A model generated the notes under the pieces. The model ran no database searches. It was not told where the DNA came from and was given only the letters and a program-made list of their open reading frames with translations. The position numbers were made by a program, and so were the translations under genes. From a virus: a stretch of DNA of 64,000 nt. Location: the IMG/VR virus record IMGVR_UViG_3300019360_000008, positions 18,883 through 82,882 of that record. The stretch is one strand, 5' to 3'. Of this stretch, positions 1-64,000 are shown in pieces. Each line of letters begins with the position of its first letter. Position 1 is the stretch's first letter.

Positions 1-1
1 G

Positions 2-3000
2 GCCACTACGGACGGTAATGTCATAACGAGTGTCACCATTATCGACTCGGGCTCTGGCTACACCAGTACCCCTGCGATCGCATTCGTTGGCGTCGGTACT
101 GGCGGTACCGCCACGGCCTACATAGACGGCGTGGTCAGCGTAGAAGTCACACATGGTAGTTTCGGTTACTCAACGGCACCCTCGGTAGTATTTACGGGCG
201 GTGGCGGCTCCGGGGCGACTGCTGAGGCCGTCATCAATGACGCCGGTATCATCACGGCCATAAACGTCACGTTCTCGGGCGGCGGTTACACCAGTGCTCC
301 GACCGTTACCTTCACCGGCATGGTGGTTGACCTAGACGTCACCAATGGTGGAACCGGCTATATCTCGGCCCCCACGGTCACGATCGCGCCTCCTCCGTCC
401 GGTACGACCGCTACGGCCATCGTCAATTTCTCCGGCGTCCTGCTGCGGGACGTCGACCGAGCGGCTGGCGGCGTCGACTACACGTCTGATCCGTCCGCTC
501 GCGTAGCAACGGATGACGGCGGCTACCACTCTCTACTCAAAGCCGAGATCTCCACGAACAGTGTCGTCGGAATACCGGTGACCTCCGCCGGCTCCGGCTA
601 CAATACACCCCCTCAAATCAGCTTCAGCGGTGGTGGCGGATGCGCAGCCGCTACCGCTTCCGTCTCTGGCGGCGGTGTCGTGTCAGCTTCGGTGTCCTTG
701 CCCGGTAAGGGCTACACCAGCCTGCCGCTGGTCCTCTTCCATAACGCCACCGGCACTGGGGCTGAGGCTGTAGCTACCCTCAAGGCGATCCAGGCCAAGG
801 TTATGCTCGGTGGTGAAGGCTACCTGGTCGGTGACTCCATCACGCTTGCGGGCGGAACCTTTGGTACCGGTGCGGTGGTCCAAGTGGCCAGTGTTACGAG
901 CGCCAACGGTATCGTTGGCGAAATCACGGCCGTTACGGTCCTAACTCCGGGGTCTTACTCCGAACTACCCGGCAATCTCGTCGAGCAGGACATCACGAGC
1001 GGTGTCGGCGTCGGTGCCAACTTCCGAGTGTTCTGGGGCGTAAACGATCTCACCATCACGGACCCGGGCTCCGGCTATGTTGGTGCCACGACGGTCTCGT
1101 TCGCCAACGGCGGTCAGGTCCGCGCGACGCCCATCATGGACTCGGGCGACGGGATCGACCACATCGTTATATCTCACGCGGGCGCCCACTTTACGTCGGC
1201 TCCCACGGTAGTCCTGTCTGGCGCTGTCGCCGCCGTGGATCCTGTTCTCGGGGCCGCGGTGATCGACGGGGACGGTATCCTGTCTCTCATCACCATCACG
1301 GACCCCGGCATCGGGTTCGGTCAGTTCGGCCCCGGCGGGGTGGAACGAATCGTCATCCGCTCCGGTGGTACTGGTTACACTGCGACTCCGGCGGTTGTAC
1401 TTGTGGGCGATGACGGTTCCGGTGCGACCGCTACGGCGTTCGTCAGCGGCGGCAAGGTTACTAGCGTGCTCGTTACGGCACCTGGCAATAATTACAGAAA
1501 TCCTCCCGTGGTTACTTTCGTTGGCGGTAATGGATCTGGCGCGGAAGCGGCAGCTTATCTACAACGTGCGGTCGGGTTCAGTGGTGGGGGTCGCGCCGTC
1601 TCCGGCGTCCCAACGGTCACGAACGGATCGGTCACCGATGTACAAGTTACCGCGGGCGGAACTGGCTACTCGGCCAGCTTCCCGGTGAGCTTCATTGGCG
1701 GTGGCGGTTCCGGTGCGACCGCTACGGCGTTCGCCACGGCAGGCGTCGTCACCAGCGTCCTGATCCTTACTCCTGGCTCTGGCTACACTACGGCTCCGGC
1801 GGCTGACTTCTCGGCCGGCCTCGGAACTGGGGCTACGGCCACGGTTACGATCTCTCTCAATGAACTTGAACTCGACGAGGTCGTCGCAACCACGCCGGGC
1901 TCGGGGTATTCCTACCAGCCTCGTCCGGTGTTCACCGCGGCGCCTGGCGGTGGGGCTGAGGCAACCGCCTCCGTCCTGGCCGGCGCAGTCACCAGCATCT
2001 CGGTTGACAACGGTGGCTCCCGCTTTACGGTGGCACCGATCGTCATCTTATCAGGTGGTGGCGGCTCCGGGGCCAAAGCTTCCGCCTCGATCACGAACGG
2101 AGTGGTCACCAGCATATCGGTCGACGCCGGCGGTACAGGCTATTCCAGTGCCCCTACGGTCAGCTTCTCGATGGGTGCCGGCGCCGAGGGTGAAACCCGA
2201 CTCAAGGCGGTATCCGCCACGGTCCTCGCGGCCGGTGCTGGTTACGCGGTAAGTGACACCATTACGGTGAATGGCGGCGATCCAGACAGTCCGCTGATCC
2301 TGGACGTCGTTTCAATCGGTTTTGCCGGTGACATCACGGCAGTCGCCATAAATGATGCAGGCTCTTACAAAGTGGTCGCCCCGAACGGGAGCGGACAGCT
2401 TAGTACGTCTGGCACTGGTGTCGGTGCCACATTCGCAATCGATTGGGGCGTCGAGAAGACCATCATCACGGCCGGCGGTCAGAACTACCCAACGCCTCCA
2501 ATCATCGGATTTTGTGGCGGCGGGCAGGCCGAAGCCTACTTCGTCCCTGGCGGTGAGGTCCTGAGCCTCACGATCGACATTCCCGGCGACGGTTATACAT
2601 CTCCTCCGACAGTCTCCTTCACGGGCGGCGGCGGAACTGGTGCAGCCGCGGTGGCGACCATCAGTGGCGACGGCGGCTCCCGTAGCGCAACGAAGCTGCA
2701 GATCCGAACTTATCACGACGATTACGACGACAACGCCACGGTTGAATTTCCGGCGCCAAACCAAGCTGATTTCTTTTACAATCTGTTCGCGGACCCCGTG
2801 GCTAAGAGCCGTTGGCCGTCCGTACCGACGGAGAAGACCACATTCCTGATGAACGGCCTCGAAACCCTCACGGGCGTACTCAATGAGGGCACCAAGGACT
2901 TCGACACCGTCGACTGCGACGTCGGCCTCTCCCGGAAGGCCATATATTGGACAACGAACCACATCGACGCTTGTCCGTGGGATCGGTTCTACGAGACCTT

Positions 3001-3703
3001 CCGGCGCGAGCCTGGAACTGGCGGAACCGACAACATCCTGCCAGGCACCGGCGATGATGCCCAGGATACAAACTTTCGTTGGTGGGAGCACACCTACAAA
3101 TACGAACCCAATCGCAATAAGGGCTGGCTGTATATCAACCGACTCAGCCGGTTCCATCAGTCTGGCCGGGTGGTTAGTCTCGCGGTCGAAAGTCCGTTGC
3201 AGTTGATCAACCTGGAGAATGGGCAAGACAGTGGTGGTCGTCCTCTCCCTGGACAGCTATTGCTACGTCTGAACAACCAGACCAATATCTTGTCGGCGGT
3301 AAGCCCACAAATAGACATGTCGACCACTGGCACCGTGGTGGCTATCTACCAGAACCTTACGGGTCGCAACGTGATGCTCTCGTCCGTTATCCTTACGACA
3401 ATCTTCCAGCTCACCGGAGCTGGGTCAGTCGTTACAGCAAACAACGCACGGATTACGATCGGTACCCAGGCCGGAAACTTTCGGAACATTATCGGCAATC
3501 TGAATCCGAACACGGTCACCCAGGCCGGCCGCGATTGTAACCTCATCGACCAGAACCAGGTCAAGGAGCTATTCCCCGACGAGGACTTTGCATACTCACT
3601 CATCGCCCCCAATGAGATCGTCTACCTGAAGGTGGATGAAGCCGCTGGCGGTCCAATCCAGTCGCAGATTGCTGTGGCCCGCCTCAAAGGTCACGTGCTC
3701 TAA
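2..3703 (+). CDS. Repetitive glycine-rich virion appendage or tail-fibre-like protein, 5' truncated by the window
   Basis: The reading frame is open from base 2, so the true start lies upstream. About the first 890 residues are repeats of roughly 30-40 residues with a loose consensus such as GGTGYTSAPTVTFTGGGGSG followed by ATATA and VTSVxV. Such repeats are known from phage virion and fibre proteins and probably form a beta-solenoid shaft; this is inference. The last ~300 residues are not repetitive, are rich in aromatic residues, and would be a head or attachment domain. The next two genes follow with almost no gap, so this is likely the end of a tail or fibre operon. The exact virion role is unknown. 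Confidence 0.7.
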   Translation, partial: ATTDGNVITSVTIIDSGSGYTSTPAIAFVGVGTGGTATAYIDGVVSVEVTHGSFGYSTAPSVVFTGGGGSGATAEAVINDAGIITAINVTFSGGGYTSAPTVTFTGMVVDLDVTNGGTGYISAPTVTIAPPPSGTTATAIVNFSGVLLRDVDRAAGGVDYTSDPSARVATDDGGYHSLLKAEISTNSVVGIPVTSAGSGYNTPPQISFSGGGGCAAATASVSGGGVVSASVSLPGKGYTSLPLVLFHNATGTGAEAVATLKAIQAKVMLGGEGYLVGDSITLAGGTFGTGAVVQVASVTSANGIVGEITAVTVLTPGSYSELPGNLVEQDITSGVGVGANFRVFWGVNDLTITDPGSGYVGATTVSFANGGQVRATPIMDSGDGIDHIVISHAGAHFTSAPTVVLSGAVAAVDPVLGAAVIDGDGILSLITITDPGIGFGQFGPGGVERIVIRSGGTGYTATPAVVLVGDDGSGATATAFVSGGKVTSVLVTAPGNNYRNPPVVTFVGGNGSGAEAAAYLQRAVGFSGGGRAVSGVPTVTNGSVTDVQVTAGGTGYSASFPVSFIGGGGSGATATAFATAGVVTSVLILTPGSGYTTAPAADFSAGLGTGATATVTISLNELELDEVVATTPGSGYSYQPRPVFTAAPGGGAEATASVLAGAVTSISVDNGGSRFTVAPIVILSGGGGSGAKASASITNGVVTSISVDAGGTGYSSAPTVSFSMGAGAEGETRLKAVSATVLAAGAGYAVSDTITVNGGDPDSPLILDVVSIGFAGDITAVAINDAGSYKVVAPNGSGQLSTSGTGVGATFAIDWGVEKTIITAGGQNYPTPPIIGFCGGGQAEAYFVPGGEVLSLTIDIPGDGYTSPPTVSFTGGGGTGAAAVATISGDGGSRSATKLQIRTYHDDYDDNATVEFPAPNQADFFYNLFADPVAKSRWPSVPTEKTTFLMNGLETLTGVLNEGTKDFDTVDCDVGLSRKAIYWTTNHIDACPWDRFYETFRREPGTGGTDNILPGTGDDAQDTNFRWWEHTYKYEPNRNKGWLYINRLSRFHQSGRVVSLAVESPLQLINLENGQDSGGRPLPGQLLLRLNNQTNILSAVSPQIDMSTTGTVVAIYQNLTGRNVMLSSVILTTIFQLTGAGSVVTANNARITIGTQAGNFRNIIGNLNPNTVTQAGRDCNLIDQNQVKELFPDEDFAYSLIAPNEIVYLKVDEAAGGPIQSQIAVARLKGHVL

Positions 3704-3709
3704 TTCGTT

Positions 3710-4588
3710 ATGGCCTCGATCAAACTGATCAAATATATGTCCGAAGCCCTCACGGGGCAGCCGGCCAATCAGCAGGTGTGGCCCATCAGCATCACGGCTG
3801 AAGGTATCGACATGCCCAGCGAGATCTTCGTCTATCACATCGCCGTAGCCGGAAGCGCCTTCGATGGCGACATATTTGAGTGTGTTGCCAGTCCGCCCCA
3901 GCTGCATGAACTTCCTGCTAACCAAGCGGCTCCGATCAGCGAGGATTACCAGGTTCCGTTCTACCGTCGGAATATTTGTGAATTCTTTGCGAGATCGGCC
4001 TCTGAAGCTCAGCGCATCTGGGAAGTCATCCAAGAAGACGTCGCCATCCTGGTCCGGGATGTCAATGCCAGCAATACCCTCACGGCGGTTGAAGTAGCAG
4101 CCGTGACCGAGGAAGCAATCGTTCAGGAAAGCCAAAGCATGCACCCTCCAATTCGTCACCTTCTGTCTTATCATCCATGCGGCGTGGCCGGCCTCGTCGT
4201 CGACGTGCAGACCATCTCGGCCCCATTCACGCCCGACAAGGACGGCTGGCTACCAACCAGCCAGGCAGGTTCATTCCTACCTCCTCCCGGCGGCGTCTTG
4301 TTCTACAACATCGAGCAGGATCCCGAGCTTAAGGCGTTGTTCCCGCTCAAGGAGCCCTGGAGTGGACATCAACTTACGCGCAACGGCATCTTGCTGCAGT
4401 TTGGCGTACACTACACGATCACGAAGGACACGATCTGGTGGCTGGAGTTCAACCCTGCGACACTCGCTGCGTACACGCGCTTGACCGGACAGGTCCAAGA
4501 TGCCAACTTTCCGTGGCCTGTTGATTACGTTAACCGGAACAATCCTGGCGACACGACCCCTAATTTCACCTTACAGATCTTCCAATGA
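3710..4588 (+). CDS. Probable virion-associated protein of unknown function
   Basis: A 292-residue protein without a domain I recognise. It starts six bases after the repeat protein and its stop overlaps the next start in an ATGA junction, so it is co-translated with its neighbours. The C-terminal third has a stretch ending in GQVQDANFPWPVDYVN that resembles receptor- or fibre-associated beta-rich proteins only in general composition. Position directly after a fibre-like protein suggests a tail or baseplate accessory protein; this is inference from context. Confidence 0.6.
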   Translation: MASIKLIKYMSEALTGQPANQQVWPISITAEGIDMPSEIFVYHIAVAGSAFDGDIFECVASPPQLHELPANQAAPISEDYQVPFYRRNICEFFARSASEAQRIWEVIQEDVAILVRDVNASNTLTAVEVAAVTEEAIVQESQSMHPPIRHLLSYHPCGVAGLVVDVQTISAPFTPDKDGWLPTSQAGSFLPPPGGVLFYNIEQDPELKALFPLKEPWSGHQLTRNGILLQFGVHYTITKDTIWWLEFNPATLAAYTRLTGQVQDANFPWPVDYVNRNNPGDTTPNFTLQIFQ

Positions 4589-5025
4589 GTAACTTTGCCA
4601 TTCCGGGGTTTATGGTGCCGGAGACCCCGAAGAACGATGAGCGTATTTTCGCAACGCCTGACGGTACAATCATTTGGGACGTTATGCCCGCTCCCGACGA
4701 TCGGCAGCTGCCTGTCTTCGATTTTGAGCTGTCGCTCTTCCATCGTGGTAAGGACATGCGCCGATTGGTGATCGACCAAAACCAGATCACGTTAATGAAT
4801 ATCGCGAACGAACTGGGAAGTCGGATCATTCGGGCCGTCATACCGGCAAGCTGCGTAGCCATCGAGCCCGGAACCTTCCGTCTTGAGGCGTTTATGGGGG
4901 CAGGGCGTCAGCGCGTAGCTGAGAAGTGGGTCACGGTTGAACCGTCAGTGGTCAATGAAGCTGTCCTGCAACTCAACCAACTTCACGATTGCCCGACTTG
5001 GCTCAAGCCCGACACATCGTCCTGA
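4585..5025 (+). CDS. Hypothetical protein at the end of the fibre operon
   Basis: A 146-residue protein that begins inside the stop of the preceding gene (ATGA overlap). No recognised domain. Its last 43 bases overlap the 3' end of the convergent minus-strand gene, an unusually tight tail-to-tail arrangement that leaves no room for a separate terminator. Likely a small virion or assembly factor by position only. Confidence 0.55.
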   Translation: MSNFAIPGFMVPETPKNDERIFATPDGTIIWDVMPAPDDRQLPVFDFELSLFHRGKDMRRLVIDQNQITLMNIANELGSRIIRAVIPASCVAIEPGTFRLEAFMGAGRQRVAEKWVTVEPSVVNEAVLQLNQLHDCPTWLKPDTSS

Positions 5026-7430
5026 CCGGGCTCCTCCGGGTCTTCTGCAGAGTCATCAATCCGCAACTTAATCGGCCGTCCATAAAAGTCAGACAAGAGG
5101 GCGGTCAACCTCTCTGCATCTACCAGGAGGTTTTTTGCTCCGTACGGCCGAGGATTTAACCCGGCTGCCTGCAGCTCCCCCATAAGGGTGCTGCGACTCT
5201 TATTCATACGACGCACGAGTGCGATGGCGGCCTGATCCACCAGGCTGAACTTAAACAACCGACTAGGGTCAACAGGGGCGCACCGGAGCAAAATCTCAAA
5301 CAACAGCGGTGTCTCATTAGAGAGTAGGTAGTTGCCTCGGTGATCGGTATACCGCTCGATAGCTGCCTGACCTTCGCGCAACAGCACGGGATAATTAGGC
5401 AGCTCGCGAGAGACCAGTTGATGGCTGACTCCCCGGGTACGCAGGAAGCCCTGGATGACGCTGTGAAAGATGTTGCGGGCCAGCCATATAACCTGGCACT
5501 TCTGCTCTGGCGTCATTGGTGCGCCAATGACGGCTCCAGTAGGTGAGACAATGAAACATGGGTAGCTCAGTGTACGGAGCAGTTCAGGTGCCGCGCATTT
5601 GACCATACACGGAAACCCGTTCATAGCTTCAAAGGCCCATTTGACTCCTACGTCCGTGATATAAAGCGGACCCTTCTGCTCCAAGCCGAGCAGTACGGCC
5701 GTTAAAATCTCGGTAGTATCTTTCCCGGCGTGAACCTCGATAGGTCCTAGCGGGGCTTTTAGGTACGCGCGAAGTATCATGGCCACTACGAGCGCAATAG
5801 CGGTACGAGCAGCCGGAGGAACTTCCTGCTTCAAATCGCACGTCGGTACCTCCGTGAAGCAACAAAACTGGTCAAAATGTTTACGGCCTGGATGTGGAAT
5901 ACGAGAGCTGGTCTGTACCCCCGTGGTGCGAATAACCCAGCTGGGAGTCTCGTACACATCCAGTCCAGTCCACCCAAGAGCGCCCACACCGCGACGGCTC
6001 ATGACTTCAGAGACTTGCTGCACCATAATGGCCCGAATCAACTTTGAATGGGTTGAGTCCAGGATACAGGGAAGCTTGGATGCAGAGTCCGGCAAGGTCT
6101 CACTGACAGCAGCTTGCGCCAGGAACTCCAGAACGTCGGGCTTGGTCAGGTCCTTTTTCCTGATCGAAACCGGGTAAGTTCGGTTGTCGAAAATAAGTCG
6201 GCCGGCGTAGAAGACCTCAGACATTTTCCCTGCATCCATGAAGGTCAGGGCATAGTCGATGTGGATCAGGAAGTTCGTCAAGGCAATGTGTTCGGTCCCC
6301 TTGATCGCAATTAGCCCGGTAGTCGTTTCTCGGATCTCGTACGGCCCTGAGCGATACACCCGAAGCTGGTCCAGAAGAACTTGCAGTTTAGTTGCCTGAC
6401 TGAAAAGCTTTGCATCTTTCAAATCTTGTTGTAATCCGACCACAAGATCTTGCTCGTGCCGTATGAATGTCAGGACTTCGCGAATCGTGGGGTCAATCTT
6501 TTCGCTTGTCAAGAGGCGGGCCAACTCTCCAGTCACGAACTGCTGAGACATCACGCGGGTATTGTCGGGCAGTTGAACCTGCAGTGAATGGAAATTACGA
6601 CGGTGCAGAATAATGTCCTTCAAGGAATGCGTCGAGTAGGCGATCCCAACGTTGAGTCGATAGTCGTTGTACTGGTTGGCTGGTGTCTGACGAACGCAGA
6701 CGACGCCACGCATTTTGTCGGCACTGGCGAACTCGGCCGAGTACACGCGACAGACCTCCATGTCCTTACGAAGGATTCGGGACTCTATCCAGTGAGTACC
6801 GAGTATACCAAAAAAGGTTGTGCGACAGCGCTCGACCTCGACCCACTGATCAACGCCAGTCCTGACATCCACCACACGCCAAGCGGCAATGGTCCAGGGG
6901 TTGCGCATATACGGGAAACACGCGTATGTTCCTTTGGTGTCAAACTTTGCATCTATGAGACCGTGGATAGCCTGTCCGGTAATGCCGAGTACGAAGGGGG
7001 CTACCGCAAGAGGGTTGAGCCCTTGCTTGGTCATCCACATGTTCACGATCGCCAGCTGTGGATCGTTTACGATATTACCTCTCATCCTAATGAACGTCAT
7101 GAACTTAGCTCGACGTTCAGCAGCTTCACCGATTGTAACATCGCGGTACAGCTCCGGAGAGTAGCTGCCTCCGGTCAGCAGGCTGCCGTAGGTGCAGATC
7201 AGGTAGTCAATCGCTGACTCATAAGACCCTGACCTGAATGCCAGGAAGTCCAGTATGCTGCCGGCGATAAACTTGCCGGATTCCGTTAGTTCCACGATGC
7301 CACCTTGGTCAACGCGGAAGCGTAATCCTGCGTCCTCAAACACATAATTTCGCGGGCTTACTTCCTTAACCTCGATCCCCAGCGCGTGGAGGACCTGCCA
7401 AGCATCCATCTGCTCAATCTTCAGTTGCAT
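4983..7430 (-). CDS. Large protein of unknown function, possibly primase or primase-helicase related
   Basis: An 815-residue minus-strand gene isolated among plus-strand genes. The N-terminal ~110 residues (ALGIEVKEVSPRNYVFEDAG, then an aromatic ILDFLAFRSGSYESAIDYL) look like the CHC2-like N-terminal fold of DnaG-type primases but without the zinc cysteines. A middle region (residues ~150-230) has features of a primase core. At about residue 580 is HAGKDTTE, which looks like a degraded P-loop. I therefore suspect a primase-helicase relative whose catalytic sites may be lost. This is inference; no motif is decisive. It shares an intergenic region with a divergent plus-strand gene. Confidence 0.5.
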   Translation of the reverse strand: MQLKIEQMDAWQVLHALGIEVKEVSPRNYVFEDAGLRFRVDQGGIVELTESGKFIAGSILDFLAFRSGSYESAIDYLICTYGSLLTGGSYSPELYRDVTIGEAAERRAKFMTFIRMRGNIVNDPQLAIVNMWMTKQGLNPLAVAPFVLGITGQAIHGLIDAKFDTKGTYACFPYMRNPWTIAAWRVVDVRTGVDQWVEVERCRTTFFGILGTHWIESRILRKDMEVCRVYSAEFASADKMRGVVCVRQTPANQYNDYRLNVGIAYSTHSLKDIILHRRNFHSLQVQLPDNTRVMSQQFVTGELARLLTSEKIDPTIREVLTFIRHEQDLVVGLQQDLKDAKLFSQATKLQVLLDQLRVYRSGPYEIRETTTGLIAIKGTEHIALTNFLIHIDYALTFMDAGKMSEVFYAGRLIFDNRTYPVSIRKKDLTKPDVLEFLAQAAVSETLPDSASKLPCILDSTHSKLIRAIMVQQVSEVMSRRGVGALGWTGLDVYETPSWVIRTTGVQTSSRIPHPGRKHFDQFCCFTEVPTCDLKQEVPPAARTAIALVVAMILRAYLKAPLGPIEVHAGKDTTEILTAVLLGLEQKGPLYITDVGVKWAFEAMNGFPCMVKCAAPELLRTLSYPCFIVSPTGAVIGAPMTPEQKCQVIWLARNIFHSVIQGFLRTRGVSHQLVSRELPNYPVLLREGQAAIERYTDHRGNYLLSNETPLLFEILLRCAPVDPSRLFKFSLVDQAAIALVRRMNKSRSTLMGELQAAGLNPRPYGAKNLLVDAERLTALLSDFYGRPIKLRIDDSAEDPEEPGQDDVSGLSQVGQS

Positions 7431-7453
7431 ATTGTTTAGCCCCAGAGTATCCT
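7425..7453 (+). promoter_or_regulatory. Predicted sigma70-like promoter for the 7462 gene
   Basis: TTGCAT at 7425-7430, a 17-base spacer, and TATCCT at 7448-7453. Transcription would start about 7460, at the ATG at 7462, so the message would be nearly leaderless. The -35 box lies over the first codons of the divergent 815-residue gene. Confidence 0.45.
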
Positions 7454-7461
7454 ACCGACGT

Positions 7462-8505
7462 ATGGATTTCATCACTGATCAGTCCGGTCGGTACCTGGTT
7501 CAGCTCTCCAGGCTACTCGACGTCCCTGACTTCGTCAAGAGCGCCGCAGTCGATCTTGATGAGGTCGCCGGACTTCAGCCGCATGAATTTGCCGACTCTG
7601 TTAACCGCGAGTTTCCTATTGTGGATCCGGGTCAAGTGTACCTTGGGCTGGCGTACGTGAAACTCGCCGGTATCGAGAACCCCCAGCTGGTTACCCGGCT
7701 CAAGCGCGCCGCCGCCCTCCACAAGATTGAGGGAGAAATTGCCAAACTGGACGAAGTCCTCGGTGCGCAGACCAAGCAGGCCAATACCCATGATTTTGCA
7801 GTCACGATCGATTTTGAGGGCGCCCCGGATCACATGAAGGTCGCCGGCATCAAGAATTTCTATCCGATCCATACGCCGGAGGCCATCGAGAATTCAGCCC
7901 GCCAGATCTGTGCTGATCAGAGTCGAATACCAATGGGCCTTTTCATCGCGGGCTGTCAGGCCCTCGTAAAGGCTGCGCGTACTCATGCGGTACCACCGCG
8001 GCTGATCCCGTCCACGGTTTGGGAGTTCGGCGATGATTACTTCGTGGATTACGACCACGTGTCGTTCCAGGCTGCGAAGCGGGCTAGCGTCACGGGTGAT
8101 GAAATTTACCGCGAGATCGCCAAGTCTGCATCTGAGGATCTCAACACTCCCATCGGGGATTGGATTGACGCTTGGCGTGAAGCTGATCACCAGCACGGCA
8201 TTGAAGGCAAGCCGGGAGTGAAGGATGCATATCTGGTCTTTTACTCAGGAGTTGACAAGCAAGCGTTCGATCAGCGTATGGCTGACTGGCTTGTGGTGGG
8301 TGGTGCGGCCGTTCCCAAGAGTGCATTGGCCGCTGTGCCGCTCGACGCGCTCCGGAAGAATTTCCCTTCGGCGGTGGCAGGTGATTTGACGACTCTTGTC
8401 AAGCATGCTACCAATGATACGGGAATGAAATTGCAGGAAGTCTGTCAATCCTTGTCAGAGCCGGTTCAGAAGGTTCTTCTGAGTCTGGTTCTGCGTCATG
8501 CCTGA
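7462..8505 (+). CDS. Hypothetical protein, 347 residues
   Basis: No recognised domain. The N-terminus (MDFITDQSGRYLVQLSRLLD) and many charged helices suggest a soluble, largely alpha-helical protein. I chose ATG at 7462 rather than the in-frame TTG at 7432 because a promoter-like pair ends just before it. The stop shares one base with the next ATG (TGATG), so the two genes are probably co-translated. The content recalls structural chaperone-like or head-interior proteins found near virion genes, but there is no direct evidence. Confidence 0.6.
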   Translation: MDFITDQSGRYLVQLSRLLDVPDFVKSAAVDLDEVAGLQPHEFADSVNREFPIVDPGQVYLGLAYVKLAGIENPQLVTRLKRAAALHKIEGEIAKLDEVLGAQTKQANTHDFAVTIDFEGAPDHMKVAGIKNFYPIHTPEAIENSARQICADQSRIPMGLFIAGCQALVKAARTHAVPPRLIPSTVWEFGDDYFVDYDHVSFQAAKRASVTGDEIYREIAKSASEDLNTPIGDWIDAWREADHQHGIEGKPGVKDAYLVFYSGVDKQAFDQRMADWLVVGGAAVPKSALAAVPLDALRKNFPSAVAGDLTTLVKHATNDTGMKLQEVCQSLSEPVQKVLLSLVLRHA

Positions 8506-9074
8506 TGAATCTCTCGGACTTGAGTCAAGCACGACCGACTCTTAACCAGAAGCAGGTTGTCGCTGCCCTTATGGACGCCGCGACTTATGCGACCGTCCTT
8601 CACGTCATCCTTCTCGTCAAGTATGGCGAGGACATCTACGAGGTTGACCCTTTGGAGTTATACGCACGTATCAAAGACGACTTCGGCGTCACGCTACCGG
8701 AGGCCAACGAGCAGCGCATCCAGGCAATTCTTTTATCGACCAGCACTGATGCATTCTACGAAGACATCCGTGTGTTCACCGCTACTTGTAATACCCTTTT
8801 GGCCGGCGATCCGGGCTTCGAGAGTATGGACGATCTTTCGGTCGCCGAGATATTTTGGGCGCTATTCGAGGTTGAGTTGAACCACGGCGAAGAAGAACCT
8901 TGTCCGGAGATTCAAGCAATGATCGCCCATGAAGTACGTGAAGAGGCCGAAGATAGCTCCGGCCTAGAACGTCCGAATTATGTATTGGGCGAGCTGGCCG
9001 AGCATAGGAAGAATTTGAGAAACCAGCTTATTAAGATCGGCATTAAGGATTTCGAGCTGCCCAAGATCTCCTAG
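8505..9074 (+). CDS. Hypothetical acidic helical protein
   Basis: A 189-residue, acidic, helix-rich protein with no motif I recognise. It overlaps the upstream stop by one base and ends just before a 168-base gene-free regulatory stretch, so it closes a two-gene transcription unit. Runs of Glu/Asp (around residues 126-152) and a basic C-terminal segment with RKNLRNQLIKIG are the only notable features. Confidence 0.6.
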   Translation: MNLSDLSQARPTLNQKQVVAALMDAATYATVLHVILLVKYGEDIYEVDPLELYARIKDDFGVTLPEANEQRIQAILLSTSTDAFYEDIRVFTATCNTLLAGDPGFESMDDLSVAEIFWALFEVELNHGEEEPCPEIQAMIAHEVREEAEDSSGLERPNYVLGELAEHRKNLRNQLIKIGIKDFELPKIS

Positions 9075-9242
9075 CTGGTTTCGCCCGCCACCTCCCCCCC
9101 CCCACCGCCAAGGGTCTTTTCGTGCAATAGACCCTCTGTACGTGCTATAAGGTTTTGGAGAGACCCTAAAGGTCAATCCTATGTTATGTAGTATTACATA
9201 ATGAACACCACTAACCATAATCACAACTAAACAACAACGCTT
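9075..9242 (+). promoter_or_regulatory. Gene-free regulatory region with inverted repeats, a C-run and AT-rich promoter elements
   Basis: Contains a run of ten C (9094-9103), a hairpin AGGGTCT (9111-9117) / AGACCCT (9129-9135), another copy of AGACCCT at 9161-9167 with a small hairpin GACC/GGTC (9162-9165, 9171-9174), and a perfect palindrome TTATGTA-GTAT-TACATAA (9184-9201) that looks like an operator. -10-like boxes are TATAAG (9146) and CATAAT (9197). The first hairpin may end the upstream unit, although no T-tract follows. Confidence 0.5.
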
Positions 9243-9464
9243 ATGAAAAACTTGAAATCACTCTTCGTCGTTAACCTCGTCGCTTCGGCCATGATCAGCT
9301 TCTTGCTGGTCGGCTTCCTGCTTTACAGATCTCAGCCCAAGACCAGTGAGGTCATTATCGACGTCAAGGCCGAAACCGCCTTCGCCGTCTCGGCCATGAT
9401 CAGCTTCTTGCTGGTCAGCTTCCTGCTTCATAAATCTCAGCCCAAGGCCAAACTCAAATCATGA
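9243..9464 (+). CDS. Small membrane protein with two copies of a transmembrane module
   Basis: A 73-residue protein made of two near-identical halves. Each half carries a hydrophobic segment (AMISFLLVGFLLYRSQPK and AMISFLLVSFLLHKSQPK) followed by a basic-polar end. This predicts two short membrane helices. A third, separate copy of the module is encoded just downstream at 9502. The copies are also alike at DNA level (the 19-base core starting CATGATCAGCTTCTTGCTG recurs), so they arose by recent local duplication. Function unknown; small membrane peptides of this kind in phages act in lysis control, exclusion or inner-membrane effects. Confidence 0.6.
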   Translation: MKNLKSLFVVNLVASAMISFLLVGFLLYRSQPKTSEVIIDVKAETAFAVSAMISFLLVSFLLHKSQPKAKLKS

Positions 9465-9501
9465 TCAGCTTCTTGCTGTCAATGCGCCAACCAATAAAGT
9501 T

Positions 9502-9669
9502 ATGGAAACCAAAGCCGCGCCTCGGAGATACGATATGGAATCACTCTTTGTCGTCATCTTCGCCGTCTCGATCATGATCAGCTTCTTGCTGGTCAGCTTC
9601 CTGCTTCATAGACCTCAACCCAAGGCCAGCGATGTCATCATCGACGGCAAGGCCGAAACCGTCCGATAA
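9502..9669 (+). CDS. Small single-pass membrane peptide, paralogue of the 9243 gene
   Basis: A 55-residue frame: METKAAPRRYD, then a hydrophobic segment including SIMISFLLVSFLLHRPQPKA and a tail with DVIIDGKAETVR. The tail and hydrophobic core match the upstream 73-residue protein, including the VIID-KAET stretch. An internal ATG at 9535 (MESLFVV) aligns better with the paralogue and could be the real start, giving 44 residues. Between the two genes (9465-9501) is another partial copy of the core, a relic of the same duplication. Confidence 0.5.
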   Translation: METKAAPRRYDMESLFVVIFAVSIMISFLLVSFLLHRPQPKASDVIIDGKAETVR

Positions 9670-9683
9670 TCGTCCGATAACCT

Positions 9684-9932
9684 ATGTCGACCATCCGATC
9701 CCTCCAACGCTCCATCCTGAAGCACAAAGGCAAGCAGGCCGGTATGCCGGCCCGACTTGCCGTCGCCCCGTCCAGCAGGCGGCGTATGTACAAGCTGCGT
9801 AAGCTTCAGGCCGATCAGGCGACGATCCAGGCCGCCAATGCGGCGGCTGTGGCGGCCGATCCTCAACTGGCCACCCTAAGTGATGAGGAGCTCGCCGCGC
9901 GTAACTTGGCAGAGGTCGATCGCAAAGGTTGA
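9684..9932 (+). CDS. Hypothetical small basic then acidic protein
   Basis: An 82-residue protein: basic N-terminal half (SLQRSILKHKGKQ, SRRRMYKLRKLQ) and an Ala-rich, acidic C-terminal half. Probably helical, perhaps nucleic-acid or membrane-surface binding. It lies between the membrane peptides and the protease gene; its stop overlaps a possible TTG start of the protease, which hints at coupling. Confidence 0.5.
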   Translation: MSTIRSLQRSILKHKGKQAGMPARLAVAPSSRRRMYKLRKLQADQATIQAANAAAVAADPQLATLSDEELAARNLAEVDRKG

Positions 9933-9945
9933 TTGACGAGACAGA

Positions 9946-9994
9946 GCCGACGGGGCTACCATATCTTATGGCTATACTAAAATGCCCCGTCGGC
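9946..9994 (+). promoter_or_regulatory. Long inverted repeat around the protease start
   Basis: A perfect 11-base inverted repeat, GCCGACGGGGC (9946-9956) and GCCCCGTCGGC (9984-9994), with a smaller CCATA/TATGG hairpin inside its loop. The ATG at 9968 sits in the loop. The folded RNA would hold the start region of the protease, so it may control its translation; it has no T-tract and is unlikely to be a simple terminator. Confidence 0.5.
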
Positions 9995-10819
9995 CTTCGT
10001 GGGTTATTCTCCCTGAAGACATTGGTCTTCCTCCTGTCTTGTTTCGTCTGCGTCGAGTTCACCCTGCTATCGACGCAGATTTCTACGCCGAAAATACAAA
10101 CCTCCAGTAAGGTCCTGCTTGCCGAAAAGCTCTCCCGGGTAAGCGTAACGGTCATTGCCGGAAACCACACAGGTACCGGAATCATTCTGACTCGCCATAC
10201 CAAGGATGGTAAAAAGTTGCACTTGGTCCTGACGGCTGCCCACGTGGTCGAGGAATGTCGCATCACCGTCACCCGTGCGAAGATCCCCCAGATCGAGTTC
10301 AAGACCGCGATGGTGCGCGTGGAGGACCGATATGACGGTCGCGTAGTGCGGTGCGCCGATTATCCAGCTGAGATCATTCAGTACAGCAATGCTGAAACCG
10401 GTAGAGATCTAGCAGTTTTGAAGATTCTGGACCCGAACTTCCCGGACGCCAATACAGAGTTTTACGCAGACGGTATCCCTGCTCCCGGTACCGACATATA
10501 TCACTACGGCAGCATGTTTGGCCTATCAGGGTCGTTCACGTCTGGTGTGGTGAGTCAAGTCGGCCGTAACCTGGAAGGGCAGCTGTTTGACCAGGTCAAC
10601 ATTGCGGCATATCCAGGATCCAGCGGTGGGGGTATTTTCGTCGAAGATGGCAGATGCGTTGGCCTCGTGCTCCTGCTAAGAGCTCCTGCTGTCGTATTTA
10701 TCGTACCGGCCCGTGAAATAGAAATCTGGTCGCTTAAGGCTGGATGCCGATGGCTGACAAACCCGTCAGTCAAAGTTGATACTGACAAACTCTCCAAGTG
10801 GCCTGTCGAAAATGACTGA
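9968..10819 (+). CDS. Membrane-anchored trypsin-like serine protease
   Basis: A chymotrypsin-fold peptidase (S1/HtrA-like). The catalytic triad is visible: His in LTAAHVVEEC, Asp in GRDLAVLKI, Ser in YPGSSGGGIF. A single hydrophobic segment near the N-terminus (TLVFLLSCFVCVEFTLL) would act as signal anchor and place the protease domain outside the cytoplasm. No PDZ domain follows, so it is shorter than DegP/HtrA. An in-frame TTG at 9929 would overlap the preceding stop and add 13 residues. Trypsin-like enzymes are uncommon in phages; target unknown. It follows small membrane peptides and may form one system with them (inference). Confidence 0.8.
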   Translation: MAILKCPVGLRGLFSLKTLVFLLSCFVCVEFTLLSTQISTPKIQTSSKVLLAEKLSRVSVTVIAGNHTGTGIILTRHTKDGKKLHLVLTAAHVVEECRITVTRAKIPQIEFKTAMVRVEDRYDGRVVRCADYPAEIIQYSNAETGRDLAVLKILDPNFPDANTEFYADGIPAPGTDIYHYGSMFGLSGSFTSGVVSQVGRNLEGQLFDQVNIAAYPGSSGGGIFVEDGRCVGLVLLLRAPAVVFIVPAREIEIWSLKAGCRWLTNPSVKVDTDKLSKWPVEND

Positions 10820-10825
10820 TCTGCT

Positions 10826-10845
10826 TTGCAGCTTTAGGGCTGCAA
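10826..10845 (+). promoter_or_regulatory. Hairpin after the protease gene
   Basis: TTGCAGC-TTTAGG-GCTGCAA is a perfect 7-base stem just after the protease stop. No T-tract follows, so it may protect the 3' end or be part of a two-hairpin ending with the terminator at 10871. Confidence 0.4.
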
Positions 10846-10870
10846 GGAAAACGCAGAGACACCGTCGCAT

Positions 10871-10905
10871 CCGCGCCTCTTCGCTGGGGCGCGGGTTTTG
10901 ATTTT
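10871..10905 (+). terminator. Rho-independent terminator after the protease gene
   Basis: Stem CCGCGCC (10871-10877) / GGCGCGG (10888-10894) followed by GTTTTGATTTT. It closes the membrane-peptide and protease unit. Confidence 0.75.
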
Positions 10906-10927
10906 AGCACTTCCATCTTTTTATCTA
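10898..10927 (+). promoter_or_regulatory. Predicted promoter for the 10932 gene
   Basis: TTGATT at 10898-10903, 18-base spacer, TATCTA at 10922-10927. The predicted start of transcription falls at the ATG at 10932, so a leaderless message is expected. It overlaps the T-tract of the terminator just upstream. Confidence 0.4.
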
Positions 10928-10931
10928 TCAC

Positions 10932-11213
10932 ATGGAAAAGGTCAATGTTTACAGACTTTCGTCCTGCCCGATGATCCACACACCCGGAATATTCAAGTAC
11001 TGGATTAACGGTTATCGCACGACTCCCGAGTTTTCGTTCTGGCATGCAGCTATGGGCTTTCCCATGCTACCCGCCGCGCTGATTGCAGACGTACTGTCAG
11101 AACGCTGCCCGTACAAGGTCGAAGGTGACGTCGTAGTCATCGAATGGTCTAAGCCGATGGGCGAGTTCACAGAATATCACAAGCAGGAGGAGATGGTTGA
11201 AAGCGGTGATTAA
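10932..11213 (+). CDS. Hypothetical protein, 93 residues
   Basis: No recognised domain. First gene of a new unit behind a terminator and a predicted leaderless promoter. The middle (FKYWINGYRTTPEFSFWHAA) is aromatic. The end of the gene carries a clear Shine-Dalgarno-like AGGAGGAG (11185-11192) that serves the next gene. Confidence 0.55.
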   Translation: MEKVNVYRLSSCPMIHTPGIFKYWINGYRTTPEFSFWHAAMGFPMLPAALIADVLSERCPYKVEGDVVVIEWSKPMGEFTEYHKQEEMVESGD

Positions 11214-11586
11214 CGTCAACAGGCACGTGATTGCAAAGAACCGGATACTCGCCCAACGGGCAGAGGCCGGGGAGATTGGTCGCGAGCTTGCCGAGGCCGA
11301 CATGGCCCCTACCCTGTCAGTCAAAACCTGCAAGTCCAACCGGTACACCAAGCACGTCCTGATCAAGGATCGCACCGGTCGTGTTATCGCCCAGGTGGTC
11401 TATCGTCCGTTCAAGCCGTTGTCCTGCGGGGCCACGGCATGGATCGAAGTGATGGATGCCAGCAACGTGGAGGTCATCAATGTCCGCAAAAGTAACCAAT
11501 CTAAAAGCCCGCCGCCGAGCACTCGCCGAGGAACTCGCCGAGGAGCTCGACCTGCACGTGTCAGACGTCAAGTCTGCTCCCTATGA
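11197..11586 (+). CDS. Hypothetical basic protein with TTG start
   Basis: A 129-residue protein. The TTG start lies six bases after AGGAGG, one of very few good Shine-Dalgarno sites in the window, which decides this start. Residues ~40-95 look like a compact beta-rich domain (TKHVLIKDRTGRVIAQVVY). The last ~30 residues are basic low-complexity sequence (STRRGTRRGARPARVRR) that overlaps the next gene in another frame; a 107-base overlap is long, so the tail may be a by-product of the overlap. Confidence 0.45.
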   Translation: MKAVINVNRHVIAKNRILAQRAEAGEIGRELAEADMAPTLSVKTCKSNRYTKHVLIKDRTGRVIAQVVYRPFKPLSCGATAWIEVMDASNVEVINVRKSNQSKSPPPSTRRGTRRGARPARVRRQVCSL

Positions 11587-11941
11587 CCAGGCACTACTGA
11601 TTGTCCGGCCGCACAGCGCGCCCGAAAGGGAGTATCTGGTCTTGACCGAACCGGAGGCTCGTCGTCGCACGACTGAGTACATCAAAGAATCCCTGTGGGC
11701 ATTCAGGGCTGAGTTTGTGATCAAGTACACCTGTCTGCCGGCAGACTCCGTTCCGATGGTGCGAGGCTGGCAGGAGACTCAGTGTGAAGGCGCCAACGAA
11801 ACGCTCCTCAAGCTTGTTGGACGTAAACTGCACAAACTCATCGATGACGCGGTGGCGGCAGACGGTCGAGGATGTTTCCTTGCCGGCTACGATCACGAAG
11901 AGTTGCGCCGGGGTCCCTGGTACATCTATCGCACACACTGA
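11480..11941 (+). CDS. Hypothetical protein, 153 residues
   Basis: Starts most plausibly at ATG 11480 (MSAKVTNLKARRRALAEEL). It begins with a charged helix and continues into a mixed alpha/beta domain. No family recognised. It overlaps the preceding gene by about 107 bases in a different frame, so one of the two ends may be misjudged; this frame shows the more normal composition across the overlap. Confidence 0.55.
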   Translation: MSAKVTNLKARRRALAEELAEELDLHVSDVKSAPYDQALLIVRPHSAPEREYLVLTEPEARRRTTEYIKESLWAFRAEFVIKYTCLPADSVPMVRGWQETQCEGANETLLKLVGRKLHKLIDDAVAADGRGCFLAGYDHEELRRGPWYIYRTH

Positions 11942-12015
11942 GTTTATGGCCGGCATTGCAAGTCTGCCTACGTGGCCCGCAAGGCTGAGGAACTCAAATC
12001 AAAAAGCGCATAATC

Positions 12016-12702
12016 ATGCCGATAATCAAAACCGATTCGTGCTACTACGACGGTCCGTTCAAGCGGACGGTGAGGTTCGCCAAGAAGGACGGCTTCACAT
12101 GTGAACTTCCGCCCGCGGCCTGGGCGGTCGTCGGTACACAGAAAGCCGTCAGTAACACGCTCGACGGCTGTCTCAGGGAGTTTGAGCGCCTGGTCAAAGC
12201 CTGGCGGTCGGCATCCTCCACAACTCGCGAGGTCCTGGTGTACCAGGTTCATCGAAAGGCCCATATCTGCGAGTCGGGTAAGAACACGGACGATGCCTTG
12301 CGCAAGTACATCTTCCGGGCGGACGACCTGGGCTTTGAAGAAGGTATGGGGCTGACCGTCTGTGCCGGGGTGTTCGTGGAAACGAAGATCCAGCTAGGCG
12401 GTGACGTGCGTTACGAGTACAAGCTCATCAACGGTCGCCTACCTCTAAGCATTGAGCATGGGGCCGGCGGACATCACGGGCTGATCTCGGGGTGCGGGAA
12501 GTATCAGCAGGGAGCGATGCTAACAACCCCGGAGCTGGAGGCGTTCTTCACCGGTATCGCCCTCGGGCTGGAGAAGCTGATCCTGATGTTCGACCAACTC
12601 AGGGATGAGAAGAAGCTTCTGACGTTCGCGGCCGAAGGTCTCAAACTTTTGGCGCCACCGTCAGAACCCGTTATCGAGAAAACGCTCCCGGAAGGTTCAT
12701 GA
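12016..12702 (+). CDS. Hypothetical protein, 228 residues
   Basis: No family recognised. It contains regular secondary-structure-like sequence with EHGAGGHHGLISGCGKYQQG (a small-residue and His-rich loop, residues ~147-166) and a helical C-terminus. It runs tail-to-tail into the terminase gene with a 32-base overlap. Confidence 0.55.
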   Translation: MPIIKTDSCYYDGPFKRTVRFAKKDGFTCELPPAAWAVVGTQKAVSNTLDGCLREFERLVKAWRSASSTTREVLVYQVHRKAHICESGKNTDDALRKYIFRADDLGFEEGMGLTVCAGVFVETKIQLGGDVRYEYKLINGRLPLSIEHGAGGHHGLISGCGKYQQGAMLTTPELEAFFTGIALGLEKLILMFDQLRDEKKLLTFAAEGLKLLAPPSEPVIEKTLPEGS

Positions 12703-15700
12703 TGAGATCAATCGCTGTGCCCTTGAGGGTCTGCTCAAGGCGCAGCCGAATAGAATCGTCAGCAATCAGCGGTTCACCAAGCAAGAGTCGACCCAACACG
12801 TAGGCATAATTTGCCGCCTGAATGGTGTCACTCGGCTTGGTGGCCGAGGGGAGGTAGCGCATGGTGGTAACGCCACCGGGAGATTCGCACGGAGCGCGGA
12901 ACACGTTCAGGAAGTCCAACAGGAGTGGCTGGGCCTGATCCCACTTGTAACAGCGGATACGCTTACGCTTGATGGCATTGTACAAGTCTGTGATTGACTC
13001 CGTCTTGTTGAGCTGCCACTCGTTGATCGTGTGGGGACTGTCCGACTCGCCGAAGTACACGGCGGTCGGTCCCATGTACCGGATCATCAGGTGGCGCTCT
13101 GCGGGCAGGAGTTTGCGGATGGCCGAGTTGTAGGCCATGCCGACACCGACGTCAGTGGCGATGGCGAACCCGCCAAGCGCCAAGTGGTTCATGCAGATGT
13201 CGGCCGAGATCGAATCATAGTCCATACCGTCATAGCGACGCATGTGGATGATGTCAAACTCGTGTGTGCCGGCCCGAATACCCATTGCGACGTGGACCGT
13301 CGTGGAAATGCGTAACTTGTGCTCGATTGAAGGATCGGTACCGCCCCAGTCACAACCGCTGACCACATACTCATAGCCTCGGTCCCGGGCACGCTTCTGC
13401 AGCGCCTCTTGCTCGCCCAGTATACACATATCCTCCAGGTGCTTGCGCGTGATTTCTCTCGCGCCCTCATCGGTCGGAAGACCGAGCAGCTCTTGGTAGA
13501 ACTTCCGGATGTTTTGCGTCGTTTTGAGCAGCCGGACGATGGATTCCCATCGAGCTTTGTTGTTCACGACGGCCGGAACGATGATCTGGGGGATGTGGAA
13601 GCCGATTTGCTTTTGCTCCAGAAGCTCGGGCTTGGCGTGGATGAACTGACCCGTGTAGACGTTGAGCAGCTTGCCGCACTTGTAGCATGACGGCCCCTGG
13701 GGCTTGATCATGTCGAGCACGTTGTACTCCGGCAACGGGATGTTCCACGTGCCGCAGCCGCAGCGGATCGACCAGTACCCCTGACTCGATTGAGCAAACT
13801 TATTCTCCAGCGCGGTCTCAGTCGTCAGGCTGGTGCCCGAGTATATCGTGACCGGGTTCTGCGAAGCCGATTGACACTGCTGAACTTCAGTCTCCAGGTC
13901 GATGTCGAAGTCCTGAAACTCGTCGTAGAGCAGCTCGTCGGTGGACTTGCCACGCGCCGGACCCGCCTCGGACAAGATGTGCAGGAGTTCGATCTGCGAC
14001 CGGTTTGGGAATTCCTTGTACCGCAGGTTGAGGCGGAACCTGTGGTCGGGACGATACAGCGTGCAGGCCCGTTCGGTCTCGCGCAGCTTGTTAGCGTACG
14101 TGGCGAGCTGCTGTCCGCGCGGCGTAATGTAGAGACTCTTGAGCCCCGGTATGAAGTGGGCGTTAAGAACCTGCCGCACTGATATTGCGGTAGAGTTGTG
14201 GGCTACTACACCGTTCAGCACATAGTTGTGATGCTGCTCGATCTCGATGTCCCACGTATCTTCTTCCCCTAATGGCTCAATGTGTTTAATGCTGGCCCAC
14301 GTGACGTCTGCGACGTTTAACCAGTGATGAAGATCGGCAACGGCTGGACAATCGGGGACATACTTCCGGCCGTGCTCCAGATACCGTTCCAGCTTTTCAC
14401 GATTCGGACAATAGTTACGTTGCAGTGTAAGTCCGTTAGGTTTGAACGCGCCCCCCTTGATCTTCTGACACGCGCTGCGCAGTTGATTTAGAACTCTAAA
14501 GATGCCGCTAGGTAGTACATCGTCATTATTGTTTGACGTGGTGTCGGCAATCCTAAGCGAGCCGGTTGGTTTACCGGGGATGTCGTTGAAAAGCGCGATG
14601 AACTTGCCCCATGCCGGGCGGCCTTTGATCCTTACGCGGTAGTACTTGCGGCATTTAACACGACGTCCGTCTTTCTTACGGTACCCCCCAACGCCGACCG
14701 TAATCGTGGCTTCTATGCCAAACTTCAGCAAGAGAGCGTTTATTCCATCGGCCAGTTTACGTGATGTCGTCGAGTAGGAAATATCAAAATGACCCCCATG
14801 TTGCTTTACCGTTCCGTCCGTAGCCCACAGGCGAGAAAGGAACAATCGCGCGGATTCCGCTGGAAGTTCGAAAACCCAGGAGGGAATAAACTTTTCCCAA
14901 GCACGATGCTTCCAGAGTGCATCAGCCTTTAGCCAGTTCACCATCTCGTTACGTCTACTGAAATTGACGTCTATCGCGATGCTCTTCGGACAGTCAGATA
15001 ATCTAATAGGTGTAGTCTTAAGGCACTGCAGCAACCCTGCGAACTCCGCAATGGCTTGAGGATCTGCCGACGTAAAAGAGTTGTTACCTGAACAGCCGCA
15101 GCAACCGTCACCTAGCATGTAGGCGGTAAGTATGATACGGGCCTCTTGCTCGGCTCGATCGCCAAAATTCCCGCCCCGTCGCAGCACCGCCACCCGGTCG
15201 CCTTTTTTAAGGGATTGCGCTTGCACCCAGCCGTCGAATCCCCTGAGTGGATGTTCGGAACCGAGCAAGAGACTAAGTCCTGATCGCAAGGTAATTCGAT
15301 AGACCTGCTTGCGGCCCGTGCGATACTTACCTATGACTTTTGCCGAGGCAGTTCGGCACTGTTCATCCACGCACAGAACCTCTGTTCCAACTTTAATGTC
15401 TTTTGGATACAAGGGTTGACCGTTTTTGGCGTATATCGGATTCAGATCATTTACACTTACGCATTTCGCGATCTGACGTGACCCGCGCAATACCGTGAAC
15501 CCGCCGATTTGAAAGTTCAGCATCGACCACACGAACGGGTAGTCGAGGAAGCTTAACTGCTTGCCTTGTGGAAACTTGGGGAAGTAGTGACCAACCATGA
15601 AGAATAGGTTGTGACCACAGTGCTTCCAAATCTCGAAAAGAAGCTGGTTGGCCTCCTCTTTGGATTTAGAGCTGGTACTCGACTTAGACTGCGCTGCTGA

Positions 15701-15778
15701 GAATGCATTGACAAGCGTTTCCAAGCGGGACTTGAATTCACCATCGGTGCGTGCTCTAGTGTATAGGTCGAAGTACAT
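12671..15778 (-). CDS. Terminase large subunit with an in-frame intein
   Basis: DNA-packaging ATPase and nuclease. The P-loop is RGSRQIAK|STAISVRQ, split after Lys105 by a 423-residue intein (residues 106-528). After splicing the protein would be 612 residues, normal for a large terminase. Walker B is ELLYDEFQDF (D619, E620). The C-terminal nuclease domain has an acidic site VSGCDWGGTD and another in ATDVGVG. The P-loop carries Ala where the usual motif has Gly before Lys. It is the only minus-strand gene in this part and is separated from the portal gene by about 34 kb. Splicing is expected to be needed because the intein destroys the ATP site. Confidence 0.92.
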   Translation of the reverse strand: MYFDLYTRARTDGEFKSRLETLVNAFSAAQSKSSTSSKSKEEANQLLFEIWKHCGHNLFFMVGHYFPKFPQGKQLSFLDYPFVWSMLNFQIGGFTVLRGSRQIAKCVSVNDLNPIYAKNGQPLYPKDIKVGTEVLCVDEQCRTASAKVIGKYRTGRKQVYRITLRSGLSLLLGSEHPLRGFDGWVQAQSLKKGDRVAVLRRGGNFGDRAEQEARIILTAYMLGDGCCGCSGNNSFTSADPQAIAEFAGLLQCLKTTPIRLSDCPKSIAIDVNFSRRNEMVNWLKADALWKHRAWEKFIPSWVFELPAESARLFLSRLWATDGTVKQHGGHFDISYSTTSRKLADGINALLLKFGIEATITVGVGGYRKKDGRRVKCRKYYRVRIKGRPAWGKFIALFNDIPGKPTGSLRIADTTSNNNDDVLPSGIFRVLNQLRSACQKIKGGAFKPNGLTLQRNYCPNREKLERYLEHGRKYVPDCPAVADLHHWLNVADVTWASIKHIEPLGEEDTWDIEIEQHHNYVLNGVVAHNSTAISVRQVLNAHFIPGLKSLYITPRGQQLATYANKLRETERACTLYRPDHRFRLNLRYKEFPNRSQIELLHILSEAGPARGKSTDELLYDEFQDFDIDLETEVQQCQSASQNPVTIYSGTSLTTETALENKFAQSSQGYWSIRCGCGTWNIPLPEYNVLDMIKPQGPSCYKCGKLLNVYTGQFIHAKPELLEQKQIGFHIPQIIVPAVVNNKARWESIVRLLKTTQNIRKFYQELLGLPTDEGAREITRKHLEDMCILGEQEALQKRARDRGYEYVVSGCDWGGTDPSIEHKLRISTTVHVAMGIRAGTHEFDIIHMRRYDGMDYDSISADICMNHLALGGFAIATDVGVGMAYNSAIRKLLPAERHLMIRYMGPTAVYFGESDSPHTINEWQLNKTESITDLYNAIKRKRIRCYKWDQAQPLLLDFLNVFRAPCESPGGVTTMRYLPSATKPSDTIQAANYAYVLGRLLLGEPLIADDSIRLRLEQTLKGTAIDLIMNLPGAFSR
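14195..15463 (-). mobile_element. LAGLIDADG intein inserted in the terminase P-loop
   Basis: The intein starts with Cys (CVSVNDLNP) and ends NGVVAHN followed by Ser of the extein, the standard splice junction residues. The N-terminal splicing block with LLLGSEHPL (block B like) and the C-terminal block DTWDIEIEQHHNYVLNG are present. Two dodecapeptide LAGLIDADG motifs are visible: TAYMLGDG and LSRLWATDG, so it also carries a homing endonuclease with both acidic residues. It appears complete and likely active in splicing and homing. Confidence 0.93.
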
Positions 15779-15806
15779 TGCTTCGTTGAAAACAATACCG
15801 TAAACT
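15778..15806 (+). promoter_or_regulatory. Predicted promoter for the 15812 unit
   Basis: TTGCTT (15778-15783), 17-base spacer, TAAACT (15801-15806). The ATG at 15812 is where transcription would start, again a leaderless arrangement. This promoter would drive the long operon that ends with the Rad50-like gene. Confidence 0.4.
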
Positions 15807-15819
15807 GGGATATGGTCAA
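15792..15819 (-). promoter_or_regulatory. Predicted promoter for the terminase gene
   Basis: On the minus strand TTGACC (15819-15814), 16-base spacer, TATTGT (15797-15792), then the terminase ATG at 15778. It overlaps the divergent promoter of the plus-strand unit, so the two may exclude each other. Confidence 0.45.
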
Positions 15820-15943
15820 CAAGTCTCCAAAAAATGTCCTAAAGGGAAAGCCTGCAACGGCTTTCCCGAAGGCCCGCGCCAGCGCCGTCAAAATGGTGCC
15901 CGTAAAGAAGTCTGTGACGACCAATGGAACCAAACCCGAATAA
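15812..15943 (+). CDS. Small very basic peptide, 43 residues
   Basis: Reads MVNKSPKNVLKGKPATAF and continues with many Lys and Arg residues (9 Lys in all), ending KPE. It is supported by its place right after a promoter-like pair and by a 20-base overlap with the next gene in another frame. Composition suggests nucleic-acid binding. No homologue recognised; the gene could be only a leader peptide. Confidence 0.45.
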   Translation: MVNKSPKNVLKGKPATAFPKARASAVKMVPVKKSVTTNGTKPE

Positions 15944-16433
15944 AATCGAAGATGCCCTGGAGGCGACACAGCCTGAGCAGTTTGAGACTCAGCACCCTGA
16001 ACGCGAAGACGGCTCTCCAGACGTCAATAAGGTTGACTACAATCAGTCTCAGACTTGGGTCCGCGTACCGGGTCCCAAGCATGTTACTGATCTTCCCAAG
16101 CCTGGCGACATCCGCATCGAATGGAACGTGATGATAACCAGCAGTGAAGGCGTAATCCACGTCTCGGAGGACGCGGTCAACAAGCGTGCTATCGACGGAC
16201 CCAATCACGCCAAGACCGTCGCCCTATCGATCCAGAAGGTCCTGGAAGGAAGCTTCTACGAACCCATGCTGGCCGACGTACAGGCTTACGGTGCTCGCCG
16301 GCTGGACGCCATCGCCACACGGACCCAAACGCTTCGTGAGGCGGCTCCCGTTGCCCAATTGCCTGATTTCGGACCTGCGTCGTATGAGCAGCCGCTTATG
16401 CCCGCTCCGCCGAACCCTTCGGCTAAAATTTAA
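15924..16433 (+). CDS. Hypothetical protein, 169 residues
   Basis: Acidic N-terminus, a central beta-rich part (DIRIEWNVMITSSEGVIHVS) and a Pro-rich C-terminal tail (QPLMPAPPNPSAKI). No family recognised. Its last codons carry the left breakpoint of the tandem duplication described at 16404-17155. Confidence 0.6.
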   Translation: MEPNPNKIEDALEATQPEQFETQHPEREDGSPDVNKVDYNQSQTWVRVPGPKHVTDLPKPGDIRIEWNVMITSSEGVIHVSEDAVNKRAIDGPNHAKTVALSIQKVLEGSFYEPMLADVQAYGARRLDAIATRTQTLREAAPVAQLPDFGPASYEQPLMPAPPNPSAKI

Positions 16434-16445
16434 CTAACAGCCTAA

Positions 16446-16751
16446 ATGCCAAATCGTAAAGGCCCGCTTACCGGCCATATCTACCGCTTTGTCTTCGGTT
16501 CCGAATCATCCGCAGTCAATGTCATGTGTGAAGTCCACGTTCCCGGACCTATCGACATGCAAAAGGCTGTTGTTGTCGCCAAAAAGACTTTGAAAGCTAA
16601 CATCGGAAAGAATGGTATCGACTTTGATTGCCTGAACCGCGTACACGCCGGTACGGGTCTGACTATCGTGGGCAGTGGACGCATTTACGCCTATGAATGG
16701 CTGGTTGACATAGACGACATCGTCGAAGTGCGTCCCGCCAAAGTCACATAA
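16446..16751 (+). CDS. Small paralogue A of a duplicated phage protein
   Basis: A 101-residue protein closely related to the one encoded at 16840: both begin MPxRK, share YRFxFGS, AVxVMC, VPGP and a KxxLK helix, and end in an IVxVxPA strand. Paralogue A has a ~14-residue insertion near the C-terminus. The fold looks like a small alpha/beta domain. Function unknown. Confidence 0.6.
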   Translation: MPNRKGPLTGHIYRFVFGSESSAVNVMCEVHVPGPIDMQKAVVVAKKTLKANIGKNGIDFDCLNRVHAGTGLTIVGSGRIYAYEWLVDIDDIVEVRPAKVT

Positions 16752-16772
16752 TGGTCGAAATTACGCTTCTCG

Positions 16773-16853
16773 ATGACCGAATTTACTCTCTTCACTGATG
16801 GCTCCGCAGAACCCCTCGGCCAAGCTCTAATCATTCCCCATGCCAAAACGTAA
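16773..16853 (+). pseudogene. Truncated copy of the RNase H gene start
   Basis: The first 11 codons (MTEFTLFTDGS) are identical to the real RNase H gene at 17122, including the catalytic Asp, after which the frame runs into a relic of the upstream gene end and stops after 26 codons. It is a by-product of the tandem duplication. It could still be translated as a short peptide. Confidence 0.8.
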
Positions 16854-17103
16854 AAGCCAGACCGCTGGCTATAGCTACCGCTTTGACTTCGGTTCCGTAA
16901 CGTCTGCAGTTGACGTCATGTGCAGTGTCACCGTTCCCGGGCCTGTCAACAAGGCCAAGGCGGTTGACAAGGCCAGGAAGGTTCTGAAAGAAAAGCTCGG
17001 CGAAGACGGTTGCGACTTTGATCGCCTCGAAGAAGGTCGCGTCTACATCCACCCGACACGGGTTACTGAAGACAACATCGTCGACGTGTACCCCGCCTAC
17101 TGA
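16840..17103 (+). CDS. Small paralogue B of a duplicated phage protein
   Basis: An 87-residue relative of the protein encoded at 16446 (YRFDFGS, VDVMCSVTVPGPV, KVLKEKLGEDGCDFDRLEE). Charged residues have drifted between the two copies while the small hydrophobic core positions stay, which suggests both are under selection. Unknown function. Confidence 0.6.
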   Translation: MPKRKSQTAGYSYRFDFGSVTSAVDVMCSVTVPGPVNKAKAVDKARKVLKEKLGEDGCDFDRLEEGRVYIHPTRVTEDNIVDVYPAY

Positions 17104-17121
17104 CCGAAATTCCACCACTCG

Positions 17122-19552
<2,431 letters not shown>

Positions 19553-19553
<1 letters not shown>

Positions 19554-19891
19554 TGGATGCTAGAAAGAAAGCCATCCTGGCGGAAAAGTTCATTGCGTAC
19601 GCACCTGTGTGCCCTGTGGTATGTGGGTACGTACAATTCTCCAAACTGCGGAAGGGATTTGCTCCGGGCACCCTGAAGGAGATCTTCAGATGTGCCCAGT
19701 CGGCATCGTATCTATCCACCATCACGGAAGCCTACTGCACACTTGAGGACTTCATTGAGGAGGTCGCCAGGTGGAAGGATGTTACGATGTTCGGTGAGAC
19801 CGCAACGGTCTTGGTGGAAACCCTGATCGAACTGCTCAAGAAATGTAAATATGAGGTCATCATCTTCGACGACTCAACGAAAACCTCGTAA
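19553..19891 (+). CDS. Hypothetical protein, 112 residues
   Basis: Begins one base inside the ligase stop (TAATGG). It has a mostly helical pattern with several cysteines (CPVVCGYV, FRCAQSAS) but no clear zinc site. No family recognised. Confidence 0.55.
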
Positions 19892-19913
19892 TCGAAGGGC
19901 GCTTAAACACGTA

Positions 19914-20297
19914 GTGCTGTCGGGCGAATGCGTTATCACCCAAAGCTCTAATGACGTTGTCTGTATTAGGCTTCGCGACAACAGATCTCGCTGCCAGGCC
20001 GTGGAGGTACGCTTATCGTATTCTAACTTTGCCAGTGCGCTTATGCGCATACCGGCACCGTGTAGGTTTGAGTGGCACCCCGAGAACATAGGCAAGAAGC
20101 GTGAAATCAAAACCGAAATTGTCCCGTTCACCCTAACTTACGATTCGGAAAATCAAAACCGAGAGAGGGCCAAGGCCGCCCTAAAACCTTTCGAGAAGGA
20201 CTGGTGGGTGGGACACCCTGAAGATCTCTTAAGTCATCGCAATCGCGTAAAGGGTGAAGTGGAAGCCTATCAGGTCAGCTTCATCCGCTACGTTTAA
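19914..20297 (+). CDS. Conserved-looking phage protein of unknown function
   Basis: The frame is open from 19851; I place the start at GTG 19914 (just after the previous stop) because upstream codons are low complexity, but this is uncertain. The body (ECVITQSSNDVVCIRLRD, then VEVRLSYSNFASALM and KREIKTEIVPF) has the look of a small beta-barrel protein that recurs in large phages, as I recall it. Function unknown. Confidence 0.5.
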   Translation: MLSGECVITQSSNDVVCIRLRDNRSRCQAVEVRLSYSNFASALMRIPAPCRFEWHPENIGKKREIKTEIVPFTLTYDSENQNRERAKAALKPFEKDWWVGHPEDLLSHRNRVKGEVEAYQVSFIRYV

Positions 20298-20311
20298 CAC
20301 TCAGTACCAAA

Positions 20312-20983
20312 ATGAAACAGTATATCAAACTGTTGGGAGATGTCATGACCAAGGGTTATGACGATGTTCTCACCAATCCACTCATCGGAGAAGTTCGCCA
20401 GGTTATTGCGCCGCAGCTAAGGTTTGATCTGGCCAAAGGCTTCCCGCTGCTAACCACGCGCCCCCAGGACTTTGAGAAGCTCCGGGACGAGGCGCTCAAC
20501 ATTATGCATGCGTCAAATGCCCAGGACGTCGTCCGCGGCATTACGACAACCCAGGAAGACCGGACGTTCAACGTGCCGGTCACGGACGGAATGCCCGTCC
20601 GATGCGAAATCATCAACGAGGGACACGAAATACACTGCATCTTGTCTTTAGACTCTGTCGATGTTGTGTCCGGATTGCCTCGCGTCATCGCCCTTTATGC
20701 CATCGTGGTTCGTCTGCTCAGTCGCGAATCTGTGGGACGCTATGACGGCACATTGGTACTGAATATCGGCCGCGCGTTCGTGCGCCACAAGGACTTCAAG
20801 CTGGTAAACACGCAGATAAACCGCAAGCCCCTGAAAATGTGCAAGCTGCAGTTCAATCCGGAGCGCTCTAGCTACAAGGACTCAGTGCCGGACGACCTTA
20901 CGATTGTCGATTACATCTATCACGACGAAATCGATGAATTGACGGGTCTAGCGCTAAACAAAACAGATGGAGTTAAATCCTGA
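20312..20983 (+). CDS. Thymidylate-synthase-like protein lacking catalytic residues
   Basis: A 223-residue protein clearly related to thymidylate synthase: the N-terminus MKQYIKLLGDVMTKG and LRFDLAKGFPLLTT match the family start, and residues 107-184 (ILSLDSVDVVSGLPRVIALY, RAFVRHKDFKLVNTQI, LKMCKLQFNPE) match the C-terminal half. About 90 central residues are missing; the dUMP-binding RTGTGT loop is replaced by NPLIGEV and the catalytic Cys position aligns with Met (near residue 95). It cannot be a normal TS. A regulatory, structural or new catalytic role is possible. Confidence 0.75.
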   Translation: MKQYIKLLGDVMTKGYDDVLTNPLIGEVRQVIAPQLRFDLAKGFPLLTTRPQDFEKLRDEALNIMHASNAQDVVRGITTTQEDRTFNVPVTDGMPVRCEIINEGHEIHCILSLDSVDVVSGLPRVIALYAIVVRLLSRESVGRYDGTLVLNIGRAFVRHKDFKLVNTQINRKPLKMCKLQFNPERSSYKDSVPDDLTIVDYIYHDEIDELTGLALNKTDGVKS

Positions 20984-21311
20984 CGTGGTGCCCGCAACGG
21001 TAGAGGAGGCGATCACTATGCTGACCGCCGCCTTATCGCCCGAGGAGTGGGCTACATTGCGACAATCATCACCCGCTGAGTTCCACTTCTCCGCTGGAAC
21101 ACAACTGCGCGACTTCTGGAGTTTCTGGGAGGAAATGACTCCACTCAGAAACTCCTTCAGGAAGCTGGGACTGTCCCATCCGGACGATCTTAGCGGCTAC
21201 CTGTTGGAGTACCTTTGCAAAACTGCAAGGGATGAACCGTTCGATTCGGATGCCTACATCAAGAAGGTACAAAATCACTGGATCAACACGATCGGAAGAG
21301 CAATACCATGA
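20967..21311 (+). CDS. Hypothetical protein, 114 residues
   Basis: Acidic helical protein that overlaps the previous gene by 17 bases and the next by four. No recognised domain. It precedes the Mre11-like nuclease and may be an accessory to it by position only. Confidence 0.5.
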   Translation: MELNPDVVPATVEEAITMLTAALSPEEWATLRQSSPAEFHFSAGTQLRDFWSFWEEMTPLRNSFRKLGLSHPDDLSGYLLEYLCKTARDEPFDSDAYIKKVQNHWINTIGRAIP

Positions 21312-22414
21312 GTCAGTTCAAATTTGCATGGATGAGTGACACACATGTCGGTTATCGTCAGTACGGCTTGGAGCGGCGCGAGTGTGACTTCCGGCTATCC
21401 TTCATCGCTGCCGTGCAGACGGCCATTAACGTGGGCTGCAAATTCGTCATTCATTCTGGTGACATCATCCACAACAACCGGCCGACTGCCCAGACGATAC
21501 TGTGCCTAAAGGAAGCACACGACCGGCTAAGGCAGGCCAAAATTCCGCTGTGGGTCGTCAGCGGCAACCATGACTTCAGCGAGCCTCACTGGATCCAGAC
21601 CATCAACCCGGACAACGACAAGGACGGGATCTTCCTAATCGATGGTAAGATCGTGAAATATGGCGGATTCACCGTCTACGGCTGTCCCTGGCTGCCACGC
21701 GAAGGCTTCCTTGCCTCGATACCTCAGATCCCCGACGCCGACGTAATCGTGTGGCACGGGGCGATCTCGGAGTTCGTCGGGTTCCCTAGAGCGTCCGCAT
21801 TAAGGCTGGAAGAGCTTCCGCTAAGCAAGTGTCAGTTATGGGCGGCCGGCGACATCCACGTCAACCGAATGCTTACCGTCGAAAACAAGGTCCGCGGCGG
21901 GGTGACCCATGTCGGCTATCCCGGATCGACCGAGATGAACTCTTCTTCTGAGCCGGACGAGAAGGTCGTAAAGATTGTTTCGGTCGAGGACAACAAGATT
22001 CTTAGGCTGGATGACCTGCCGGTGACCACCCGAAGGGTAGTGCGTTTCACGATTAGCTGCGAGGATGATGTCTCGCATCGAATCGATGAGTTGAAGGCTA
22101 TGGCTAACGGTGATCGGTTCTCGCCGTTAGTCTATATCAAGTTCCCTAGCAATCTGGGATTCGACCTGCCGGGGCGATTCAATACCGCCCTCAACCCAAA
22201 CGAATTCGTATTGCGCTTCGAGCAGGACACGGTGGCCCGCGAGGAGTCCGGAGATTACGTTCCGATCGTCAACATGACATCATCCCCCGAGGACATCCTG
22301 CACACAATGCTGCCGCCCAATAGTGACATCCTGCCAGTCGCCCGCAAGCTAATCGACCCGGCCCAGGACGCCAGCCGCATTTTGGACGAGTACATCGACG
22401 CTGTCTGCCAATGA
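21308..22414 (+). CDS. Mre11/SbcD-like nuclease subunit
   Basis: A calcineurin-like phosphoesterase with the expected metal-binding motifs in order: MSDTHVGY, HSGDIIHNN, VVSGNHDFS, VWHGAI and AGDIHVN. It would process DNA ends with the Rad50-like ATPase encoded 281 bases downstream, like T4 gp47 with gp46. A C-terminal region of ~120 residues is the usual capping and Rad50-binding part. A 94-residue gene sits between the two partners. Confidence 0.92.
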   Translation: MSQFKFAWMSDTHVGYRQYGLERRECDFRLSFIAAVQTAINVGCKFVIHSGDIIHNNRPTAQTILCLKEAHDRLRQAKIPLWVVSGNHDFSEPHWIQTINPDNDKDGIFLIDGKIVKYGGFTVYGCPWLPREGFLASIPQIPDADVIVWHGAISEFVGFPRASALRLEELPLSKCQLWAAGDIHVNRMLTVENKVRGGVTHVGYPGSTEMNSSSEPDEKVVKIVSVEDNKILRLDDLPVTTRRVVRFTISCEDDVSHRIDELKAMANGDRFSPLVYIKFPSNLGFDLPGRFNTALNPNEFVLRFEQDTVAREESGDYVPIVNMTSSPEDILHTMLPPNSDILPVARKLIDPAQDASRILDEYIDAVCQ

Positions 22415-22695
22415 GACAGTTTATCTACGAACACGCATTAACTCCAGGCGGGCTCGTAGAAGACCCTGTTTGGATAATGACTATCTTCTGCGAAGGTCAG
22501 TTCCTTGGACGCTACGGCTACTGGGAGCTGACCGACGCGGAGATCGAGGACGCCGCAACGTTTCGGGCGTCTGCACTGTTGGGGGTATCCTTTCTGGACC
22601 TCAAGCTGCACAACTGTGTGATCGCGTTGACCAAGTGCAATGACATGATCACGATGCGGTATAGTGACACTACCATGTGTTTCCATAAAATATGA
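22411..22695 (+). CDS. Hypothetical protein between the Mre11- and Rad50-like genes
   Basis: A 94-residue protein overlapping both flanking genes by four bases, so its production is tied to the two nuclease subunits. No domain recognised. Its position makes a modulator or third subunit of the complex a fair guess, nothing more. Confidence 0.55.
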   Translation: MRQFIYEHALTPGGLVEDPVWIMTIFCEGQFLGRYGYWELTDAEIEDAATFRASALLGVSFLDLKLHNCVIALTKCNDMITMRYSDTTMCFHKI

Positions 22696-25178
22696 TCATC
22701 ACACGGCTCATACTAAAAAATTTCGGTCGTCACCGTAACCTAGACATCCGCCCACACGCCCACGTGGTAGGCATGCTCGGTGAAAACGACGCCGGTAAAT
22801 CCACCGTCTTGGAGGCTGTGCAGTTTGCAATAACTGGAGAAACACCGTACGATCAGGATTCCTACGTCACGTACGGCGAGGACAATGGATCCGTCGAACT
22901 CACCTTCATACGCCACGGCCAAACCGGTACCATCTTCCGTCAGGTAGGCAAGACACCAAAGCGCACGCTGGTGTGGGAGGATAAGACCATCAAGGCAGCC
23001 AAGGAAGTTGACGAGATCATGGCCTCGATTCTTGGCGCCGACAAGAAGGCTGTGAGCGCCGCAGTGTTTATTCCACAAGGCGACCTGCAGAACCTCCTGT
23101 TTGGAAAGCAGTCTGACCGCGAGGTCTTGTTCATCCGGTTGGTCAACCTTGCGTTTTGCGAACAGACCGCCAAGATACTTGACGGTAAGATCAAGAAGGT
23201 TTCCAGCACGGTGCTGGATCTGACGACCGTCATCGACGAAGCCCGTGTGGTCCTACAGCAGACAGACTCCGCACTCGCCGCGGCCCGCACTGGACTGGCT
23301 GATCTGCACGACCTGCAGAACGTCCTCAACAGGGGCCAGCAGCGTGCCAACGTGAAAGCCCAGAAGGAAACGGCCCAGCACCAACACCGAGACGCCTGCC
23401 AACGCAAGAACGAGAAAGCTTCGGCACTGACAGCCTTGTTGACTACCCGGGGCTTCGTCGAACCCGGAGCGGTGCGGGCGCAGATTGGTATACTGAACAA
23501 CCTTCGGTTGCCTATCGTCAAGGACATTGACCGGATCACTAACGACATTGCCAAGCTGGAAAGACTGAACACGCTGGCCCAGCAGTTCAATGAGGCGTCC
23601 GAAGCAGTTTCCCAACTTACGGCCAAACATGGCGCCGCCGTGACCCTCCTACCGCCGGACCCCAACTCGGCCGTTGCTGAGCTGCAAAAGCTTAGTCGCG
23701 AAGGTGCGGAGTATCAGCAATTCGCCAACAGTGTCGATTCGTTCGTTCAAGAAATCGCCCGACAGACACACGAACTATCGCTGGTGGTTGTGCCTGATCA
23801 CTCTGCAAGGCTGGAAGTGCTTGGACGTGAAGTGATGACGCAGCGGACGCTGCTCGATCAGAATCGTCGATGGCTTGCCAGTCAGGAGCAGATCCAGAAG
23901 TGCAGCAGCAAGGCTGACGCTGAAGGTAAATGCAAGGACTGCGGCCTGCGGCTGGCCCCCCAGCAAGACTTTGATCCCGCTCTGATGGATACGTTGCGTG
24001 CCGGCATCAAGACCACCGAGGCTGACATCTCGGCTAAAGCGCTGGAGAGTAGCCGACTACTGGGCGAGCAAAATGGTGCCCTGACCCGGCAGACCGATCT
24101 GAAGCGGAGCGTAGAATTCTTGAGCCAACAGCTCGCTCAACAGCGTGAAAACCTGAACAAAGTACCGCACGCCAAATATGTCGATGTGGAATCGGTGAAC
24201 CGGCAGATCCGGGAACTCACCGACCGCATACGAGATCTGGCCAACATGGCGGACGAGCTGGAGAAAGGTAAGCAGAGACGGGACAAGATCGGCAAGGACA
24301 TAGCTGACGTCGGCATGGTCGATAGCTCCCAGGTCAGCCAAGAGTTGCTGACCCGGGCGAGATCACAGCGCGACACGATTGACGCCCAGATCCGAGACCT
24401 GACCGCATTCGACCAGGACGTTACCAAGCTGGCTACCGACCTACGGATCGTCGAGACACAACTGCAGACAATCGACGAACAAATCGAGACCTGTGACAAC
24501 ACGCTGGCGGGCCTCCCGTTGGACGTTGAAGAGGCCAACTTGCTAACGCGGTTCGACGGTAAGCTGGATCTCGTACAGGCCGAACTGCAGGCCCGGCACG
24601 ACCGATGGTTGCAGCAGAACGGCATGGTGATCGAAGCTCAACGTGCGAACATGGCTGCCCAAGTTAGAATCAAGGAACTGGAGGAACGTGCCAATCAGGA
24701 CTCTAAGCGGCGGTCGTGCCTGAACCGACTGCAGGAACTCAAGGCCCTCATGTCCAGGCAAGGATTGCCGGGCAAGTACGTCGCGCACAGGTTCACCCAG
24801 CTGGCCATGCTGACCCAGGCCCATCTGACCAAGATGGTGTCCCGGTTCGATGTCTACATTGACCCAGAGATCCCGCTGTCCTTCCGCTTCAAGCGTCGAG
24901 ATGATGGAGCTGACCTGCCAATGACCAAGCTGTCTGGCGGGCAGCGGGTGCGCTTATCGCTGGCGTTCCTGATGGCTGTCCAGGAAGCTTTGGTGCCCGA
25001 CGTAGGGCTCTTGGTGCTGGACGAGCCCTCGATGCACCTGGACCTCGCCGGCAAGGCCAGCTTGGCCGAGCTGTTGACGGAAGCCGGGCAACGACTCAGT
25101 GTCGGCGAGTCCCAGATTTGGGTCTCCGATCACGCAATCGAACTGGAGCCCTCCTTTGGGGTCACGGTTCGTCTTTAA
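22692..25178 (+). CDS. Rad50/SbcC-like ATPase subunit
   Basis: An 828-residue SMC-type ATPase, partner of the Mre11-like nuclease. Walker A is GENDAGKST near residue 31; long coiled coils flank a zinc hook CKDC (around residue 415); the ABC signature is LSGGQRVRLSLAF and Walker B is LLVLDEPSMHLD. The hook is CxxC as in the family. It ends the 15.8-25.2 kb operon; a strong terminator follows. Confidence 0.93.
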   Translation: MIITRLILKNFGRHRNLDIRPHAHVVGMLGENDAGKSTVLEAVQFAITGETPYDQDSYVTYGEDNGSVELTFIRHGQTGTIFRQVGKTPKRTLVWEDKTIKAAKEVDEIMASILGADKKAVSAAVFIPQGDLQNLLFGKQSDREVLFIRLVNLAFCEQTAKILDGKIKKVSSTVLDLTTVIDEARVVLQQTDSALAAARTGLADLHDLQNVLNRGQQRANVKAQKETAQHQHRDACQRKNEKASALTALLTTRGFVEPGAVRAQIGILNNLRLPIVKDIDRITNDIAKLERLNTLAQQFNEASEAVSQLTAKHGAAVTLLPPDPNSAVAELQKLSREGAEYQQFANSVDSFVQEIARQTHELSLVVVPDHSARLEVLGREVMTQRTLLDQNRRWLASQEQIQKCSSKADAEGKCKDCGLRLAPQQDFDPALMDTLRAGIKTTEADISAKALESSRLLGEQNGALTRQTDLKRSVEFLSQQLAQQRENLNKVPHAKYVDVESVNRQIRELTDRIRDLANMADELEKGKQRRDKIGKDIADVGMVDSSQVSQELLTRARSQRDTIDAQIRDLTAFDQDVTKLATDLRIVETQLQTIDEQIETCDNTLAGLPLDVEEANLLTRFDGKLDLVQAELQARHDRWLQQNGMVIEAQRANMAAQVRIKELEERANQDSKRRSCLNRLQELKALMSRQGLPGKYVAHRFTQLAMLTQAHLTKMVSRFDVYIDPEIPLSFRFKRRDDGADLPMTKLSGGQRVRLSLAFLMAVQEALVPDVGLLVLDEPSMHLDLAGKASLAELLTEAGQRLSVGESQIWVSDHAIELEPSFGVTVRL

Positions 25179-25243
25179 CGATAACGTAAACCGGCGGTCG
25201 AGATACCCACGCTCGACCGCCGGTCATTCTTTAACGATAACGA
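25174..25243 (+). repeat. Direct repeat TTTAACGATAACG on both sides of a terminator
   Basis: Identical 13-base copies at 25174-25186 and 25230-25242. The reverse complement of the first 11 bases (TTATCGTTAAA) recurs at 59379-59389 in another gene-free region. A shared binding site for a regulator is one reading. Confidence 0.6.
25190..25232 (+). terminator. Strong rho-independent terminator after the Rad50-like gene
   Basis: A perfect 13-base stem (25190-25202 with 25212-25224) with a 9-base loop, followed by CATTCTTT. Because the stem is symmetric, it ends the operon that starts near 15.8 kb. Confidence 0.85.
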
Positions 25244-25244
25244 T

Positions 25245-25598
25245 ATGAAGATTCCACCCATCGAGGTAGTGAAGAAACTCACAGAATTGTACGAAGAGAT
25301 CGACGCACTGCGCAAACAACACGGCATCTCGAACCGCGGAGATGTTATCTGGAAAGCTGACTTAAACAGTGTCGACGATCGATACATCATTGTCGTTGCC
25401 GAAGGTGACGGTAGTGCTACTTGCTCGCAGGTCAGCGGCAACTTTCCCGTGGACTACATGACAGAAAGCAGCAAAGACTTCAGCTTGGAAAGCGATGCCC
25501 GTAAGTTCGCGAAATCCGTAATCGAGTCCGAATTCGGCGACGGTGACTTTGATCTCGCCTGCGAGCTGTGGGACCAAGAACCCTCTCAAGGGAATTGA
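25245..25598 (+). CDS. Hypothetical acidic protein, 117 residues
   Basis: First gene after the terminator. N-terminal coiled-coil-like helix (VVKKLTELYEEIDALRKQHG) and an acidic alpha/beta remainder. No recognised domain. Confidence 0.55.
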   Translation: MKIPPIEVVKKLTELYEEIDALRKQHGISNRGDVIWKADLNSVDDRYIIVVAEGDGSATCSQVSGNFPVDYMTESSKDFSLESDARKFAKSVIESEFGDGDFDLACELWDQEPSQGN

Positions 25599-25631
25599 CA
25601 TAGTGCTGGGTCGACCACATATTGAAACTCG

Positions 25632-26225
25632 ATGATCATCCTCATCAAGATCCGACTGACCTCCCCCATACTAGGCGAGAATCGTCTGGACAGCCGTGGT
25701 GTGCGCAAATTCAAGAAGCGTTCGGGTGGAGATATATTGATCGACAAACGTCACTGGAATGAGCAGTTGGACACGGCCAAAGGAATCCTGAAGCTGCCCG
25801 TCAACAACAGCTGCGTTATCATCCCGGACAAGTATGTCTCGCCCACGCTTCATCTTTACAGACGGCGCTTCAGCGGCACAAAGATTGAATTGTTTGAGTC
25901 TATCAGGACCGGGACTGTCCTTACCTTTGAGCTGGCCACGCGCGAGGATCAGCCGAACTGCCCGACGCTCGATCAGATCGAAAAGATGCTTGTCGTGATC
26001 GGTGAGCATCTGGGTCTAAGTCAATGGGGTTCCAAGTTCGGTTTCGGCCGCTTCAAAGTGCAAACCTGCCTACAAAAGAATGTCAACCTCCCTAGTGAGT
26101 CAACAGATAGTATGGTCGTCGAACAATATGACGATCATCAACCCGCACCCGGCGCAAGAGAAGTATCTGCACTACCAACACAAGAGTCTGGAGCTAGTGG
26201 GGTGGAAACGGGAAAGTCGAACTGA
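25632..26225 (+). CDS. Hypothetical protein with a C-terminal glycine-rich GSKFGFGRF segment
   Basis: A 197-residue protein. Residues ~1-155 form the conserved-looking part (LTSPILGENRLDSRGVRKF, SPTLHLYRRRFSG, GLSQWGSKFGFGRFKV); the last ~45 residues look disordered and overlap the helicase gene. The Gly-rich FGFGRF loop and the ferredoxin-like layout recall RAMP proteins of CRISPR type III systems, but the resemblance is faint and there is no CRISPR array here. Function unknown. Confidence 0.55.
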   Translation: MIILIKIRLTSPILGENRLDSRGVRKFKKRSGGDILIDKRHWNEQLDTAKGILKLPVNNSCVIIPDKYVSPTLHLYRRRFSGTKIELFESIRTGTVLTFELATREDQPNCPTLDQIEKMLVVIGEHLGLSQWGSKFGFGRFKVQTCLQKNVNLPSESTDSMVVEQYDDHQPAPGAREVSALPTQESGASGVETGKSN

Positions 26226-27531
26226 GACCGTACGGCTCTTCCAGGTCATTCACGCCGAGAATCCTCGGATCATACAAACCTTTCAAGGGTTTGTAGATGA
26301 GATAGTCAACCTAGCAGTACGCAACAAAGTTACGTATGAGCTGTTGGACCGTCGTACATGGTTACCGCAGCCCGACTTGACCAAGGCCGGAGGCTTCCGT
26401 TTCAATCAGGCGCAGCTGTTTGAAGAGTTCATAACCAAGCAACGTTCCGGTCTCCTGCAGGCTTGCACCAGATATGGCAAAAGTTCCTTAATTGCAAACA
26501 CGATGCGCGTCTACCCGGGCGTCAAGACCGTACTGGCCGCCCCTGGCGTTGACTTGCTGGGGCAGCTCGTGGACGACATGCGCAAGAAGCTTCCGGGTCG
26601 TGAGGTCTTGGGTATCTTTACTGGCTCACGTAACAAGAAGCAGTCTGACGACATTACCGTCACCAGCCTGGACTCCTTGGAGAAGGTGGACTTTGAGGGC
26701 ACCAAGCTTTTGCTGATCGACGAACCCCACGCTGCAGTCAGCGAATCCCGGGCGCCCCTGCTGGCCAAGTTCACGAACGCGCGTGTGCTCGGTTATGGTG
26801 CGACCTTGTCCGGCCGTTTCGACGGCGCAGACAAGCTCATCAGAGGGCTGATGGGGCCGGTACTGGCGCGACGTACCTATGCGGAAGCGGTGGCCGAAGG
26901 TGCCATCTGCCCCATCCATGTCTGGATGGTCAAACTGTCGTTTCCGAAGTTCAGCGCCTACAATCGAGACCGCGCCTATCGCGACCTCTTGTACGCCAAC
27001 AAGGACTTCAACCATCTGGTCAAGGCGCTGTCCGACACCATCATCCCCAGGGAGTTCCAAACCATCATCTTTGCCGACGAGAAGAAACAGATCGAGCTGA
27101 TGGCTGAATTCGTCCCTTCCAGCGAGCAGGCGATCGCCTGCAAGATGAAGCCGGCCGAACGCAAAGAACTGTTTGGGCGCATGGTACGTGGGGAAATCAA
27201 GCGGTGCATAGCCACCGACATATTCTCGACCGGTGTTACGTTCCCGGACGTGAGGGTTGTCATAAACGCTTGCGGAGGAGGAGGGGGCATTACCTCCACT
27301 CAGAAGCCTGGTCGTCTGGCCGAGATCCGTCCCGGAAAGTCCAGGGGGCATGTGATCGATTTCTTGTTTACCTGCCAGGATTTCCCTGATGAGGCAATCA
27401 GGGAAGTCGACATCAGACAGAATCCCTGGAAGTATGTTGTCCTTGACAGCGCCGCTCGCCTCAAGGTCTATCAAGAGAACGGATATGATGTTCGGATCGT
27501 GGACTCCATTGACGAGATCAAAATTGAATGA
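26128..27531 (+). CDS. Superfamily II DNA helicase, UvsW-like
   Basis: Helicase motifs in order: Q-like region with FNQAQLFEEF, motif I CTRYGKSS, motif II LLLIDEPHAA, motif III GYGATLSGR, motif IV TIIFADEKKQ, motif V IATDIFSTGVTFPDV and a motif VI region with QKPGRLAEIR. The N-terminal ~85 residues are an extra domain as in UvsW. It would unwind branched DNA during recombination or replication restart. I prefer ATG 26128; an in-frame ATG at 26080 would deepen the overlap with the upstream gene to 146 bases. Confidence 0.85.
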   Translation: MTIINPHPAQEKYLHYQHKSLELVGWKRESRTETVRLFQVIHAENPRIIQTFQGFVDEIVNLAVRNKVTYELLDRRTWLPQPDLTKAGGFRFNQAQLFEEFITKQRSGLLQACTRYGKSSLIANTMRVYPGVKTVLAAPGVDLLGQLVDDMRKKLPGREVLGIFTGSRNKKQSDDITVTSLDSLEKVDFEGTKLLLIDEPHAAVSESRAPLLAKFTNARVLGYGATLSGRFDGADKLIRGLMGPVLARRTYAEAVAEGAICPIHVWMVKLSFPKFSAYNRDRAYRDLLYANKDFNHLVKALSDTIIPREFQTIIFADEKKQIELMAEFVPSSEQAIACKMKPAERKELFGRMVRGEIKRCIATDIFSTGVTFPDVRVVINACGGGGGITSTQKPGRLAEIRPGKSRGHVIDFLFTCQDFPDEAIREVDIRQNPWKYVVLDSAARLKVYQENGYDVRIVDSIDEIKIE

Positions 27532-27662
27532 ACAAGAAAACGCCGACTGCCGATATGGTCGGTAAGACATCCAGAAGGATGCAGGTGGTAGAAAAGCTGA
27601 CCGAGGTTCGACTCGACAGGACCTTTGTGTTAATCTGTGGCCCGCTCGACGGCCATATATGA
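27528..27662 (+). CDS. Small basic peptide, 44 residues
   Basis: Starts in an ATGA overlap with the helicase stop and reads MNKKTPTADMVGKTSRRMQV, then VEKLTEVRLDRTFVLICGPL, ending DGHI. The overlap and normal composition favour a real gene. Function unknown. It ends six bases before the tRNA-like element. Confidence 0.5.
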   Translation: MNKKTPTADMVGKTSRRMQVVEKLTEVRLDRTFVLICGPLDGHI

Positions 27663-27668
27663 AAACTT

Positions 27669-27761
27669 CGTGCGTCGCTGCGGAAGGTACGCAGAGCCAG
27701 ACAATGGAACGTCCGTAATATCCAATAGGGACAGACCCGGTTTCGAGTCCGGGACGCACGT
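27669..27761 (+). ncRNA. tRNA-like RNA with clear acceptor and T-arm but unclear anticodon arm
   Basis: CGTGCGT (27669-27675) pairs perfectly with ACGCACG (27754-27760) as a 7-base acceptor stem. Next comes CTGCG-GAAGGTA-CGCAG (5-base stem, 7-base loop) in the D-arm place, and CCCGG-TTTCGAGT-CCGGG as a T-arm with TTCGA in an 8-base loop. Total length of about 93 would fit a class II tRNA, and a weak GTCC/GGAC stem could be a variable arm. I see no 5-base anticodon stem with U before the anticodon, and positions 8-9 are CG, so it is either a degenerate tRNA or a tRNA mimic. No isotype assigned. It begins just after a small frame and ends before the next gene. Confidence 0.45.
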
Positions 27762-27767
27762 CATACT

Positions 27768-28079
27768 ATGAAGTTGACTGACAAGCAGATAAACTGGCTG
27801 ATCAAGCAGACGGATGTAATTGAGATAAATGGCTCAGACTACGACGAACTGCACACGCTAGGACATGACGTGACCGGCAAACCGGACAACACGGTGGTCT
27901 GGGAAGCCTCATTCGAGGACGAAGATCTAATATACGAAGAAACCATCACGCTTGGAGATCTACGCCACGGTGAAGTATGCGATGATGACGACCTAATCAC
28001 TGCAGACGGCAGGGTCTTGGTCTTCAAGTGCGGACAAGTTATCGAATTGAAAGAACTTAACAATGAAGATCCAAATTGA
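27768..28079 (+). CDS. Hypothetical very acidic protein
   Basis: A 103-residue protein rich in Asp and Glu (EDEDLIYEETITLGDLRHGE). Such acidic small phage proteins are often DNA mimics or inhibitors of host enzymes, but this is only composition. It starts seven bases after the tRNA-like element. Confidence 0.55.
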   Translation: MKLTDKQINWLIKQTDVIEINGSDYDELHTLGHDVTGKPDNTVVWEASFEDEDLIYEETITLGDLRHGEVCDDDDLITADGRVLVFKCGQVIELKELNNEDPN

Positions 28080-28320
28080 CAGAACCCTCTATTTCGAGAT
28101 CGTCGGTCGACCCGGCAAGCCCTCGACGATCTCATCCAATCTGAAGTTGGAAGACGTAGACGATCAAGAAGATCAGGCATGGAACAACCACATAGACATG
28201 CTAGAAAGTATGATCCTTGCTCATCACGTAGCCGGGATAGATGTCACGTCTGAAGCCTATCTGGCCGGCATACGCACTGCGGTGGAAGTCGCGAGTAACG
28301 TCATATCGGAGATGGTGTAG
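28063..28320 (+). CDS. Hypothetical acidic protein, 85 residues
   Basis: Overlaps the previous gene by 17 bases. Acidic and helical after residue 30. No recognised domain. Confidence 0.5.
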   Translation: MKIQIDRTLYFEIVGRPGKPSTISSNLKLEDVDDQEDQAWNNHIDMLESMILAHHVAGIDVTSEAYLAGIRTAVEVASNVISEMV

Positions 28321-28354
28321 GTCACTGCCCGATCCTGGGTGAACCTCTGAATCT

Positions 28355-28531
28355 ATGGCATTACTGACCGAAGATGTCGTCCTCGATACGATTGCTGCGT
28401 ACTCGGAGAAACACCCGATGACACGCCAGCAGGTTGAAGACCTGGTGGAGCTGCTTGCAATTGAAATGTCGCCAACCGGATGGAAGGGGCTGAAGGCTTC
28501 AATCCTGACCCGCTTGACCGTGCCCGCATAG
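28355..28531 (+). CDS. Small protein, 58 residues
   Basis: Frame MALLTEDVVLDTIAAYSEKH, then PMTRQQVEDLVELLAIEMSP and a basic end. It has amphipathic helices and normal codon use, and fills the gap between two genes. Function unknown. Confidence 0.5.
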   Translation: MALLTEDVVLDTIAAYSEKHPMTRQQVEDLVELLAIEMSPTGWKGLKASILTRLTVPA

Positions 28532-28555
28532 GGCTGACCCTCGTAGAATCACAAT

Positions 28556-29695
28556 ATGAACTTGATGACCGCAAATCAACAGTGGATGAGCCGCCCAGCC
28601 GACCAGCGTTTTGAAACGCTCGAAGCCTTGGCCGCCTCTGTCAATGCCCGTCGCAAACTGTCCACGGCCGTTGACATCGACTTCCGCAAACTTCATGTCG
28701 AGTCTCAAACGATCGACATCTCGCAGGTCGATGCGCCGCCCATCCAGGGCAGCCGTCTCGTCTTCAACAGCGAGATCCAGCCGGCCATACCGACACACTG
28801 GTCATTCGGCCAGATATGCCGGGAAACCAGGATGTCATCTGACACCATGCGCCGTCTCCCGACCAACATCGTGGCCGACGCACTTAACTACCGCCTGCAG
28901 AGGGTCGAGAAGCCCGATCTGAAGCTCATGGCCATTCAAGACCCGGAAGGTGAAGTCAACACCCTGCAGGCCGTCACGAGCCGCACGTACGGTCGTATCT
29001 GGGATGCCGACGTCGTACAGGCCACCCAGAACCTCGTCGCGACTGCCGAGGAGAAGCACGGCAAGAAGTTCTTCAACCCCAAGGACTGGTCTGGCAAGCC
29101 GTCCGGCCTGTATGCGTCTGACCACGACGTCTTCCTGTTCATGATCGACGGCGGTTCCGTCGTCGACGTGGGCTGGGACCAGAAGGGTCAGCGAGACCTC
29201 ATGCACCGAGGATTTATCATTCGAAACTCCGAAGTCGGTGCCGCAAGCTTTGGGATCATGATGTTCATGTTCCGGGTCGTATGCGGGAACCATTGTATAT
29301 GGGACACATCTGACCTACGGGAGCTTATGATACGACACACCGCCAACGGTCCGACGCGCTTCGTCGCCGAGGCTATGCCGCACCTGGAAGCATATTGCAA
29401 CCAGGCCGCCAAGCCACAGGAGGACGCGATCAAAAAGGTGCGCGGGTTCCTGCTGCCGCAGAAGGACGACGATATTATTGTCCTCGGCAAGAAGTATGGC
29501 TTCACTCGCGGAGAAACCGTGGCTGCTATCGCGTCAGCCAAACGAGAAGAAGGTCAGTGCGCCACCGGATGGGACTTAATAAACGGGTACACTGCTCATG
29601 CCCGTACGTTTGAGCATATCGACACTCGCCTTGATCTCGAAAGTCGGGCCGGTAAGCTGATCAACGTGTTCAGTGCCACGGCCGTTACGGCCTAA
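28556..29695 (+). CDS. DUF932 family protein
   Basis: A 379-residue protein of the DUF932 (phage/plasmid-like) family, recognised from the overall pattern LPTNIVADALNYRLQ, AVTSRTYGRIWDADVV, FLFMIDGGSVVDVG and GFIIRNSEVGAASFGI with VCGNHCIW. Family members occur on phages and plasmids and have no settled role; DNA binding or recombination has been proposed. A -10-like TAGAAT (28544-28549) sits seven bases before the ATG, so it may have its own leaderless promoter. Confidence 0.85.
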   Translation: MNLMTANQQWMSRPADQRFETLEALAASVNARRKLSTAVDIDFRKLHVESQTIDISQVDAPPIQGSRLVFNSEIQPAIPTHWSFGQICRETRMSSDTMRRLPTNIVADALNYRLQRVEKPDLKLMAIQDPEGEVNTLQAVTSRTYGRIWDADVVQATQNLVATAEEKHGKKFFNPKDWSGKPSGLYASDHDVFLFMIDGGSVVDVGWDQKGQRDLMHRGFIIRNSEVGAASFGIMMFMFRVVCGNHCIWDTSDLRELMIRHTANGPTRFVAEAMPHLEAYCNQAAKPQEDAIKKVRGFLLPQKDDDIIVLGKKYGFTRGETVAAIASAKREEGQCATGWDLINGYTAHARTFEHIDTRLDLESRAGKLINVFSATAVTA

Positions 29696-29755
29696 ACACT
29701 AGCAAAGGCGACTCACCGTGTACTTCTTTTGTTTCGGGTGCCGATGATGAAAGTC

Positions 29756-29790
29756 AAGTGCGGCTGCGCTAACTGCGTAGCCGCACTTCT
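29756..29790 (+). terminator. Terminator hairpin after the DUF932 gene
   Basis: A 14-base stem (29756-29769 with 29775-29788, one G-U pair) and loop TAACT. The T-tract is short (CTT), so the strength is uncertain. Confidence 0.65.
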
Positions 29791-29829
29791 TACACGAACC
29801 ACCACCAATTAGGTAAAATTTCAAAGTAA

Positions 29830-30294
29830 ATGAGTGAAAGATATGATGTGCGCATTCGCTTCGGCGGACGACTTAAGAAAATATGTATTGGTCCCCTGCT
29901 GGAGGAGATCGCTAACGAAGGGCTTGATACTGAGTGGGGCATAATCAACGATTTGTCGGGTCTTCGGAAACATTTGTTGGCGGCAGCCGAAGAAAATCGT
30001 CCAGTCGAATACATGACCCATGAGTCAAACGGTATGCTTGATAAGATGAAGGATCTCCTGCAGAACATCGGGTTATCATACCAAGTGGAGCTTAGCGGTA
30101 ATGATCAATATGCGCCGACCACAACTGTCTGGCGCCCCGGAACCATTGAGGGTTACTTCTTGACCAGCGACAACAAGCCCGTAATCCTACTGGAGCTCAT
30201 CCAGGCGGCCAACACAGAGGCCGAACTGAAAAAGCTGATCGGTGAAATCACGGAATTGGCCGAACCGCTTCCCAGCTTACAGTTGGTCGACTGA
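29830..30294 (+). CDS. Hypothetical protein, 154 residues
   Basis: Soluble alpha/beta protein without a recognised domain. TAAAAT at 29814-29819 lies eleven bases before the ATG and may be the -10 box of a promoter behind the terminator. First gene of the replication block. Confidence 0.55.
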   Translation: MSERYDVRIRFGGRLKKICIGPLLEEIANEGLDTEWGIINDLSGLRKHLLAAAEENRPVEYMTHESNGMLDKMKDLLQNIGLSYQVELSGNDQYAPTTTVWRPGTIEGYFLTSDNKPVILLELIQAANTEAELKKLIGEITELAEPLPSLQLVD

Positions 30295-30309
30295 CAGGTA
30301 AATTGAAAC

Positions 30310-30888
30310 ATGAGCGATATATCCCCCGAGACTGAAAACGTTGCGATCGAGATCCGCAAGCAGTTCCGCGCAGCCAAGGCACAACAGGCAGGTCGACCCT
30401 ACCGTCCTGGCGCTCGGTGGGACACGGAGGAGTTATGGCATCGCGCCGCGGAAGCCTGTATCGCCGCCAAAGCAGACCCGGCATCCTGGGTGCAATCAGC
30501 CTTCCTTTACAACAAAGTTCCGGGAGGTCCGTTTCCGAACCAGCTGTCCGGCAGGGCAGCCGCTAATTGGTATCAACAGGCCAAAACGGTCATATTGGGT
30601 GACGGTATGTCCGATCAAGTCGATCTGATGGAGGGGGCCGTAACTGATGCCATCAATGGGGCAATCATGCGCCACATAGCCGTCGGAGATCCACTCAAGC
30701 GAGTCCTGATGGCGAACTACTACCACGAGATAGAAGCCTGGACCCGCGTGGTCCTGGCGCCGGGGGACGAGGATATTCTTCGTGCATGGGGTCGTGCGGC
30801 CTATGCCGAGATCTCCAGGAACCCTCGACTCTGCGAGTGCCTGCGGCGACGAGGGTACGATTTAACCTGGGTAAAGAGGTACCAATAA
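30310..30888 (+). CDS. Hypothetical protein upstream of the replicative helicase
   Basis: A 192-residue, mostly helical protein (WDTEELWHRAAEACIAAKAD). No recognised domain. It ends one base before the helicase ATG, so a role as helicase loader or partner is possible by position. Confidence 0.5.
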   Translation: MSDISPETENVAIEIRKQFRAAKAQQAGRPYRPGARWDTEELWHRAAEACIAAKADPASWVQSAFLYNKVPGGPFPNQLSGRAAANWYQQAKTVILGDGMSDQVDLMEGAVTDAINGAIMRHIAVGDPLKRVLMANYYHEIEAWTRVVLAPGDEDILRAWGRAAYAEISRNPRLCECLRRRGYDLTWVKRYQ

Positions 30889-30889
30889 G

Positions 30890-32347
30890 ATGGATGCAGC
30901 ACTCAAAACGCTGATTGACTCCAATCCCGGTTTCTTTGAGCGGCAGCTCATTGTCGGGATGGTTCAGAACCAGGGGTTCTTCCGCAAGACAAGTCCGTCC
31001 GTCTGCCCACTTGATCCGAAAACGCTGACCACTCGCCATGACTTCATAACGCGACGCTACAACTTCCTCATGCCGGTCTTGCACCTGGCTTGGGGCATGT
31101 TTGGAAGTGCCAGTGTGGCATTTGCACTTCCAAAAGAGCTTCTCTCGCAGTACATTATAGCTTCCGCAGAACGCGGTGTGCTTGCATCACAGCATGACGT
31201 TGCCCGCGAGCTGCTTGCCGACCTGGATTCTCTCTACCCGGCAGAGCCGCCCTTGCAGGCGTATCTCGATGGACTCGTAGGCGAGCCATTCGGGTACTGG
31301 CTCGACTGCCGGCTGGCCCGCACCACTACGGACCTGCTATTCAACCAGAGTCGCGCGCAGGTCGTCACGATGGCGGACCTACAGAAGGTGTTTGATACCG
31401 CGAGACGTAACCTGCCAGCCTCGAAAGATCGATGCATCTCTGCGGCTGATCTAATGCGCTCAACGATCAAGATGCGGCCTTGTGTGGCCGCGCATTCGCT
31501 GCCGATGCTCATGAAGGCCATTGGCGGGGGTTTCCGCGTCACTGAGACCACGATGGTCGCGGGGACGAACGGCGGCGGCAAGACCGTACTGGCTACCCAG
31601 TTTGCTCGCGACTTCGCCCTACAGGGTATCAAGACCGCATACGTGACCACAGAGCAGAAGCCGCAGGACATGCTGGCCCGGCTCATCTCCAGCCATCTGA
31701 CTGTCTCGTTCGAGAACTTCACGGCCAGGCCGGAGTTGATCAACCAGGCTCCCGACCAGGACATCGAGATCTCGGTGGTGCCTCCGTGGCTACTCACCGA
31801 CCATCGGTACGCTGACGGAATTGCCAAGTTGGGCGAGTCCTTGCAGAACCTTCAATTCATAGACTGGTCGGCCGGCTCAAGCCTGACCGTGACCGGGGAT
31901 CTCGTGCCCGAGATAGAAGGACTGCAGCGCAAAGGCTTTGATCCTCAAGTCATTATATTCGACTGGATCGGAGCGGCGCTTGATCACGGAATGCAACGCT
32001 TCGCGGAATTGCGACACCTGTACCAAATGGCGGCCGACGGTTTGATCAACTTCGGCAAGTCTCATCGCAAAATCGTGATCGTTATGGCCCAGTTCGACAA
32101 GGTTGCTGCCACCAACAAGGACAAGCCCGGTATGCGAGCGCTATCTGAGTGCAAGACAATGACTAACAACATAACGAACTTCGTCGGCATAACCTCCATG
32201 CTGGAAAACGGAGCCGGCGCCCGAGAGGTTTACCGCCGCAAGCAGTTCCTCTATGTGGAAAAGGCTCGCCTGGGGACAGGTGGTTCAATACCCGTGGAGC
32301 GCGATTTCAGTGTTCAGCGTTTCAAAGAGCTGACGCTTACGAACTGA
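30890..32347 (+). CDS. DnaB-like replicative helicase
   Basis: A 485-residue protein with a RecA-type ATPase core: Walker A GTNGGGKT (225-232), a TTEQKPQDM motif (H1a-like), Walker B VIIFDWIGA (~353-361) and a DnaB-type VIVMAQFDK motif. The N-terminal ~200 residues are helical. It would unwind DNA at the phage fork. The primase gene lies about 2.6 kb downstream. Confidence 0.85.
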   Translation: MDAALKTLIDSNPGFFERQLIVGMVQNQGFFRKTSPSVCPLDPKTLTTRHDFITRRYNFLMPVLHLAWGMFGSASVAFALPKELLSQYIIASAERGVLASQHDVARELLADLDSLYPAEPPLQAYLDGLVGEPFGYWLDCRLARTTTDLLFNQSRAQVVTMADLQKVFDTARRNLPASKDRCISAADLMRSTIKMRPCVAAHSLPMLMKAIGGGFRVTETTMVAGTNGGGKTVLATQFARDFALQGIKTAYVTTEQKPQDMLARLISSHLTVSFENFTARPELINQAPDQDIEISVVPPWLLTDHRYADGIAKLGESLQNLQFIDWSAGSSLTVTGDLVPEIEGLQRKGFDPQVIIFDWIGAALDHGMQRFAELRHLYQMAADGLINFGKSHRKIVIVMAQFDKVAATNKDKPGMRALSECKTMTNNITNFVGITSMLENGAGAREVYRRKQFLYVEKARLGTGGSIPVERDFSVQRFKELTLTN

Positions 32348-32387
32348 AATTTGACATACCGTCAACGTTGGGCTACCTGTTAGATAT

Positions 32388-34067
32388 ATGAGCACGAGTG
32401 CTTTGAATCTACAGGGTAGCCTGACGTCGACGCGGCAAAACTTCGCGCTCACTCGTGCAACCGCACCCACTAATTCGACGCAGGATACCCATTCTTTACC
32501 AGAAGAGGTCTGTGATGTCCTGCCTAGACCCGAATACCGGAATGCAGTGTTCCAGATCTTCGAGAATAGCTTCGTCAAGAAGTTCGAACTCTACGTTGAG
32601 GCGCACCTGCATGACCGCGGCTCCAGGCCGTACTGGCACTGCTTGACGGTCATGAAGGCGATCCGGTTGGTAATGCGACTCAACCTAGATCCCTTCGACG
32701 GTAGTCTCAGATGGTCCGCGGCGGCTAAACGTTTCACCCAGGACGATACCGCGATGATCCGCCACCACGAGCTACTGGCTGTCTGCCACAAATTCAAGCC
32801 AGCGTTTACGATCAACCAGATGCGGCGTGCCCTTACGGTCCTGAAAGATTACGGGCTAATCTGGTCGTGCCCGGGGCGCCCAAAAGCGACTAGCCGGTTC
32901 GCCGACCAGCCCGGTACCGTCATGTACCTACGGGTCAACACGGGACGTCTGTCACGCGCCCTCCGGGGAGAGCTGACGCTGAGCCCGGTTCGCCTTTCTC
33001 TGAGGCCAGGCTTAAATGCGCCAATTGGCGCAACTGTTTTAACACTGGAGAGGATGACCAGTGAGATGGTGGCTGATGGGTCAAAAACATCAAAGACCGT
33101 TCCGGAAACTCAAGAGCCGGGGTCTGAGATGTCTGAAGACTTCCTTCCCTCATGGGCTAAAAGGAGAGGAGCACCCGCGTCTTCGCCGCGTCTTTCAACT
33201 ACCAAGATAGAACTCACGGAAGATGAAAAGCATTTGATCGAATTTATGACCACCACGGCTGGCCTATTTCGAGGCACCGACGGTTGGTCTCATGACTGCG
33301 GTGACATCAACGAGCTTACGGTTGCCCAGTTGGCCCGTGTGCGTCTCCACATGAAAGCCGGCCTTACCCTGGCCTTCATGAGGGACTATGCCGACTTTGT
33401 CATTAACATTAACGCTTCCAACAGCCCAGACGGGAAAGTTCCGTGGTGGGCTAACTGCACGATCGACTTCTTTTTGGCCGCGTTCCGCCGCATTCGTGCC
33501 GAAGCTCAACGACGTCGGCGCGAGATGATCTGCTTCCAGCAGGAGTTTCAGTCTATTGACATCGACAAAGAGTTCCTCCGGGACGTCCAGATCTACTGCG
33601 GCTTTACCCCGGGCGGCTCCGACGTGGATCTCGCGTCGCTCTCGCGCGGACTCGGCCATAACCTCTCATGCCCGGCGGCCTGCATTCCCGAGCAACGTCG
33701 CCTCTGGGACGAGCAAGACGCCTACAAGGGCATGGTGGCGGTCATTATGGCCTCCAGGATCCCGGGCGACACTTTGAGGTATATCGCCAACCAGACACGT
33801 CCCCAGGTGGTTGCATGGCTCAGGCGTAATCCGCATCAAGCCGAGCGGCTATGTAAGATTCCAAACTTTCGTTTCTGGTTTAACCTTCCGGATAAGATCA
33901 TGCTGCCTATTTTTCTCGAAGCCGCCCATAACGAATCAGCTCTCCGGGCCGGACGCGAGTTGTCGCGATGGGCCGTACGGCATGGGGAGCTGTCGACAAC
34001 CGATAAAGGTTTTAGTCCACAAGCTTACGTGCATCCTTACCCGACAGCAAAACTGAATGCGCCCTGA
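32388..34067 (+). CDS. Hypothetical protein with possible winged-helix region, perhaps replication-associated
   Basis: A 559-residue protein between helicase and primase. Residues ~120-185 (NQMRRALTVLKDYGLIW) resemble a winged-helix DNA-binding domain of replication initiator or DnaD-like proteins. The middle is Pro/Ser-rich and probably flexible, followed by a helical C-terminal domain. TTGACA lies at 32351-32356, 32 bases before the ATG, the spacing seen at other predicted leaderless promoters, though no good -10 follows. Role inferred from position. Confidence 0.5.
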   Translation: MSTSALNLQGSLTSTRQNFALTRATAPTNSTQDTHSLPEEVCDVLPRPEYRNAVFQIFENSFVKKFELYVEAHLHDRGSRPYWHCLTVMKAIRLVMRLNLDPFDGSLRWSAAAKRFTQDDTAMIRHHELLAVCHKFKPAFTINQMRRALTVLKDYGLIWSCPGRPKATSRFADQPGTVMYLRVNTGRLSRALRGELTLSPVRLSLRPGLNAPIGATVLTLERMTSEMVADGSKTSKTVPETQEPGSEMSEDFLPSWAKRRGAPASSPRLSTTKIELTEDEKHLIEFMTTTAGLFRGTDGWSHDCGDINELTVAQLARVRLHMKAGLTLAFMRDYADFVININASNSPDGKVPWWANCTIDFFLAAFRRIRAEAQRRRREMICFQQEFQSIDIDKEFLRDVQIYCGFTPGGSDVDLASLSRGLGHNLSCPAACIPEQRRLWDEQDAYKGMVAVIMASRIPGDTLRYIANQTRPQVVAWLRRNPHQAERLCKIPNFRFWFNLPDKIMLPIFLEAAHNESALRAGRELSRWAVRHGELSTTDKGFSPQAYVHPYPTAKLNAP

Positions 34068-34680
34068 AACACACCAACTCATCCTAGACCTCATCAGGCC
34101 CGGCATCAGTTCTAATGAGGCGCAGGTGGCCTACATGGCTTACACGGATTGGCTCTCACGGCACCCTGAAGAGGTCCTGGAGGTCTTGAAGCTCACCGGC
34201 TTGCCGGATTACACCGTGCTGGTCCTGGACGATGACGAGCAGGTCCGGCAGGCCGATCAGATTTTACGGGAGCAAGAGCAGCTTGATCGGGAGATCGACG
34301 AGTCCGGCGTATACGATTCGCCCAGACCCTACGTCGGAATAGATTTCAAGAAGGCTGCGCAGGAATGCCACGCAAAAGAGATTGCGCCGGCCCATGACGG
34401 CGCCCTTACGCCCGAGCAGGCCGATTTGGTCCAGAAGGGTAAGGCGATGTACTTGCCGTTCGGCAAGTTTGGTCCTCGGGGCGTCAAGGGTTACAAGACC
34501 ATCTATGAAATTTGGCTCGAAGAGCCTACTTACCTGGCTTGGGTCCATGATAATGTTGACCGCCTGACTCCTCTGCAGGATATGGTCATCGGCTTCTACC
34601 GCCAATACAAAAGCAATGCCACACAATCAAGAAACTACGTCGGCAGCGTCCCATTTCCAGGAACAGCGGGCCGGTGTTGA
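34057..34680 (+). CDS. Protein with a DUF3820-like domain
   Basis: A 207-residue protein. Residues ~130-175 (YLPFGKFGPRGVKGYKTIYE, then a WL...YLAWVHDNVD stretch) match the short motif of the DUF3820 / exonuclease X C-terminal family (xPFGKYKGxxLxxIPxxYLxWL). That domain often accompanies nucleases, but no nuclease motif is visible here. It overlaps its upstream neighbour by 11 bases and its downstream neighbour by 65. Confidence 0.6.
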   Translation: MRPETHQLILDLIRPGISSNEAQVAYMAYTDWLSRHPEEVLEVLKLTGLPDYTVLVLDDDEQVRQADQILREQEQLDREIDESGVYDSPRPYVGIDFKKAAQECHAKEIAPAHDGALTPEQADLVQKGKAMYLPFGKFGPRGVKGYKTIYEIWLEEPTYLAWVHDNVDRLTPLQDMVIGFYRQYKSNATQSRNYVGSVPFPGTAGRC

Positions 34681-34903
34681 AGCAACGCTGCACTTTAATC
34701 TCTCAGATCCCGAGGCGGAACGCCAGCTACGGTTGATGTTGCAGGCTCGGGATTTATTGTTTACGCTGATTGATCTCGATGAGTGGCTGCGTAGCAAAAT
34801 CAAACACGGTACCGACATAGCTTCTTCCGAAGGTGCGCTTGAGGGCTGCCGGGCGCATCTGCACGAGCTGCTCGCGGTACGCGATATTTCCCTTCACGGA
34901 TAA
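34616..34903 (+). CDS. Conserved-looking small helical phage protein
   Basis: A 95-residue helical protein. The pattern LFTLIDLDEWLRSKIKHG, then RAHLHELLAVRDISL, is one I recall from many phage genomes as a protein of unknown function near replication genes. Three bases separate it from the primase. Confidence 0.6.
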   Translation: MPHNQETTSAASHFQEQRAGVEATLHFNLSDPEAERQLRLMLQARDLLFTLIDLDEWLRSKIKHGTDIASSEGALEGCRAHLHELLAVRDISLHG

Positions 34904-34905
34904 CC

Positions 34906-36078
34906 ATGCCTTCTGTAACCACAACTGACTCTATAGAGGTATCTTACGTTACTGATCGCCATCGAGAGATTGCAGCCAAGTTGTCGGTGATACACGGTAA
35001 AGTCAGGCTGGCGACAGAGTCCAATGGCGTTCATGCCTACATGGCCTCGCCGGCCTGCTTGGAGAAGTACGGCCGAACCGAGCTGGTCAAGATGCATTTG
35101 GCCGTGAATCTCGACAAATGGTTGCAAGGAGTTGATCTGTGCGCGATGTGCATGAAGAGCAATAAGGCGTACAAGGTCACCACCTTGCTGCGTTTACCTC
35201 CGCTCGAACAGCGCGGTATCCCCAACGTGTCTCCGGGCGTGTTTGAGGCCGAAACCAACCCTGAGTATCTGGAGCTGGACGCGAAGGGTAACCGGGTGCC
35301 GAAGAGTCCCGGTGAATGCCAACTACTCACCGATCTGGCTTCAGACCACCCTGCCGTAGAGTACTGCAAGTACCGCGGTTATGACCCATCTGAACTGGTT
35401 GCTCAGTTCCGCGCGTCATTTTGCTCAAAGGAGCGAGATGATCTGCACTGGCGCCCTTTGCCTGGTGGATTCGCTGCGACCCCTCAAGGCCGCATCGTCT
35501 TCTTCATGGATCAGTACGGTGTCCAGGTTGGCTGGCAGGCTCGCATACTGGAGATGGATCGCAAGTATGCGAAGTACTACCTTCATCCGTACGAAGGTCG
35601 GTGGGTGCCCGTACAACAACGCCTGACGCCCGAGCAGCCCTGGACCCTTATGGAAGGGTTCGACGGTTGGGACCCGGCGAAGTATCTGCTGGCATACGGG
35701 ACCAAGCGCAACGCCGCCGTTATGGGGCTAGACGCCGCCATTGCGTTCAATAAGCGGCACGGGTCCTCTTGGTGTGTACTCTGCGAGGGTCCGCTCGACG
35801 CCGCAAGGTTCGGAGCACCAGCCATCGCCGTCATGGGTAAGCACCTAAGCGAAATGCAGGCCAAGCTGATCTCTGACAACTTCAGCCAGGTGATCTTCGT
35901 CGGAGATAATGACGAGGCAGGTAAGTCATTACGCCAAAAGGTATTTGATCGTTTGGGTTCACATCCCGGGGTCAAACTCCTGTTAGCCGATCTGCCGGTC
36001 CGACTAAAGGATGCCGGCGATATGAAGCCGTTAGAAGCCAAATACTTTCTATGTCAGTCCCTAAGCAATATCAGGTAA
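34906..36078 (+). CDS. TOPRIM primase
   Basis: A 390-residue DnaG-type primase. TOPRIM residues are visible: Glu294 in LCEGPLDAARFG and the DxD in VGDNDEAGKSL (334-336). Residues 79-82 hold a CxxC (CAMC), with other Cys nearby, but the usual N-terminal zinc finger is incomplete. It would lay down primers for the phage polymerase. It overlaps the next gene by 28 bases. Confidence 0.85.
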   Translation: MPSVTTTDSIEVSYVTDRHREIAAKLSVIHGKVRLATESNGVHAYMASPACLEKYGRTELVKMHLAVNLDKWLQGVDLCAMCMKSNKAYKVTTLLRLPPLEQRGIPNVSPGVFEAETNPEYLELDAKGNRVPKSPGECQLLTDLASDHPAVEYCKYRGYDPSELVAQFRASFCSKERDDLHWRPLPGGFAATPQGRIVFFMDQYGVQVGWQARILEMDRKYAKYYLHPYEGRWVPVQQRLTPEQPWTLMEGFDGWDPAKYLLAYGTKRNAAVMGLDAAIAFNKRHGSSWCVLCEGPLDAARFGAPAIAVMGKHLSEMQAKLISDNFSQVIFVGDNDEAGKSLRQKVFDRLGSHPGVKLLLADLPVRLKDAGDMKPLEAKYFLCQSLSNIR

Positions 36079-36524
36079 CGCTTTATGCGCAGGTTGCAGT
36101 TCGCACACAACCAGTTGAGGCTAAAACTCCTGAAGAGGCTTACACGATCGCCCTTGAAGTTGAGCCCTTCATCGATAACTTGTTCCGAAAAAACTTAGGC
36201 AACGGGCCTTTCGTTCTTTGGACAGAGTATGCTGGCGAGATCAACGGCGGGCTGGTTGACGTCGTCGGCGACGAACAGTACGCACAAACCGTTTTTCTGA
36301 ATACCTTTGGCAATCAGGAGGTTATCGAGAATGCGTGTCACTGCTCCTGTCCTGAGTTGACAGTGGCGGCTTCTAACCTCAGCATTGTCATGAGGTCTTT
36401 GGGCGATGACTGGTTGACGCGTAAACTTCAGTTCGCCCTCGACGAAATTCGAGATGTTGCTGCAGTCATAAGGAATCGAGACAATGAAGACGATAGAAGC
36501 AAACGGCAAGGTACTGCCAAGTGA
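36051..36524 (+). CDS. Hypothetical protein, 157 residues
   Basis: Starts inside the primase gene. The N-terminus (YQVTLYAQVAVRTQPVEAKT) is a beta-rich segment as in small ferredoxin-like proteins. No recognised function. Its end overlaps the metallopeptidase gene by 41 bases. Confidence 0.5.
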   Translation: MSVPKQYQVTLYAQVAVRTQPVEAKTPEEAYTIALEVEPFIDNLFRKNLGNGPFVLWTEYAGEINGGLVDVVGDEQYAQTVFLNTFGNQEVIENACHCSCPELTVAASNLSIVMRSLGDDWLTRKLQFALDEIRDVAAVIRNRDNEDDRSKRQGTAK

Positions 36525-36837
36525 ACTCACCCTACTGTCCCGGCGTTGGAGTATTGCTTGGCAGAAGGGGCCTGTCGTTAGTCCTGACCTGGACGTCGTA
36601 AGTGGTATCTGCGATCCCAAAGCACACATACTCACGATTGACCTAGACCTGCCGGATGATGCATTGGCAGAAGTCTTGTTGCATGAATTGGGCCATGCGA
36701 TTCACTACATGCTTGAGCATGCTTCTATTGATCGTGAGGAAGAGGACATCGTTAACCTGAACGCGATGGTTCTCATTACCGTTTGCAAACAAAATCCGGG
36801 CTTCTTTGCCTGGATTGAGCGCATGGCAAACCCTTGA
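36484..36837 (+). CDS. Small HELGH zinc metallopeptidase-like protein
   Basis: A 117-residue protein with LLHELGHAIHYML, the zinc-binding HExxH of minimal gluzincins, and downstream Glu residues (EEEDIVNLNAM) that could give the third ligand. Similar tiny peptidases of the ImmA/IrrE type are common in phages, where they sit near replication or regulatory genes. Substrate unknown. AAGGA at about 12 bases before the ATG is a weak ribosome site. Confidence 0.75.
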   Translation: MKTIEANGKVLPSELTLLSRRWSIAWQKGPVVSPDLDVVSGICDPKAHILTIDLDLPDDALAEVLLHELGHAIHYMLEHASIDREEEDIVNLNAMVLITVCKQNPGFFAWIERMANP

Positions 36838-36870
36838 CGAAGGGTTCGCCGTACGCGACTTTGAGGTCGT

Positions 36871-39800
36871 ATGGCGAGTACCTTCAACTTCCAGAGCAAC
36901 TCCACGGCGTCCACTATGGCGCCAGAAGAGCAGGCTCGTTTTGATGCTGAACAAGCAAAGCTGAGTATCGGTCAGGAGATCGAATTTCTCAGCCGTCACG
37001 GTGAGCCTCTCAAGGAAGAGGACTACTGGTCTCAGTTCCCCGAACACCTTCGCGGCATTGCGCCGCCCACGTCGCTGGAGTTTGCTCACACCGGCATTGG
37101 CAGCTTGGACTGGGGAGATCGCTTCGGGAACAAGTTCCACGGACTCACGCTGCTGCCCACCTATCGGTTCAAGTCCGGCACTCCACATCGTCGCGTCGAC
37201 ATTCTGTTCGTGATGCCGTGCGTGCTCGATGCAGACATCGACAGCCGCTACAGCCCCGCGGCGATGTTGAAAGGTAAGGCGGCCAACCTGTTTGCCCGGA
37301 ACCTCGGACGAGCCGGGCTGGCTGACTGCTGCTGGGACTTCACCACTCTGGTACGCTACCCGACCAAATCCAACCGTCCCAAGTCTCACGACATCAATTG
37401 GGCCAGGCCGCTGTTCTACGCGGAGATCAACCGGCTACGCCCCCGCATCATTGTGGCGATGGGCAAGGCCGTGTTTGAGAATCTGTACACAGCGTTCAAG
37501 ATCAACCTACAGGACTTCCAGGGCGGCGTCTTCGACGTCGACGTCCCAGAGGTTTTACAGGACGACGAATGGCGCCCTAAGCTGATGATCATGGATCAGA
37601 TCTCCCTCACGTTCAGTCGGCCCGAGCTGATCGAACGCTGTCTGGTGGATCTAGACAACATCCGATACGAGCTGACCAAGCTAAAGGAACCGGATGCGAC
37701 GCGCGTCACGGACGTTAGGACCAACTACCAGGTCATCGAGACGGCTGAGTACCTGGGCAACTGGATCGAGGACATGCGGCAGAAGCAGGTGCTCAAGATG
37801 GCCGTTGACGCTGAGTGGGCCGGCAAACATTTCGTCGACGGTAAACTGCGCTCCTTCCAAAGCTGCTGGGAACCCGGCCAGGTCACGTACCTGAAGTTCA
37901 TGGATGACCAGGGCCGACGGGTCCTTCCTCTGCACCCAAAGCAGATCGGGGACATCATGCGCCCGGTGTTCGAGGCTCCTGGCTTCCAGTACATCGGTCA
38001 CAACTTCCCCGCTGACGCAGTCTGGATCGAGACCCACCTGGGCCTCAGTACTTACAGGCGGCTGTTCATGGACACGATGTTCGTGCAACAGTTGATCAAC
38101 GAATATGCCGATCTCAAGCTTGAACGTCTCGCCGTGCGCTATACGCGACTCGGTCGATACGATGTTGCTCTGCAGCTGTGGAAGAAAGAAAACGCCGACC
38201 TGTTCAAAGAGAGCGACGGTTACGGCGCGATCCCTGATAGACTACTGGTACCGTATGCCTGCAAGGACGTCGACGTCACGTTCCGGGTCCACCCGATTCT
38301 GCTCACTCAGCTGATCGCTCAGGGACCAAGGCTGCTACAGTACTGGCTCCAAATCAACCGTGGGTTCACGAGCGACTGCTACACCAGCAAGATGCTCACC
38401 GGGCTGCCGATCGACCAGGCGTACGCCGACAAGCTGCGCGAGGTCTATCACAGCAACCTGGCCTTCCTGCAGGACGACTTCAAGCGCCAGGTTGTTGCCG
38501 AGGCGGACGAAATGCTTCTCAAGTCACTCACACGCCACATACCCGGTGCCGCAGTAACCGTGCTGCAGATCCTCAACGTTCAACGCAAGTCCGGCATGCC
38601 TGCCCCTGACATGATCCGCTTTGCTCAGATGAGCGTCGGGTCCGGATGGTCGCAGGACGCCCAGCTACATGCCTGCTTGGAGCATTGGCTGGACATCGAT
38701 AACTTCAACTACAGCAGCCCCGACTATCTGCGACGATGGATGTTCCAGGTCAAGGGCCTCATGCCACTCAAAACCACCAAGAAGGACGGGGTCACGATGT
38801 CGTGGGAGAAGGTGCTGAAGCTCGATTCCGACAAGCAGAAGGACTATACGCCAGCGGCGGACAAGCAGACCATCAAGATCTATGAGAACCAGGACCCAAT
38901 GATCGCTTACGTGGGGCAGCTCAAGTCTGTCGCCACAATGTGCAAAACATTCTTGAGGGACAAGGACGAGGACGGCGAGGAGCGGGGCATACACAGCTGG
39001 ATCTGCTCCGACGGGGCGATTCATGCCAACTTTGCCTCAACCGAAACCGGCCGCCCCCGCACATGGAATCCCAACATCCTGAATTGGCCAAAGTCGGTGT
39101 CAAAGCCGATCGAACTGGCCTTCAAACGCGTGAATGCGGAACGGGCTAAAGCTACCCGCCAGCGTATGATCGACGACGCCGCCATGAACGGGCAGGAGCC
39201 CAACATGGCTGTGATCGAAGAGAAGGTCAAGGAGATACAATTCGCTCCGGTGTCACTCCGGTCGATGGTTAAAGCGCCTCCCGGCGAATGCTTCGTGGAC
39301 GCTGACTTGGTGACGGCAGAAGTGGTGGGCCTTGGCTACCTGGCTGGGGACAGGAACCTGATCGACGCTTGTGAAGCGCCTGACCAGCAGTTTGCCATCA
39401 TGCGCAAGACGGACGAGTCGGGCAACGTTAAGGAGAAGCCTGTTCGGATCTGCTACATCGAAGACATCTCACGTGTACCCAAGGACATGCAGGACGCGTC
39501 TCTCCTGGTACCAGAAGACCATCCGGATCTTGTACGCGAGAACAACAAGATCGTGCATCCCAAGCGGGACGTTCACTGGCAAATGGCCGAGTCATTCACA
39601 AAGACTCCGCGCGAAAAGCTCAACAAGGACACGCATCGTGGTGGCGGTAAGGTAGGAATGTTCTCTATTCCGTATGGCGCCAAGGCTCCTCTGATCGAAC
39701 GTAACATCGAGGTATTGACTGGTGTCAAGCCGGCAGAAGGAACCGGCGCCGCGATCATCACGGCCTATGAGACTAACTTCCCCGTCGCCACGCAGTTCCT

Positions 39801-40326
39801 TAACGAAATGGCCATGCTGCCGTCGGGCGACAGGCCAGAACTCATTGACCCGGGAACACCGCTTGGGTGTTACGACTCAGTATCAGGTCGCCGACGGCAT
39901 TTCAAGTACACTGAGATCAAGGACCTAGAAGGTCTTACCGAATGGGCCAAGAAGTCTATCTTGGATCCTATGACTCGCGAAGCCCGCAACTATCCTCTGC
40001 AGGAGATCGTTGCGGCCACAATGGCTCGCGCCCACATCTGGCTGCTGGACTATTACATCCAGCGTGGGATGAAAGCACGGCCGATGCTGTTGTTGTACGA
40101 CGCTTTGACGGTGCGCTGCCCCTTGGAGGAGCGGTTCATCGTCAGGGACTCATTGCAGCGATACATGTCGGACGAGAACGTCTGGCATGTGGCGCGATCG
40201 AACATGAGCTTGCAGTTTGATATAGAAGTCGACTTCACCATCAGGTGGGCGCTAGACCCAACTCCGGATCTGCGCAAGCTTCTGTACGACGAACAGCTGC
40301 TCAAGTTCGAATGTCCTCCCGTATGA
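36871..40326 (+). CDS. Family A DNA polymerase with uracil-DNA-glycosylase-like N-terminal domain
   Basis: An 1151-residue replicative polymerase of the type known from phage SPO1. Residues ~60-275 form a degenerate UDG-like domain (VDILFVMPCVLDADIDSRYS ... RPRIIVAMGKAVFENLY). The 3'-5' exonuclease has D312 and E314 in VDAEW, HNFPAD, and YACKDVD. Polymerase motif A is VDADLVTAEVVGLG (near 810), motif B HRGGGKVGMFSIPYGAK (near 920), and motif C LLLYDALTV (near 1075), where the usual His-Asp-Glu is Tyr-Asp-Ala. The missing Glu in motif C is odd. It is the gene just before a promoter-like intergenic region. Confidence 0.93.
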   Translation: MASTFNFQSNSTASTMAPEEQARFDAEQAKLSIGQEIEFLSRHGEPLKEEDYWSQFPEHLRGIAPPTSLEFAHTGIGSLDWGDRFGNKFHGLTLLPTYRFKSGTPHRRVDILFVMPCVLDADIDSRYSPAAMLKGKAANLFARNLGRAGLADCCWDFTTLVRYPTKSNRPKSHDINWARPLFYAEINRLRPRIIVAMGKAVFENLYTAFKINLQDFQGGVFDVDVPEVLQDDEWRPKLMIMDQISLTFSRPELIERCLVDLDNIRYELTKLKEPDATRVTDVRTNYQVIETAEYLGNWIEDMRQKQVLKMAVDAEWAGKHFVDGKLRSFQSCWEPGQVTYLKFMDDQGRRVLPLHPKQIGDIMRPVFEAPGFQYIGHNFPADAVWIETHLGLSTYRRLFMDTMFVQQLINEYADLKLERLAVRYTRLGRYDVALQLWKKENADLFKESDGYGAIPDRLLVPYACKDVDVTFRVHPILLTQLIAQGPRLLQYWLQINRGFTSDCYTSKMLTGLPIDQAYADKLREVYHSNLAFLQDDFKRQVVAEADEMLLKSLTRHIPGAAVTVLQILNVQRKSGMPAPDMIRFAQMSVGSGWSQDAQLHACLEHWLDIDNFNYSSPDYLRRWMFQVKGLMPLKTTKKDGVTMSWEKVLKLDSDKQKDYTPAADKQTIKIYENQDPMIAYVGQLKSVATMCKTFLRDKDEDGEERGIHSWICSDGAIHANFASTETGRPRTWNPNILNWPKSVSKPIELAFKRVNAERAKATRQRMIDDAAMNGQEPNMAVIEEKVKEIQFAPVSLRSMVKAPPGECFVDADLVTAEVVGLGYLAGDRNLIDACEAPDQQFAIMRKTDESGNVKEKPVRICYIEDISRVPKDMQDASLLVPEDHPDLVRENNKIVHPKRDVHWQMAESFTKTPREKLNKDTHRGGGKVGMFSIPYGAKAPLIERNIEVLTGVKPAEGTGAAIITAYETNFPVATQFLNEMAMLPSGDRPELIDPGTPLGCYDSVSGRRRHFKYTEIKDLEGLTEWAKKSILDPMTREARNYPLQEIVAATMARAHIWLLDYYIQRGMKARPMLLLYDALTVRCPLEERFIVRDSLQRYMSDENVWHVARSNMSLQFDIEVDFTIRWALDPTPDLRKLLYDEQLLKFECPPV

Positions 40327-40562
40327 GCGATTCCCTGGAACCGAAAGTCGGTTGACAGTCGGTCTCGCACCTGTATAGTTGTAGCGGTCCTAGAACCTCA
40401 TGGCGCCCGGCGAGTACTGGACGCAACGGAGGAAGTCAGGATCACTGTAATTGATATACGACTTGAACGACTGACACTCATCGAGCATCAAGATGAATTG
40501 ACACCGCCACCCGGATCTCCATTACTCGAACAAATCAACCATTAACGTAACTGATTAGCATT
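40327..40562 (+). promoter_or_regulatory. Gene-free leader with a consensus promoter and hairpin
   Basis: TTGACA (40352-40357), 16-base spacer and TATAGT (40374-40379) form the best sigma70 match in the window. A hairpin AACCGA-AAG-TCGGTT (40339-40353) overlaps the -35 box and may be an operator. The remaining ~180 bases up to the ATG at 40563 would be an unusually long leader for this genome; another TTGACA lies at 40498. No other feature seen. Confidence 0.65.
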
Positions 40563-42026
40563 ATGTCCACACGTCTCCATATCGTAGGTGGCTCGCAAGG
40601 CGAAGCCAAGCGCGAGTTCTCTGTAGGCTTTTTCCATGATGGTGTCCGCTCCATCGGCCTCAACAAGAAGGTCTCCCACCAGTTCCGGTTTCTGCCGGCT
40701 TTTGACAACAACCGTTACCGCGAAACTGACGCGGAATACGCCACGTCCGTCCTGCCTTACCGGGATCGCAATCTCGCGGCGGACTCCACCGGCACGGAAG
40801 GTTTTACCTCCTGGTACTACATCTTCCGGGTCCACAACTTCCTTGGTCACGGTAACCGCTCGTATGTGTCGCCAATCACGGGGCACCAGGGCAACCCGAC
40901 CGGGGTCGATCCCATTCTTGACTGCTACATGCTGTGCAAGAAGAACGACGCGCTCAAGCACTTGATAGAGAAGCCCAAGAACAAGTCCGAAGGCTTCAAC
41001 GCCGTGATCACGTCCCCTAAGAGCATGCCGTTCTTCAACGTGCTCACCTGCGTCGATAAGCAGTGGGTCAACGCGATCATGTACTGCACGATCTCTGCCC
41101 TCGACGACCTCAAGGGTAAGCTCGCGTTACGTGCTGGTCGTAACGACGCAGTCATCAGCCCGGAATGGTCGGACTACATCTACGGCGACATCACTCACCC
41201 GACCCAAGGGCTCATGGCCACCAGCCGCATTGCCAAGGTCGGAACCAACATGATCGAGACCGCCTGTGTCTTCTTCTCCGAGAAGGATGGCGTTCTGACC
41301 GGCGCGCAAGCCGCGCCGCTTGATCCGACCACGCCGTTTGGTCAACAGGCGCTCCGTGGCCGGTACAACCTCCTTGATCCTGAACGTGTCATCAAGGTGG
41401 CGACTTATGAGGAGATCCTCGATTACATCATCAACGATGGGACCATACCGTACAACGTGATCGAGGCTGCCTGCTCGCCGCACGTGGCTCGTCTTCCGGC
41501 GCCTCCTCCGGCGGCCCGTATGGCCAACGCTGGCGTTCCGCCGAGCGATGATGACGTTCCTATGGGCAACACCCCTCCTGCGTTCGGTCGTCCGGCCGCA
41601 CCAGCATCCACGCAGCCGGCTTTAGCTCCTATCGGTTCAGGTATCGCCGGTTTCGCACCGACTCCGGCGGCTGCGGCCGCTCCGTTCCCCACTCAAACCG
41701 TCGTGGCTACTCCGGCTGCCACTCCGGTTTTCGCGACTCCCCCTGCGTTCGCACAGCCTGTCTCCAACACCCCGGCGTTCCCGGGTACGGTGACGGCGGG
41801 TCCTGGCCCACTTCCGACGTTCGCTGCTCCGGCTGCCGCCGCGGTCGCCGAACAGCCGCGCGTGAGTAATGCGCTCCAGACTACCGGTGGTCCCCTCTCT
41901 ACTGCCGAACAGGCTGAATATCTAGCCTTGGCTCAGGAGATGATCGCCAGTAACGGCAAGGCTTTGCCCGACGAAAAGATGCGTCGTATGGCTGAGCTGG
42001 GAATGCGTGTTAACGCCGTCTCCTAA
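40563..42026 (+). CDS. Probable single-stranded DNA-binding protein
   Basis: A 487-residue protein with an N-terminal domain (~1-305) that is basic-aromatic and contains a long Pro/Ala-rich linker (~310-440) and a short helical C-terminal region. Its place between polymerase and RecA, with its own strong promoter, fits a phage single-strand binding or recombination mediator protein produced in large amounts. Assignment rests mainly on context. Confidence 0.45.
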   Translation: MSTRLHIVGGSQGEAKREFSVGFFHDGVRSIGLNKKVSHQFRFLPAFDNNRYRETDAEYATSVLPYRDRNLAADSTGTEGFTSWYYIFRVHNFLGHGNRSYVSPITGHQGNPTGVDPILDCYMLCKKNDALKHLIEKPKNKSEGFNAVITSPKSMPFFNVLTCVDKQWVNAIMYCTISALDDLKGKLALRAGRNDAVISPEWSDYIYGDITHPTQGLMATSRIAKVGTNMIETACVFFSEKDGVLTGAQAAPLDPTTPFGQQALRGRYNLLDPERVIKVATYEEILDYIINDGTIPYNVIEAACSPHVARLPAPPPAARMANAGVPPSDDDVPMGNTPPAFGRPAAPASTQPALAPIGSGIAGFAPTPAAAAAPFPTQTVVATPAATPVFATPPAFAQPVSNTPAFPGTVTAGPGPLPTFAAPAAAAVAEQPRVSNALQTTGGPLSTAEQAEYLALAQEMIASNGKALPDEKMRRMAELGMRVNAVS

Positions 42027-42034
42027 TCCTATGC

Positions 42035-42072
42035 GGGATGGCCTGGTAACTCGGGCCATCCCTCTTTCATTT
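42035..42072 (+). terminator. Terminator or attenuator between the probable SSB and RecA-like genes
   Basis: Perfect 9-base stem GGGATGGCC (42035-42043) / GGCCATCCC (42054-42062) followed by TCTTTCATTT and immediately the RecA-like ATG at 42073. It would lower expression of the downstream gene relative to the abundant upstream product. Confidence 0.75.
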
Positions 42073-43374
42073 ATGGCCGAGAAGAAAACTAAGCCCAAGA
42101 AGCCTACACCTTCCTTCAGTTTGCTAGACGACGATACATTCGCCAATCGGACCAAGGAAGCCCTGATGAAGAGCCGCAAAAAGGGCACCACGGTCGATTC
42201 ATTGACCAACGTTCGTCGCGAGATCCTCAACCTCCCCCCGATTTACCTACAAGCCACGCTCAATAGCTTCGGCCTACAAACCAAGACGCTCGTCGACATC
42301 ATCGGGGCTGAGGGTATCGGTAAGACGACCCTCATGTTCACGATCTTCGGGTGGTCGATGCTTCAAGGCTCTCCGTGCTTCTACGTCGAAACCGAAGGTA
42401 AGGTAATCGACGAAGAGCGGGCCATGCGTTCGCTCAACACCGACAAGGCGCTGGCGAAGAAAATGTTCGACCGAATCAGCTTCGACCAATGCTTCGAGCT
42501 GCAGCAGGCGATAGACTCGATCTATGCTTGGGTGAAGCTCGTCCGCGACCCCAAGAGCGAGGTCTACGTCCCTCATCACATACCTGTAGTGGTGGGCCTA
42601 GATACGTTCTCAAAGCTGATGTCCGCCAGTGAGGCTGAAGGGCGACTGCTGTACAACGATCAGACCCTCAAGGGTAAGGAAGCAGACGCTAAAGATCTCG
42701 GCACAGGCTCAAACTTCGGGCATGCAAAGATCGCGCAAGCATGGTCTCGCCAGCTGCCCAACTGGCTGACGATGAACAACGTCATCCTGATACTCAACCG
42801 GCACCAAAACGACAAGGTCGATATGAACGCTGCTCCCGGTGCCTCCTTCGGTGGCGACGCTGCGGCGGGTTTCAACACCACGTCGATCGGCGGACGCGCG
42901 TTCAGTCAGAATGCCGCCCTACAGCTGATCCTGAGTCGCTACAAGTTTGCTACCAAGAAGGTGGGCGACGAGAACATCAAGATCGGCGTCGACGCCAAGA
43001 TCACCGTGTCGAAGAACTCGTACGGCCCCAACGGATTGGTGTGCTTCTACCGGATCAACCAGAGGAACGATGGCGATACGGACACGACGTTCGTGCCGGC
43101 CCTCTCGTTTGCCCCCTACACGTCCGAATGGCTGATGGGCAAGGGCATCCTGGAGATCTCGTCGAAGAACAAGAACTGTTACAGCTGTCGTGACCTCAAC
43201 CTGTTCGATGTTACCTGCGACGAGTTCTATGCCGCCCTACAGGCCAACGAGGAAGTGCTCAACCTCATCGGCACTCGGCTTCGGCTGAAGGGCTATGAGG
43301 TTGACGACAATCAACCCCCGGCACTCCCGGTTCCTGCTTCCGATGAAGAGATTCAACCAGCCGGCCAAAAGTAA
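42073..43374 (+). CDS. RecA/UvsX-like recombinase
   Basis: A 433-residue RecA-fold ATPase: Walker A GAEGIGKT (78-85), a conserved Glu in YVETEGK, Walker B VVVGLDTFS, and a loop region with GRAFSQNAALQL. It would catalyse strand exchange in recombination-dependent replication. I place the start at ATG 42073 because the upstream in-frame codons from 42007 overlap the previous gene and contain the terminator hairpin. Confidence 0.88.
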   Translation: MAEKKTKPKKPTPSFSLLDDDTFANRTKEALMKSRKKGTTVDSLTNVRREILNLPPIYLQATLNSFGLQTKTLVDIIGAEGIGKTTLMFTIFGWSMLQGSPCFYVETEGKVIDEERAMRSLNTDKALAKKMFDRISFDQCFELQQAIDSIYAWVKLVRDPKSEVYVPHHIPVVVGLDTFSKLMSASEAEGRLLYNDQTLKGKEADAKDLGTGSNFGHAKIAQAWSRQLPNWLTMNNVILILNRHQNDKVDMNAAPGASFGGDAAAGFNTTSIGGRAFSQNAALQLILSRYKFATKKVGDENIKIGVDAKITVSKNSYGPNGLVCFYRINQRNDGDTDTTFVPALSFAPYTSEWLMGKGILEISSKNKNCYSCRDLNLFDVTCDEFYAALQANEEVLNLIGTRLRLKGYEVDDNQPPALPVPASDEEIQPAGQK

Positions 43375-43798
43375 CGAGTATCAGATCAAACAGATGCTTT
43401 GTGCTATTGCCAGGGTCAAGCCTATCCAGGTGGGTGGGCTTGGCCTTGACATGGAGCAGCTAGTTAATAACCTGGCTACAAGCTCGAATCTGAACCTACC
43501 TTGTGATGGCTCAGCTGTCGTGGTGGTAGATCACTACGTTCGGGCGCTCGTCGATCCGAAAGACCATACATCTCCGCTCGTCAACATGATGCGCGACCAG
43601 CCGGACTCTTATTTGCTGTTTGTGGATAACTACATTGCAGGCAAGGAAAGTCTGTTTCTCGGAAAGATGCTCCGCAGCAGTGATGAGATCCACAGCTGGG
43701 TACGGCACATGGACAAGCCTGAAATCATGGTCTATAGTTTGACCACCAGGGAGGGGATCATCGTGGCCCCTGTTAGCGCCCTGCTTAAGATCAAATGA
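43343..43798 (+). CDS. Hypothetical protein downstream of RecA
   Basis: A 151-residue protein (MKRFNQPAKSNEYQIKQMLC). Frame is open from 43295 but the ATG at 43343 gives less overlap. No recognised domain; overlaps flanking genes on both sides, suggesting coupling. Confidence 0.5.
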   Translation: MKRFNQPAKSNEYQIKQMLCAIARVKPIQVGGLGLDMEQLVNNLATSSNLNLPCDGSAVVVVDHYVRALVDPKDHTSPLVNMMRDQPDSYLLFVDNYIAGKESLFLGKMLRSSDEIHSWVRHMDKPEIMVYSLTTREGIIVAPVSALLKIK

Positions 43799-44382
43799 GT
43801 TTTGACCTTTATATCACCAAGGAGCCATTTGATTTGTTGGGCGTTCCGGCCGGATTCCTTTGTTGGGCTCCCCACAATGTCGAGTACGGGGAGCTCAAAC
43901 GTAGGAAGTTCATCCGGATATTCAATTATGATCAACCCTGGCGGCACACTTGGGTCCCACGTACCTTTCTGCTTCATGTTCATCGCGTTGGCGAAGGGTA
44001 CCGCGGCGACGGGGGCTGGTTCGTAGCGATACAGGGCCGACTGTTACGGGGTGAGCCAAATGCGTTCTTGCAGCATCCTTGGGAAGATGGCGATGACAGG
44101 TTGGGTCCTATACCCTGGCGTTTTGGCTCCCGTGGAGAAGCAATTTACTATCTGTCTTGCCTTCCTTTTAGGGCGCATGCAAAAGTGAGTGTGTGCCAGA
44201 TGGTCGACAGCGTTTATACTATGGCTTCACGAACCCGTGCCGAACTAAGTGAACGATTCCCAGTACTTTTACCGCAGGTGCAGATCGACTTAGAAGAGGA
44301 AGCGAAAATTTCAAGTCGTGAACTACTTAGACGCGGCCGCTTACGAACAAGTCGGCTGTACTTCCCGAATAAGAAAAAATGA
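43795..44382 (+). CDS. Hypothetical protein, 195 residues
   Basis: Alpha/beta protein with a central charged and aromatic region (FIRIFNYDQPWRHTW) and a basic C-terminal tail (ELLRRGRLRTSRLYFPNKKK). ATGA overlaps on both sides place it in the RecA-RecQ operon. Function unknown. Confidence 0.5.
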   Translation: MSFDLYITKEPFDLLGVPAGFLCWAPHNVEYGELKRRKFIRIFNYDQPWRHTWVPRTFLLHVHRVGEGYRGDGGWFVAIQGRLLRGEPNAFLQHPWEDGDDRLGPIPWRFGSRGEAIYYLSCLPFRAHAKVSVCQMVDSVYTMASRTRAELSERFPVLLPQVQIDLEEEAKISSRELLRRGRLRTSRLYFPNKKK

Positions 44383-46016
44383 GTATTGATATTTTCAATC
44401 AAGCGATGTCTTACCTCCCGGCGGCATTGCACAAGATGGGATACCAGACCCTACGGCCTGGTCAGGATCGGGTGGTGCTCAATCTGTTTGCCGGCAAGTC
44501 GGTATTTTGCATTTTACCCACCGGTCAGGGTAAGTCTGCTTGCTACATTATACCCACTATTTGCCTCAATTACCGAACTCTCATTTTTTCGCCCTTGATC
44601 TCGTTGATGCAAGATCAGGTCGAGGCACTGTGGCGTCTTGGCCTCAAGGCCGGACAGATCAGCAGTGGCCAGAGTGATGCTGAGAATCAGGCCGTCATAA
44701 CCCAATGGATGTCAGGGCAGCTGCAGTTCTTGCTGGTGGCACCTGAACGTATCGATAACGCTCAGTTCAGGCTGGCGATCGGTCACGTTCGTCCGGATAT
44801 GGTGGTCATTGACGAAGCTCACTGCTGCAGCCAGTGGGCGGATTCCTTCCGGCCGCACTACGCCCGCTTGGGTGAGTTCTGCAAGCTGGCGCGGCCCAAG
44901 AGCCTTCTGCTCCTGACGGCTACGGCCACCGATGACGTCGAACAAGATGTACGACGTATCCTGTGTGCTGAAGCGGCCGAGCGGGTGATTTACTATCCCA
45001 AGAGACGCAACCTTCTGCTCACAAGTCGTCCTTACACGGGCGATCCCGAACTGCTGCAGTTTGTCAACAACATCGATGGTTCGGTAATCGTATACTGTTC
45101 GACCGTGAAGCGCACCGAGGAGATGTACGGCGCCCTCGGGCATCACTGCAAAGGCCGGGCGCTGATCTACAACGGCTCCATGACCCCGGACGCGCGTACC
45201 ACCAACCAGACCATGTTCATGCGGGATGAGGTCAAGGTGATGTTTGCCACCAAGGCGTTTGGCCTGGGTATCAATAAACCAAATATCCGTGGTGTTGTTC
45301 ACCGCGACATTTCGGGCTCGGTCGATGACCTGGCTCAGGAGATGGGACGTGCTGGTCGCGACGGCCTGGAGAGCCAATGCCGGCTATTCTTCGATCCGAA
45401 GACATACGACACCCAGCAGTTCTTCATCAAGACGTCCTATCCGGAGGAACGTATGGTACGGGCGATGTTCAGTGCCATCAAGCGCAACCTCGACGCGGAT
45501 GGGATCTGCAAGGTCACCATCGGTGACCTTACCCAGCAGGCCGGCATGTACTCGGCATTCGGAGATGGCTGTATGGGTGTGCTGGCAGGTGCCGGGGTTA
45601 TTGACCGTAACTTCGACGCCGGTAAGATCGCAACGATCAGGCTCAGGAAGCCACACGCCGACGAGGAGTACAAGGCCGTGCAGGACGGAGCAGAGCTGAT
45701 CGGCACCCGCAAGGGCGAGGCAATCGAGTTTGACCTGGATGCCCTGGGAGAGAAGTTGAAACTTAAGGACAAGAAGCTCAAGGACATCCTCAAATCCTTA
45801 GACAAGGAAGGCTACATCAACTACATTGCCCCTTACCGCGGAAAGCCGACCCGAATCGTTGGCGACATCGACAAGGTTGACTTTAGGCGGCTCAAGGGTC
45901 GGTATGAATCAGGCATGGCCAAGCTCAGCCGGGTGATCGACTATCACGACTGCCCGGACCGCGACAAGCACACGTTCCTGCAGGAGTACTTTGGGGTCAA
46001 AGTCGACGAACAATGA
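44379..46016 (+). CDS. RecQ-like DNA helicase
   Basis: A 545-residue SF2 helicase of the RecQ family. Motifs: 0 TLRPGQDRVV, I LPTGQGKSAC, Ia SPLISLMQDQV, II VIDEAHCCSQWADSFRP, III LLTATAT, IV VIVYCSTVK, V FATKAFGLGINKPNI and VI QEMGRAGRDG, including the RecQ aromatic-rich loop after motif II. The C-terminal zinc and winged-helix parts are divergent and there is no HRDC domain. It would act at forks and recombination intermediates. Confidence 0.92.
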   Translation: MSIDIFNQAMSYLPAALHKMGYQTLRPGQDRVVLNLFAGKSVFCILPTGQGKSACYIIPTICLNYRTLIFSPLISLMQDQVEALWRLGLKAGQISSGQSDAENQAVITQWMSGQLQFLLVAPERIDNAQFRLAIGHVRPDMVVIDEAHCCSQWADSFRPHYARLGEFCKLARPKSLLLLTATATDDVEQDVRRILCAEAAERVIYYPKRRNLLLTSRPYTGDPELLQFVNNIDGSVIVYCSTVKRTEEMYGALGHHCKGRALIYNGSMTPDARTTNQTMFMRDEVKVMFATKAFGLGINKPNIRGVVHRDISGSVDDLAQEMGRAGRDGLESQCRLFFDPKTYDTQQFFIKTSYPEERMVRAMFSAIKRNLDADGICKVTIGDLTQQAGMYSAFGDGCMGVLAGAGVIDRNFDAGKIATIRLRKPHADEEYKAVQDGAELIGTRKGEAIEFDLDALGEKLKLKDKKLKDILKSLDKEGYINYIAPYRGKPTRIVGDIDKVDFRRLKGRYESGMAKLSRVIDYHDCPDRDKHTFLQEYFGVKVDEQ

Positions 46017-46414
46017 AGCCGTTGTTACAGCTCAAGGACCTGGTGGATAAGCTGCCGGCCGTCAAGCCAGCAAAGCCCGCGACCATTCAACCGCCAGCCG
46101 GCATGAACCATTGTGCTTGTGGCAAGAAGTTCATACCGATTGGGGAGATCAAGATCGTCAAGACTCCGCACTGTACGGCCATTGACACAATGTGCCGGGA
46201 GTGCCGTCAGCAGTGCTCCAAGCATTCGCTGATCGTGTGCGTCCGCTGCAAGTCAGTGGCCGCCAAGCTTGCGCCGCACCGTGACAACAGCGGGTTCGTC
46301 TTTGAGCCCGGCAAGCCGTATCACACGCCGTTCTGCCCTAACTGTGTGCAGGACTGCGTAACCTCCCCGATTGCCGAGAAGGCGATCTGGGATCAAGATC
46401 AAAAACGAAAATGA
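46013..46414 (+). CDS. Cysteine-rich zinc-ribbon protein
   Basis: A 133-residue protein with CACGKKF, CRECRQQC, CVRCKS and CPNCVQDC, so three or four CxxC knuckles suggest one or two zinc ribbons. Such proteins bind nucleic acids or RNA polymerase. It is coupled to RecQ by ATGA overlap. Confidence 0.65.
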   Translation: MKPLLQLKDLVDKLPAVKPAKPATIQPPAGMNHCACGKKFIPIGEIKIVKTPHCTAIDTMCRECRQQCSKHSLIVCVRCKSVAAKLAPHRDNSGFVFEPGKPYHTPFCPNCVQDCVTSPIAEKAIWDQDQKRK

Positions 46415-46620
46415 GTATTATCACATTGACCGTCTTTGGCGGTGGGTTTCTCGCCGGCTTTGTAGTTGGTGTATTGGCGGCAGAATGTGGCAAGGTCAAG
46501 TCTTCCGACTTGACTGCAGCCACGGATGCTGCGATTAGTAAAGCTAAGTTAGCAGTCAATTATTTGAAGAATTATGAGTACCGAAGTCAAAACCAAGACA
46601 GTAATGTCCCCAAAGCCTAA
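46411..46620 (+). CDS. Small membrane protein, 69 residues
   Basis: An N-terminal hydrophobic segment (LTVFGGGFLAGFVVGVLAA) predicts one membrane span; the rest is a polar helix. Overlaps flanking genes. Function unknown. Confidence 0.5.
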   Translation: MSIITLTVFGGGFLAGFVVGVLAAECGKVKSSDLTAATDAAISKAKLAVNYLKNYEYRSQNQDSNVPKA

Positions 46621-47131
46621 GTTGACCTCCAAGGTCATACAGGCTATCGCCATCAAGCCTTCACCGGTCCCCGATAAGGACGGAGAGGATAATGTGGTGT
46701 TCAAGATTTGCTATGTTTCCGCCAGCGGCAAGCAACAACTGCAGGTTTGCTCAAAAGCGGTCTACCAGGCTATCGAGACCCAGCGTCTTACGTTCGATCA
46801 TAAGAACAACTTTCGACTCCGCCTCGGCGCTGACGACACCGTTACGTCGATCGACAAGTACCCAAAACCGGAGCTCAACAGCGTCTTCAAGACGTCCGGT
46901 GAGGAAGGTGAAGACCGGGGTCTGGTGTTTCAACGGCACAAGGATAAGAGCTTCTCGCTCAAATCCCAACCGGCTGACGTGGTGCCGGCCGTGGTCGACG
47001 AGGTTCTCCAGCTGCTCCACGAAAATCCTGATGTGGACGACGGCGATTATCTCGATGGCCGATTCGTTGTCACCGGCATCACCAAAAAGGGAGGAGCTGA
47101 GATGATCTACGTGAATCCCGAGGCCAAGTAA
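46574..47131 (+). CDS. Hypothetical protein, 185 residues
   Basis: Begins inside the previous gene. A basic N-terminal tail of ~25 residues is followed by beta-rich sequence (DGEDNVVFKICYVSASGKQQ). No domain recognised. It is the last gene of the replication block. Confidence 0.5.
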   Translation: MSTEVKTKTVMSPKPKLTSKVIQAIAIKPSPVPDKDGEDNVVFKICYVSASGKQQLQVCSKAVYQAIETQRLTFDHKNNFRLRLGADDTVTSIDKYPKPELNSVFKTSGEEGEDRGLVFQRHKDKSFSLKSQPADVVPAVVDEVLQLLHENPDVDDGDYLDGRFVVTGITKKGGAEMIYVNPEAK

Positions 47132-47144
47132 GTCGTACGCGAGT

Positions 47145-47507
47145 ATGGCAAGGATGCCATTCTTTCTGCATGTTACCATGAACAAACACACTACACCGGT
47201 ACAGAAAGTAGATTCAGTTCCGACCGTAACGCTCGTAGTTACGTCCCCCGAAGGACATGTACAGGGTTTCTTGAGCGGCGAATCGTCGTCGATGGCGACC
47301 CTGTTGTCTACCGTGGTCGCAGATAACCTACAGGTAAAAGTCGTCACCAGCAGCTTCCTCCAACCCGGTCAGACCGTATACGAGGTAGACCGGGAATTCG
47401 CCATGCTCTCTCGGGCGAATCTCACGTTCCTAAACTGGTCGACAATTGTCGCTCTCGACGATAATTTACCCAGCGGCTCGAAACTATTCTTCGTTGTCAG
47501 CTATTGA
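47145..47507 (+). CDS. Hypothetical protein, 120 residues
   Basis: Beta-rich protein (PTVTLVVTSPEGHVQGFLSG) without a known domain. It ends just inside the -35 box of a predicted late promoter, so it may close the early-gene operon or start the virion section. Confidence 0.5.
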   Translation: MARMPFFLHVTMNKHTTPVQKVDSVPTVTLVVTSPEGHVQGFLSGESSSMATLLSTVVADNLQVKVVTSSFLQPGQTVYEVDREFAMLSRANLTFLNWSTIVALDDNLPSGSKLFFVVSY

Positions 47508-47532
47508 CAGGGCGAGCAACCTCGGGCAAAAT
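47504..47532 (+). promoter_or_regulatory. Predicted promoter for the virion gene block
   Basis: TTGACA (47504-47509), 17-base spacer, CAAAAT (47527-47532); the ATG at 47542 is nine bases after the -10 box, so the mRNA leader is at most a few bases. Confidence 0.45.
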
Positions 47533-47541
47533 AACGCAACT

Positions 47542-48387
47542 ATGATTGTCAAAAACGTCTCTGGTTCTACCCAGTACATTGCCATTGGTCAGCGCGGCGG
47601 CCGTGGTTCTCGCTATTCCCGGGGTCGCGAACTCGCCAACAATGCTACCGCTTCGTTCGACGACAGTCCAAAAGCGATCTCTGACGCACGCGCCCTCGCG
47701 GTACGCGGTCTCATTCAGATCGTTTCCGGCCCTGACGCCAATTCCGAGGACGGAAGCGTCAAGATCCCCGCTAGCGGCTCTATAACCCTTTCCGCGACTG
47801 GCCCTTCCAACGGCGACTACGTCATACTGAACAGCGTTAAGTTCCAATGGGCGGCCAGCGCGACCGGCCTCGCCACTGGCGTCGTCTGGGCCGGTGCGGG
47901 CGCGGCTGGCGGCACTGCTGCTGGCACTCTCCGCACTGCGGTCAATGGCCACGCCACCGTCGGCGTCAAACTCGGCAGTACCATTACCGTCGGGACCGCC
48001 TCTGTCATCCCGGTGACCGCGTCTGCCGGTAGCGATGTTACTGTGGGCGCCAATTACGCCATGACAAAGTCTGGCGCACAGATCACCCTCAGTGGTGCGA
48101 CCCTCGCGGATGGTACCAAGGGTAAGATCAAGGAATCGGTCGAACTCACCTATACGGTGACGGCCGGTGACGTGACTGCCGCAAAGTGGTTTATCCCCAC
48201 GGGCATCCTTTCAACGCCGAGCAACTGGGTTGTCCAGTGCCGTACGTCGGCGGGCTTCATCAAGGCAACCGACGATGTCGTGTTTGTGTTTGACTCCGTC
48301 ACGAAGGGCAACCTTTTGGTGGACAATAGCGCAAGCAGCATCCTGGTGGCAGGCGACATCCTCACGATTCACGTGTTGGGTGCATAA
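47542..48387 (+). CDS. Probable virion structural protein (beta-rich)
   Basis: A 281-residue protein rich in Gly, Ala, Ser, Thr and Val, with no long charged helices, in the manner of head-decoration or tail-tube-like beta proteins. I chose ATG 47542 because of the promoter in front; the frame itself is open from 47446. It begins the block that includes the portal. Exact role unknown. Confidence 0.55.
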   Translation: MIVKNVSGSTQYIAIGQRGGRGSRYSRGRELANNATASFDDSPKAISDARALAVRGLIQIVSGPDANSEDGSVKIPASGSITLSATGPSNGDYVILNSVKFQWAASATGLATGVVWAGAGAAGGTAAGTLRTAVNGHATVGVKLGSTITVGTASVIPVTASAGSDVTVGANYAMTKSGAQITLSGATLADGTKGKIKESVELTYTVTAGDVTAAKWFIPTGILSTPSNWVVQCRTSAGFIKATDDVVFVFDSVTKGNLLVDNSASSILVAGDILTIHVLGA

Positions 48388-48409
48388 CAGACTTCAACTA
48401 AATCCGACT

Positions 48410-48619
48410 ATGTCTACTGAACTCACTGAAAAACAGGCCAGCGATCTGCTTAATGCAAACCGCTTGGGCTTCATCAGCCAGTGCATTGGTGCCGGCAAGA
48501 CCCCCGACGACGCGAACGTCCTGTACAAGCAGGCTTCCGAACGCCTGGATCGCCGGACGAAACTTGCGCAGACAATCATGGACAGCCTCGAACCCGAAGC
48601 TGTTGCACCGGCCAAGTAA
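48410..48619 (+). CDS. Small helical protein, 69 residues
   Basis: MSTELTEKQASDLLNANRLG starts a compact helical protein that ends VAPAK. ATG 48410 is preferred over upstream in-frame codons that overlap the previous gene. Its stop lies in a 12-base repeat with further in-frame stops. Confidence 0.55.
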   Translation: MSTELTEKQASDLLNANRLGFISQCIGAGKTPDDANVLYKQASERLDRRTKLAQTIMDSLEPEAVAPAK

Positions 48620-48645
48620 CCGGCCAAGTAACCGGCCAAGTAACC
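48610..48645 (+). repeat. Three tandem copies of a 12-base repeat including a stop codon
   Basis: GGCCAAGTAACC is repeated three times (48610-48645) plus a partial GGC. In frame with the preceding gene each unit reads AAG-TAA-CCG-GCC, so there are three consecutive stop codons. Confidence 0.9.
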
Positions 48646-48662
48646 GGCTGCAATCTCATCGA

Positions 48663-48691
48663 GGCGGCGACAGCAATGTCGCCGCCTTTTT
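48663..48691 (+). terminator. Strong rho-independent terminator
   Basis: GGCGGCGACA-GCAA-TGTCGCCGCC (10-base perfect stem with a GCAA tetraloop) followed by TTTTT. It separates the first two virion genes from the rest of the block. Confidence 0.93.
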
Positions 48692-48728
48692 CGTTTGCGT
48701 TGACCATCAATAGGTGCGAAAGGTAGTT

Positions 48729-49274
48729 ATGCTCGTTTCATTTGCAGCAGCCCTGCAGCAGGCTAAGGCGGCCAACCGATGGTCCTTTACCACGATGGCA
48801 AAGCTTTGCAGGGTAGGAGCATCCACCATGCACCGTTGGGTCGCTGGTACTACTACGCCCGGGCTGCGCGTTATTGTGTCCTCATGTCAGGTTCTTGGTA
48901 TCAATCCCGAACTGGTGGCCGACAGCTTAACGCCCAAGTATCACGAGGAGATAATTTCATTGGACGCGCTGCAGTCCCGGTATCGGGAGCAATTTGCGTT
49001 CGATCCTAAGATTGGCAACCAGACCGTTACCTTGGCGGCTGTCGTCGCGTACAATCGAGCTTTCGAGCTTGGACTGATGAGTTCCTTGCACATTAGTCCA
49101 GATGGAGTGATCACCATCAACCCGGCGGCTCCAGACTGTGCCGGGTACAGGCTACAGATCGCCGTACAGAATGGCAGCCTGGTGGTCATAGTTGAGACCA
49201 ACAGCGACCAAGTACTTTCGACCGAAATATTGTCAGACGGCGCCCTCAAGACTGCCGTAGGTATGATCTTATGA
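48729..49274 (+). CDS. Helix-turn-helix DNA-binding regulator
   Basis: A 181-residue protein with an XRE-like helix-turn-helix (FTTMAKLCRVGASTMHRWVA, then GTTTPGLRVI). The C-terminal half has two small beta-rich parts that could be a sensor or oligomerisation domain. ATG 48729 is preceded by AAAGG; a GTG at 48714 is an alternative. As the only obvious repressor-like gene in the window and located behind a terminator, it may control late genes. Confidence 0.7.
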   Translation: MLVSFAAALQQAKAANRWSFTTMAKLCRVGASTMHRWVAGTTTPGLRVIVSSCQVLGINPELVADSLTPKYHEEIISLDALQSRYREQFAFDPKIGNQTVTLAAVVAYNRAFELGLMSSLHISPDGVITINPAAPDCAGYRLQIAVQNGSLVVIVETNSDQVLSTEILSDGALKTAVGMIL

Positions 49275-49750
49275 GCGAACCAACCAAAGATGACTCCGGC
49301 GTACCTTTCGGCGATATACCCGAGGCTATTCAGCGTCAGCGCGCGACCACTCGTGCCCTTTTGGCCGGCGCACGAAAGAACGTCAAGACCGGTAAGGTGG
49401 CAAAGCCTGCACGTCCAGTCGTTACTGAATCAGCCGCCAACCCGAATGACGCCCCCGACACGGAGGTTGTACCTGCCGCGCCTAAGCCGGCTGTCGGCAA
49501 GTGGATTCGCAAGACCATAACGCTGGAGCACGCCCTGATCTCGTTTGAACTGGAGATCCTGGAACACTCCGTAACCAACCGATTTCTAACCGTCATTTTC
49601 GAGAAATCCGTCAAGATGCCAGACCCGGCCGAGCCTACCAGGTTTAGGCTGCATATAGCCGGCCGGACCTATTCGGTTGAGCACATGGGAATTAACTTTG
49701 AGATTCCATCCCTTGGCCTTCGTGGTGTATCTTTCTTGTTGGTAGAGTAA
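49271..49750 (+). CDS. Hypothetical protein, 159 residues
   Basis: The first ~75 residues are basic, Ala/Pro-rich and probably disordered; the rest is a small beta domain (KTITLEHALISFELEILEHS). ATGA-coupled to the regulator gene. Role unknown; may be virion-associated. Confidence 0.5.
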   Translation: MSEPTKDDSGVPFGDIPEAIQRQRATTRALLAGARKNVKTGKVAKPARPVVTESAANPNDAPDTEVVPAAPKPAVGKWIRKTITLEHALISFELEILEHSVTNRFLTVIFEKSVKMPDPAEPTRFRLHIAGRTYSVEHMGINFEIPSLGLRGVSFLLVE

Positions 49751-49755
49751 TCGAA

Positions 49756-49932
49756 ATGATCAAGCACGCAAAAGTCGAGGTCGGTAAGACCCCATCCGAA
49801 GTATCCGGTAAGCCCTCTACCCGTGTGGTTGAGGGAGTACCTCTGGCTGACGGCGAACAACTACCTGAGAAACGTCTTGAAAAATCGTCGGTTTTGACCG
49901 ACCATACGGACTGTGCCAAGTCTCGGCAATGA
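49756..49932 (+). CDS. Small protein before the portal gene, 58 residues
   Basis: Frame MIKHAKVEVGKTPSEVSGKP and STRVVEGVPLADGEQLPEKR. Charged and probably flexible. It overlaps a GTG start of the portal gene by 20 bases. Confidence 0.45.
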   Translation: MIKHAKVEVGKTPSEVSGKPSTRVVEGVPLADGEQLPEKRLEKSSVLTDHTDCAKSRQ

Positions 49933-51679
49933 TGATTTTTCGGCGTGTGGGATAAACAGGAGTTTCGATGATCCTTTCCTGTTGCCTTCAAGCGGCACTA
50001 TGCCGACCAACGTGTTTAATGCGTTGCATTGGTGCCGTTTCCTTTATTTCCTCAATCCCCAGTACAGGCAGGCTAGTGCTCGTGTAGTACGTCACTTCAT
50101 CACGGACTTTGACTACCCGGCGGTCGGTGATCACAGCGAGAAGGAAGAACTGGATGACCTCCTTAAGGATCATCTTCAACTCCCCTTGGCGCTTGCCGAC
50201 ATGGGGGACGAGTGGGCGGCCTACGGTAACGCCTTCTTCCGAATTCACTTCCCGTTTGATCGGTTCCTCGTAGATGCCGAGAACCGCTGCGAGTACTCGC
50301 TGGACATGTTCCGTGACGCCAAATTCACCCTCAAGGACATGACGTACGAGGTCACCAGTCCAAAGGACGGAAAGACAAAAGTGAAGCTGCCGTTCCGCGA
50401 CCGCAAATCAACGGACGTGGCACGCATTCGCATTCGTAAGATCGATCCTCTGTACATGACGATCCGGCACAACATGGTTTCTGGCGCAAACCAGTACATA
50501 TACCGGTTCGAGCAGCAAATCGTGAGCGATGCCCGGAAAGGTAAACGTTTTGTCGTTGATGATCTTCCGCTGCCCATGCTGCAAGCGATCCGGGACGGTA
50601 ATGACTTCATGTTCAACCCGGATCAGATCTTTCACTTCAAGGCCCCGACGATCTCCGGTGTACAGAACGCGGGCTGGGGTCTCCCCAACACGTTCGCTAA
50701 CTACCGCTCGCTGCACCAGCTGCAGGTGTACCGCAAAATAGATGAGGCTATCGGACTAGACTACATGGTTCCGTTCCGCATATTCACGCCGAACATGTCG
50801 GACAAAATTGGTGATGCTGTCAACACGCTTATTCTGAGTCGTTGGACCAAGGAGATTTCCCGCATCATCGACGCGCGTCGCCGCGATAAATTTGCCATTC
50901 ACGCCCTTCCGTTCCCGGTAAACTATCAGGAGCACGGGGCAAATGGAAAGGAACTCACTCCAAAAGACATGATGGAGTTTCAGACTAATTCGATGCTCGA
51001 CGGCATGGGTTACCCTGCCGAGCTTTTCCGCGGTACCCTGCAATATCTGCAGGTACCTACTGCGATGCGCTTGTTTGAGAACTCATTCATGTTCATCAAC
51101 CTCGGGTATACCCAGTTCATTCAATGGGTGGTTCGTCGTGTTCGCAGCTACCTTGGTCAGCCATACGTGAAGGTGGTCATGCAGAAGCCCCAGATGGCTG
51201 ATTCTTTGGAGCGGAAACAAATCCTCCTGCAGCTCATGTCCGCCAACGAAATCTCTCGTGAGACTGGCTTCGACCAGCTCGGTATAGATGATCCGGTAGC
51301 GGAAGCCGTTAAGCGTATGGAAGAGGATCTTGCGATCCAACGTAAGCAGGTCAAATTACAGACTGACTTCCAGCGCGAAATGGAGACTGGTGCAAGTCCT
51401 GCTAGCGAACAGCAAGGTGGGTCGGCTGTCGGTGGAAGTGGACAAGCTGGAGTCAGTCCTCTCGATATTGACCAGCAGGCATCCGATCTGGCACAGTACT
51501 GGCTACAGATTCAATCTGACGGGCAGCGTCGGCAAGCAATGCAGTCTACACGTAATGCCAATCCTCAACTTTACAGCCTGGCCAAGCAGAAAATGGAAGA
51601 AATGCGCCAGCAAGGCGCCTCTGAGGGACGTCAGGCGGTCAACCAAGGTGCTCAACCGGGAGGCGCGCCGGCCCAATGA
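49913..51679 (+). CDS. Portal protein
   Basis: A 588-residue portal, the dodecameric ring through which DNA is packaged. I recognise the family pattern: FPFDRFLVDAENRCEYSLDM, a PTISG + GWGLPNTFANYRSLHQLQVY segment, IDEAIGLDYMVPFRIF, and GYPAELFRGTLQYLQVPTAM. The last ~90 residues (Gln/Gly-rich) look flexible. The start is GTG 49913 if the first 29 residues are included; ATG 50000 is the alternative. It partners the terminase encoded 34 kb away. Confidence 0.9.
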   Translation: MPSLGNDDFSACGINRSFDDPFLLPSSGTMPTNVFNALHWCRFLYFLNPQYRQASARVVRHFITDFDYPAVGDHSEKEELDDLLKDHLQLPLALADMGDEWAAYGNAFFRIHFPFDRFLVDAENRCEYSLDMFRDAKFTLKDMTYEVTSPKDGKTKVKLPFRDRKSTDVARIRIRKIDPLYMTIRHNMVSGANQYIYRFEQQIVSDARKGKRFVVDDLPLPMLQAIRDGNDFMFNPDQIFHFKAPTISGVQNAGWGLPNTFANYRSLHQLQVYRKIDEAIGLDYMVPFRIFTPNMSDKIGDAVNTLILSRWTKEISRIIDARRRDKFAIHALPFPVNYQEHGANGKELTPKDMMEFQTNSMLDGMGYPAELFRGTLQYLQVPTAMRLFENSFMFINLGYTQFIQWVVRRVRSYLGQPYVKVVMQKPQMADSLERKQILLQLMSANEISRETGFDQLGIDDPVAEAVKRMEEDLAIQRKQVKLQTDFQREMETGASPASEQQGGSAVGGSGQAGVSPLDIDQQASDLAQYWLQIQSDGQRRQAMQSTRNANPQLYSLAKQKMEEMRQQGASEGRQAVNQGAQPGGAPAQ

Positions 51680-51852
51680 AGCGTAATGCAGACGAGCTTG
51701 AAAAAGTCGTCCGACTGCTGAAGAAGCAGCCGCCCGAAAGAAGGGAGCAGTCGCTTAAAGCCATCGAGTCCGTCGACGAACCAAATAACAGGTTGCTGCG
51801 TAACAGACTTAAGGACGAATCCGATAAAGATGCAAAAGAACCCAAGAGTTAA
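51676..51852 (+). CDS. Small charged protein after the portal, 58 residues
   Basis: Starts in an ATGA overlap with the portal stop: MKRNADELEKVVRLLKKQPP and ERREQSLKAIESVDEPNNRL. Highly charged and helical. It overlaps the next gene by 23 bases. Likely a virion or assembly cofactor. Confidence 0.5.
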   Translation: MKRNADELEKVVRLLKKQPPERREQSLKAIESVDEPNNRLLRNRLKDESDKDAKEPKS

Positions 51853-52048
51853 AGAGACGGCGGACATGCTCCGCCGTATGATGCATCCAGGCGGTGGCGA
51901 TTCCAAGCCCAAGGGTCCTAGCGGTCTTCCCAAGGCTGTACACAACCAGAACGCCACGGTAGAAAACTACTACGACGGTGAAGGACTAAACGACCCGGGC
52001 GTTGTAAATGGCGTGACTGGCGTTGGAGCTGGAGCTATCATAAATTGA
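51830..52048 (+). CDS. Small protein, 72 residues
   Basis: Basic N-terminus (MQKNPRVKETADMLRRMMHP) followed by flexible Gly- and Asn-rich sequence. No recognised domain. Lies in the portal operon and ends one base before the next start. Confidence 0.5.
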   Translation: MQKNPRVKETADMLRRMMHPGGGDSKPKGPSGLPKAVHNQNATVENYYDGEGLNDPGVVNGVTGVGAGAIIN

Positions 52049-52049
52049 T

Positions 52050-52790
52050 ATGCCGATACTACAGACACCGGCGGTTCAGTCGCTTATTCATAAGTATATA
52101 GGATCTCAGGTCCCGGGTGTCGGGGTCTCGATTGCTGAGCCGCAGATGCTCGCCATTCCGGGCACCACGGAGGGCTCTCTCGAATATCAGTTAGGCGCCA
52201 AAATCCCACAGCTCCTCCAGGATAAGCAGACGCTCGCTCCGGTCGGTGAATGGATGGACAAGGCGGAGCGCAATCCACTGCGATCTGGCATGCTGGGCGC
52301 GCTAGCTGGTGGGGTCGGAGGCGCGGGCCTTGGTATCCTGCTCGGCAAAGACCCGCAGACTTCTGCGCTTCTGGGCAGTGCCGGACTGGGCGGCGCCAGT
52401 TGGTTGGTCGGCACTTTGCTCAATATGCAGCGTCGACGTTTACGGGATAAGCAGACAGGCAAGCAGGCCAGCTTCTACGGCAACAGTTCTACTGACCCGT
52501 CATCATACATAAGCTCACGGATTGCGCTTGACCCCAAACTCGACTTTAGTGAGAAGACCCAACTGTCTGGTCTGGTGAATCGACTCTCTGACGGCCAGAC
52601 TCAAGAATTGGCCAAGCTGATCCGCGCGGTTGGCGGCGCCGCTATAGGTGCTCTTATTGCTAAGTATTTACTGCGTACTGGGTTAACTGGTACAATACTT
52701 GGCGCCATACTGGGCGGCACAGTGGGCTCCCGCTGGGGTAACAAGTCGATCGATCGCGACGTGTTCGGCAATGCGCGCCTCATTCAGTGA
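52050..52790 (+). CDS. Glycine-zipper membrane or virion protein
   Basis: A 246-residue protein with two glycine-rich hydrophobic segments (SGMLGALAGGVGGAGLGILL and a second near residues 190-230 with GTILGAILGGTVGS). These resemble glycine-zipper transmembrane parts of virion proteins delivered into the host membrane during DNA entry. Located between the portal and head-interior-like proteins. Function inferred. Confidence 0.5.
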   Translation: MPILQTPAVQSLIHKYIGSQVPGVGVSIAEPQMLAIPGTTEGSLEYQLGAKIPQLLQDKQTLAPVGEWMDKAERNPLRSGMLGALAGGVGGAGLGILLGKDPQTSALLGSAGLGGASWLVGTLLNMQRRRLRDKQTGKQASFYGNSSTDPSSYISSRIALDPKLDFSEKTQLSGLVNRLSDGQTQELAKLIRAVGGAAIGALIAKYLLRTGLTGTILGAILGGTVGSRWGNKSIDRDVFGNARLIQ

Positions 52791-52799
52791 ACGACACGA

Positions 52800-52828
52800 T
52801 CGACAACGACATCGGCGGCTGATAAGAT
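52800..52828 (+). promoter_or_regulatory. Predicted promoter for the 52835 gene
   Basis: TCGACA (52800-52805, five of six matches), exactly 17 bases, then TAAGAT (52823-52828). The ATG at 52835 is the expected first transcribed base, the clearest leaderless arrangement in the window. Confidence 0.5.
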
Positions 52829-52834
52829 TTTGAT

Positions 52835-53404
52835 ATGGACTTTGAAACTCTCGGAATCCAGATGGCTTGCGCCGAACGCGATGTGCGGCCTGACACATTT
52901 TCAACCCTGTCCGGTATCGCCAAAGAGGCAGCCGCGAACCCCGGGCCAACCGGTCGCTTGATCGCCAAGGCTGCCGCGGAAGTCCTTACAGAGTGTGGTC
53001 GTGGCAACACGGCACCCGCTATCCACCTGGCCCTCATCTCCAAGCAGGCCAACTGGGTTCCTCAATTTCAGGATGCCGTGAACATCGTGCTCGACTGCAT
53101 CAAGATGCTGGAGCCGATGCAGAAGTCCGCTTTCAATCTTGGCGACGCCCTTGGGGCCGGAGAGTCCCTGGTGAAGGGTGTTGGATATGGAACGCTGGGT
53201 GCCGGTGTAGGAGCAGGGACGTTATGGTGGTTACTCAGCCGTCATGCCCTACAGTCCGACGTCAAGGAACGGGCGATCCAGGGGAAGATCGATTACTATA
53301 ACCAACTTTCCTCCGAAATAGAGGACCAACTTCGACGACGATATGGATACGCCGATTCCGCTCAGCAACCCTCAGCCCCTCCCAAGCGACGTACCCGCGT
53401 TTAA
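52835..53404 (+). CDS. Probable virion protein with one membrane-like segment
   Basis: A 189-residue protein. Residues ~110-135 (VKGVGYGTLGAGVGAGTLWW) form another glycine-rich hydrophobic segment, followed by a charged helix. It overlaps the next gene by 62 bases. Probably part of the same internal or membrane-active virion set as its neighbours. Confidence 0.5.
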   Translation: MDFETLGIQMACAERDVRPDTFSTLSGIAKEAAANPGPTGRLIAKAAAEVLTECGRGNTAPAIHLALISKQANWVPQFQDAVNIVLDCIKMLEPMQKSAFNLGDALGAGESLVKGVGYGTLGAGVGAGTLWWLLSRHALQSDVKERAIQGKIDYYNQLSSEIEDQLRRRYGYADSAQQPSAPPKRRTRV

Positions 53405-53840
53405 GCGGCGCATTCGCAAAATTGCTCAGCTTCCCGAAGATGCTCCTGACCAAGTAGGTGAGGGCGTAGAGCAAGTTTTACCCTCAGACGTTCCGAAGGG
53501 ACGTAAGCGTAAGCGCAGTACCGTTACGGAAGAGGTTGTTCCGAATGTCGTTTCCCTAGACCCGCAGGCCGAATGGGTGGATGCGCCCACTATGGTGGAT
53601 CAGATCAAGGACGAGAGTGCCTGGAAGACCGACCGGCAGGAAGTCAAGGTCTACAATCTGAGTGACGATAAACAACTTGCAGAGTACAATGCGCTGCTGA
53701 CTCGCTGTGCGTCGCCAAGCACGAACTGCTTCGTCATTAGCGAGCAGTCAAAATTCGCGCCTACGCTCGGTACCTGGTCGAGCCTGGTGAAACTGCAGTA
53801 CGTGAAGTACCGCAAGATGCTGAAAATTAAAAAGTCATGA
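53343..53840 (+). CDS. Hypothetical protein, 165 residues
   Basis: A Pro-rich, basic N-terminal region (~1-65) is followed by a compact domain. Possibly a scaffold or linker. No family recognised. Overlaps flanking genes. Confidence 0.5.
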   Translation: MDTPIPLSNPQPLPSDVPAFKRRIRKIAQLPEDAPDQVGEGVEQVLPSDVPKGRKRKRSTVTEEVVPNVVSLDPQAEWVDAPTMVDQIKDESAWKTDRQEVKVYNLSDDKQLAEYNALLTRCASPSTNCFVISEQSKFAPTLGTWSSLVKLQYVKYRKMLKIKKS

Positions 53841-55204
53841 ACACTAAGCAGTCCGCAGTAGATTGGCCCACAGTACTTAAACTTCTGGGGGGCGGAGCCG
53901 CTCTCGGCAGCGGCGTCGGCGCGGCATCGACCCTAGTGAAATACCTGAAGGGTATGCACGATAAAGCCAAGGCCAAAACGGATACCAGCCTCGACGACGA
54001 CATACTATACCTGGACCTTCCGGCGCCGGTCAGCCAACGAGGAGTCAAACGCGCAAATGAAGGTCAGGGATCCCCGGGCACATTGGCCGTTGGTACGCTC
54101 GGCTCCATGCTGGGCGCCTACTTGGCCTATAACGCCGTACGTGGCGCCTATTCGTCAGTCAAGCGCAAGCAATTGCAAGCCGAGCTGGATCGAGCCCAGC
54201 ATGCCTATTTGGGCGGATTACAGAATCAGGCACAGCTAGCCAAGACGGCTTCCCAGTTTTCCGGCATCAATAAGTTGGTGGGTGGAGGTTACCTCGCTGG
54301 TCTTTTGACCATCTTGGGCTCGGCCGTGCTGGCCAATAAGTTACTTCAGAAGCAATTCCCTGATCGCGTTCCTCGTAACCCACTTCAGCCCCGCAAGATC
54401 GTGATCCGCACCATGCGTAATCCTGAAGGTGTGGATAAGGAAGTGCCGGTCGAAGCTCTCGGCAGCTCTCCTGACGCTACTGAAAATTTACTACGGCTCA
54501 GTCTGGCCAACGAGAAGTCGGCCGCCGCTTGGGGCCTCACAGACCTCGTGGCTGCCGCCGCACAAGGTCGTTGCCAAGAGATCAAGCGTGCGTGCGTCGA
54601 GGCCGGCCCTGACGCGGCATTCGAGATTTGCAAAGGCGCGAGCGACCGTGAGTACAATAATCTTCAGGGTAACTTGGCCATCAGCTGGCTGGCTCATGAC
54701 CCAATTATGTCGCAAATGATTGAACCACACCTGGCTGCACAATTCGTGCAGGACAGTCCGACGTTCGCCAAGGCCGCTTCGGCCCTGCTGGATGACCCGA
54801 CGTTCGACCGCGGCATGCTTGAAGACTTGGTGGGGCTCACCGAAGTGGTGAACCGCGAGATCCGGGGGCAGTCGTTCGAACCAGTCATCGAACAGCTCGA
54901 TCGTGTCAAAGTGGCGGCGGCCCATCGAGGTCATCGCTCGATGCTGGGACAGACCCTCGGCGACAAGCTGGTAGTGGCCGATGCGATCTCCAGCCTTCTC
55001 AACCGCGTGAGCGATCAGAATCAAGATGGCGGCCACCAGGGCGGCACCACATCAGCTCCGTCTTCCCGGGACTCTGAGGAGGTCGTCCATAAGTCCAGGC
55101 GAAAGGCTCGTCCGACAACGTTTCGTGTCGAAGACCAGGTGGCCCAAGGATTCTTGGAACAGAACCGCGATTTGATCGATGAAGCTCTCAGCGCGGTGAA
55201 GTGA
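53837..55204 (+). CDS. Large virion-type protein with glycine-rich hydrophobic segments
   Basis: A 455-residue protein with hydrophobic Gly/Ala segments at ~15-35 (GGGAALGSGVGAAST), ~82-100 and ~155-175 (GGGYLAGLLTILGSAVLA), then a long helical, charged C-terminal half ending in a Ser/Arg-rich tail. It is the last gene of the virion block. May be an internal or ejection protein; not proven. Confidence 0.5.
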   Translation: MNTKQSAVDWPTVLKLLGGGAALGSGVGAASTLVKYLKGMHDKAKAKTDTSLDDDILYLDLPAPVSQRGVKRANEGQGSPGTLAVGTLGSMLGAYLAYNAVRGAYSSVKRKQLQAELDRAQHAYLGGLQNQAQLAKTASQFSGINKLVGGGYLAGLLTILGSAVLANKLLQKQFPDRVPRNPLQPRKIVIRTMRNPEGVDKEVPVEALGSSPDATENLLRLSLANEKSAAAWGLTDLVAAAAQGRCQEIKRACVEAGPDAAFEICKGASDREYNNLQGNLAISWLAHDPIMSQMIEPHLAAQFVQDSPTFAKAASALLDDPTFDRGMLEDLVGLTEVVNREIRGQSFEPVIEQLDRVKVAAAHRGHRSMLGQTLGDKLVVADAISSLLNRVSDQNQDGGHQGGTTSAPSSRDSEEVVHKSRRKARPTTFRVEDQVAQGFLEQNRDLIDEALSAVK

Positions 55205-55270
55205 GCTTGTCAGCTCACTGACTCGTGTCGCATTAAAAGTTTAGCAATTAGCTACTTCTGCATTTACCTG

Positions 55271-55303
55271 CCCGCCGGTTTAAGCGCCGGCGGGTTTTTA
55301 TTT
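55271..55303 (+). terminator. Strong rho-independent terminator at the end of the virion block
   Basis: CCCGCCGG (55271-55278) and CCGGCGGG (55287-55294) with TTTTTATTT. The upstream 55205-55270 holds only a weak hairpin near the stop. Confidence 0.9.
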
Positions 55304-55708
55304 ATGGCCAACTACTACACGGAAGCCTCTTCCGAACGTATCGTCCCATGCACGCATGACCAATATCAACGACTTTCAGAAATACTCCAAGACTCCGCTA
55401 ATCAAAGCGAGGACCCTCACGACTTCATGGTCGAATGGATCGAAGCTCATAACGATGACCCTGCCGGTTTGTATCTTCGCAGTGTTGGCGCTGGCTTTGC
55501 TGAGCCTTACCACCTTCCTCTATGTTTTCGCGTTGAGCTCGGCAAACTCCTCACCGAGGCGAACCTCCCGTACCTGACCATTGGGCTTGCCTTCATGTGC
55601 GAGAAGAATCGATTGAATTCCCACGGAGGAGAAACCGTACGCCTGTACCCCAACGGTACCGTTGTCAGTCCGTCCCTGGTATGGCCCATTCAGGTACCGG
55701 ACCCATAA
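55304..55708 (+). CDS. Hypothetical protein, 134 residues
   Basis: First gene of the accessory region, starting right at the end of the terminator T-tract. No recognised domain. Contains a CTHDQYQRLSEILQDSANQS stretch typical of helical sequence. Confidence 0.5.
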   Translation: MANYYTEASSERIVPCTHDQYQRLSEILQDSANQSEDPHDFMVEWIEAHNDDPAGLYLRSVGAGFAEPYHLPLCFRVELGKLLTEANLPYLTIGLAFMCEKNRLNSHGGETVRLYPNGTVVSPSLVWPIQVPDP

Positions 55709-55714
55709 TGACTT

Positions 55715-56176
55715 ATGAAATTTGGTACCCCAATTAGCGTCGTCAACAGCAAGGAGACTGGTGATGCTCCTAAGAACAAGTTCAATGTCTCCAAGCGGGA
55801 GGATCGGACGATAGACGGCGTCGTGTTCGACTCCAGGCTGGAGATGAACTGCTACCTGTACCTGAAGGAGCAGGGAATACCATGCGAGCTGCAGCCGTCA
55901 TTCGAGCTGCAGCCCAAATTCGAGCTGAATGGGGTGAAGTATCGGCCGATCTCTTACGTGGCCGACTTCCGCATAACGATTGCCGGGCATACGTACATCG
56001 TGGACGCCAAGGGCATGCGGACTCCGGACTTCAAGATGAAGTTGAAGCTAATGGCCTGCATCCACAAGGTGCAGATCGTCGAGGCTGGCTCGGTCAAGAA
56101 GTTGAGGCTATTCGTCGAGGCCGCCCGCAAGGGGTTTGTTGTTCCTGAAAAGGTCATCGCGCCCCCTACGACATGA
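55715..56176 (+). CDS. DUF1064-type PD-(D/E)XK nuclease-like protein
   Basis: A 153-residue protein matching the DUF1064 pattern found in phages: FDSRLEMNCYLYLKEQGIP, a variable insert, YVADFRITIAGHTYIVDAKG and TPDFKMKLKLM. The acidic residue in FDSRLE, the Asp in YVADF and the Asp and Lys in VDAKG line up as a PD-(D/E)XK site. It may act on branched DNA or on host or rival DNA. Confidence 0.75.
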   Translation: MKFGTPISVVNSKETGDAPKNKFNVSKREDRTIDGVVFDSRLEMNCYLYLKEQGIPCELQPSFELQPKFELNGVKYRPISYVADFRITIAGHTYIVDAKGMRTPDFKMKLKLMACIHKVQIVEAGSVKKLRLFVEAARKGFVVPEKVIAPPTT

Positions 56177-56219
56177 GACAGATACAAGTAGCTAGCCAAA
56201 CCATACACCTGACAAACTG

Positions 56220-56615
56220 ATGCAAAATACGATTCTAAATAACCTGATAGCTTTAACCGAGAAGGCGCTTAAGGCTATACCCAAAGCGCTGCGAAAGCGG
56301 AAATGGTATAAAGAGCTCACGCAGGTAGCCCTGGAGGCCCGCGGCGAGTTCGACTTTGTCGATACGCGCGCTGAACTCAAGGCCCGGTACGTAGATTATG
56401 CTCAGGATAACTTGGAGCAAGAGGGCGAGATAGAGTTCGACGACGATGCCGAAGTCTCCCTCAGCGACGACGGCGGCGCCTACGTACAAGCCTGGGTCTG
56501 GGTACCTGCAGGTGGCGCCGGCATGTGCAATGGACAGGACTGTCACGAGCCCCTCGACGACGGGGAAGGATTTGACGGTAAATGCGTCAACTGTATCAGC
56601 AACAGAGCTCGTTAA
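56220..56615 (+). CDS. Hypothetical protein with a C-terminal zinc-knuckle-like region
   Basis: A 131-residue protein. The C-terminus has CNGQDCHEPL ... GKCVNC, which could bind zinc. The N-terminal part is basic and helical, the centre acidic. Followed by the iterated CAAATCGTCAG region. Confidence 0.5.
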   Translation: MQNTILNNLIALTEKALKAIPKALRKRKWYKELTQVALEARGEFDFVDTRAELKARYVDYAQDNLEQEGEIEFDDDAEVSLSDDGGAYVQAWVWVPAGGAGMCNGQDCHEPLDDGEGFDGKCVNCISNRAR

Positions 56616-56618
56616 ACC

Positions 56619-56680
56619 GGACAAATCGTCAGCAAATCGTCAGACCAAACGGACAAATCGTCAGACCAAACGGACAAATA
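56619..56680 (+). repeat. Iterated CAAATCGTCAG motif
   Basis: CAAATCGTCAG occurs at 56622-56632, 56633-56643 and 56654-56664, with a partial copy at 56675; a longer 21-base unit starting ACCAAACGGACAAAT also repeats. It lies directly before the gene at 56714 and could be an operator array or replication iteron. Confidence 0.75.
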
Positions 56681-56713
56681 GTTAAGTCCGGGAAGCACTT
56701 AGAAATCAGTGAA

Positions 56714-57025
56714 ATGACACGCAAGATACGCTACGAGATCCTGGTGCCGCTACGGTTTAACGATGGATCCCAGGTCCCGTCATACCTTCACGATCGGACT
56801 GTGGACGAGCTCACCAGCATATTCGGCGGCTGCTCCATGCATGCCTGCTCCGAAGGTGTTTGGAAAGATGCAGGCGTCATCTACCGGGATACCAACCGTA
56901 CGATCGTTGTAGACGTCTACGAGTCCATTTGCACCGCGACCTTAAGGGCGATCCAGGACACCCGCAAGGAACGCTACCAGCAGCACAGCATCTATATCGT
57001 CCATTACCCAATCGAAATCCTATGA
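56714..57025 (+). CDS. Hypothetical protein, 103 residues
   Basis: Begins at ATG 56714 after the iterated repeat; the frame is open upstream but that part is repeat-derived. No recognised domain. Sequence suggests a small alpha/beta protein. Confidence 0.5.
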   Translation: MTRKIRYEILVPLRFNDGSQVPSYLHDRTVDELTSIFGGCSMHACSEGVWKDAGVIYRDTNRTIVVDVYESICTATLRAIQDTRKERYQQHSIYIVHYPIEIL

Positions 57026-57261
57026 TTGAAGTCGAGATCCGAATCGACGCCGGCGTTGCTTCACCTGTCGAAATACCTGAAGGGGTCAGTCTGACCATCA
57101 AGGACTTCGACGTCGACAGCGACGACCCGTCGACATTATTTGTCAATCCAACCTGCGGTAGTTGGTACCGCCAGGTCCGTTTCACGTCCGAAGGGCAGTT
57201 CAAAGTTACACCTGACCCTTCCCAATCAGCTGCGGCACAACTCGAAACTGAAAATGACTAA
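57022..57261 (+). CDS. Hypothetical protein, 79 residues
   Basis: Starts in an overlap with the previous stop. Beta-rich (MIEVEIRIDAGVASPVEIPE). Overlaps the HD protein start by 8 bases. Unknown function. Confidence 0.5.
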   Translation: MIEVEIRIDAGVASPVEIPEGVSLTIKDFDVDSDDPSTLFVNPTCGSWYRQVRFTSEGQFKVTPDPSQSAAAQLETEND

Positions 57262-57925
57262 GCATACCTACGGCGACCTCGTCGCACTCATCGATGCCAA
57301 CCTGAGCGACCCTCTGGCCAAGGCCCTCGTCTGGTTCCTTAGCGGTCTTAAAGGTCTGCCTGATGCCCCGGCATCCGGGGCCCTACGGTACCATCACGCC
57401 TACAACGGCGGCCTGATCGATCACATCGTGGACGTGTTCAAGATCGCGGTCGACTTGAATACCACCCGGACCGCCAACAGCCCGGTCCCTCAGATACATC
57501 AAGAAGAGATCTTGTTGGTGGCCGTCCTGCACGACATCCACAAGGTACAAGACGCCAGTGGAAACATTTGCTACGTTCCTAACATATTGAAGTCCGGGAA
57601 GCGCAGCGAGGCCGAGCCGTTCGAGAAATCGGCCCGGTACCTCACTCAGCCGTCGGATACGCCGTCGGCAAGTTCTGTCGAGCGCGAATTCCTCTACCGC
57701 GAGGCTGTGGACCGAATACCCGGCGGCATCAAGAGCCTGGCGCTCATCAAGGCCCTGGCCCCTGATCTCTTCGCTGCCCTGAGCGATGACGTGAAGCTCG
57801 CCATCCGGTATCACGACGGGGCCTACGCGCATAGCAAGTACGAGCTGGCCGGCAAGGAAACGCCGCTCATGATCTTGCTACATTGCGCCGATATGCTCAG
57901 CAGCCGGCTTAACCGACTTAAGTAA
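57254..57925 (+). CDS. HD-domain phosphohydrolase-like protein
   Basis: A 223-residue protein with metal ligands placed as in HD hydrolases: His in YHHAYNGGLIDH, HD in VAVLHDIHK, a further His in IRYHDGAY and Asp in LHCADMLSSRL. It would hydrolyse a nucleotide or a signalling molecule. In a phage accessory region, degradation of defence second messengers or nucleotide-pool adjustment are the natural hypotheses. Confidence 0.75.
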   Translation: MTKHTYGDLVALIDANLSDPLAKALVWFLSGLKGLPDAPASGALRYHHAYNGGLIDHIVDVFKIAVDLNTTRTANSPVPQIHQEEILLVAVLHDIHKVQDASGNICYVPNILKSGKRSEAEPFEKSARYLTQPSDTPSASSVEREFLYREAVDRIPGGIKSLALIKALAPDLFAALSDDVKLAIRYHDGAYAHSKYELAGKETPLMILLHCADMLSSRLNRLK

Positions 57926-57931
57926 TTCAGT

Positions 57932-58243
57932 ATGTTGACATTCCAACCACATCCACATCCCGAGGCAGCCGCCGAGGGTCTTATGGTCTGCTCCATCGAA
58001 GGCTGTGTCATCGGTGGTGTCGGCAAGACCCAGGAAGAGGCCGTGGGTAACTTCGTCGCGTCGATCAACCGCCGAGAGGCCCTATACCAGATGTCCGTGC
58101 AGGGATGCATGATCGTCGAGAACCGGGCGCCACTGCCGGGCCACGTGCCCAATCAGCCGACTCCTGGCCGGGAGCCCCTGATCCTGCCGGCCGGCGTCAC
58201 CCCGGAGCAGTTTCAACGTATCAAAGAAAACGCCAAGGTATGA
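57932..58243 (+). CDS. HicB-like small protein
   Basis: A 103-residue protein whose N-terminal part (MVCSIEGCVIGGVGKTQEEA, then VGNFVASINRREALYQ) has the beta-beta-alpha layout and T-x-EEA motif of the HicB antitoxin fold. There is no HicA toxin next to it. In phages single HicB-like proteins are common, with unknown role. The C-terminal part is Pro-rich. Confidence 0.5.
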   Translation: MLTFQPHPHPEAAAEGLMVCSIEGCVIGGVGKTQEEAVGNFVASINRREALYQMSVQGCMIVENRAPLPGHVPNQPTPGREPLILPAGVTPEQFQRIKENAKV

Positions 58244-58455
58244 GCAAAACCCCGATTAGACGGATCTGGTCAGCTTCGACCCTCGTCCTGCTTGCCGTCA
58301 CGTTCGGCTCCTTGCTGGGCGTCTACTCGGCCTGCAAGCCGCTTCGGTGCCCAACGCCACCAACCGTCAGCCAATGCTCAAATTCCGATGAATCTACCCC
58401 GACTCAAACGACTTCTGGACCACTGCCGACAACGGCCGGGCCTGAAACATTTTGA
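58240..58455 (+). CDS. Single-pass membrane protein, 71 residues
   Basis: Basic start (MSKTPIRRIW) then a hydrophobic segment (LVLLAVTFGSLLGVYSAC) with a Cys at its end and a Thr/Pro/Ser-rich tail: an N-terminal anchor or, with the Cys, a lipoprotein-like sequence. It overlaps the next gene by 68 bases in another frame. Confidence 0.5.
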   Translation: MSKTPIRRIWSASTLVLLAVTFGSLLGVYSACKPLRCPTPPTVSQCSNSDESTPTQTTSGPLPTTAGPETF

Positions 58456-58843
58456 CTTTAACGTTATCGCTAAATCACACCCATGCGGGACCGCCGGTTG
58501 CCTGCTGGGCGAGATGGCTTACTGCTGGCCCGACCGGTTCAAGCTGGTAATGGCCTGCAGCACCGTCCCGATTGGCGCCCTGGTGCCAATCGGTACCGAT
58601 CACGCTACCATTCGGCACTATAAGTGGGAGACCGTCGTCGAGCGGGCCATCCGGTTGGCCGCCGCTTGGTTCGAGATCGACTATCTGGATGCCAGATGGT
58701 TGTTCATGCCGAACGAGACCTACCGGACCCATCCGAACCTGCCCGACAGTAACTTGAAGACGGACTCCACCCTGGAGGACGTGCTGCTCAACCTAGAAAG
58801 CTACATCAAACGCCATGACCCGGCAAAAAGCCCTAGATCGTAA
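58388..58843 (+). CDS. Conserved-looking phage protein, 151 residues
   Basis: Starts at ATG 58388 inside the previous gene. The segment FDFNVIAKSHPCGTAGCLLG, followed by EMAYCWPDRF, is a pattern I recall from phage and bacterial hypothetical proteins (CGTxGCxxGE). Possibly metal binding through Cys. Function unknown. Confidence 0.55.
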   Translation: MNLPRLKRLLDHCRQRPGLKHFDFNVIAKSHPCGTAGCLLGEMAYCWPDRFKLVMACSTVPIGALVPIGTDHATIRHYKWETVVERAIRLAAAWFEIDYLDARWLFMPNETYRTHPNLPDSNLKTDSTLEDVLLNLESYIKRHDPAKSPRS

Positions 58844-59231
58844 CTGGACCCACTTCGTAACCGACCAACACCCCAAGTGCATGTTGCCATCCGGACACTG
58901 CACGTATGGCACCCCAGACGGCCAGTGCTGCGGGATCGGCATCTTGTTTAGCCCGGAGCTGCGCGGGACTTTGCAGAATTGCAACATGCCGGTAGATAGG
59001 CTAGAAGGTTTGCTCGCCCGACTGGCACCCCATTGCTTACCGGAGTACCTGCGGCTCGTCCAGGAATGCACCATGCCGTTCCTGCTGGACCTGCAGGCCA
59101 TCCACGACAACATCGTGACCGACCAGGACACGCTGGACCAGTGGCCGGCCCATGTTCAACTACAGCCCTTTCAGTTCATGCTGGCACTGGAGCGGCTGGC
59201 GGCCCGTTGGGGGCTGGTCTGTCCGGGGTAA
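58815..59231 (+). CDS. Conserved-looking phage protein, 138 residues
   Basis: Cys-rich N-terminal part (CMLPSGHCTYGTPDGQCCGI) followed by helices; same general type as CxYGDGxxCxxGxL proteins in phages. It overlaps the preceding gene by 29 bases. Unknown function. Confidence 0.5.
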   Translation: MTRQKALDRNWTHFVTDQHPKCMLPSGHCTYGTPDGQCCGIGILFSPELRGTLQNCNMPVDRLEGLLARLAPHCLPEYLRLVQECTMPFLLDLQAIHDNIVTDQDTLDQWPAHVQLQPFQFMLALERLAARWGLVCPG

Positions 59232-59480
59232 AGGCCACGGGGCCCCGGGGGCCCCAGATCCCACGGGGCCTGCCGGGCCTGCCTGCCCGGTAGCCCGGAT
59301 GGCCAATACGGTCCCGGCGCCATTACGGGATCAAGATGGCGCCGGGCCGGACGGTAAGGTTTTGACAAATCTAAATGTTTATCGTTAAAGTTATTACAAC
59401 CACAACAACTTACGCATACTCATCATGGCTCGTGAGGGCTATCTGGTTGCCGTTGGGCGGTTGTCGTGATACAGTGCAAA
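59232..59480 (+). promoter_or_regulatory. Gene-free GC-rich palindromic region and promoter
   Basis: Contains the palindrome GGGGCCCCGGGGGCCCC (59239-59255), a perfect 11-base inverted repeat CCCGGCGCCAT/ATGGCGCCGGG (59313-59323, 59336-59346), and an AT-rich part with TTGACA (59362-59367) and TTATCGTTAAA (59379-59389), the reverse complement of the repeat near 25.2 kb. A reading frame crosses it but ends quickly and has odd composition, so I do not call a gene. Confidence 0.55.
59447..59475 (+). promoter_or_regulatory. Predicted promoter for the nucleotidase gene
   Basis: TTGCCG (59447-59452), 17-base spacer, TACAGT (59470-59475) with an extended TGA just in front. The ATG at 59481 is five bases after the -10, so the message is leaderless or nearly so. 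Confidence 0.45.
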
Positions 59481-60056
59481 ATGAGCACAAAACGTAGAAT
59501 CTTCCTCGACCTCGACGGCGTAATCGTGAACTGTAACAAGTCAGCCGCACGAGTATATGGGGTGGCGTACCCTGAGACTGGTGTCTTGGGTTTCGACTGG
59601 GTAACCGGAGCTTACAATGCTCTGCACCCCGACGCCCCGGTCTCCAGCGGCGACTTTAGCCGCATTGTCGCTAAGGATCCGACCTTTTGGTCAACGACCG
59701 AATGGTTCCCCTGGGCAGATCAGCTTGTCGGATTTCTCGAAGACGGCTTCCCGGGTCAATGGAATTTTTTGAGTCATTGCACCAGTTACCCTGAGTGCGC
59801 CTCTGGCAAGTTTAAGCTCCTGCTGGACAAGTTTGGCCAGAATGTTGCTAAACGAGCCATTTTCAGCTTCGGCCCCAAATGGGTGGTCTGCAAGCCGGAC
59901 GACATCCTGATAGATGATCGGGAGCGTAATTGTGATGAATGGGAAGCCGCCGGAGGCTTAGCCTACCAGTGGCGTGAGATCGGGGACCGTCACCCCGAGG
60001 CCCAGATGCAACTTCAAGAATGCCTGCGATTCCTGCAGGACCATAACAATGTCTGA
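59481..60056 (+). CDS. HAD-family 5'(3')-deoxyribonucleotidase-like protein
   Basis: A 191-residue HAD hydrolase. Motif I is FLDLDGVIVN with the nucleophile Asp, motif II FLSHCTSY (Ser/Thr), motif III region with Lys, and motif IV ILIDDRERN. The cap insertion and length resemble the NT5C type that dephosphorylates deoxynucleotides. It would adjust the dNTP pool. I placed the start at ATG 59481 rather than GTG 59466 because the promoter -10 lies between. Confidence 0.78.
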   Translation: MSTKRRIFLDLDGVIVNCNKSAARVYGVAYPETGVLGFDWVTGAYNALHPDAPVSSGDFSRIVAKDPTFWSTTEWFPWADQLVGFLEDGFPGQWNFLSHCTSYPECASGKFKLLLDKFGQNVAKRAIFSFGPKWVVCKPDDILIDDRERNCDEWEAAGGLAYQWREIGDRHPEAQMQLQECLRFLQDHNNV

Positions 60057-60483
60057 ACCCCTATCACTCTCCGCAGCCTTCCAGGGCGTAGTTGACCGCA
60101 TCAACGCCCTGGATACCCAGGAGCAAGCCGCCGGAGGCTTGGCCTACCAGGGGATTCTTCGGGAAGCCAACCAGATCAACGCCGAGATGCTCGGGATCGT
60201 CGAGCGGCTCGCTATGGCGGTATCGACCGTCAACGCGACAGCCAAGCAGGTGATCCGGGGGATCGGACAGCTAAAAGGAAGTCCCGAGGGCGATCGCCGT
60301 GCGACCGCCTTGGCTACCGCTATCGACTTGTTCGGTATGTCCAATGAGGCTTTCGCCGACGAGATCGCGTTCTCCGAGCGCATCAATCAGCTGGTCAGCC
60401 AGAAGATCCTGGTCGACGCCGGAGTCAATCCAGAAGACCCGGAGGCGGTCAAACGGTTCGTTGAAACCAACTTGAATAGATGA
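60049..60483 (+). CDS. Hypothetical protein, 144 residues
   Basis: Starts in an ATGTCTGA overlap with the nucleotidase stop. Helical with an SEPLSLSAAFQGVVDRINAL start. Residues ~27-34 read AAGGLAYQ, the same peptide found in the nucleotidase, from a 26-base near-identical DNA stretch. The rest resembles coiled helices. Unknown function. Confidence 0.5.
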   Translation: MSEPLSLSAAFQGVVDRINALDTQEQAAGGLAYQGILREANQINAEMLGIVERLAMAVSTVNATAKQVIRGIGQLKGSPEGDRRATALATAIDLFGMSNEAFADEIAFSERINQLVSQKILVDAGVNPEDPEAVKRFVETNLNR

Positions 60484-60545
60484 ATACCTTGCTCGCCGCC
60501 ATCGGCGAACCACTCACTAAGGACCAGGCTGCCAATGGCCACTAA
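60480..60545 (+). CDS. Possible 21-residue peptide
   Basis: Reads MNTLLAAIGEPLTKDQAANG and ends with His. It has an ATGA overlap upstream and overlaps the next start downstream, which is the only support. May be a coupling leader. Confidence 0.25.
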   Translation: MNTLLAAIGEPLTKDQAANGH

Positions 60546-60732
60546 ACGCCGTCCTTCCAGGCTCCAGCAGATCCGTCAAGCTCTCGCTGACTACATGCAG
60601 GCTGAAGGTTGCAGCTGTTGCCGGAACCACGAAGCGCATGCGGCCAGTAAGGCCATATTGGCCAAGCTGCTCAAGGTACCTGGGTACCGTGACGGCTTTG
60701 GCTATAACTTCAACAAGTTCAAATCCAAATGA
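60535..60732 (+). CDS. Small basic protein with CSCC motif, 65 residues
   Basis: Pattern LADYMQAEGCSCCRNHEAHA with KLLKVPGYRDGFGYNFNKFK, which I recall as a small conserved phage protein of unknown role. The Cys cluster and His may bind a metal. Followed by ATGA-coupled membrane protein. Confidence 0.6.
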   Translation: MATKRRPSRLQQIRQALADYMQAEGCSCCRNHEAHAASKAILAKLLKVPGYRDGFGYNFNKFKSK

Positions 60733-60920
60733 CTAGCTTTATCCTCGTCTGTCTCGCCCTCATCTACTGTGTCGTTGTAGCCGGCATGATCTCTCCCAGC
60801 TTTCCATCCGCGGAGATCTCAAGAAACTTGAGGCACCGGTCGGCAACCGCCGCGTGGATCTTCAACGTGGCGTTCGGCGTCGTGATCCTGATCCTCATCA
60901 TCGCCCTATTCTTCCTGTGA
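60729..60920 (+). CDS. Small membrane protein, two spans
   Basis: Hydrophobic segments FILVCLALIYCVVVAGMI and WIFNVAFGVVILILIIALFF with a short basic connector predict two transmembrane helices. Its last bases overlap the GTG start of the next membrane protein. Confidence 0.55.
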   Translation: MTSFILVCLALIYCVVVAGMISPSFPSAEISRNLRHRSATAAWIFNVAFGVVILILIIALFFL

Positions 60921-61123
60921 AAGCCGACATCAAGCTCTCCGACAACCTCACCGGGTTGCTGCTGTTCGTGTTCGTCATCAGCTGGATCACCCTGATCTCG
61001 ATCCTATACGACGGCACACCTGACCTGTACGACGTGCTGCTCAACAGGATCTCTGATGGGCAGGTTGAGATCCCGGCATCCAAGGGCAGCAACTCCACGG
61101 TACCCGAATTCAAGTGCAAATGA
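60917..61123 (+). CDS. Small single-pass membrane protein with GTG start
   Basis: 68 residues with one hydrophobic segment (NLTGLLLFVFVISWITLISI). The GTG overlaps the previous stop (GTGA). The two membrane proteins are probably made together and may interact; role unknown, lysis control or superinfection exclusion possible. Confidence 0.5.
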   Translation: MKADIKLSDNLTGLLLFVFVISWITLISILYDGTPDLYDVLLNRISDGQVEIPASKGSNSTVPEFKCK

Positions 61124-61142
61124 GCCAGAGATATAGCTTAGT

Positions 61143-62003
61143 ATGAACAAATACAAATTTACCAAAAATACCAGATCGCTGCCAAATGGTACAAAATTGT
61201 ACCAGATCAAGAGACTGTCGGACGGGATGTTGGGAGGGTGGGTTCAGTCCGAGAAAAATCTTTCCCAGGAGGGGAGTTGCTGGATTGCCGAAGATGCCAA
61301 AGTCTTCGAAGACGCCCGCGTCTTCGGCAATGCTCATGTCTACGGCTATGCTAGCATTTATGGTAATGTCCACATCTGCGGACATGCTCGCATCTTCGGC
61401 GAAACCATCATATCAGGTAGTGTCATCATTACTGAAAATGCCCAAATATACGGTAACGCTCGAGTGTACGGTGATGCCGTTGTCAACGGTAACGCCCGAG
61501 TGTACGGTGATGCCGTTGTCGGCGATAACGCCCGATTGCACGATGATGCCAGTGTCTACGACAATGCCGTAATCCGAGACAACGCTAAAGTTGGCGGTTC
61601 CGCCCGGATCTTCGGTAATGCCAAACTCTATGATCATGCCAACGTTCGCGGTACCTCAGAAATATGCGGCGACGCCTGTATCTTAGCTTGCGTTAATTCA
61701 GGAAATTGGGCGCGCAGCCCAATCGTCATACGTGGCATTAAACACTCGCTGGTCGAATCAGGCCCGGGCCTTATTAGCATCGGATGCGAGACACGCTCTT
61801 TTAAGGACTGGCTACGTAACTACCGGTCTATCGGAAGGGCCAATGGGTATTCTCATGAGGAGATTAAGTTATACGGCAAGTGGATCAAGACAGTCGTCGA
61901 TTACGCGAATGGGTATTCTCGTAAGGAGATTAAGTCATACAGCAAGTTGATCAAGGCAGTCGTCGATTACGCGAAGAGATTGGGCCAGTTCAATACCAAG
62001 TAA
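61143..62003 (+). CDS. Left-handed beta-helix (hexapeptide-like) repeat protein
   Basis: A 286-residue protein. After an N-terminal region (TKLYQIKRLSDGMLGGWVQS) come about 25 short repeats such as NARVYGDAVV and NGNARVYGDA, typical of a left-handed beta-helix; the type is annotated as polymer-forming or YdcK-like in bacteria. The C-terminal ~100 residues contain a tandem 22-residue repeat (NGYSHEEIKLYGKWIKTVVD, then NGYSRKEIKSYSKLIKAVVD). TATAGC lies just before the ATG as a -10 candidate. Function unknown. Confidence 0.75.
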   Translation: MNKYKFTKNTRSLPNGTKLYQIKRLSDGMLGGWVQSEKNLSQEGSCWIAEDAKVFEDARVFGNAHVYGYASIYGNVHICGHARIFGETIISGSVIITENAQIYGNARVYGDAVVNGNARVYGDAVVGDNARLHDDASVYDNAVIRDNAKVGGSARIFGNAKLYDHANVRGTSEICGDACILACVNSGNWARSPIVIRGIKHSLVESGPGLISIGCETRSFKDWLRNYRSIGRANGYSHEEIKLYGKWIKTVVDYANGYSRKEIKSYSKLIKAVVDYAKRLGQFNTK

Positions 62004-62014
62004 ACCAATAAGAA

Positions 62015-62584
62015 ATGAACCAGGTGCTTAGACTCAAGCGGTGGCTTGAACGTCATGAATGCCAGGATGTCCGCCCCGTAAAGGTGACCTTCGGCACGCC
62101 CCGCAAGAGCGTCACGGAGGTCTTCGAGGGCTGTGTCTACCGACGCGTCCTTACCTACAAGGCTGGCATGATGGCAGTGACGCACGGCGAAGCCAAGGTG
62201 GGCGACACCTACACGGAGTGCTCGTGCTACCTGCTGGGCGAACGGCCCGCAGCCAAGCAGCCGAAGAAGAACAGGCGTCACGACAAGACCTGCTTCCACC
62301 ACGTCAGCGGCGTAGACTGGTACGTGGCCTGCTACATTGAAGCTGCAGCCATCACGCCCCGGATCTCCGCGTCCCATCCGTTCGGCCCCTCATTCATCAT
62401 TACGCCCTGGACGCATGTGGACAAGATCGATGCCGGGGAGTTCAAACGCCGTCGTCACGTCCCATACAGCCGGTTCCCCATCGGGTTCGACATCGACATG
62501 ACGGAATACGAACAGGCCGAGAACTATGCGCAAACGAACCATCCCCAAACAGCACCAAACCAAAGTCGCCTTGCAGACGCTTAG
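62015..62584 (+). CDS. Hypothetical protein, 189 residues
   Basis: Alpha/beta protein with a His/Lys-rich segment (PKKNRRHDKTCFHHVSGVDW) in the middle. No recognised family. Overlaps the next gene by 59 bases. Confidence 0.5.
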   Translation: MNQVLRLKRWLERHECQDVRPVKVTFGTPRKSVTEVFEGCVYRRVLTYKAGMMAVTHGEAKVGDTYTECSCYLLGERPAAKQPKKNRRHDKTCFHHVSGVDWYVACYIEAAAITPRISASHPFGPSFIITPWTHVDKIDAGEFKRRRHVPYSRFPIGFDIDMTEYEQAENYAQTNHPQTAPNQSRLADA

Positions 62585-62792
62585 GCTCAATCCAGCAATG
62601 GTGGGCGTGATGGGCGGAATGACGGTCGATGAAGCGGTAAAGCACCTACTGAGCGTCGGATACACCGAGGCCCAAGTAAGAAAGCTGTCCGGCAAGGAAG
62701 AACAGACCGAGCCACACCCCTCTGGACTCTCAGGCGAACACAGCGTTGTACTCGATGCGATCCAGGCATGTTGCCTTGGAGGCGGCGATTAA
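62526..62792 (+). CDS. Small protein with GGMT-type motif, 88 residues
   Basis: The segment LNPAMVGVMGGMTVDEAVKH, then LLSVGYTEAQVRKL, resembles a UBA-like helical motif that I recall from phage hypothetical proteins. The rest is polar. Function unknown. Confidence 0.5.
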   Translation: MRKRTIPKQHQTKVALQTLRLNPAMVGVMGGMTVDEAVKHLLSVGYTEAQVRKLSGKEEQTEPHPSGLSGEHSVVLDAIQACCLGGGD

Positions 62793-62866
62793 CCACGTCC
62801 AACCTACCCGAAGAGATAAGAGCAAAACACATGAGCGTGGAGCTACCGTCGGGCTGAAAGGCTCGT

Positions 62867-62888
62867 GCGCGGCCCCGCGCTTTTTCTT
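62867..62888 (+). terminator. Predicted terminator
   Basis: GCGCG-GCCC-CGCGC (62867-62880) followed by TTTTTCTT, in the short gap before the 62910 gene. Confidence 0.7.
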
Positions 62889-62909
62889 CAACCCACAATT
62901 AACCGCATT

Positions 62910-63332
62910 ATGGCCGATTACTTCACCTACTTCAGCATCATCTTCACTCTGCCAAATCCCGAGGCCCAGAGTTATGCGCTGCAACTCGCCAAGCAGGCCG
63001 GCTGTATCCGGCAGGGCGACGAAGCGCCCGGCGACTTTCCGAAGGAACTCGCGGCCGTCATTGAAAACTGGTCGTTCGAGACGGAGGCCGACATCTACGG
63101 GGACCGGCCGGCCATCTGGCTGCATTCCAGCTACGGCGGCATGGATGCCGTCTGCGCCTTCCTCCAACACCTGCTCCTGCGATTCGATCCGCAAGGCCGG
63201 GTCACGTTCGAGTGGTCGCACGACTGTTCCAAACCGCGCACCGATGTCTATGGCGGCGGCGCAGCCATCGTCACCGCCACTGAAATCAAAACCATGAGCA
63301 CATGCCAATGGTTGAACCAACACACCGCGTGA
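62910..63332 (+). CDS. Hypothetical protein, 140 residues
   Basis: I place the start at ATG 62910 after the terminator. A compact alpha/beta domain (VIENWSFETEADIYGDRPAI), acidic. No recognised function. Confidence 0.5.
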   Translation: MADYFTYFSIIFTLPNPEAQSYALQLAKQAGCIRQGDEAPGDFPKELAAVIENWSFETEADIYGDRPAIWLHSSYGGMDAVCAFLQHLLLRFDPQGRVTFEWSHDCSKPRTDVYGGGAAIVTATEIKTMSTCQWLNQHTA

Positions 63333-63357
63333 GTTCCCATCTCAATTCAAGATCACT

Positions 63358-63606
63358 ATGCCAAAATATGTTTGTTCGTATGCCCACGACATCGGTTGTT
63401 TCGCCGACTTTGTCGTGACGGCCAAGAATGAGAATGCCGCCTTGCGCCTCATCAAAAAGGCGCTGCGCGAAGGAGCGTTCCAGGACGTGAATGCCGAGCC
63501 GTGCTGGGAGAACGGTTCCACCAACGAACGAGTGCTTGTCCTGGGTCCGGCCTCCGAGTACTCGACCAACGTTACCCTCGAAGAGTTGACCGACTCGGCC
63601 GATTAG
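63358..63606 (+). CDS. Hypothetical protein, 82 residues
   Basis: Small alpha/beta protein (MPKYVCSYAHDIGCFADFVV). No recognised domain. A 71-base gap follows without a clear feature. Confidence 0.5.
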   Translation: MPKYVCSYAHDIGCFADFVVTAKNENAALRLIKKALREGAFQDVNAEPCWENGSTNERVLVLGPASEYSTNVTLEELTDSAD

Positions 63607-63677
63607 TCCGGAAAGCAAACAGGCTGGCGAGGTAGCTGACCAACGCACACATCTACCAGATCATCAAATACGTCATT

Positions 63678-63998
63678 ATGAAAACTGAAGTCTACGTGCT
63701 GGCCATCCACAACCCCATATCGGGCAAGATAACCGTCACCGCCCGGGCAACCCGGGCCGAGGTATGCCAGCTTCTCCTCGACAACACCGGAGTTGAGTTC
63801 TGGCACGGAGAGTCTCGCGACAAGGCTGCGAAAGCCGTGAAGGACAATCAGCTCGACGTATTTGAGGTCCTGGCCGGCAACCACCTGATGCTTGGCTTCG
63901 AGATCACAAAGGTGCCGCTCGAAGTCACTGATCCGCTCGTGTCCAAGCTGCGTGCCGAGATCAAGGAGCTGAAGCGCAAACGCAAGAGCCGCCGATGA
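63678..63998 (+). CDS. Hypothetical protein, 106 residues
   Basis: Alpha/beta N-terminal part (MKTEVYVLAIHNPISGKITV) and a basic coiled-coil-like end (LRAEIKELKRKRKSRR). It is complete and stops two bases before the end of the window. Confidence 0.5.
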   Translation: MKTEVYVLAIHNPISGKITVTARATRAEVCQLLLDNTGVEFWHGESRDKAAKAVKDNQLDVFEVLAGNHLMLGFEITKVPLEVTDPLVSKLRAEIKELKRKRKSRR

Positions 63999-64000
63999 AC

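Follow-up and report, generated by a model that had tools for sequence, protein, structure and literature searches.

The window analysed here, 64,000 nucleotides from the virus record IMGVR_UViG_3300019360_000008, ends in a densely packed run of about 20 short plus-strand genes (55304-63998) that, according to the ORF list, continues up to the contig end; the window's last base region coincides with the end of the 82,882-base contig, in which we looked for an end overlap and found none. A whole-DNA search against phage records gave no match. The left boundary of the island is a terminator-like hairpin on the plus strand (55270..55295; 10 pairs, 8 of them G-C, with a T-rich tail), immediately 5' of position 55304, and the region 46000-64000 holds 25 terminator-like sites vs 17.7 (sd 4.6) in shuffles. 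The initial annotation counted more than 20 short overlapping genes. We set 22 gene models, all on the plus strand and covering 93% of 55304-63998, and the annotated frame scored highest by the phage's own codon usage in 18 of them, the remainder being gene 4 (0.136 vs 0.143) and genes 8, 11 and 19. The dense packing of ORFs is confirmed, but the 40 aa gene 11 (59375-59497) is unlikely to be a real gene and about 20 are real; gene 19 (62526..62792, 88 aa) is also doubtful.

Family searches covered genes 1 to 21. Gene 1 (55304..55708, 134 aa), whose own frame was best by a very narrow margin, had no PHROG match below 0.1 and no Pfam match, while gene 3 (56220..56615, 131 aa) matched PHROG 6739, a family with no function attached, at 7.8e-11. 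The 79 aa ORF of gene 5 (57022..57261) overlaps gene 4 by 4 bases and has no PHROG family. PHROG 13468 (0.0047) was the top match of gene 9 (58388..58843, 151 aa) while gene 10 (58815..59231, 138 aa) reached PHROG 17693 at no better than 0.012. Gene 7 (57932..58243, 103 aa) had been called HicB-like, a name that we could not uphold: no family in PHROGs or Pfam matched it at E up to 1, and PF15919 was not found in the contig. Further ORFs are genes 13 (60049..60483, 144 aa), 14 (60535..60732, 65 aa), 18 (62015..62584, 189 aa), 20 (62910..63332, 140 aa), 21 (63358..63606, 82 aa) and 22 (63678..63998, 106 aa), the last of which terminates at the contig end.

A core resolvase and the variable locus behind it

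Gene 2 (55715..56176) encodes the PD-(D/E)XK-type nuclease that was noticed in the initial annotation. It belongs to DUF1064 (PF06356; E 6.5e-21, 75.4 bits vs a cut-off of 24.7) and to PHROG 190, 'Holliday junction resolvase' (E 6.9e-31), matching far over threshold and with no notable difference from the family. We compared the locus in seven relatives found by a portal protein search, their portal proteins being 47-58% identical. PF06356 is above its cut-off in all eight contigs (this one and the seven relatives), and in 7/7 relatives DUF1064 lies directly 3' of a homologue of the 53837-55204 gene. Since it is kept in every relative, always behind the same upstream gene, gene 2 is core and not accessory. 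From its family, its product would most likely cut branched replication intermediates ahead of packaging.

The rest of the island behaves differently. The HD and HAD genes (37 and 30%, respectively) are kept only in L003, the nearest relative, where the order DUF1064-HD-HAD is the same, and tblastn at E 0.01 against the seven fetched loci of the relatives left the other 19 of the 22 models without a match. When wider fetched stretches were searched at E 0.1, two weak extra matches appeared, for gene 1 (0.004) and gene 4 (0.041). In the relatives the locus has tRNA genes and unrelated small ORFs: two to four tRNA genes follow DUF1064 in six of the seven, and there are none in the window or in L003. 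Some ORFs in the relatives presumably encode HNH proteins, and one in L003 we take to be TnpB. With only gene 2 present in all seven, the HD and HAD genes confined to L003 and 19 models undetected, the stretch forms the first part of a locus that varies by lineage and lies directly behind a conserved portal-module gene and the core DUF1064 resolvase in a group of uncultivated tailed phages, and at the level of detectable similarity its contents are almost wholly different between relatives. The term accessory, as used in the initial annotation, is thus appropriate for those 19 models but not for the nuclease, the one island gene that is core in all relatives.

In the syntenic part of L003, 8/14 upstream ORFs were detectable vs 3/22 island genes (Fisher p 0.0097), while a more distant relative gave 7/45 other like-sized genes vs 1/22 island genes (p 0.26) and a second one 5/45 vs 1/22 (p 0.66). 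In neither of these two was conservation significantly lower in the island than in like-sized genes elsewhere, which counts against a special island.

The HD and HAD enzymes

The HD hydrolase and the deoxyribonucleotidase of the initial annotation were both recovered. Gene 6 (57254..57925, 223 aa) matched PHROG 5889 at 5.6e-22, and the HD metal-binding residues H47, H57, H93, D94, H187, H210 and D213 are invariant in 4/4 sequences. The nearest HD domains are those of the YhaM exoribonuclease type; over the HD motif region, the gene 6 profile (A5) matched the 3'-5' exoribonuclease YhaM (PDB 9h3f) at E 6.3e-4. However, gene 6 is shorter than YhaM (223 vs 321 aa) and falls under the full-length YhaM NCBIfam cut-off (18.7 bits vs 460), and it would most likely be a stand-alone YhaM-type HD phosphodiesterase, as its family suggests. 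A single-protein scan of viral contigs with gene 6 found no relative, and alignment A8 gave only the contig already known. We set aside an AlphaFold model of this protein, which had a pLDDT of 51 and was built on an alignment of two sequences.

Gene 12 (59481..60056) matched PHROG 2643, 5'-3' deoxyribonucleotidase, at 2.3e-10, though its Pfam NT5C match (0.21) did not reach the cut-off. The DLDG and DD motifs, which we take to be the catalytic Asp motif, are kept and are common to the L003 HAD protein. Judging from the family, gene 12 is most likely a deoxyribonucleotide 5' phosphatase, and genes 6 and 12 would most likely act on nucleotides or short RNA while the host's nucleic acid metabolism is being taken over. 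Deoxyribonucleotidase HAD genes are common in phages (30 loci). We considered whether the HAD gene and the other island genes travel together and rejected this, the 29 other HAD loci being without any other island gene at E 0.01; PHROG 5889 had no match in 12/12 contigs tried among those behind the 30 loci.

A SAM-lyase-like protein

Gene 4 (56714..57025, 103 aa) was not among the genes named by the initial annotation. It matched PHROG 3543 at 1.3e-5, PHROG 2226 at 0.034 and the Pfam family S-AdoMet_lyase (PF23780) at E 0.0026, with 18.2 bits and so under the curated cut-off of 28; both SAM-lyase profile matches are weak and sub-threshold. The predicted model (pLDDT 85, pTM 0.73) has a PII/CutA-like fold that would be common to phage SAM lyases such as Svi3-3 (PDB 6zm9, 6znb), and Foldseek returned 6zm9 at E 8.6e-4, one of three PDB chains at E <=0.001. 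Searching PDB sequences with gene 4, or with profiles built from it, gave chance-like matches only; a single-protein scan of viral contigs found no relative, and alignment A1 gave none. PF23780 and PHROG 3543 had no match over the contig and the seven relatives, but this genome search is too blunt for gene 4, because hmmscan does match it.

We compared gene 4 with SAM lyases from 6 of 511 phage records with T3-like matches and with relatives at 31 of 39 bacterial loci, both samples being picked by spread and not by outcome. As in T3-type SAMases, gene 4 has G48, an aromatic residue at 50 and Q90, which are common to 6/6 aligned SAM lyases, and the corresponding SAM-lyase positions Gln (Q104) and Gly (G56) are both kept in 14/14 sequences of alignment A7. 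In the catalytic Glu column (E69 in Svi3-3, E68 in T3), all six SAM lyases have Glu, whereas gene 4 has Asp (D59), as do 32/32 sequences of its family alignment (A4); gene 4 is also shorter than these enzymes. The SAM-AMP lyases of type III CRISPR and the candidate AcrIIIB4, as described in PMC12255297, would offer a further parallel in their PII-like fold, the acidic residue ending the T-loop and the B-loop Gln, with positions placed by analogy with SAM lyases. In SAM-AMP lyases, too, the T-loop ends in Glu where gene 4 would have Asp, as judged from an alignment with SAM lyases only. We describe gene 4 as SAM-lyase-like and do not assign it as a SAM lyase. It would most likely form a PII-like trimer binding SAM or a related nucleotide between its subunits.

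Competing explanations

We find it slightly more probable than otherwise that the gene 4 product simply binds a ligand, as an ordinary member of the PII/CutA-like proteins that lacks lyase activity and whose family is also present in bacteria. Bacterial genome records from several phyla, mostly of rhizobia, contain relatives at 39 loci, so this is not a family peculiar to phages. CutA1 was the top structure by VIA-align and fits the model at least as well as the SAM lyases do (Z 8.1 vs 7.3-7.6, the tool's caution line being 8), and hhalign of the gene 4 profile against the six SAM lyases was not significant (E 0.12, probability 0.5%), so that the Svi3-3 and T3 enzymes differ from gene 4 in this respect as well as in the Asp that replaces their Glu. 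That the codon-usage frame of gene 4 is narrowly not the best also counts against a lyase. On the other hand, PF23780 alone among Pfam families matches more than one member of the gene 4 family (3/32), and the family's columns for D/E and Q fall on the pair of residues that SAM lyases and SAM-AMP lyases reportedly share (PMC12255297). It is possible, if rather unlikely, that gene 4 breaks down SAM or SAM-AMP, which would weaken SAM-dependent restriction, BREX or the signalling of type III CRISPR systems. The broader proposal, of a PII-like enzyme family in phages and bacteria with Asp for the SAM-lyase Glu, whose member here destroys SAM or a SAM-based signal (e.g. SAM-AMP) and disarms methylation-dependent or type III CRISPR defence, is more doubtful still. 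Searching the contig with PF01555 and PF00145 revealed no DNA methylases, which would clash with SAM destruction, but this is weak evidence because the contig is a fragment.

For the island as a whole, we regard as fairly probable the full reading of a variable locus behind a core resolvase together with the gene roles proposed by family. It seems quite improbable that the region belongs instead to the core late programme of virion assembly and is too diverged for recognition; it does lie directly behind the portal module on the same strand, and the phage's small genes elsewhere are likewise poorly conserved, but the relatives carry tRNA genes and unrelated small ORFs at the same place, and the HD and HAD enzymes are, to our knowledge, not virion families. 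We also think it unlikely, though a little less so, that the whole island is dedicated to anti-defence, as a cluster in which several uncharacterised genes inhibit host defence systems, and we do not hold this as established. Its small lineage-specific genes without an assigned role, the SAM-lyase-like protein and the changing content of the locus in relatives would all fit such a cluster. However, searches of Pfam, PHROGs and NCBIfam gave no match to any known family of inhibitors, PADLOC, whose library consists of defence proteins and not inhibitors, gave no match when tried on 10 of the 22 proteins, and the enzymes on which the initial annotation based its idea of counter-defence (a core resolvase, a YhaM-type HD protein and a common nucleotide enzyme) are core or metabolic and lend it no direct support. 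The idea survives, as a hypothesis, for gene 4, the best and sole concrete candidate of the island, given its SAM-lyase-like predicted fold, its partly kept active-site positions and the role of T3 SAMase, a known counter-defence protein (PMC7877911).

The genes worth testing are thereby redefined, the nuclease being core and the small gene 4 resembling counter-defence enzymes that destroy a cofactor. Should the Asp-type family be active, a function could be given to dozens of bacterial hypothetical proteins, and SAM lyases as a group would extend far past phages and CRISPR loci; if it is inactive, the island is a variable region of the kind usual in phages.

Remaining genes

The initial annotation had three or four small membrane proteins; by hydropathy three are convincing, namely genes 8 (58240..58455, 71 aa, one hydrophobic segment), 15 (60729..60920, 63 aa, two segments) and 16 (60917..61123, 68 aa, GTG start, one segment). 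Gene 17 (61143..62003) resembles the YdcK/hexapeptide-type beta-solenoid proteins of phages (PHROG 5070, 8.3e-65; PF18836, 1.3e-13) but falls under the YdcK_fam cut-off of NCBIfam (79 bits vs 350), and its YdcK-type kin occur in 68 phage records.

Gene content of the island

The island at 55304-63998 on the + strand is genuine: a variable locus, most of whose genes are unknown, lying behind a core resolvase. A terminator-like hairpin (55270-55295) is followed by + strand ORFs up to the contig end, and the 22 gene models cover 93% of the island; the initial annotation had described dense short genes following a terminator. The annotated frame was the best by phage codon usage in 18 of the 22 models; gene 4 (56714-57025, 103 aa) narrowly failed this test and has sequence relatives, and genes 8, 11 and 19 are doubtful. 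PHROGs and Pfam were searched with 20 of the 22 models (all except genes 11 and 22), NCBIfam with 10 and PADLOC with 10, the last giving no match among those 10. Gene 2 (55715-56176) was recognised by PHROGs and Pfam as DUF1064/Holliday junction resolvase, and the same searches related gene 3 to PHROG 6739, gene 4 to PHROG 3543, gene 6 (57254-57925) to HD proteins (PHROG 5889), gene 12 (59481-60056) to deoxyribonucleotidase-like HAD proteins and gene 17 to a YdcK-like beta-solenoid.

The enzymes that had been named in proposing an anti-defence region are insufficient for that reading, the nuclease being the core resolvase. In the HD protein, the invariant His and Asp residues are retained in all four sequences compared, and among solved structures it comes closest, by profile, to YhaM exoribonucleases (9h3f, 6.3e-4); a relative in phage Dp-1 adjoins clamp-loader genes. 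The structure model of the HD protein was poor and was left out of the analysis. For the HAD protein we found 30 phage-contig relatives, including the already known contig G001, and none of the remaining 29 loci has other island genes nearby.

The source contig, an IMG/VR virus of 82,882 bases of which the window takes in 18,883-82,882, so that contig, window and island end together, is a tailed phage; a DNA-level search of phage records with its last 14 kb gave no match. Its genes include a large terminase, NAD-dependent ligase, thymidylate synthase, SbcD-like protein, helicases and primase; one protein matches family A DNA polymerases, and a portal-like protein has kin in Vibrio and Salmonella phage records of about 180 kb. 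The best thymidylate synthase stretch, in a 223 aa ORF (20312-20983), covers positions 158-261 of the 266 in the Pfam profile, the C-terminal part only. Shine-Dalgarno sequences are not enriched, being upstream of 4 of 56 genes here (background 10%) and 1 of 38 in G001 (background 9%), and A-rich sequence precedes the starts in both contigs; the host group may make little use of Shine-Dalgarno sequences.

Conservation among relatives

A portal protein search recovered seven viral contigs (loci L003-L009), two of which, L007 and L008, have near-identical scores and are probably near-duplicates. In each of the seven, DUF1064 lies immediately downstream of the 53837-55204 homologue, and PF06356 was above cut-off in 8/8 contigs, this one included, whereas the HD and HAD genes occur only in the nearest relative, L003, in unchanged gene order. 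Conservation as core, which had been put forward as evidence against an accessory island, therefore holds for the nuclease and for none of the other island genes. Between two and four tRNA genes (Arg, Ile, Pro, Met and Leu among them) lie downstream of DUF1064 in six of the seven relatives (L004-L009), with none in the window or in L003, and near them, on the opposite strand, are small ORFs that we take to be HNH-like. The variable locus of L003 holds a 373 aa ORF (18229-19350), presumably resembling the TnpB/OrfB transposon nuclease.

With ORF sets that are longest-ORF calls, some of them false, relatives were detectable in the syntenic part of G001, the nearest relative, for 8/14 upstream ORFs vs 3/22 island genes (p 0.0097), in G003 for 21/72 vs 1/22 (p 0.020) and in G007 for 17/72 vs 1/22 (p 0.062). 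When genes of like size were compared, the figures became 7/45 vs 1/22 (p 0.26) in G003 and 5/45 vs 1/22 (p 0.66) in G007; the island is thus variable, yet not clearly more so than other small genes of this phage group. In the relatives with longer contigs, DUF1064 is followed by extended runs of small genes (G007, 48-120 kb; G003, 0-44 kb), so the island may be just the start of a larger region.

Gene 4, a putative SAM-lyase-like protein

Gene 4, which was absent from the genes first listed, deserves bench testing. It matched PF23780 weakly and below threshold (E 0.0026, 18.2 bits, cut-off 28) and PHROG 2226 weakly (E 0.034), hits that hint at SAM lyases. PHROG 2226 was also matched by 7 of the 14 proteins in a joint alignment (A7) that sets six T3-type SAM lyases beside gene 4 and seven of its relatives, two from phages and five bacterial (best 6.4e-54). 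Both this PHROG and the T3 SAMase gene (NC_003298.1, 901-1359) are labelled "SAM-dependent methyltransferase", unlike the description of the T3 enzyme as a SAM lyase (PMC7877911).

Relatives of gene 4 are hypothetical proteins of rhizobial and a few other plasmids, and occur in 39 genome loci from rhizobia, Bacteroidota, Planctomycetota, Verrucomicrobia and others, 31 of which were aligned with gene 4 (A4). The model built from A4 (mean pLDDT 85.3, pTM 0.73) matched three PDB chains at E <= 0.001 in Foldseek, namely 4zk7 (a designed cage), a chain of human CutA1, and 6zm9 from a phage SAM lyase, with SAM lyase entries 9lqe and 6znb ranking next, interspersed with CutA1 entries. In VIA-align, Z was 8.1 for CutA1 and 7.3-7.6 for SAM lyases, a level that by the tool's own caution may reflect mere common arrangement. 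In BFVD an annotated Vibrio phage SAM hydrolase ranked 38, below unnamed or uncharacterised phage proteins.

Three residues are described as strictly conserved across the SAMases aligned in the Svi3-3 paper, whose discussion of ligand binding includes Gly56, Tyr58, Glu69 and Gln104, and E69Q and E69A nearly abolished activity (PMC7877911). SAM and SAM-AMP lyases share structurally only the catalytic Glu and the Gln, according to a second paper (PMC12255297). Across A7, G48 and Q90 are invariant and position 50 is aromatic throughout, but position 59 is Asp in gene 4 and the seven other non-lyases and Glu in the six T3-type SAM lyases; a catalytic Glu replaced by Asp may well stop the reaction. 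Within A4, D59 is present in 32/32 and Q90 in 31/32. We describe gene 4 as SAM-lyase-like and stop short of assigning it to the SAM lyases because of this substitution, because hhalign of A4 against the six lyases was not significant (E 0.12, probability 0.5%; with alignment A1, E 0.041), and because PF23780 matches just 3 of the 32 A4 members (E up to 1). The bacterial family (L036-L074) is widespread and without a Pfam name, with FGG, GxW and D invariant and Q near-invariant in the 32-sequence alignment.
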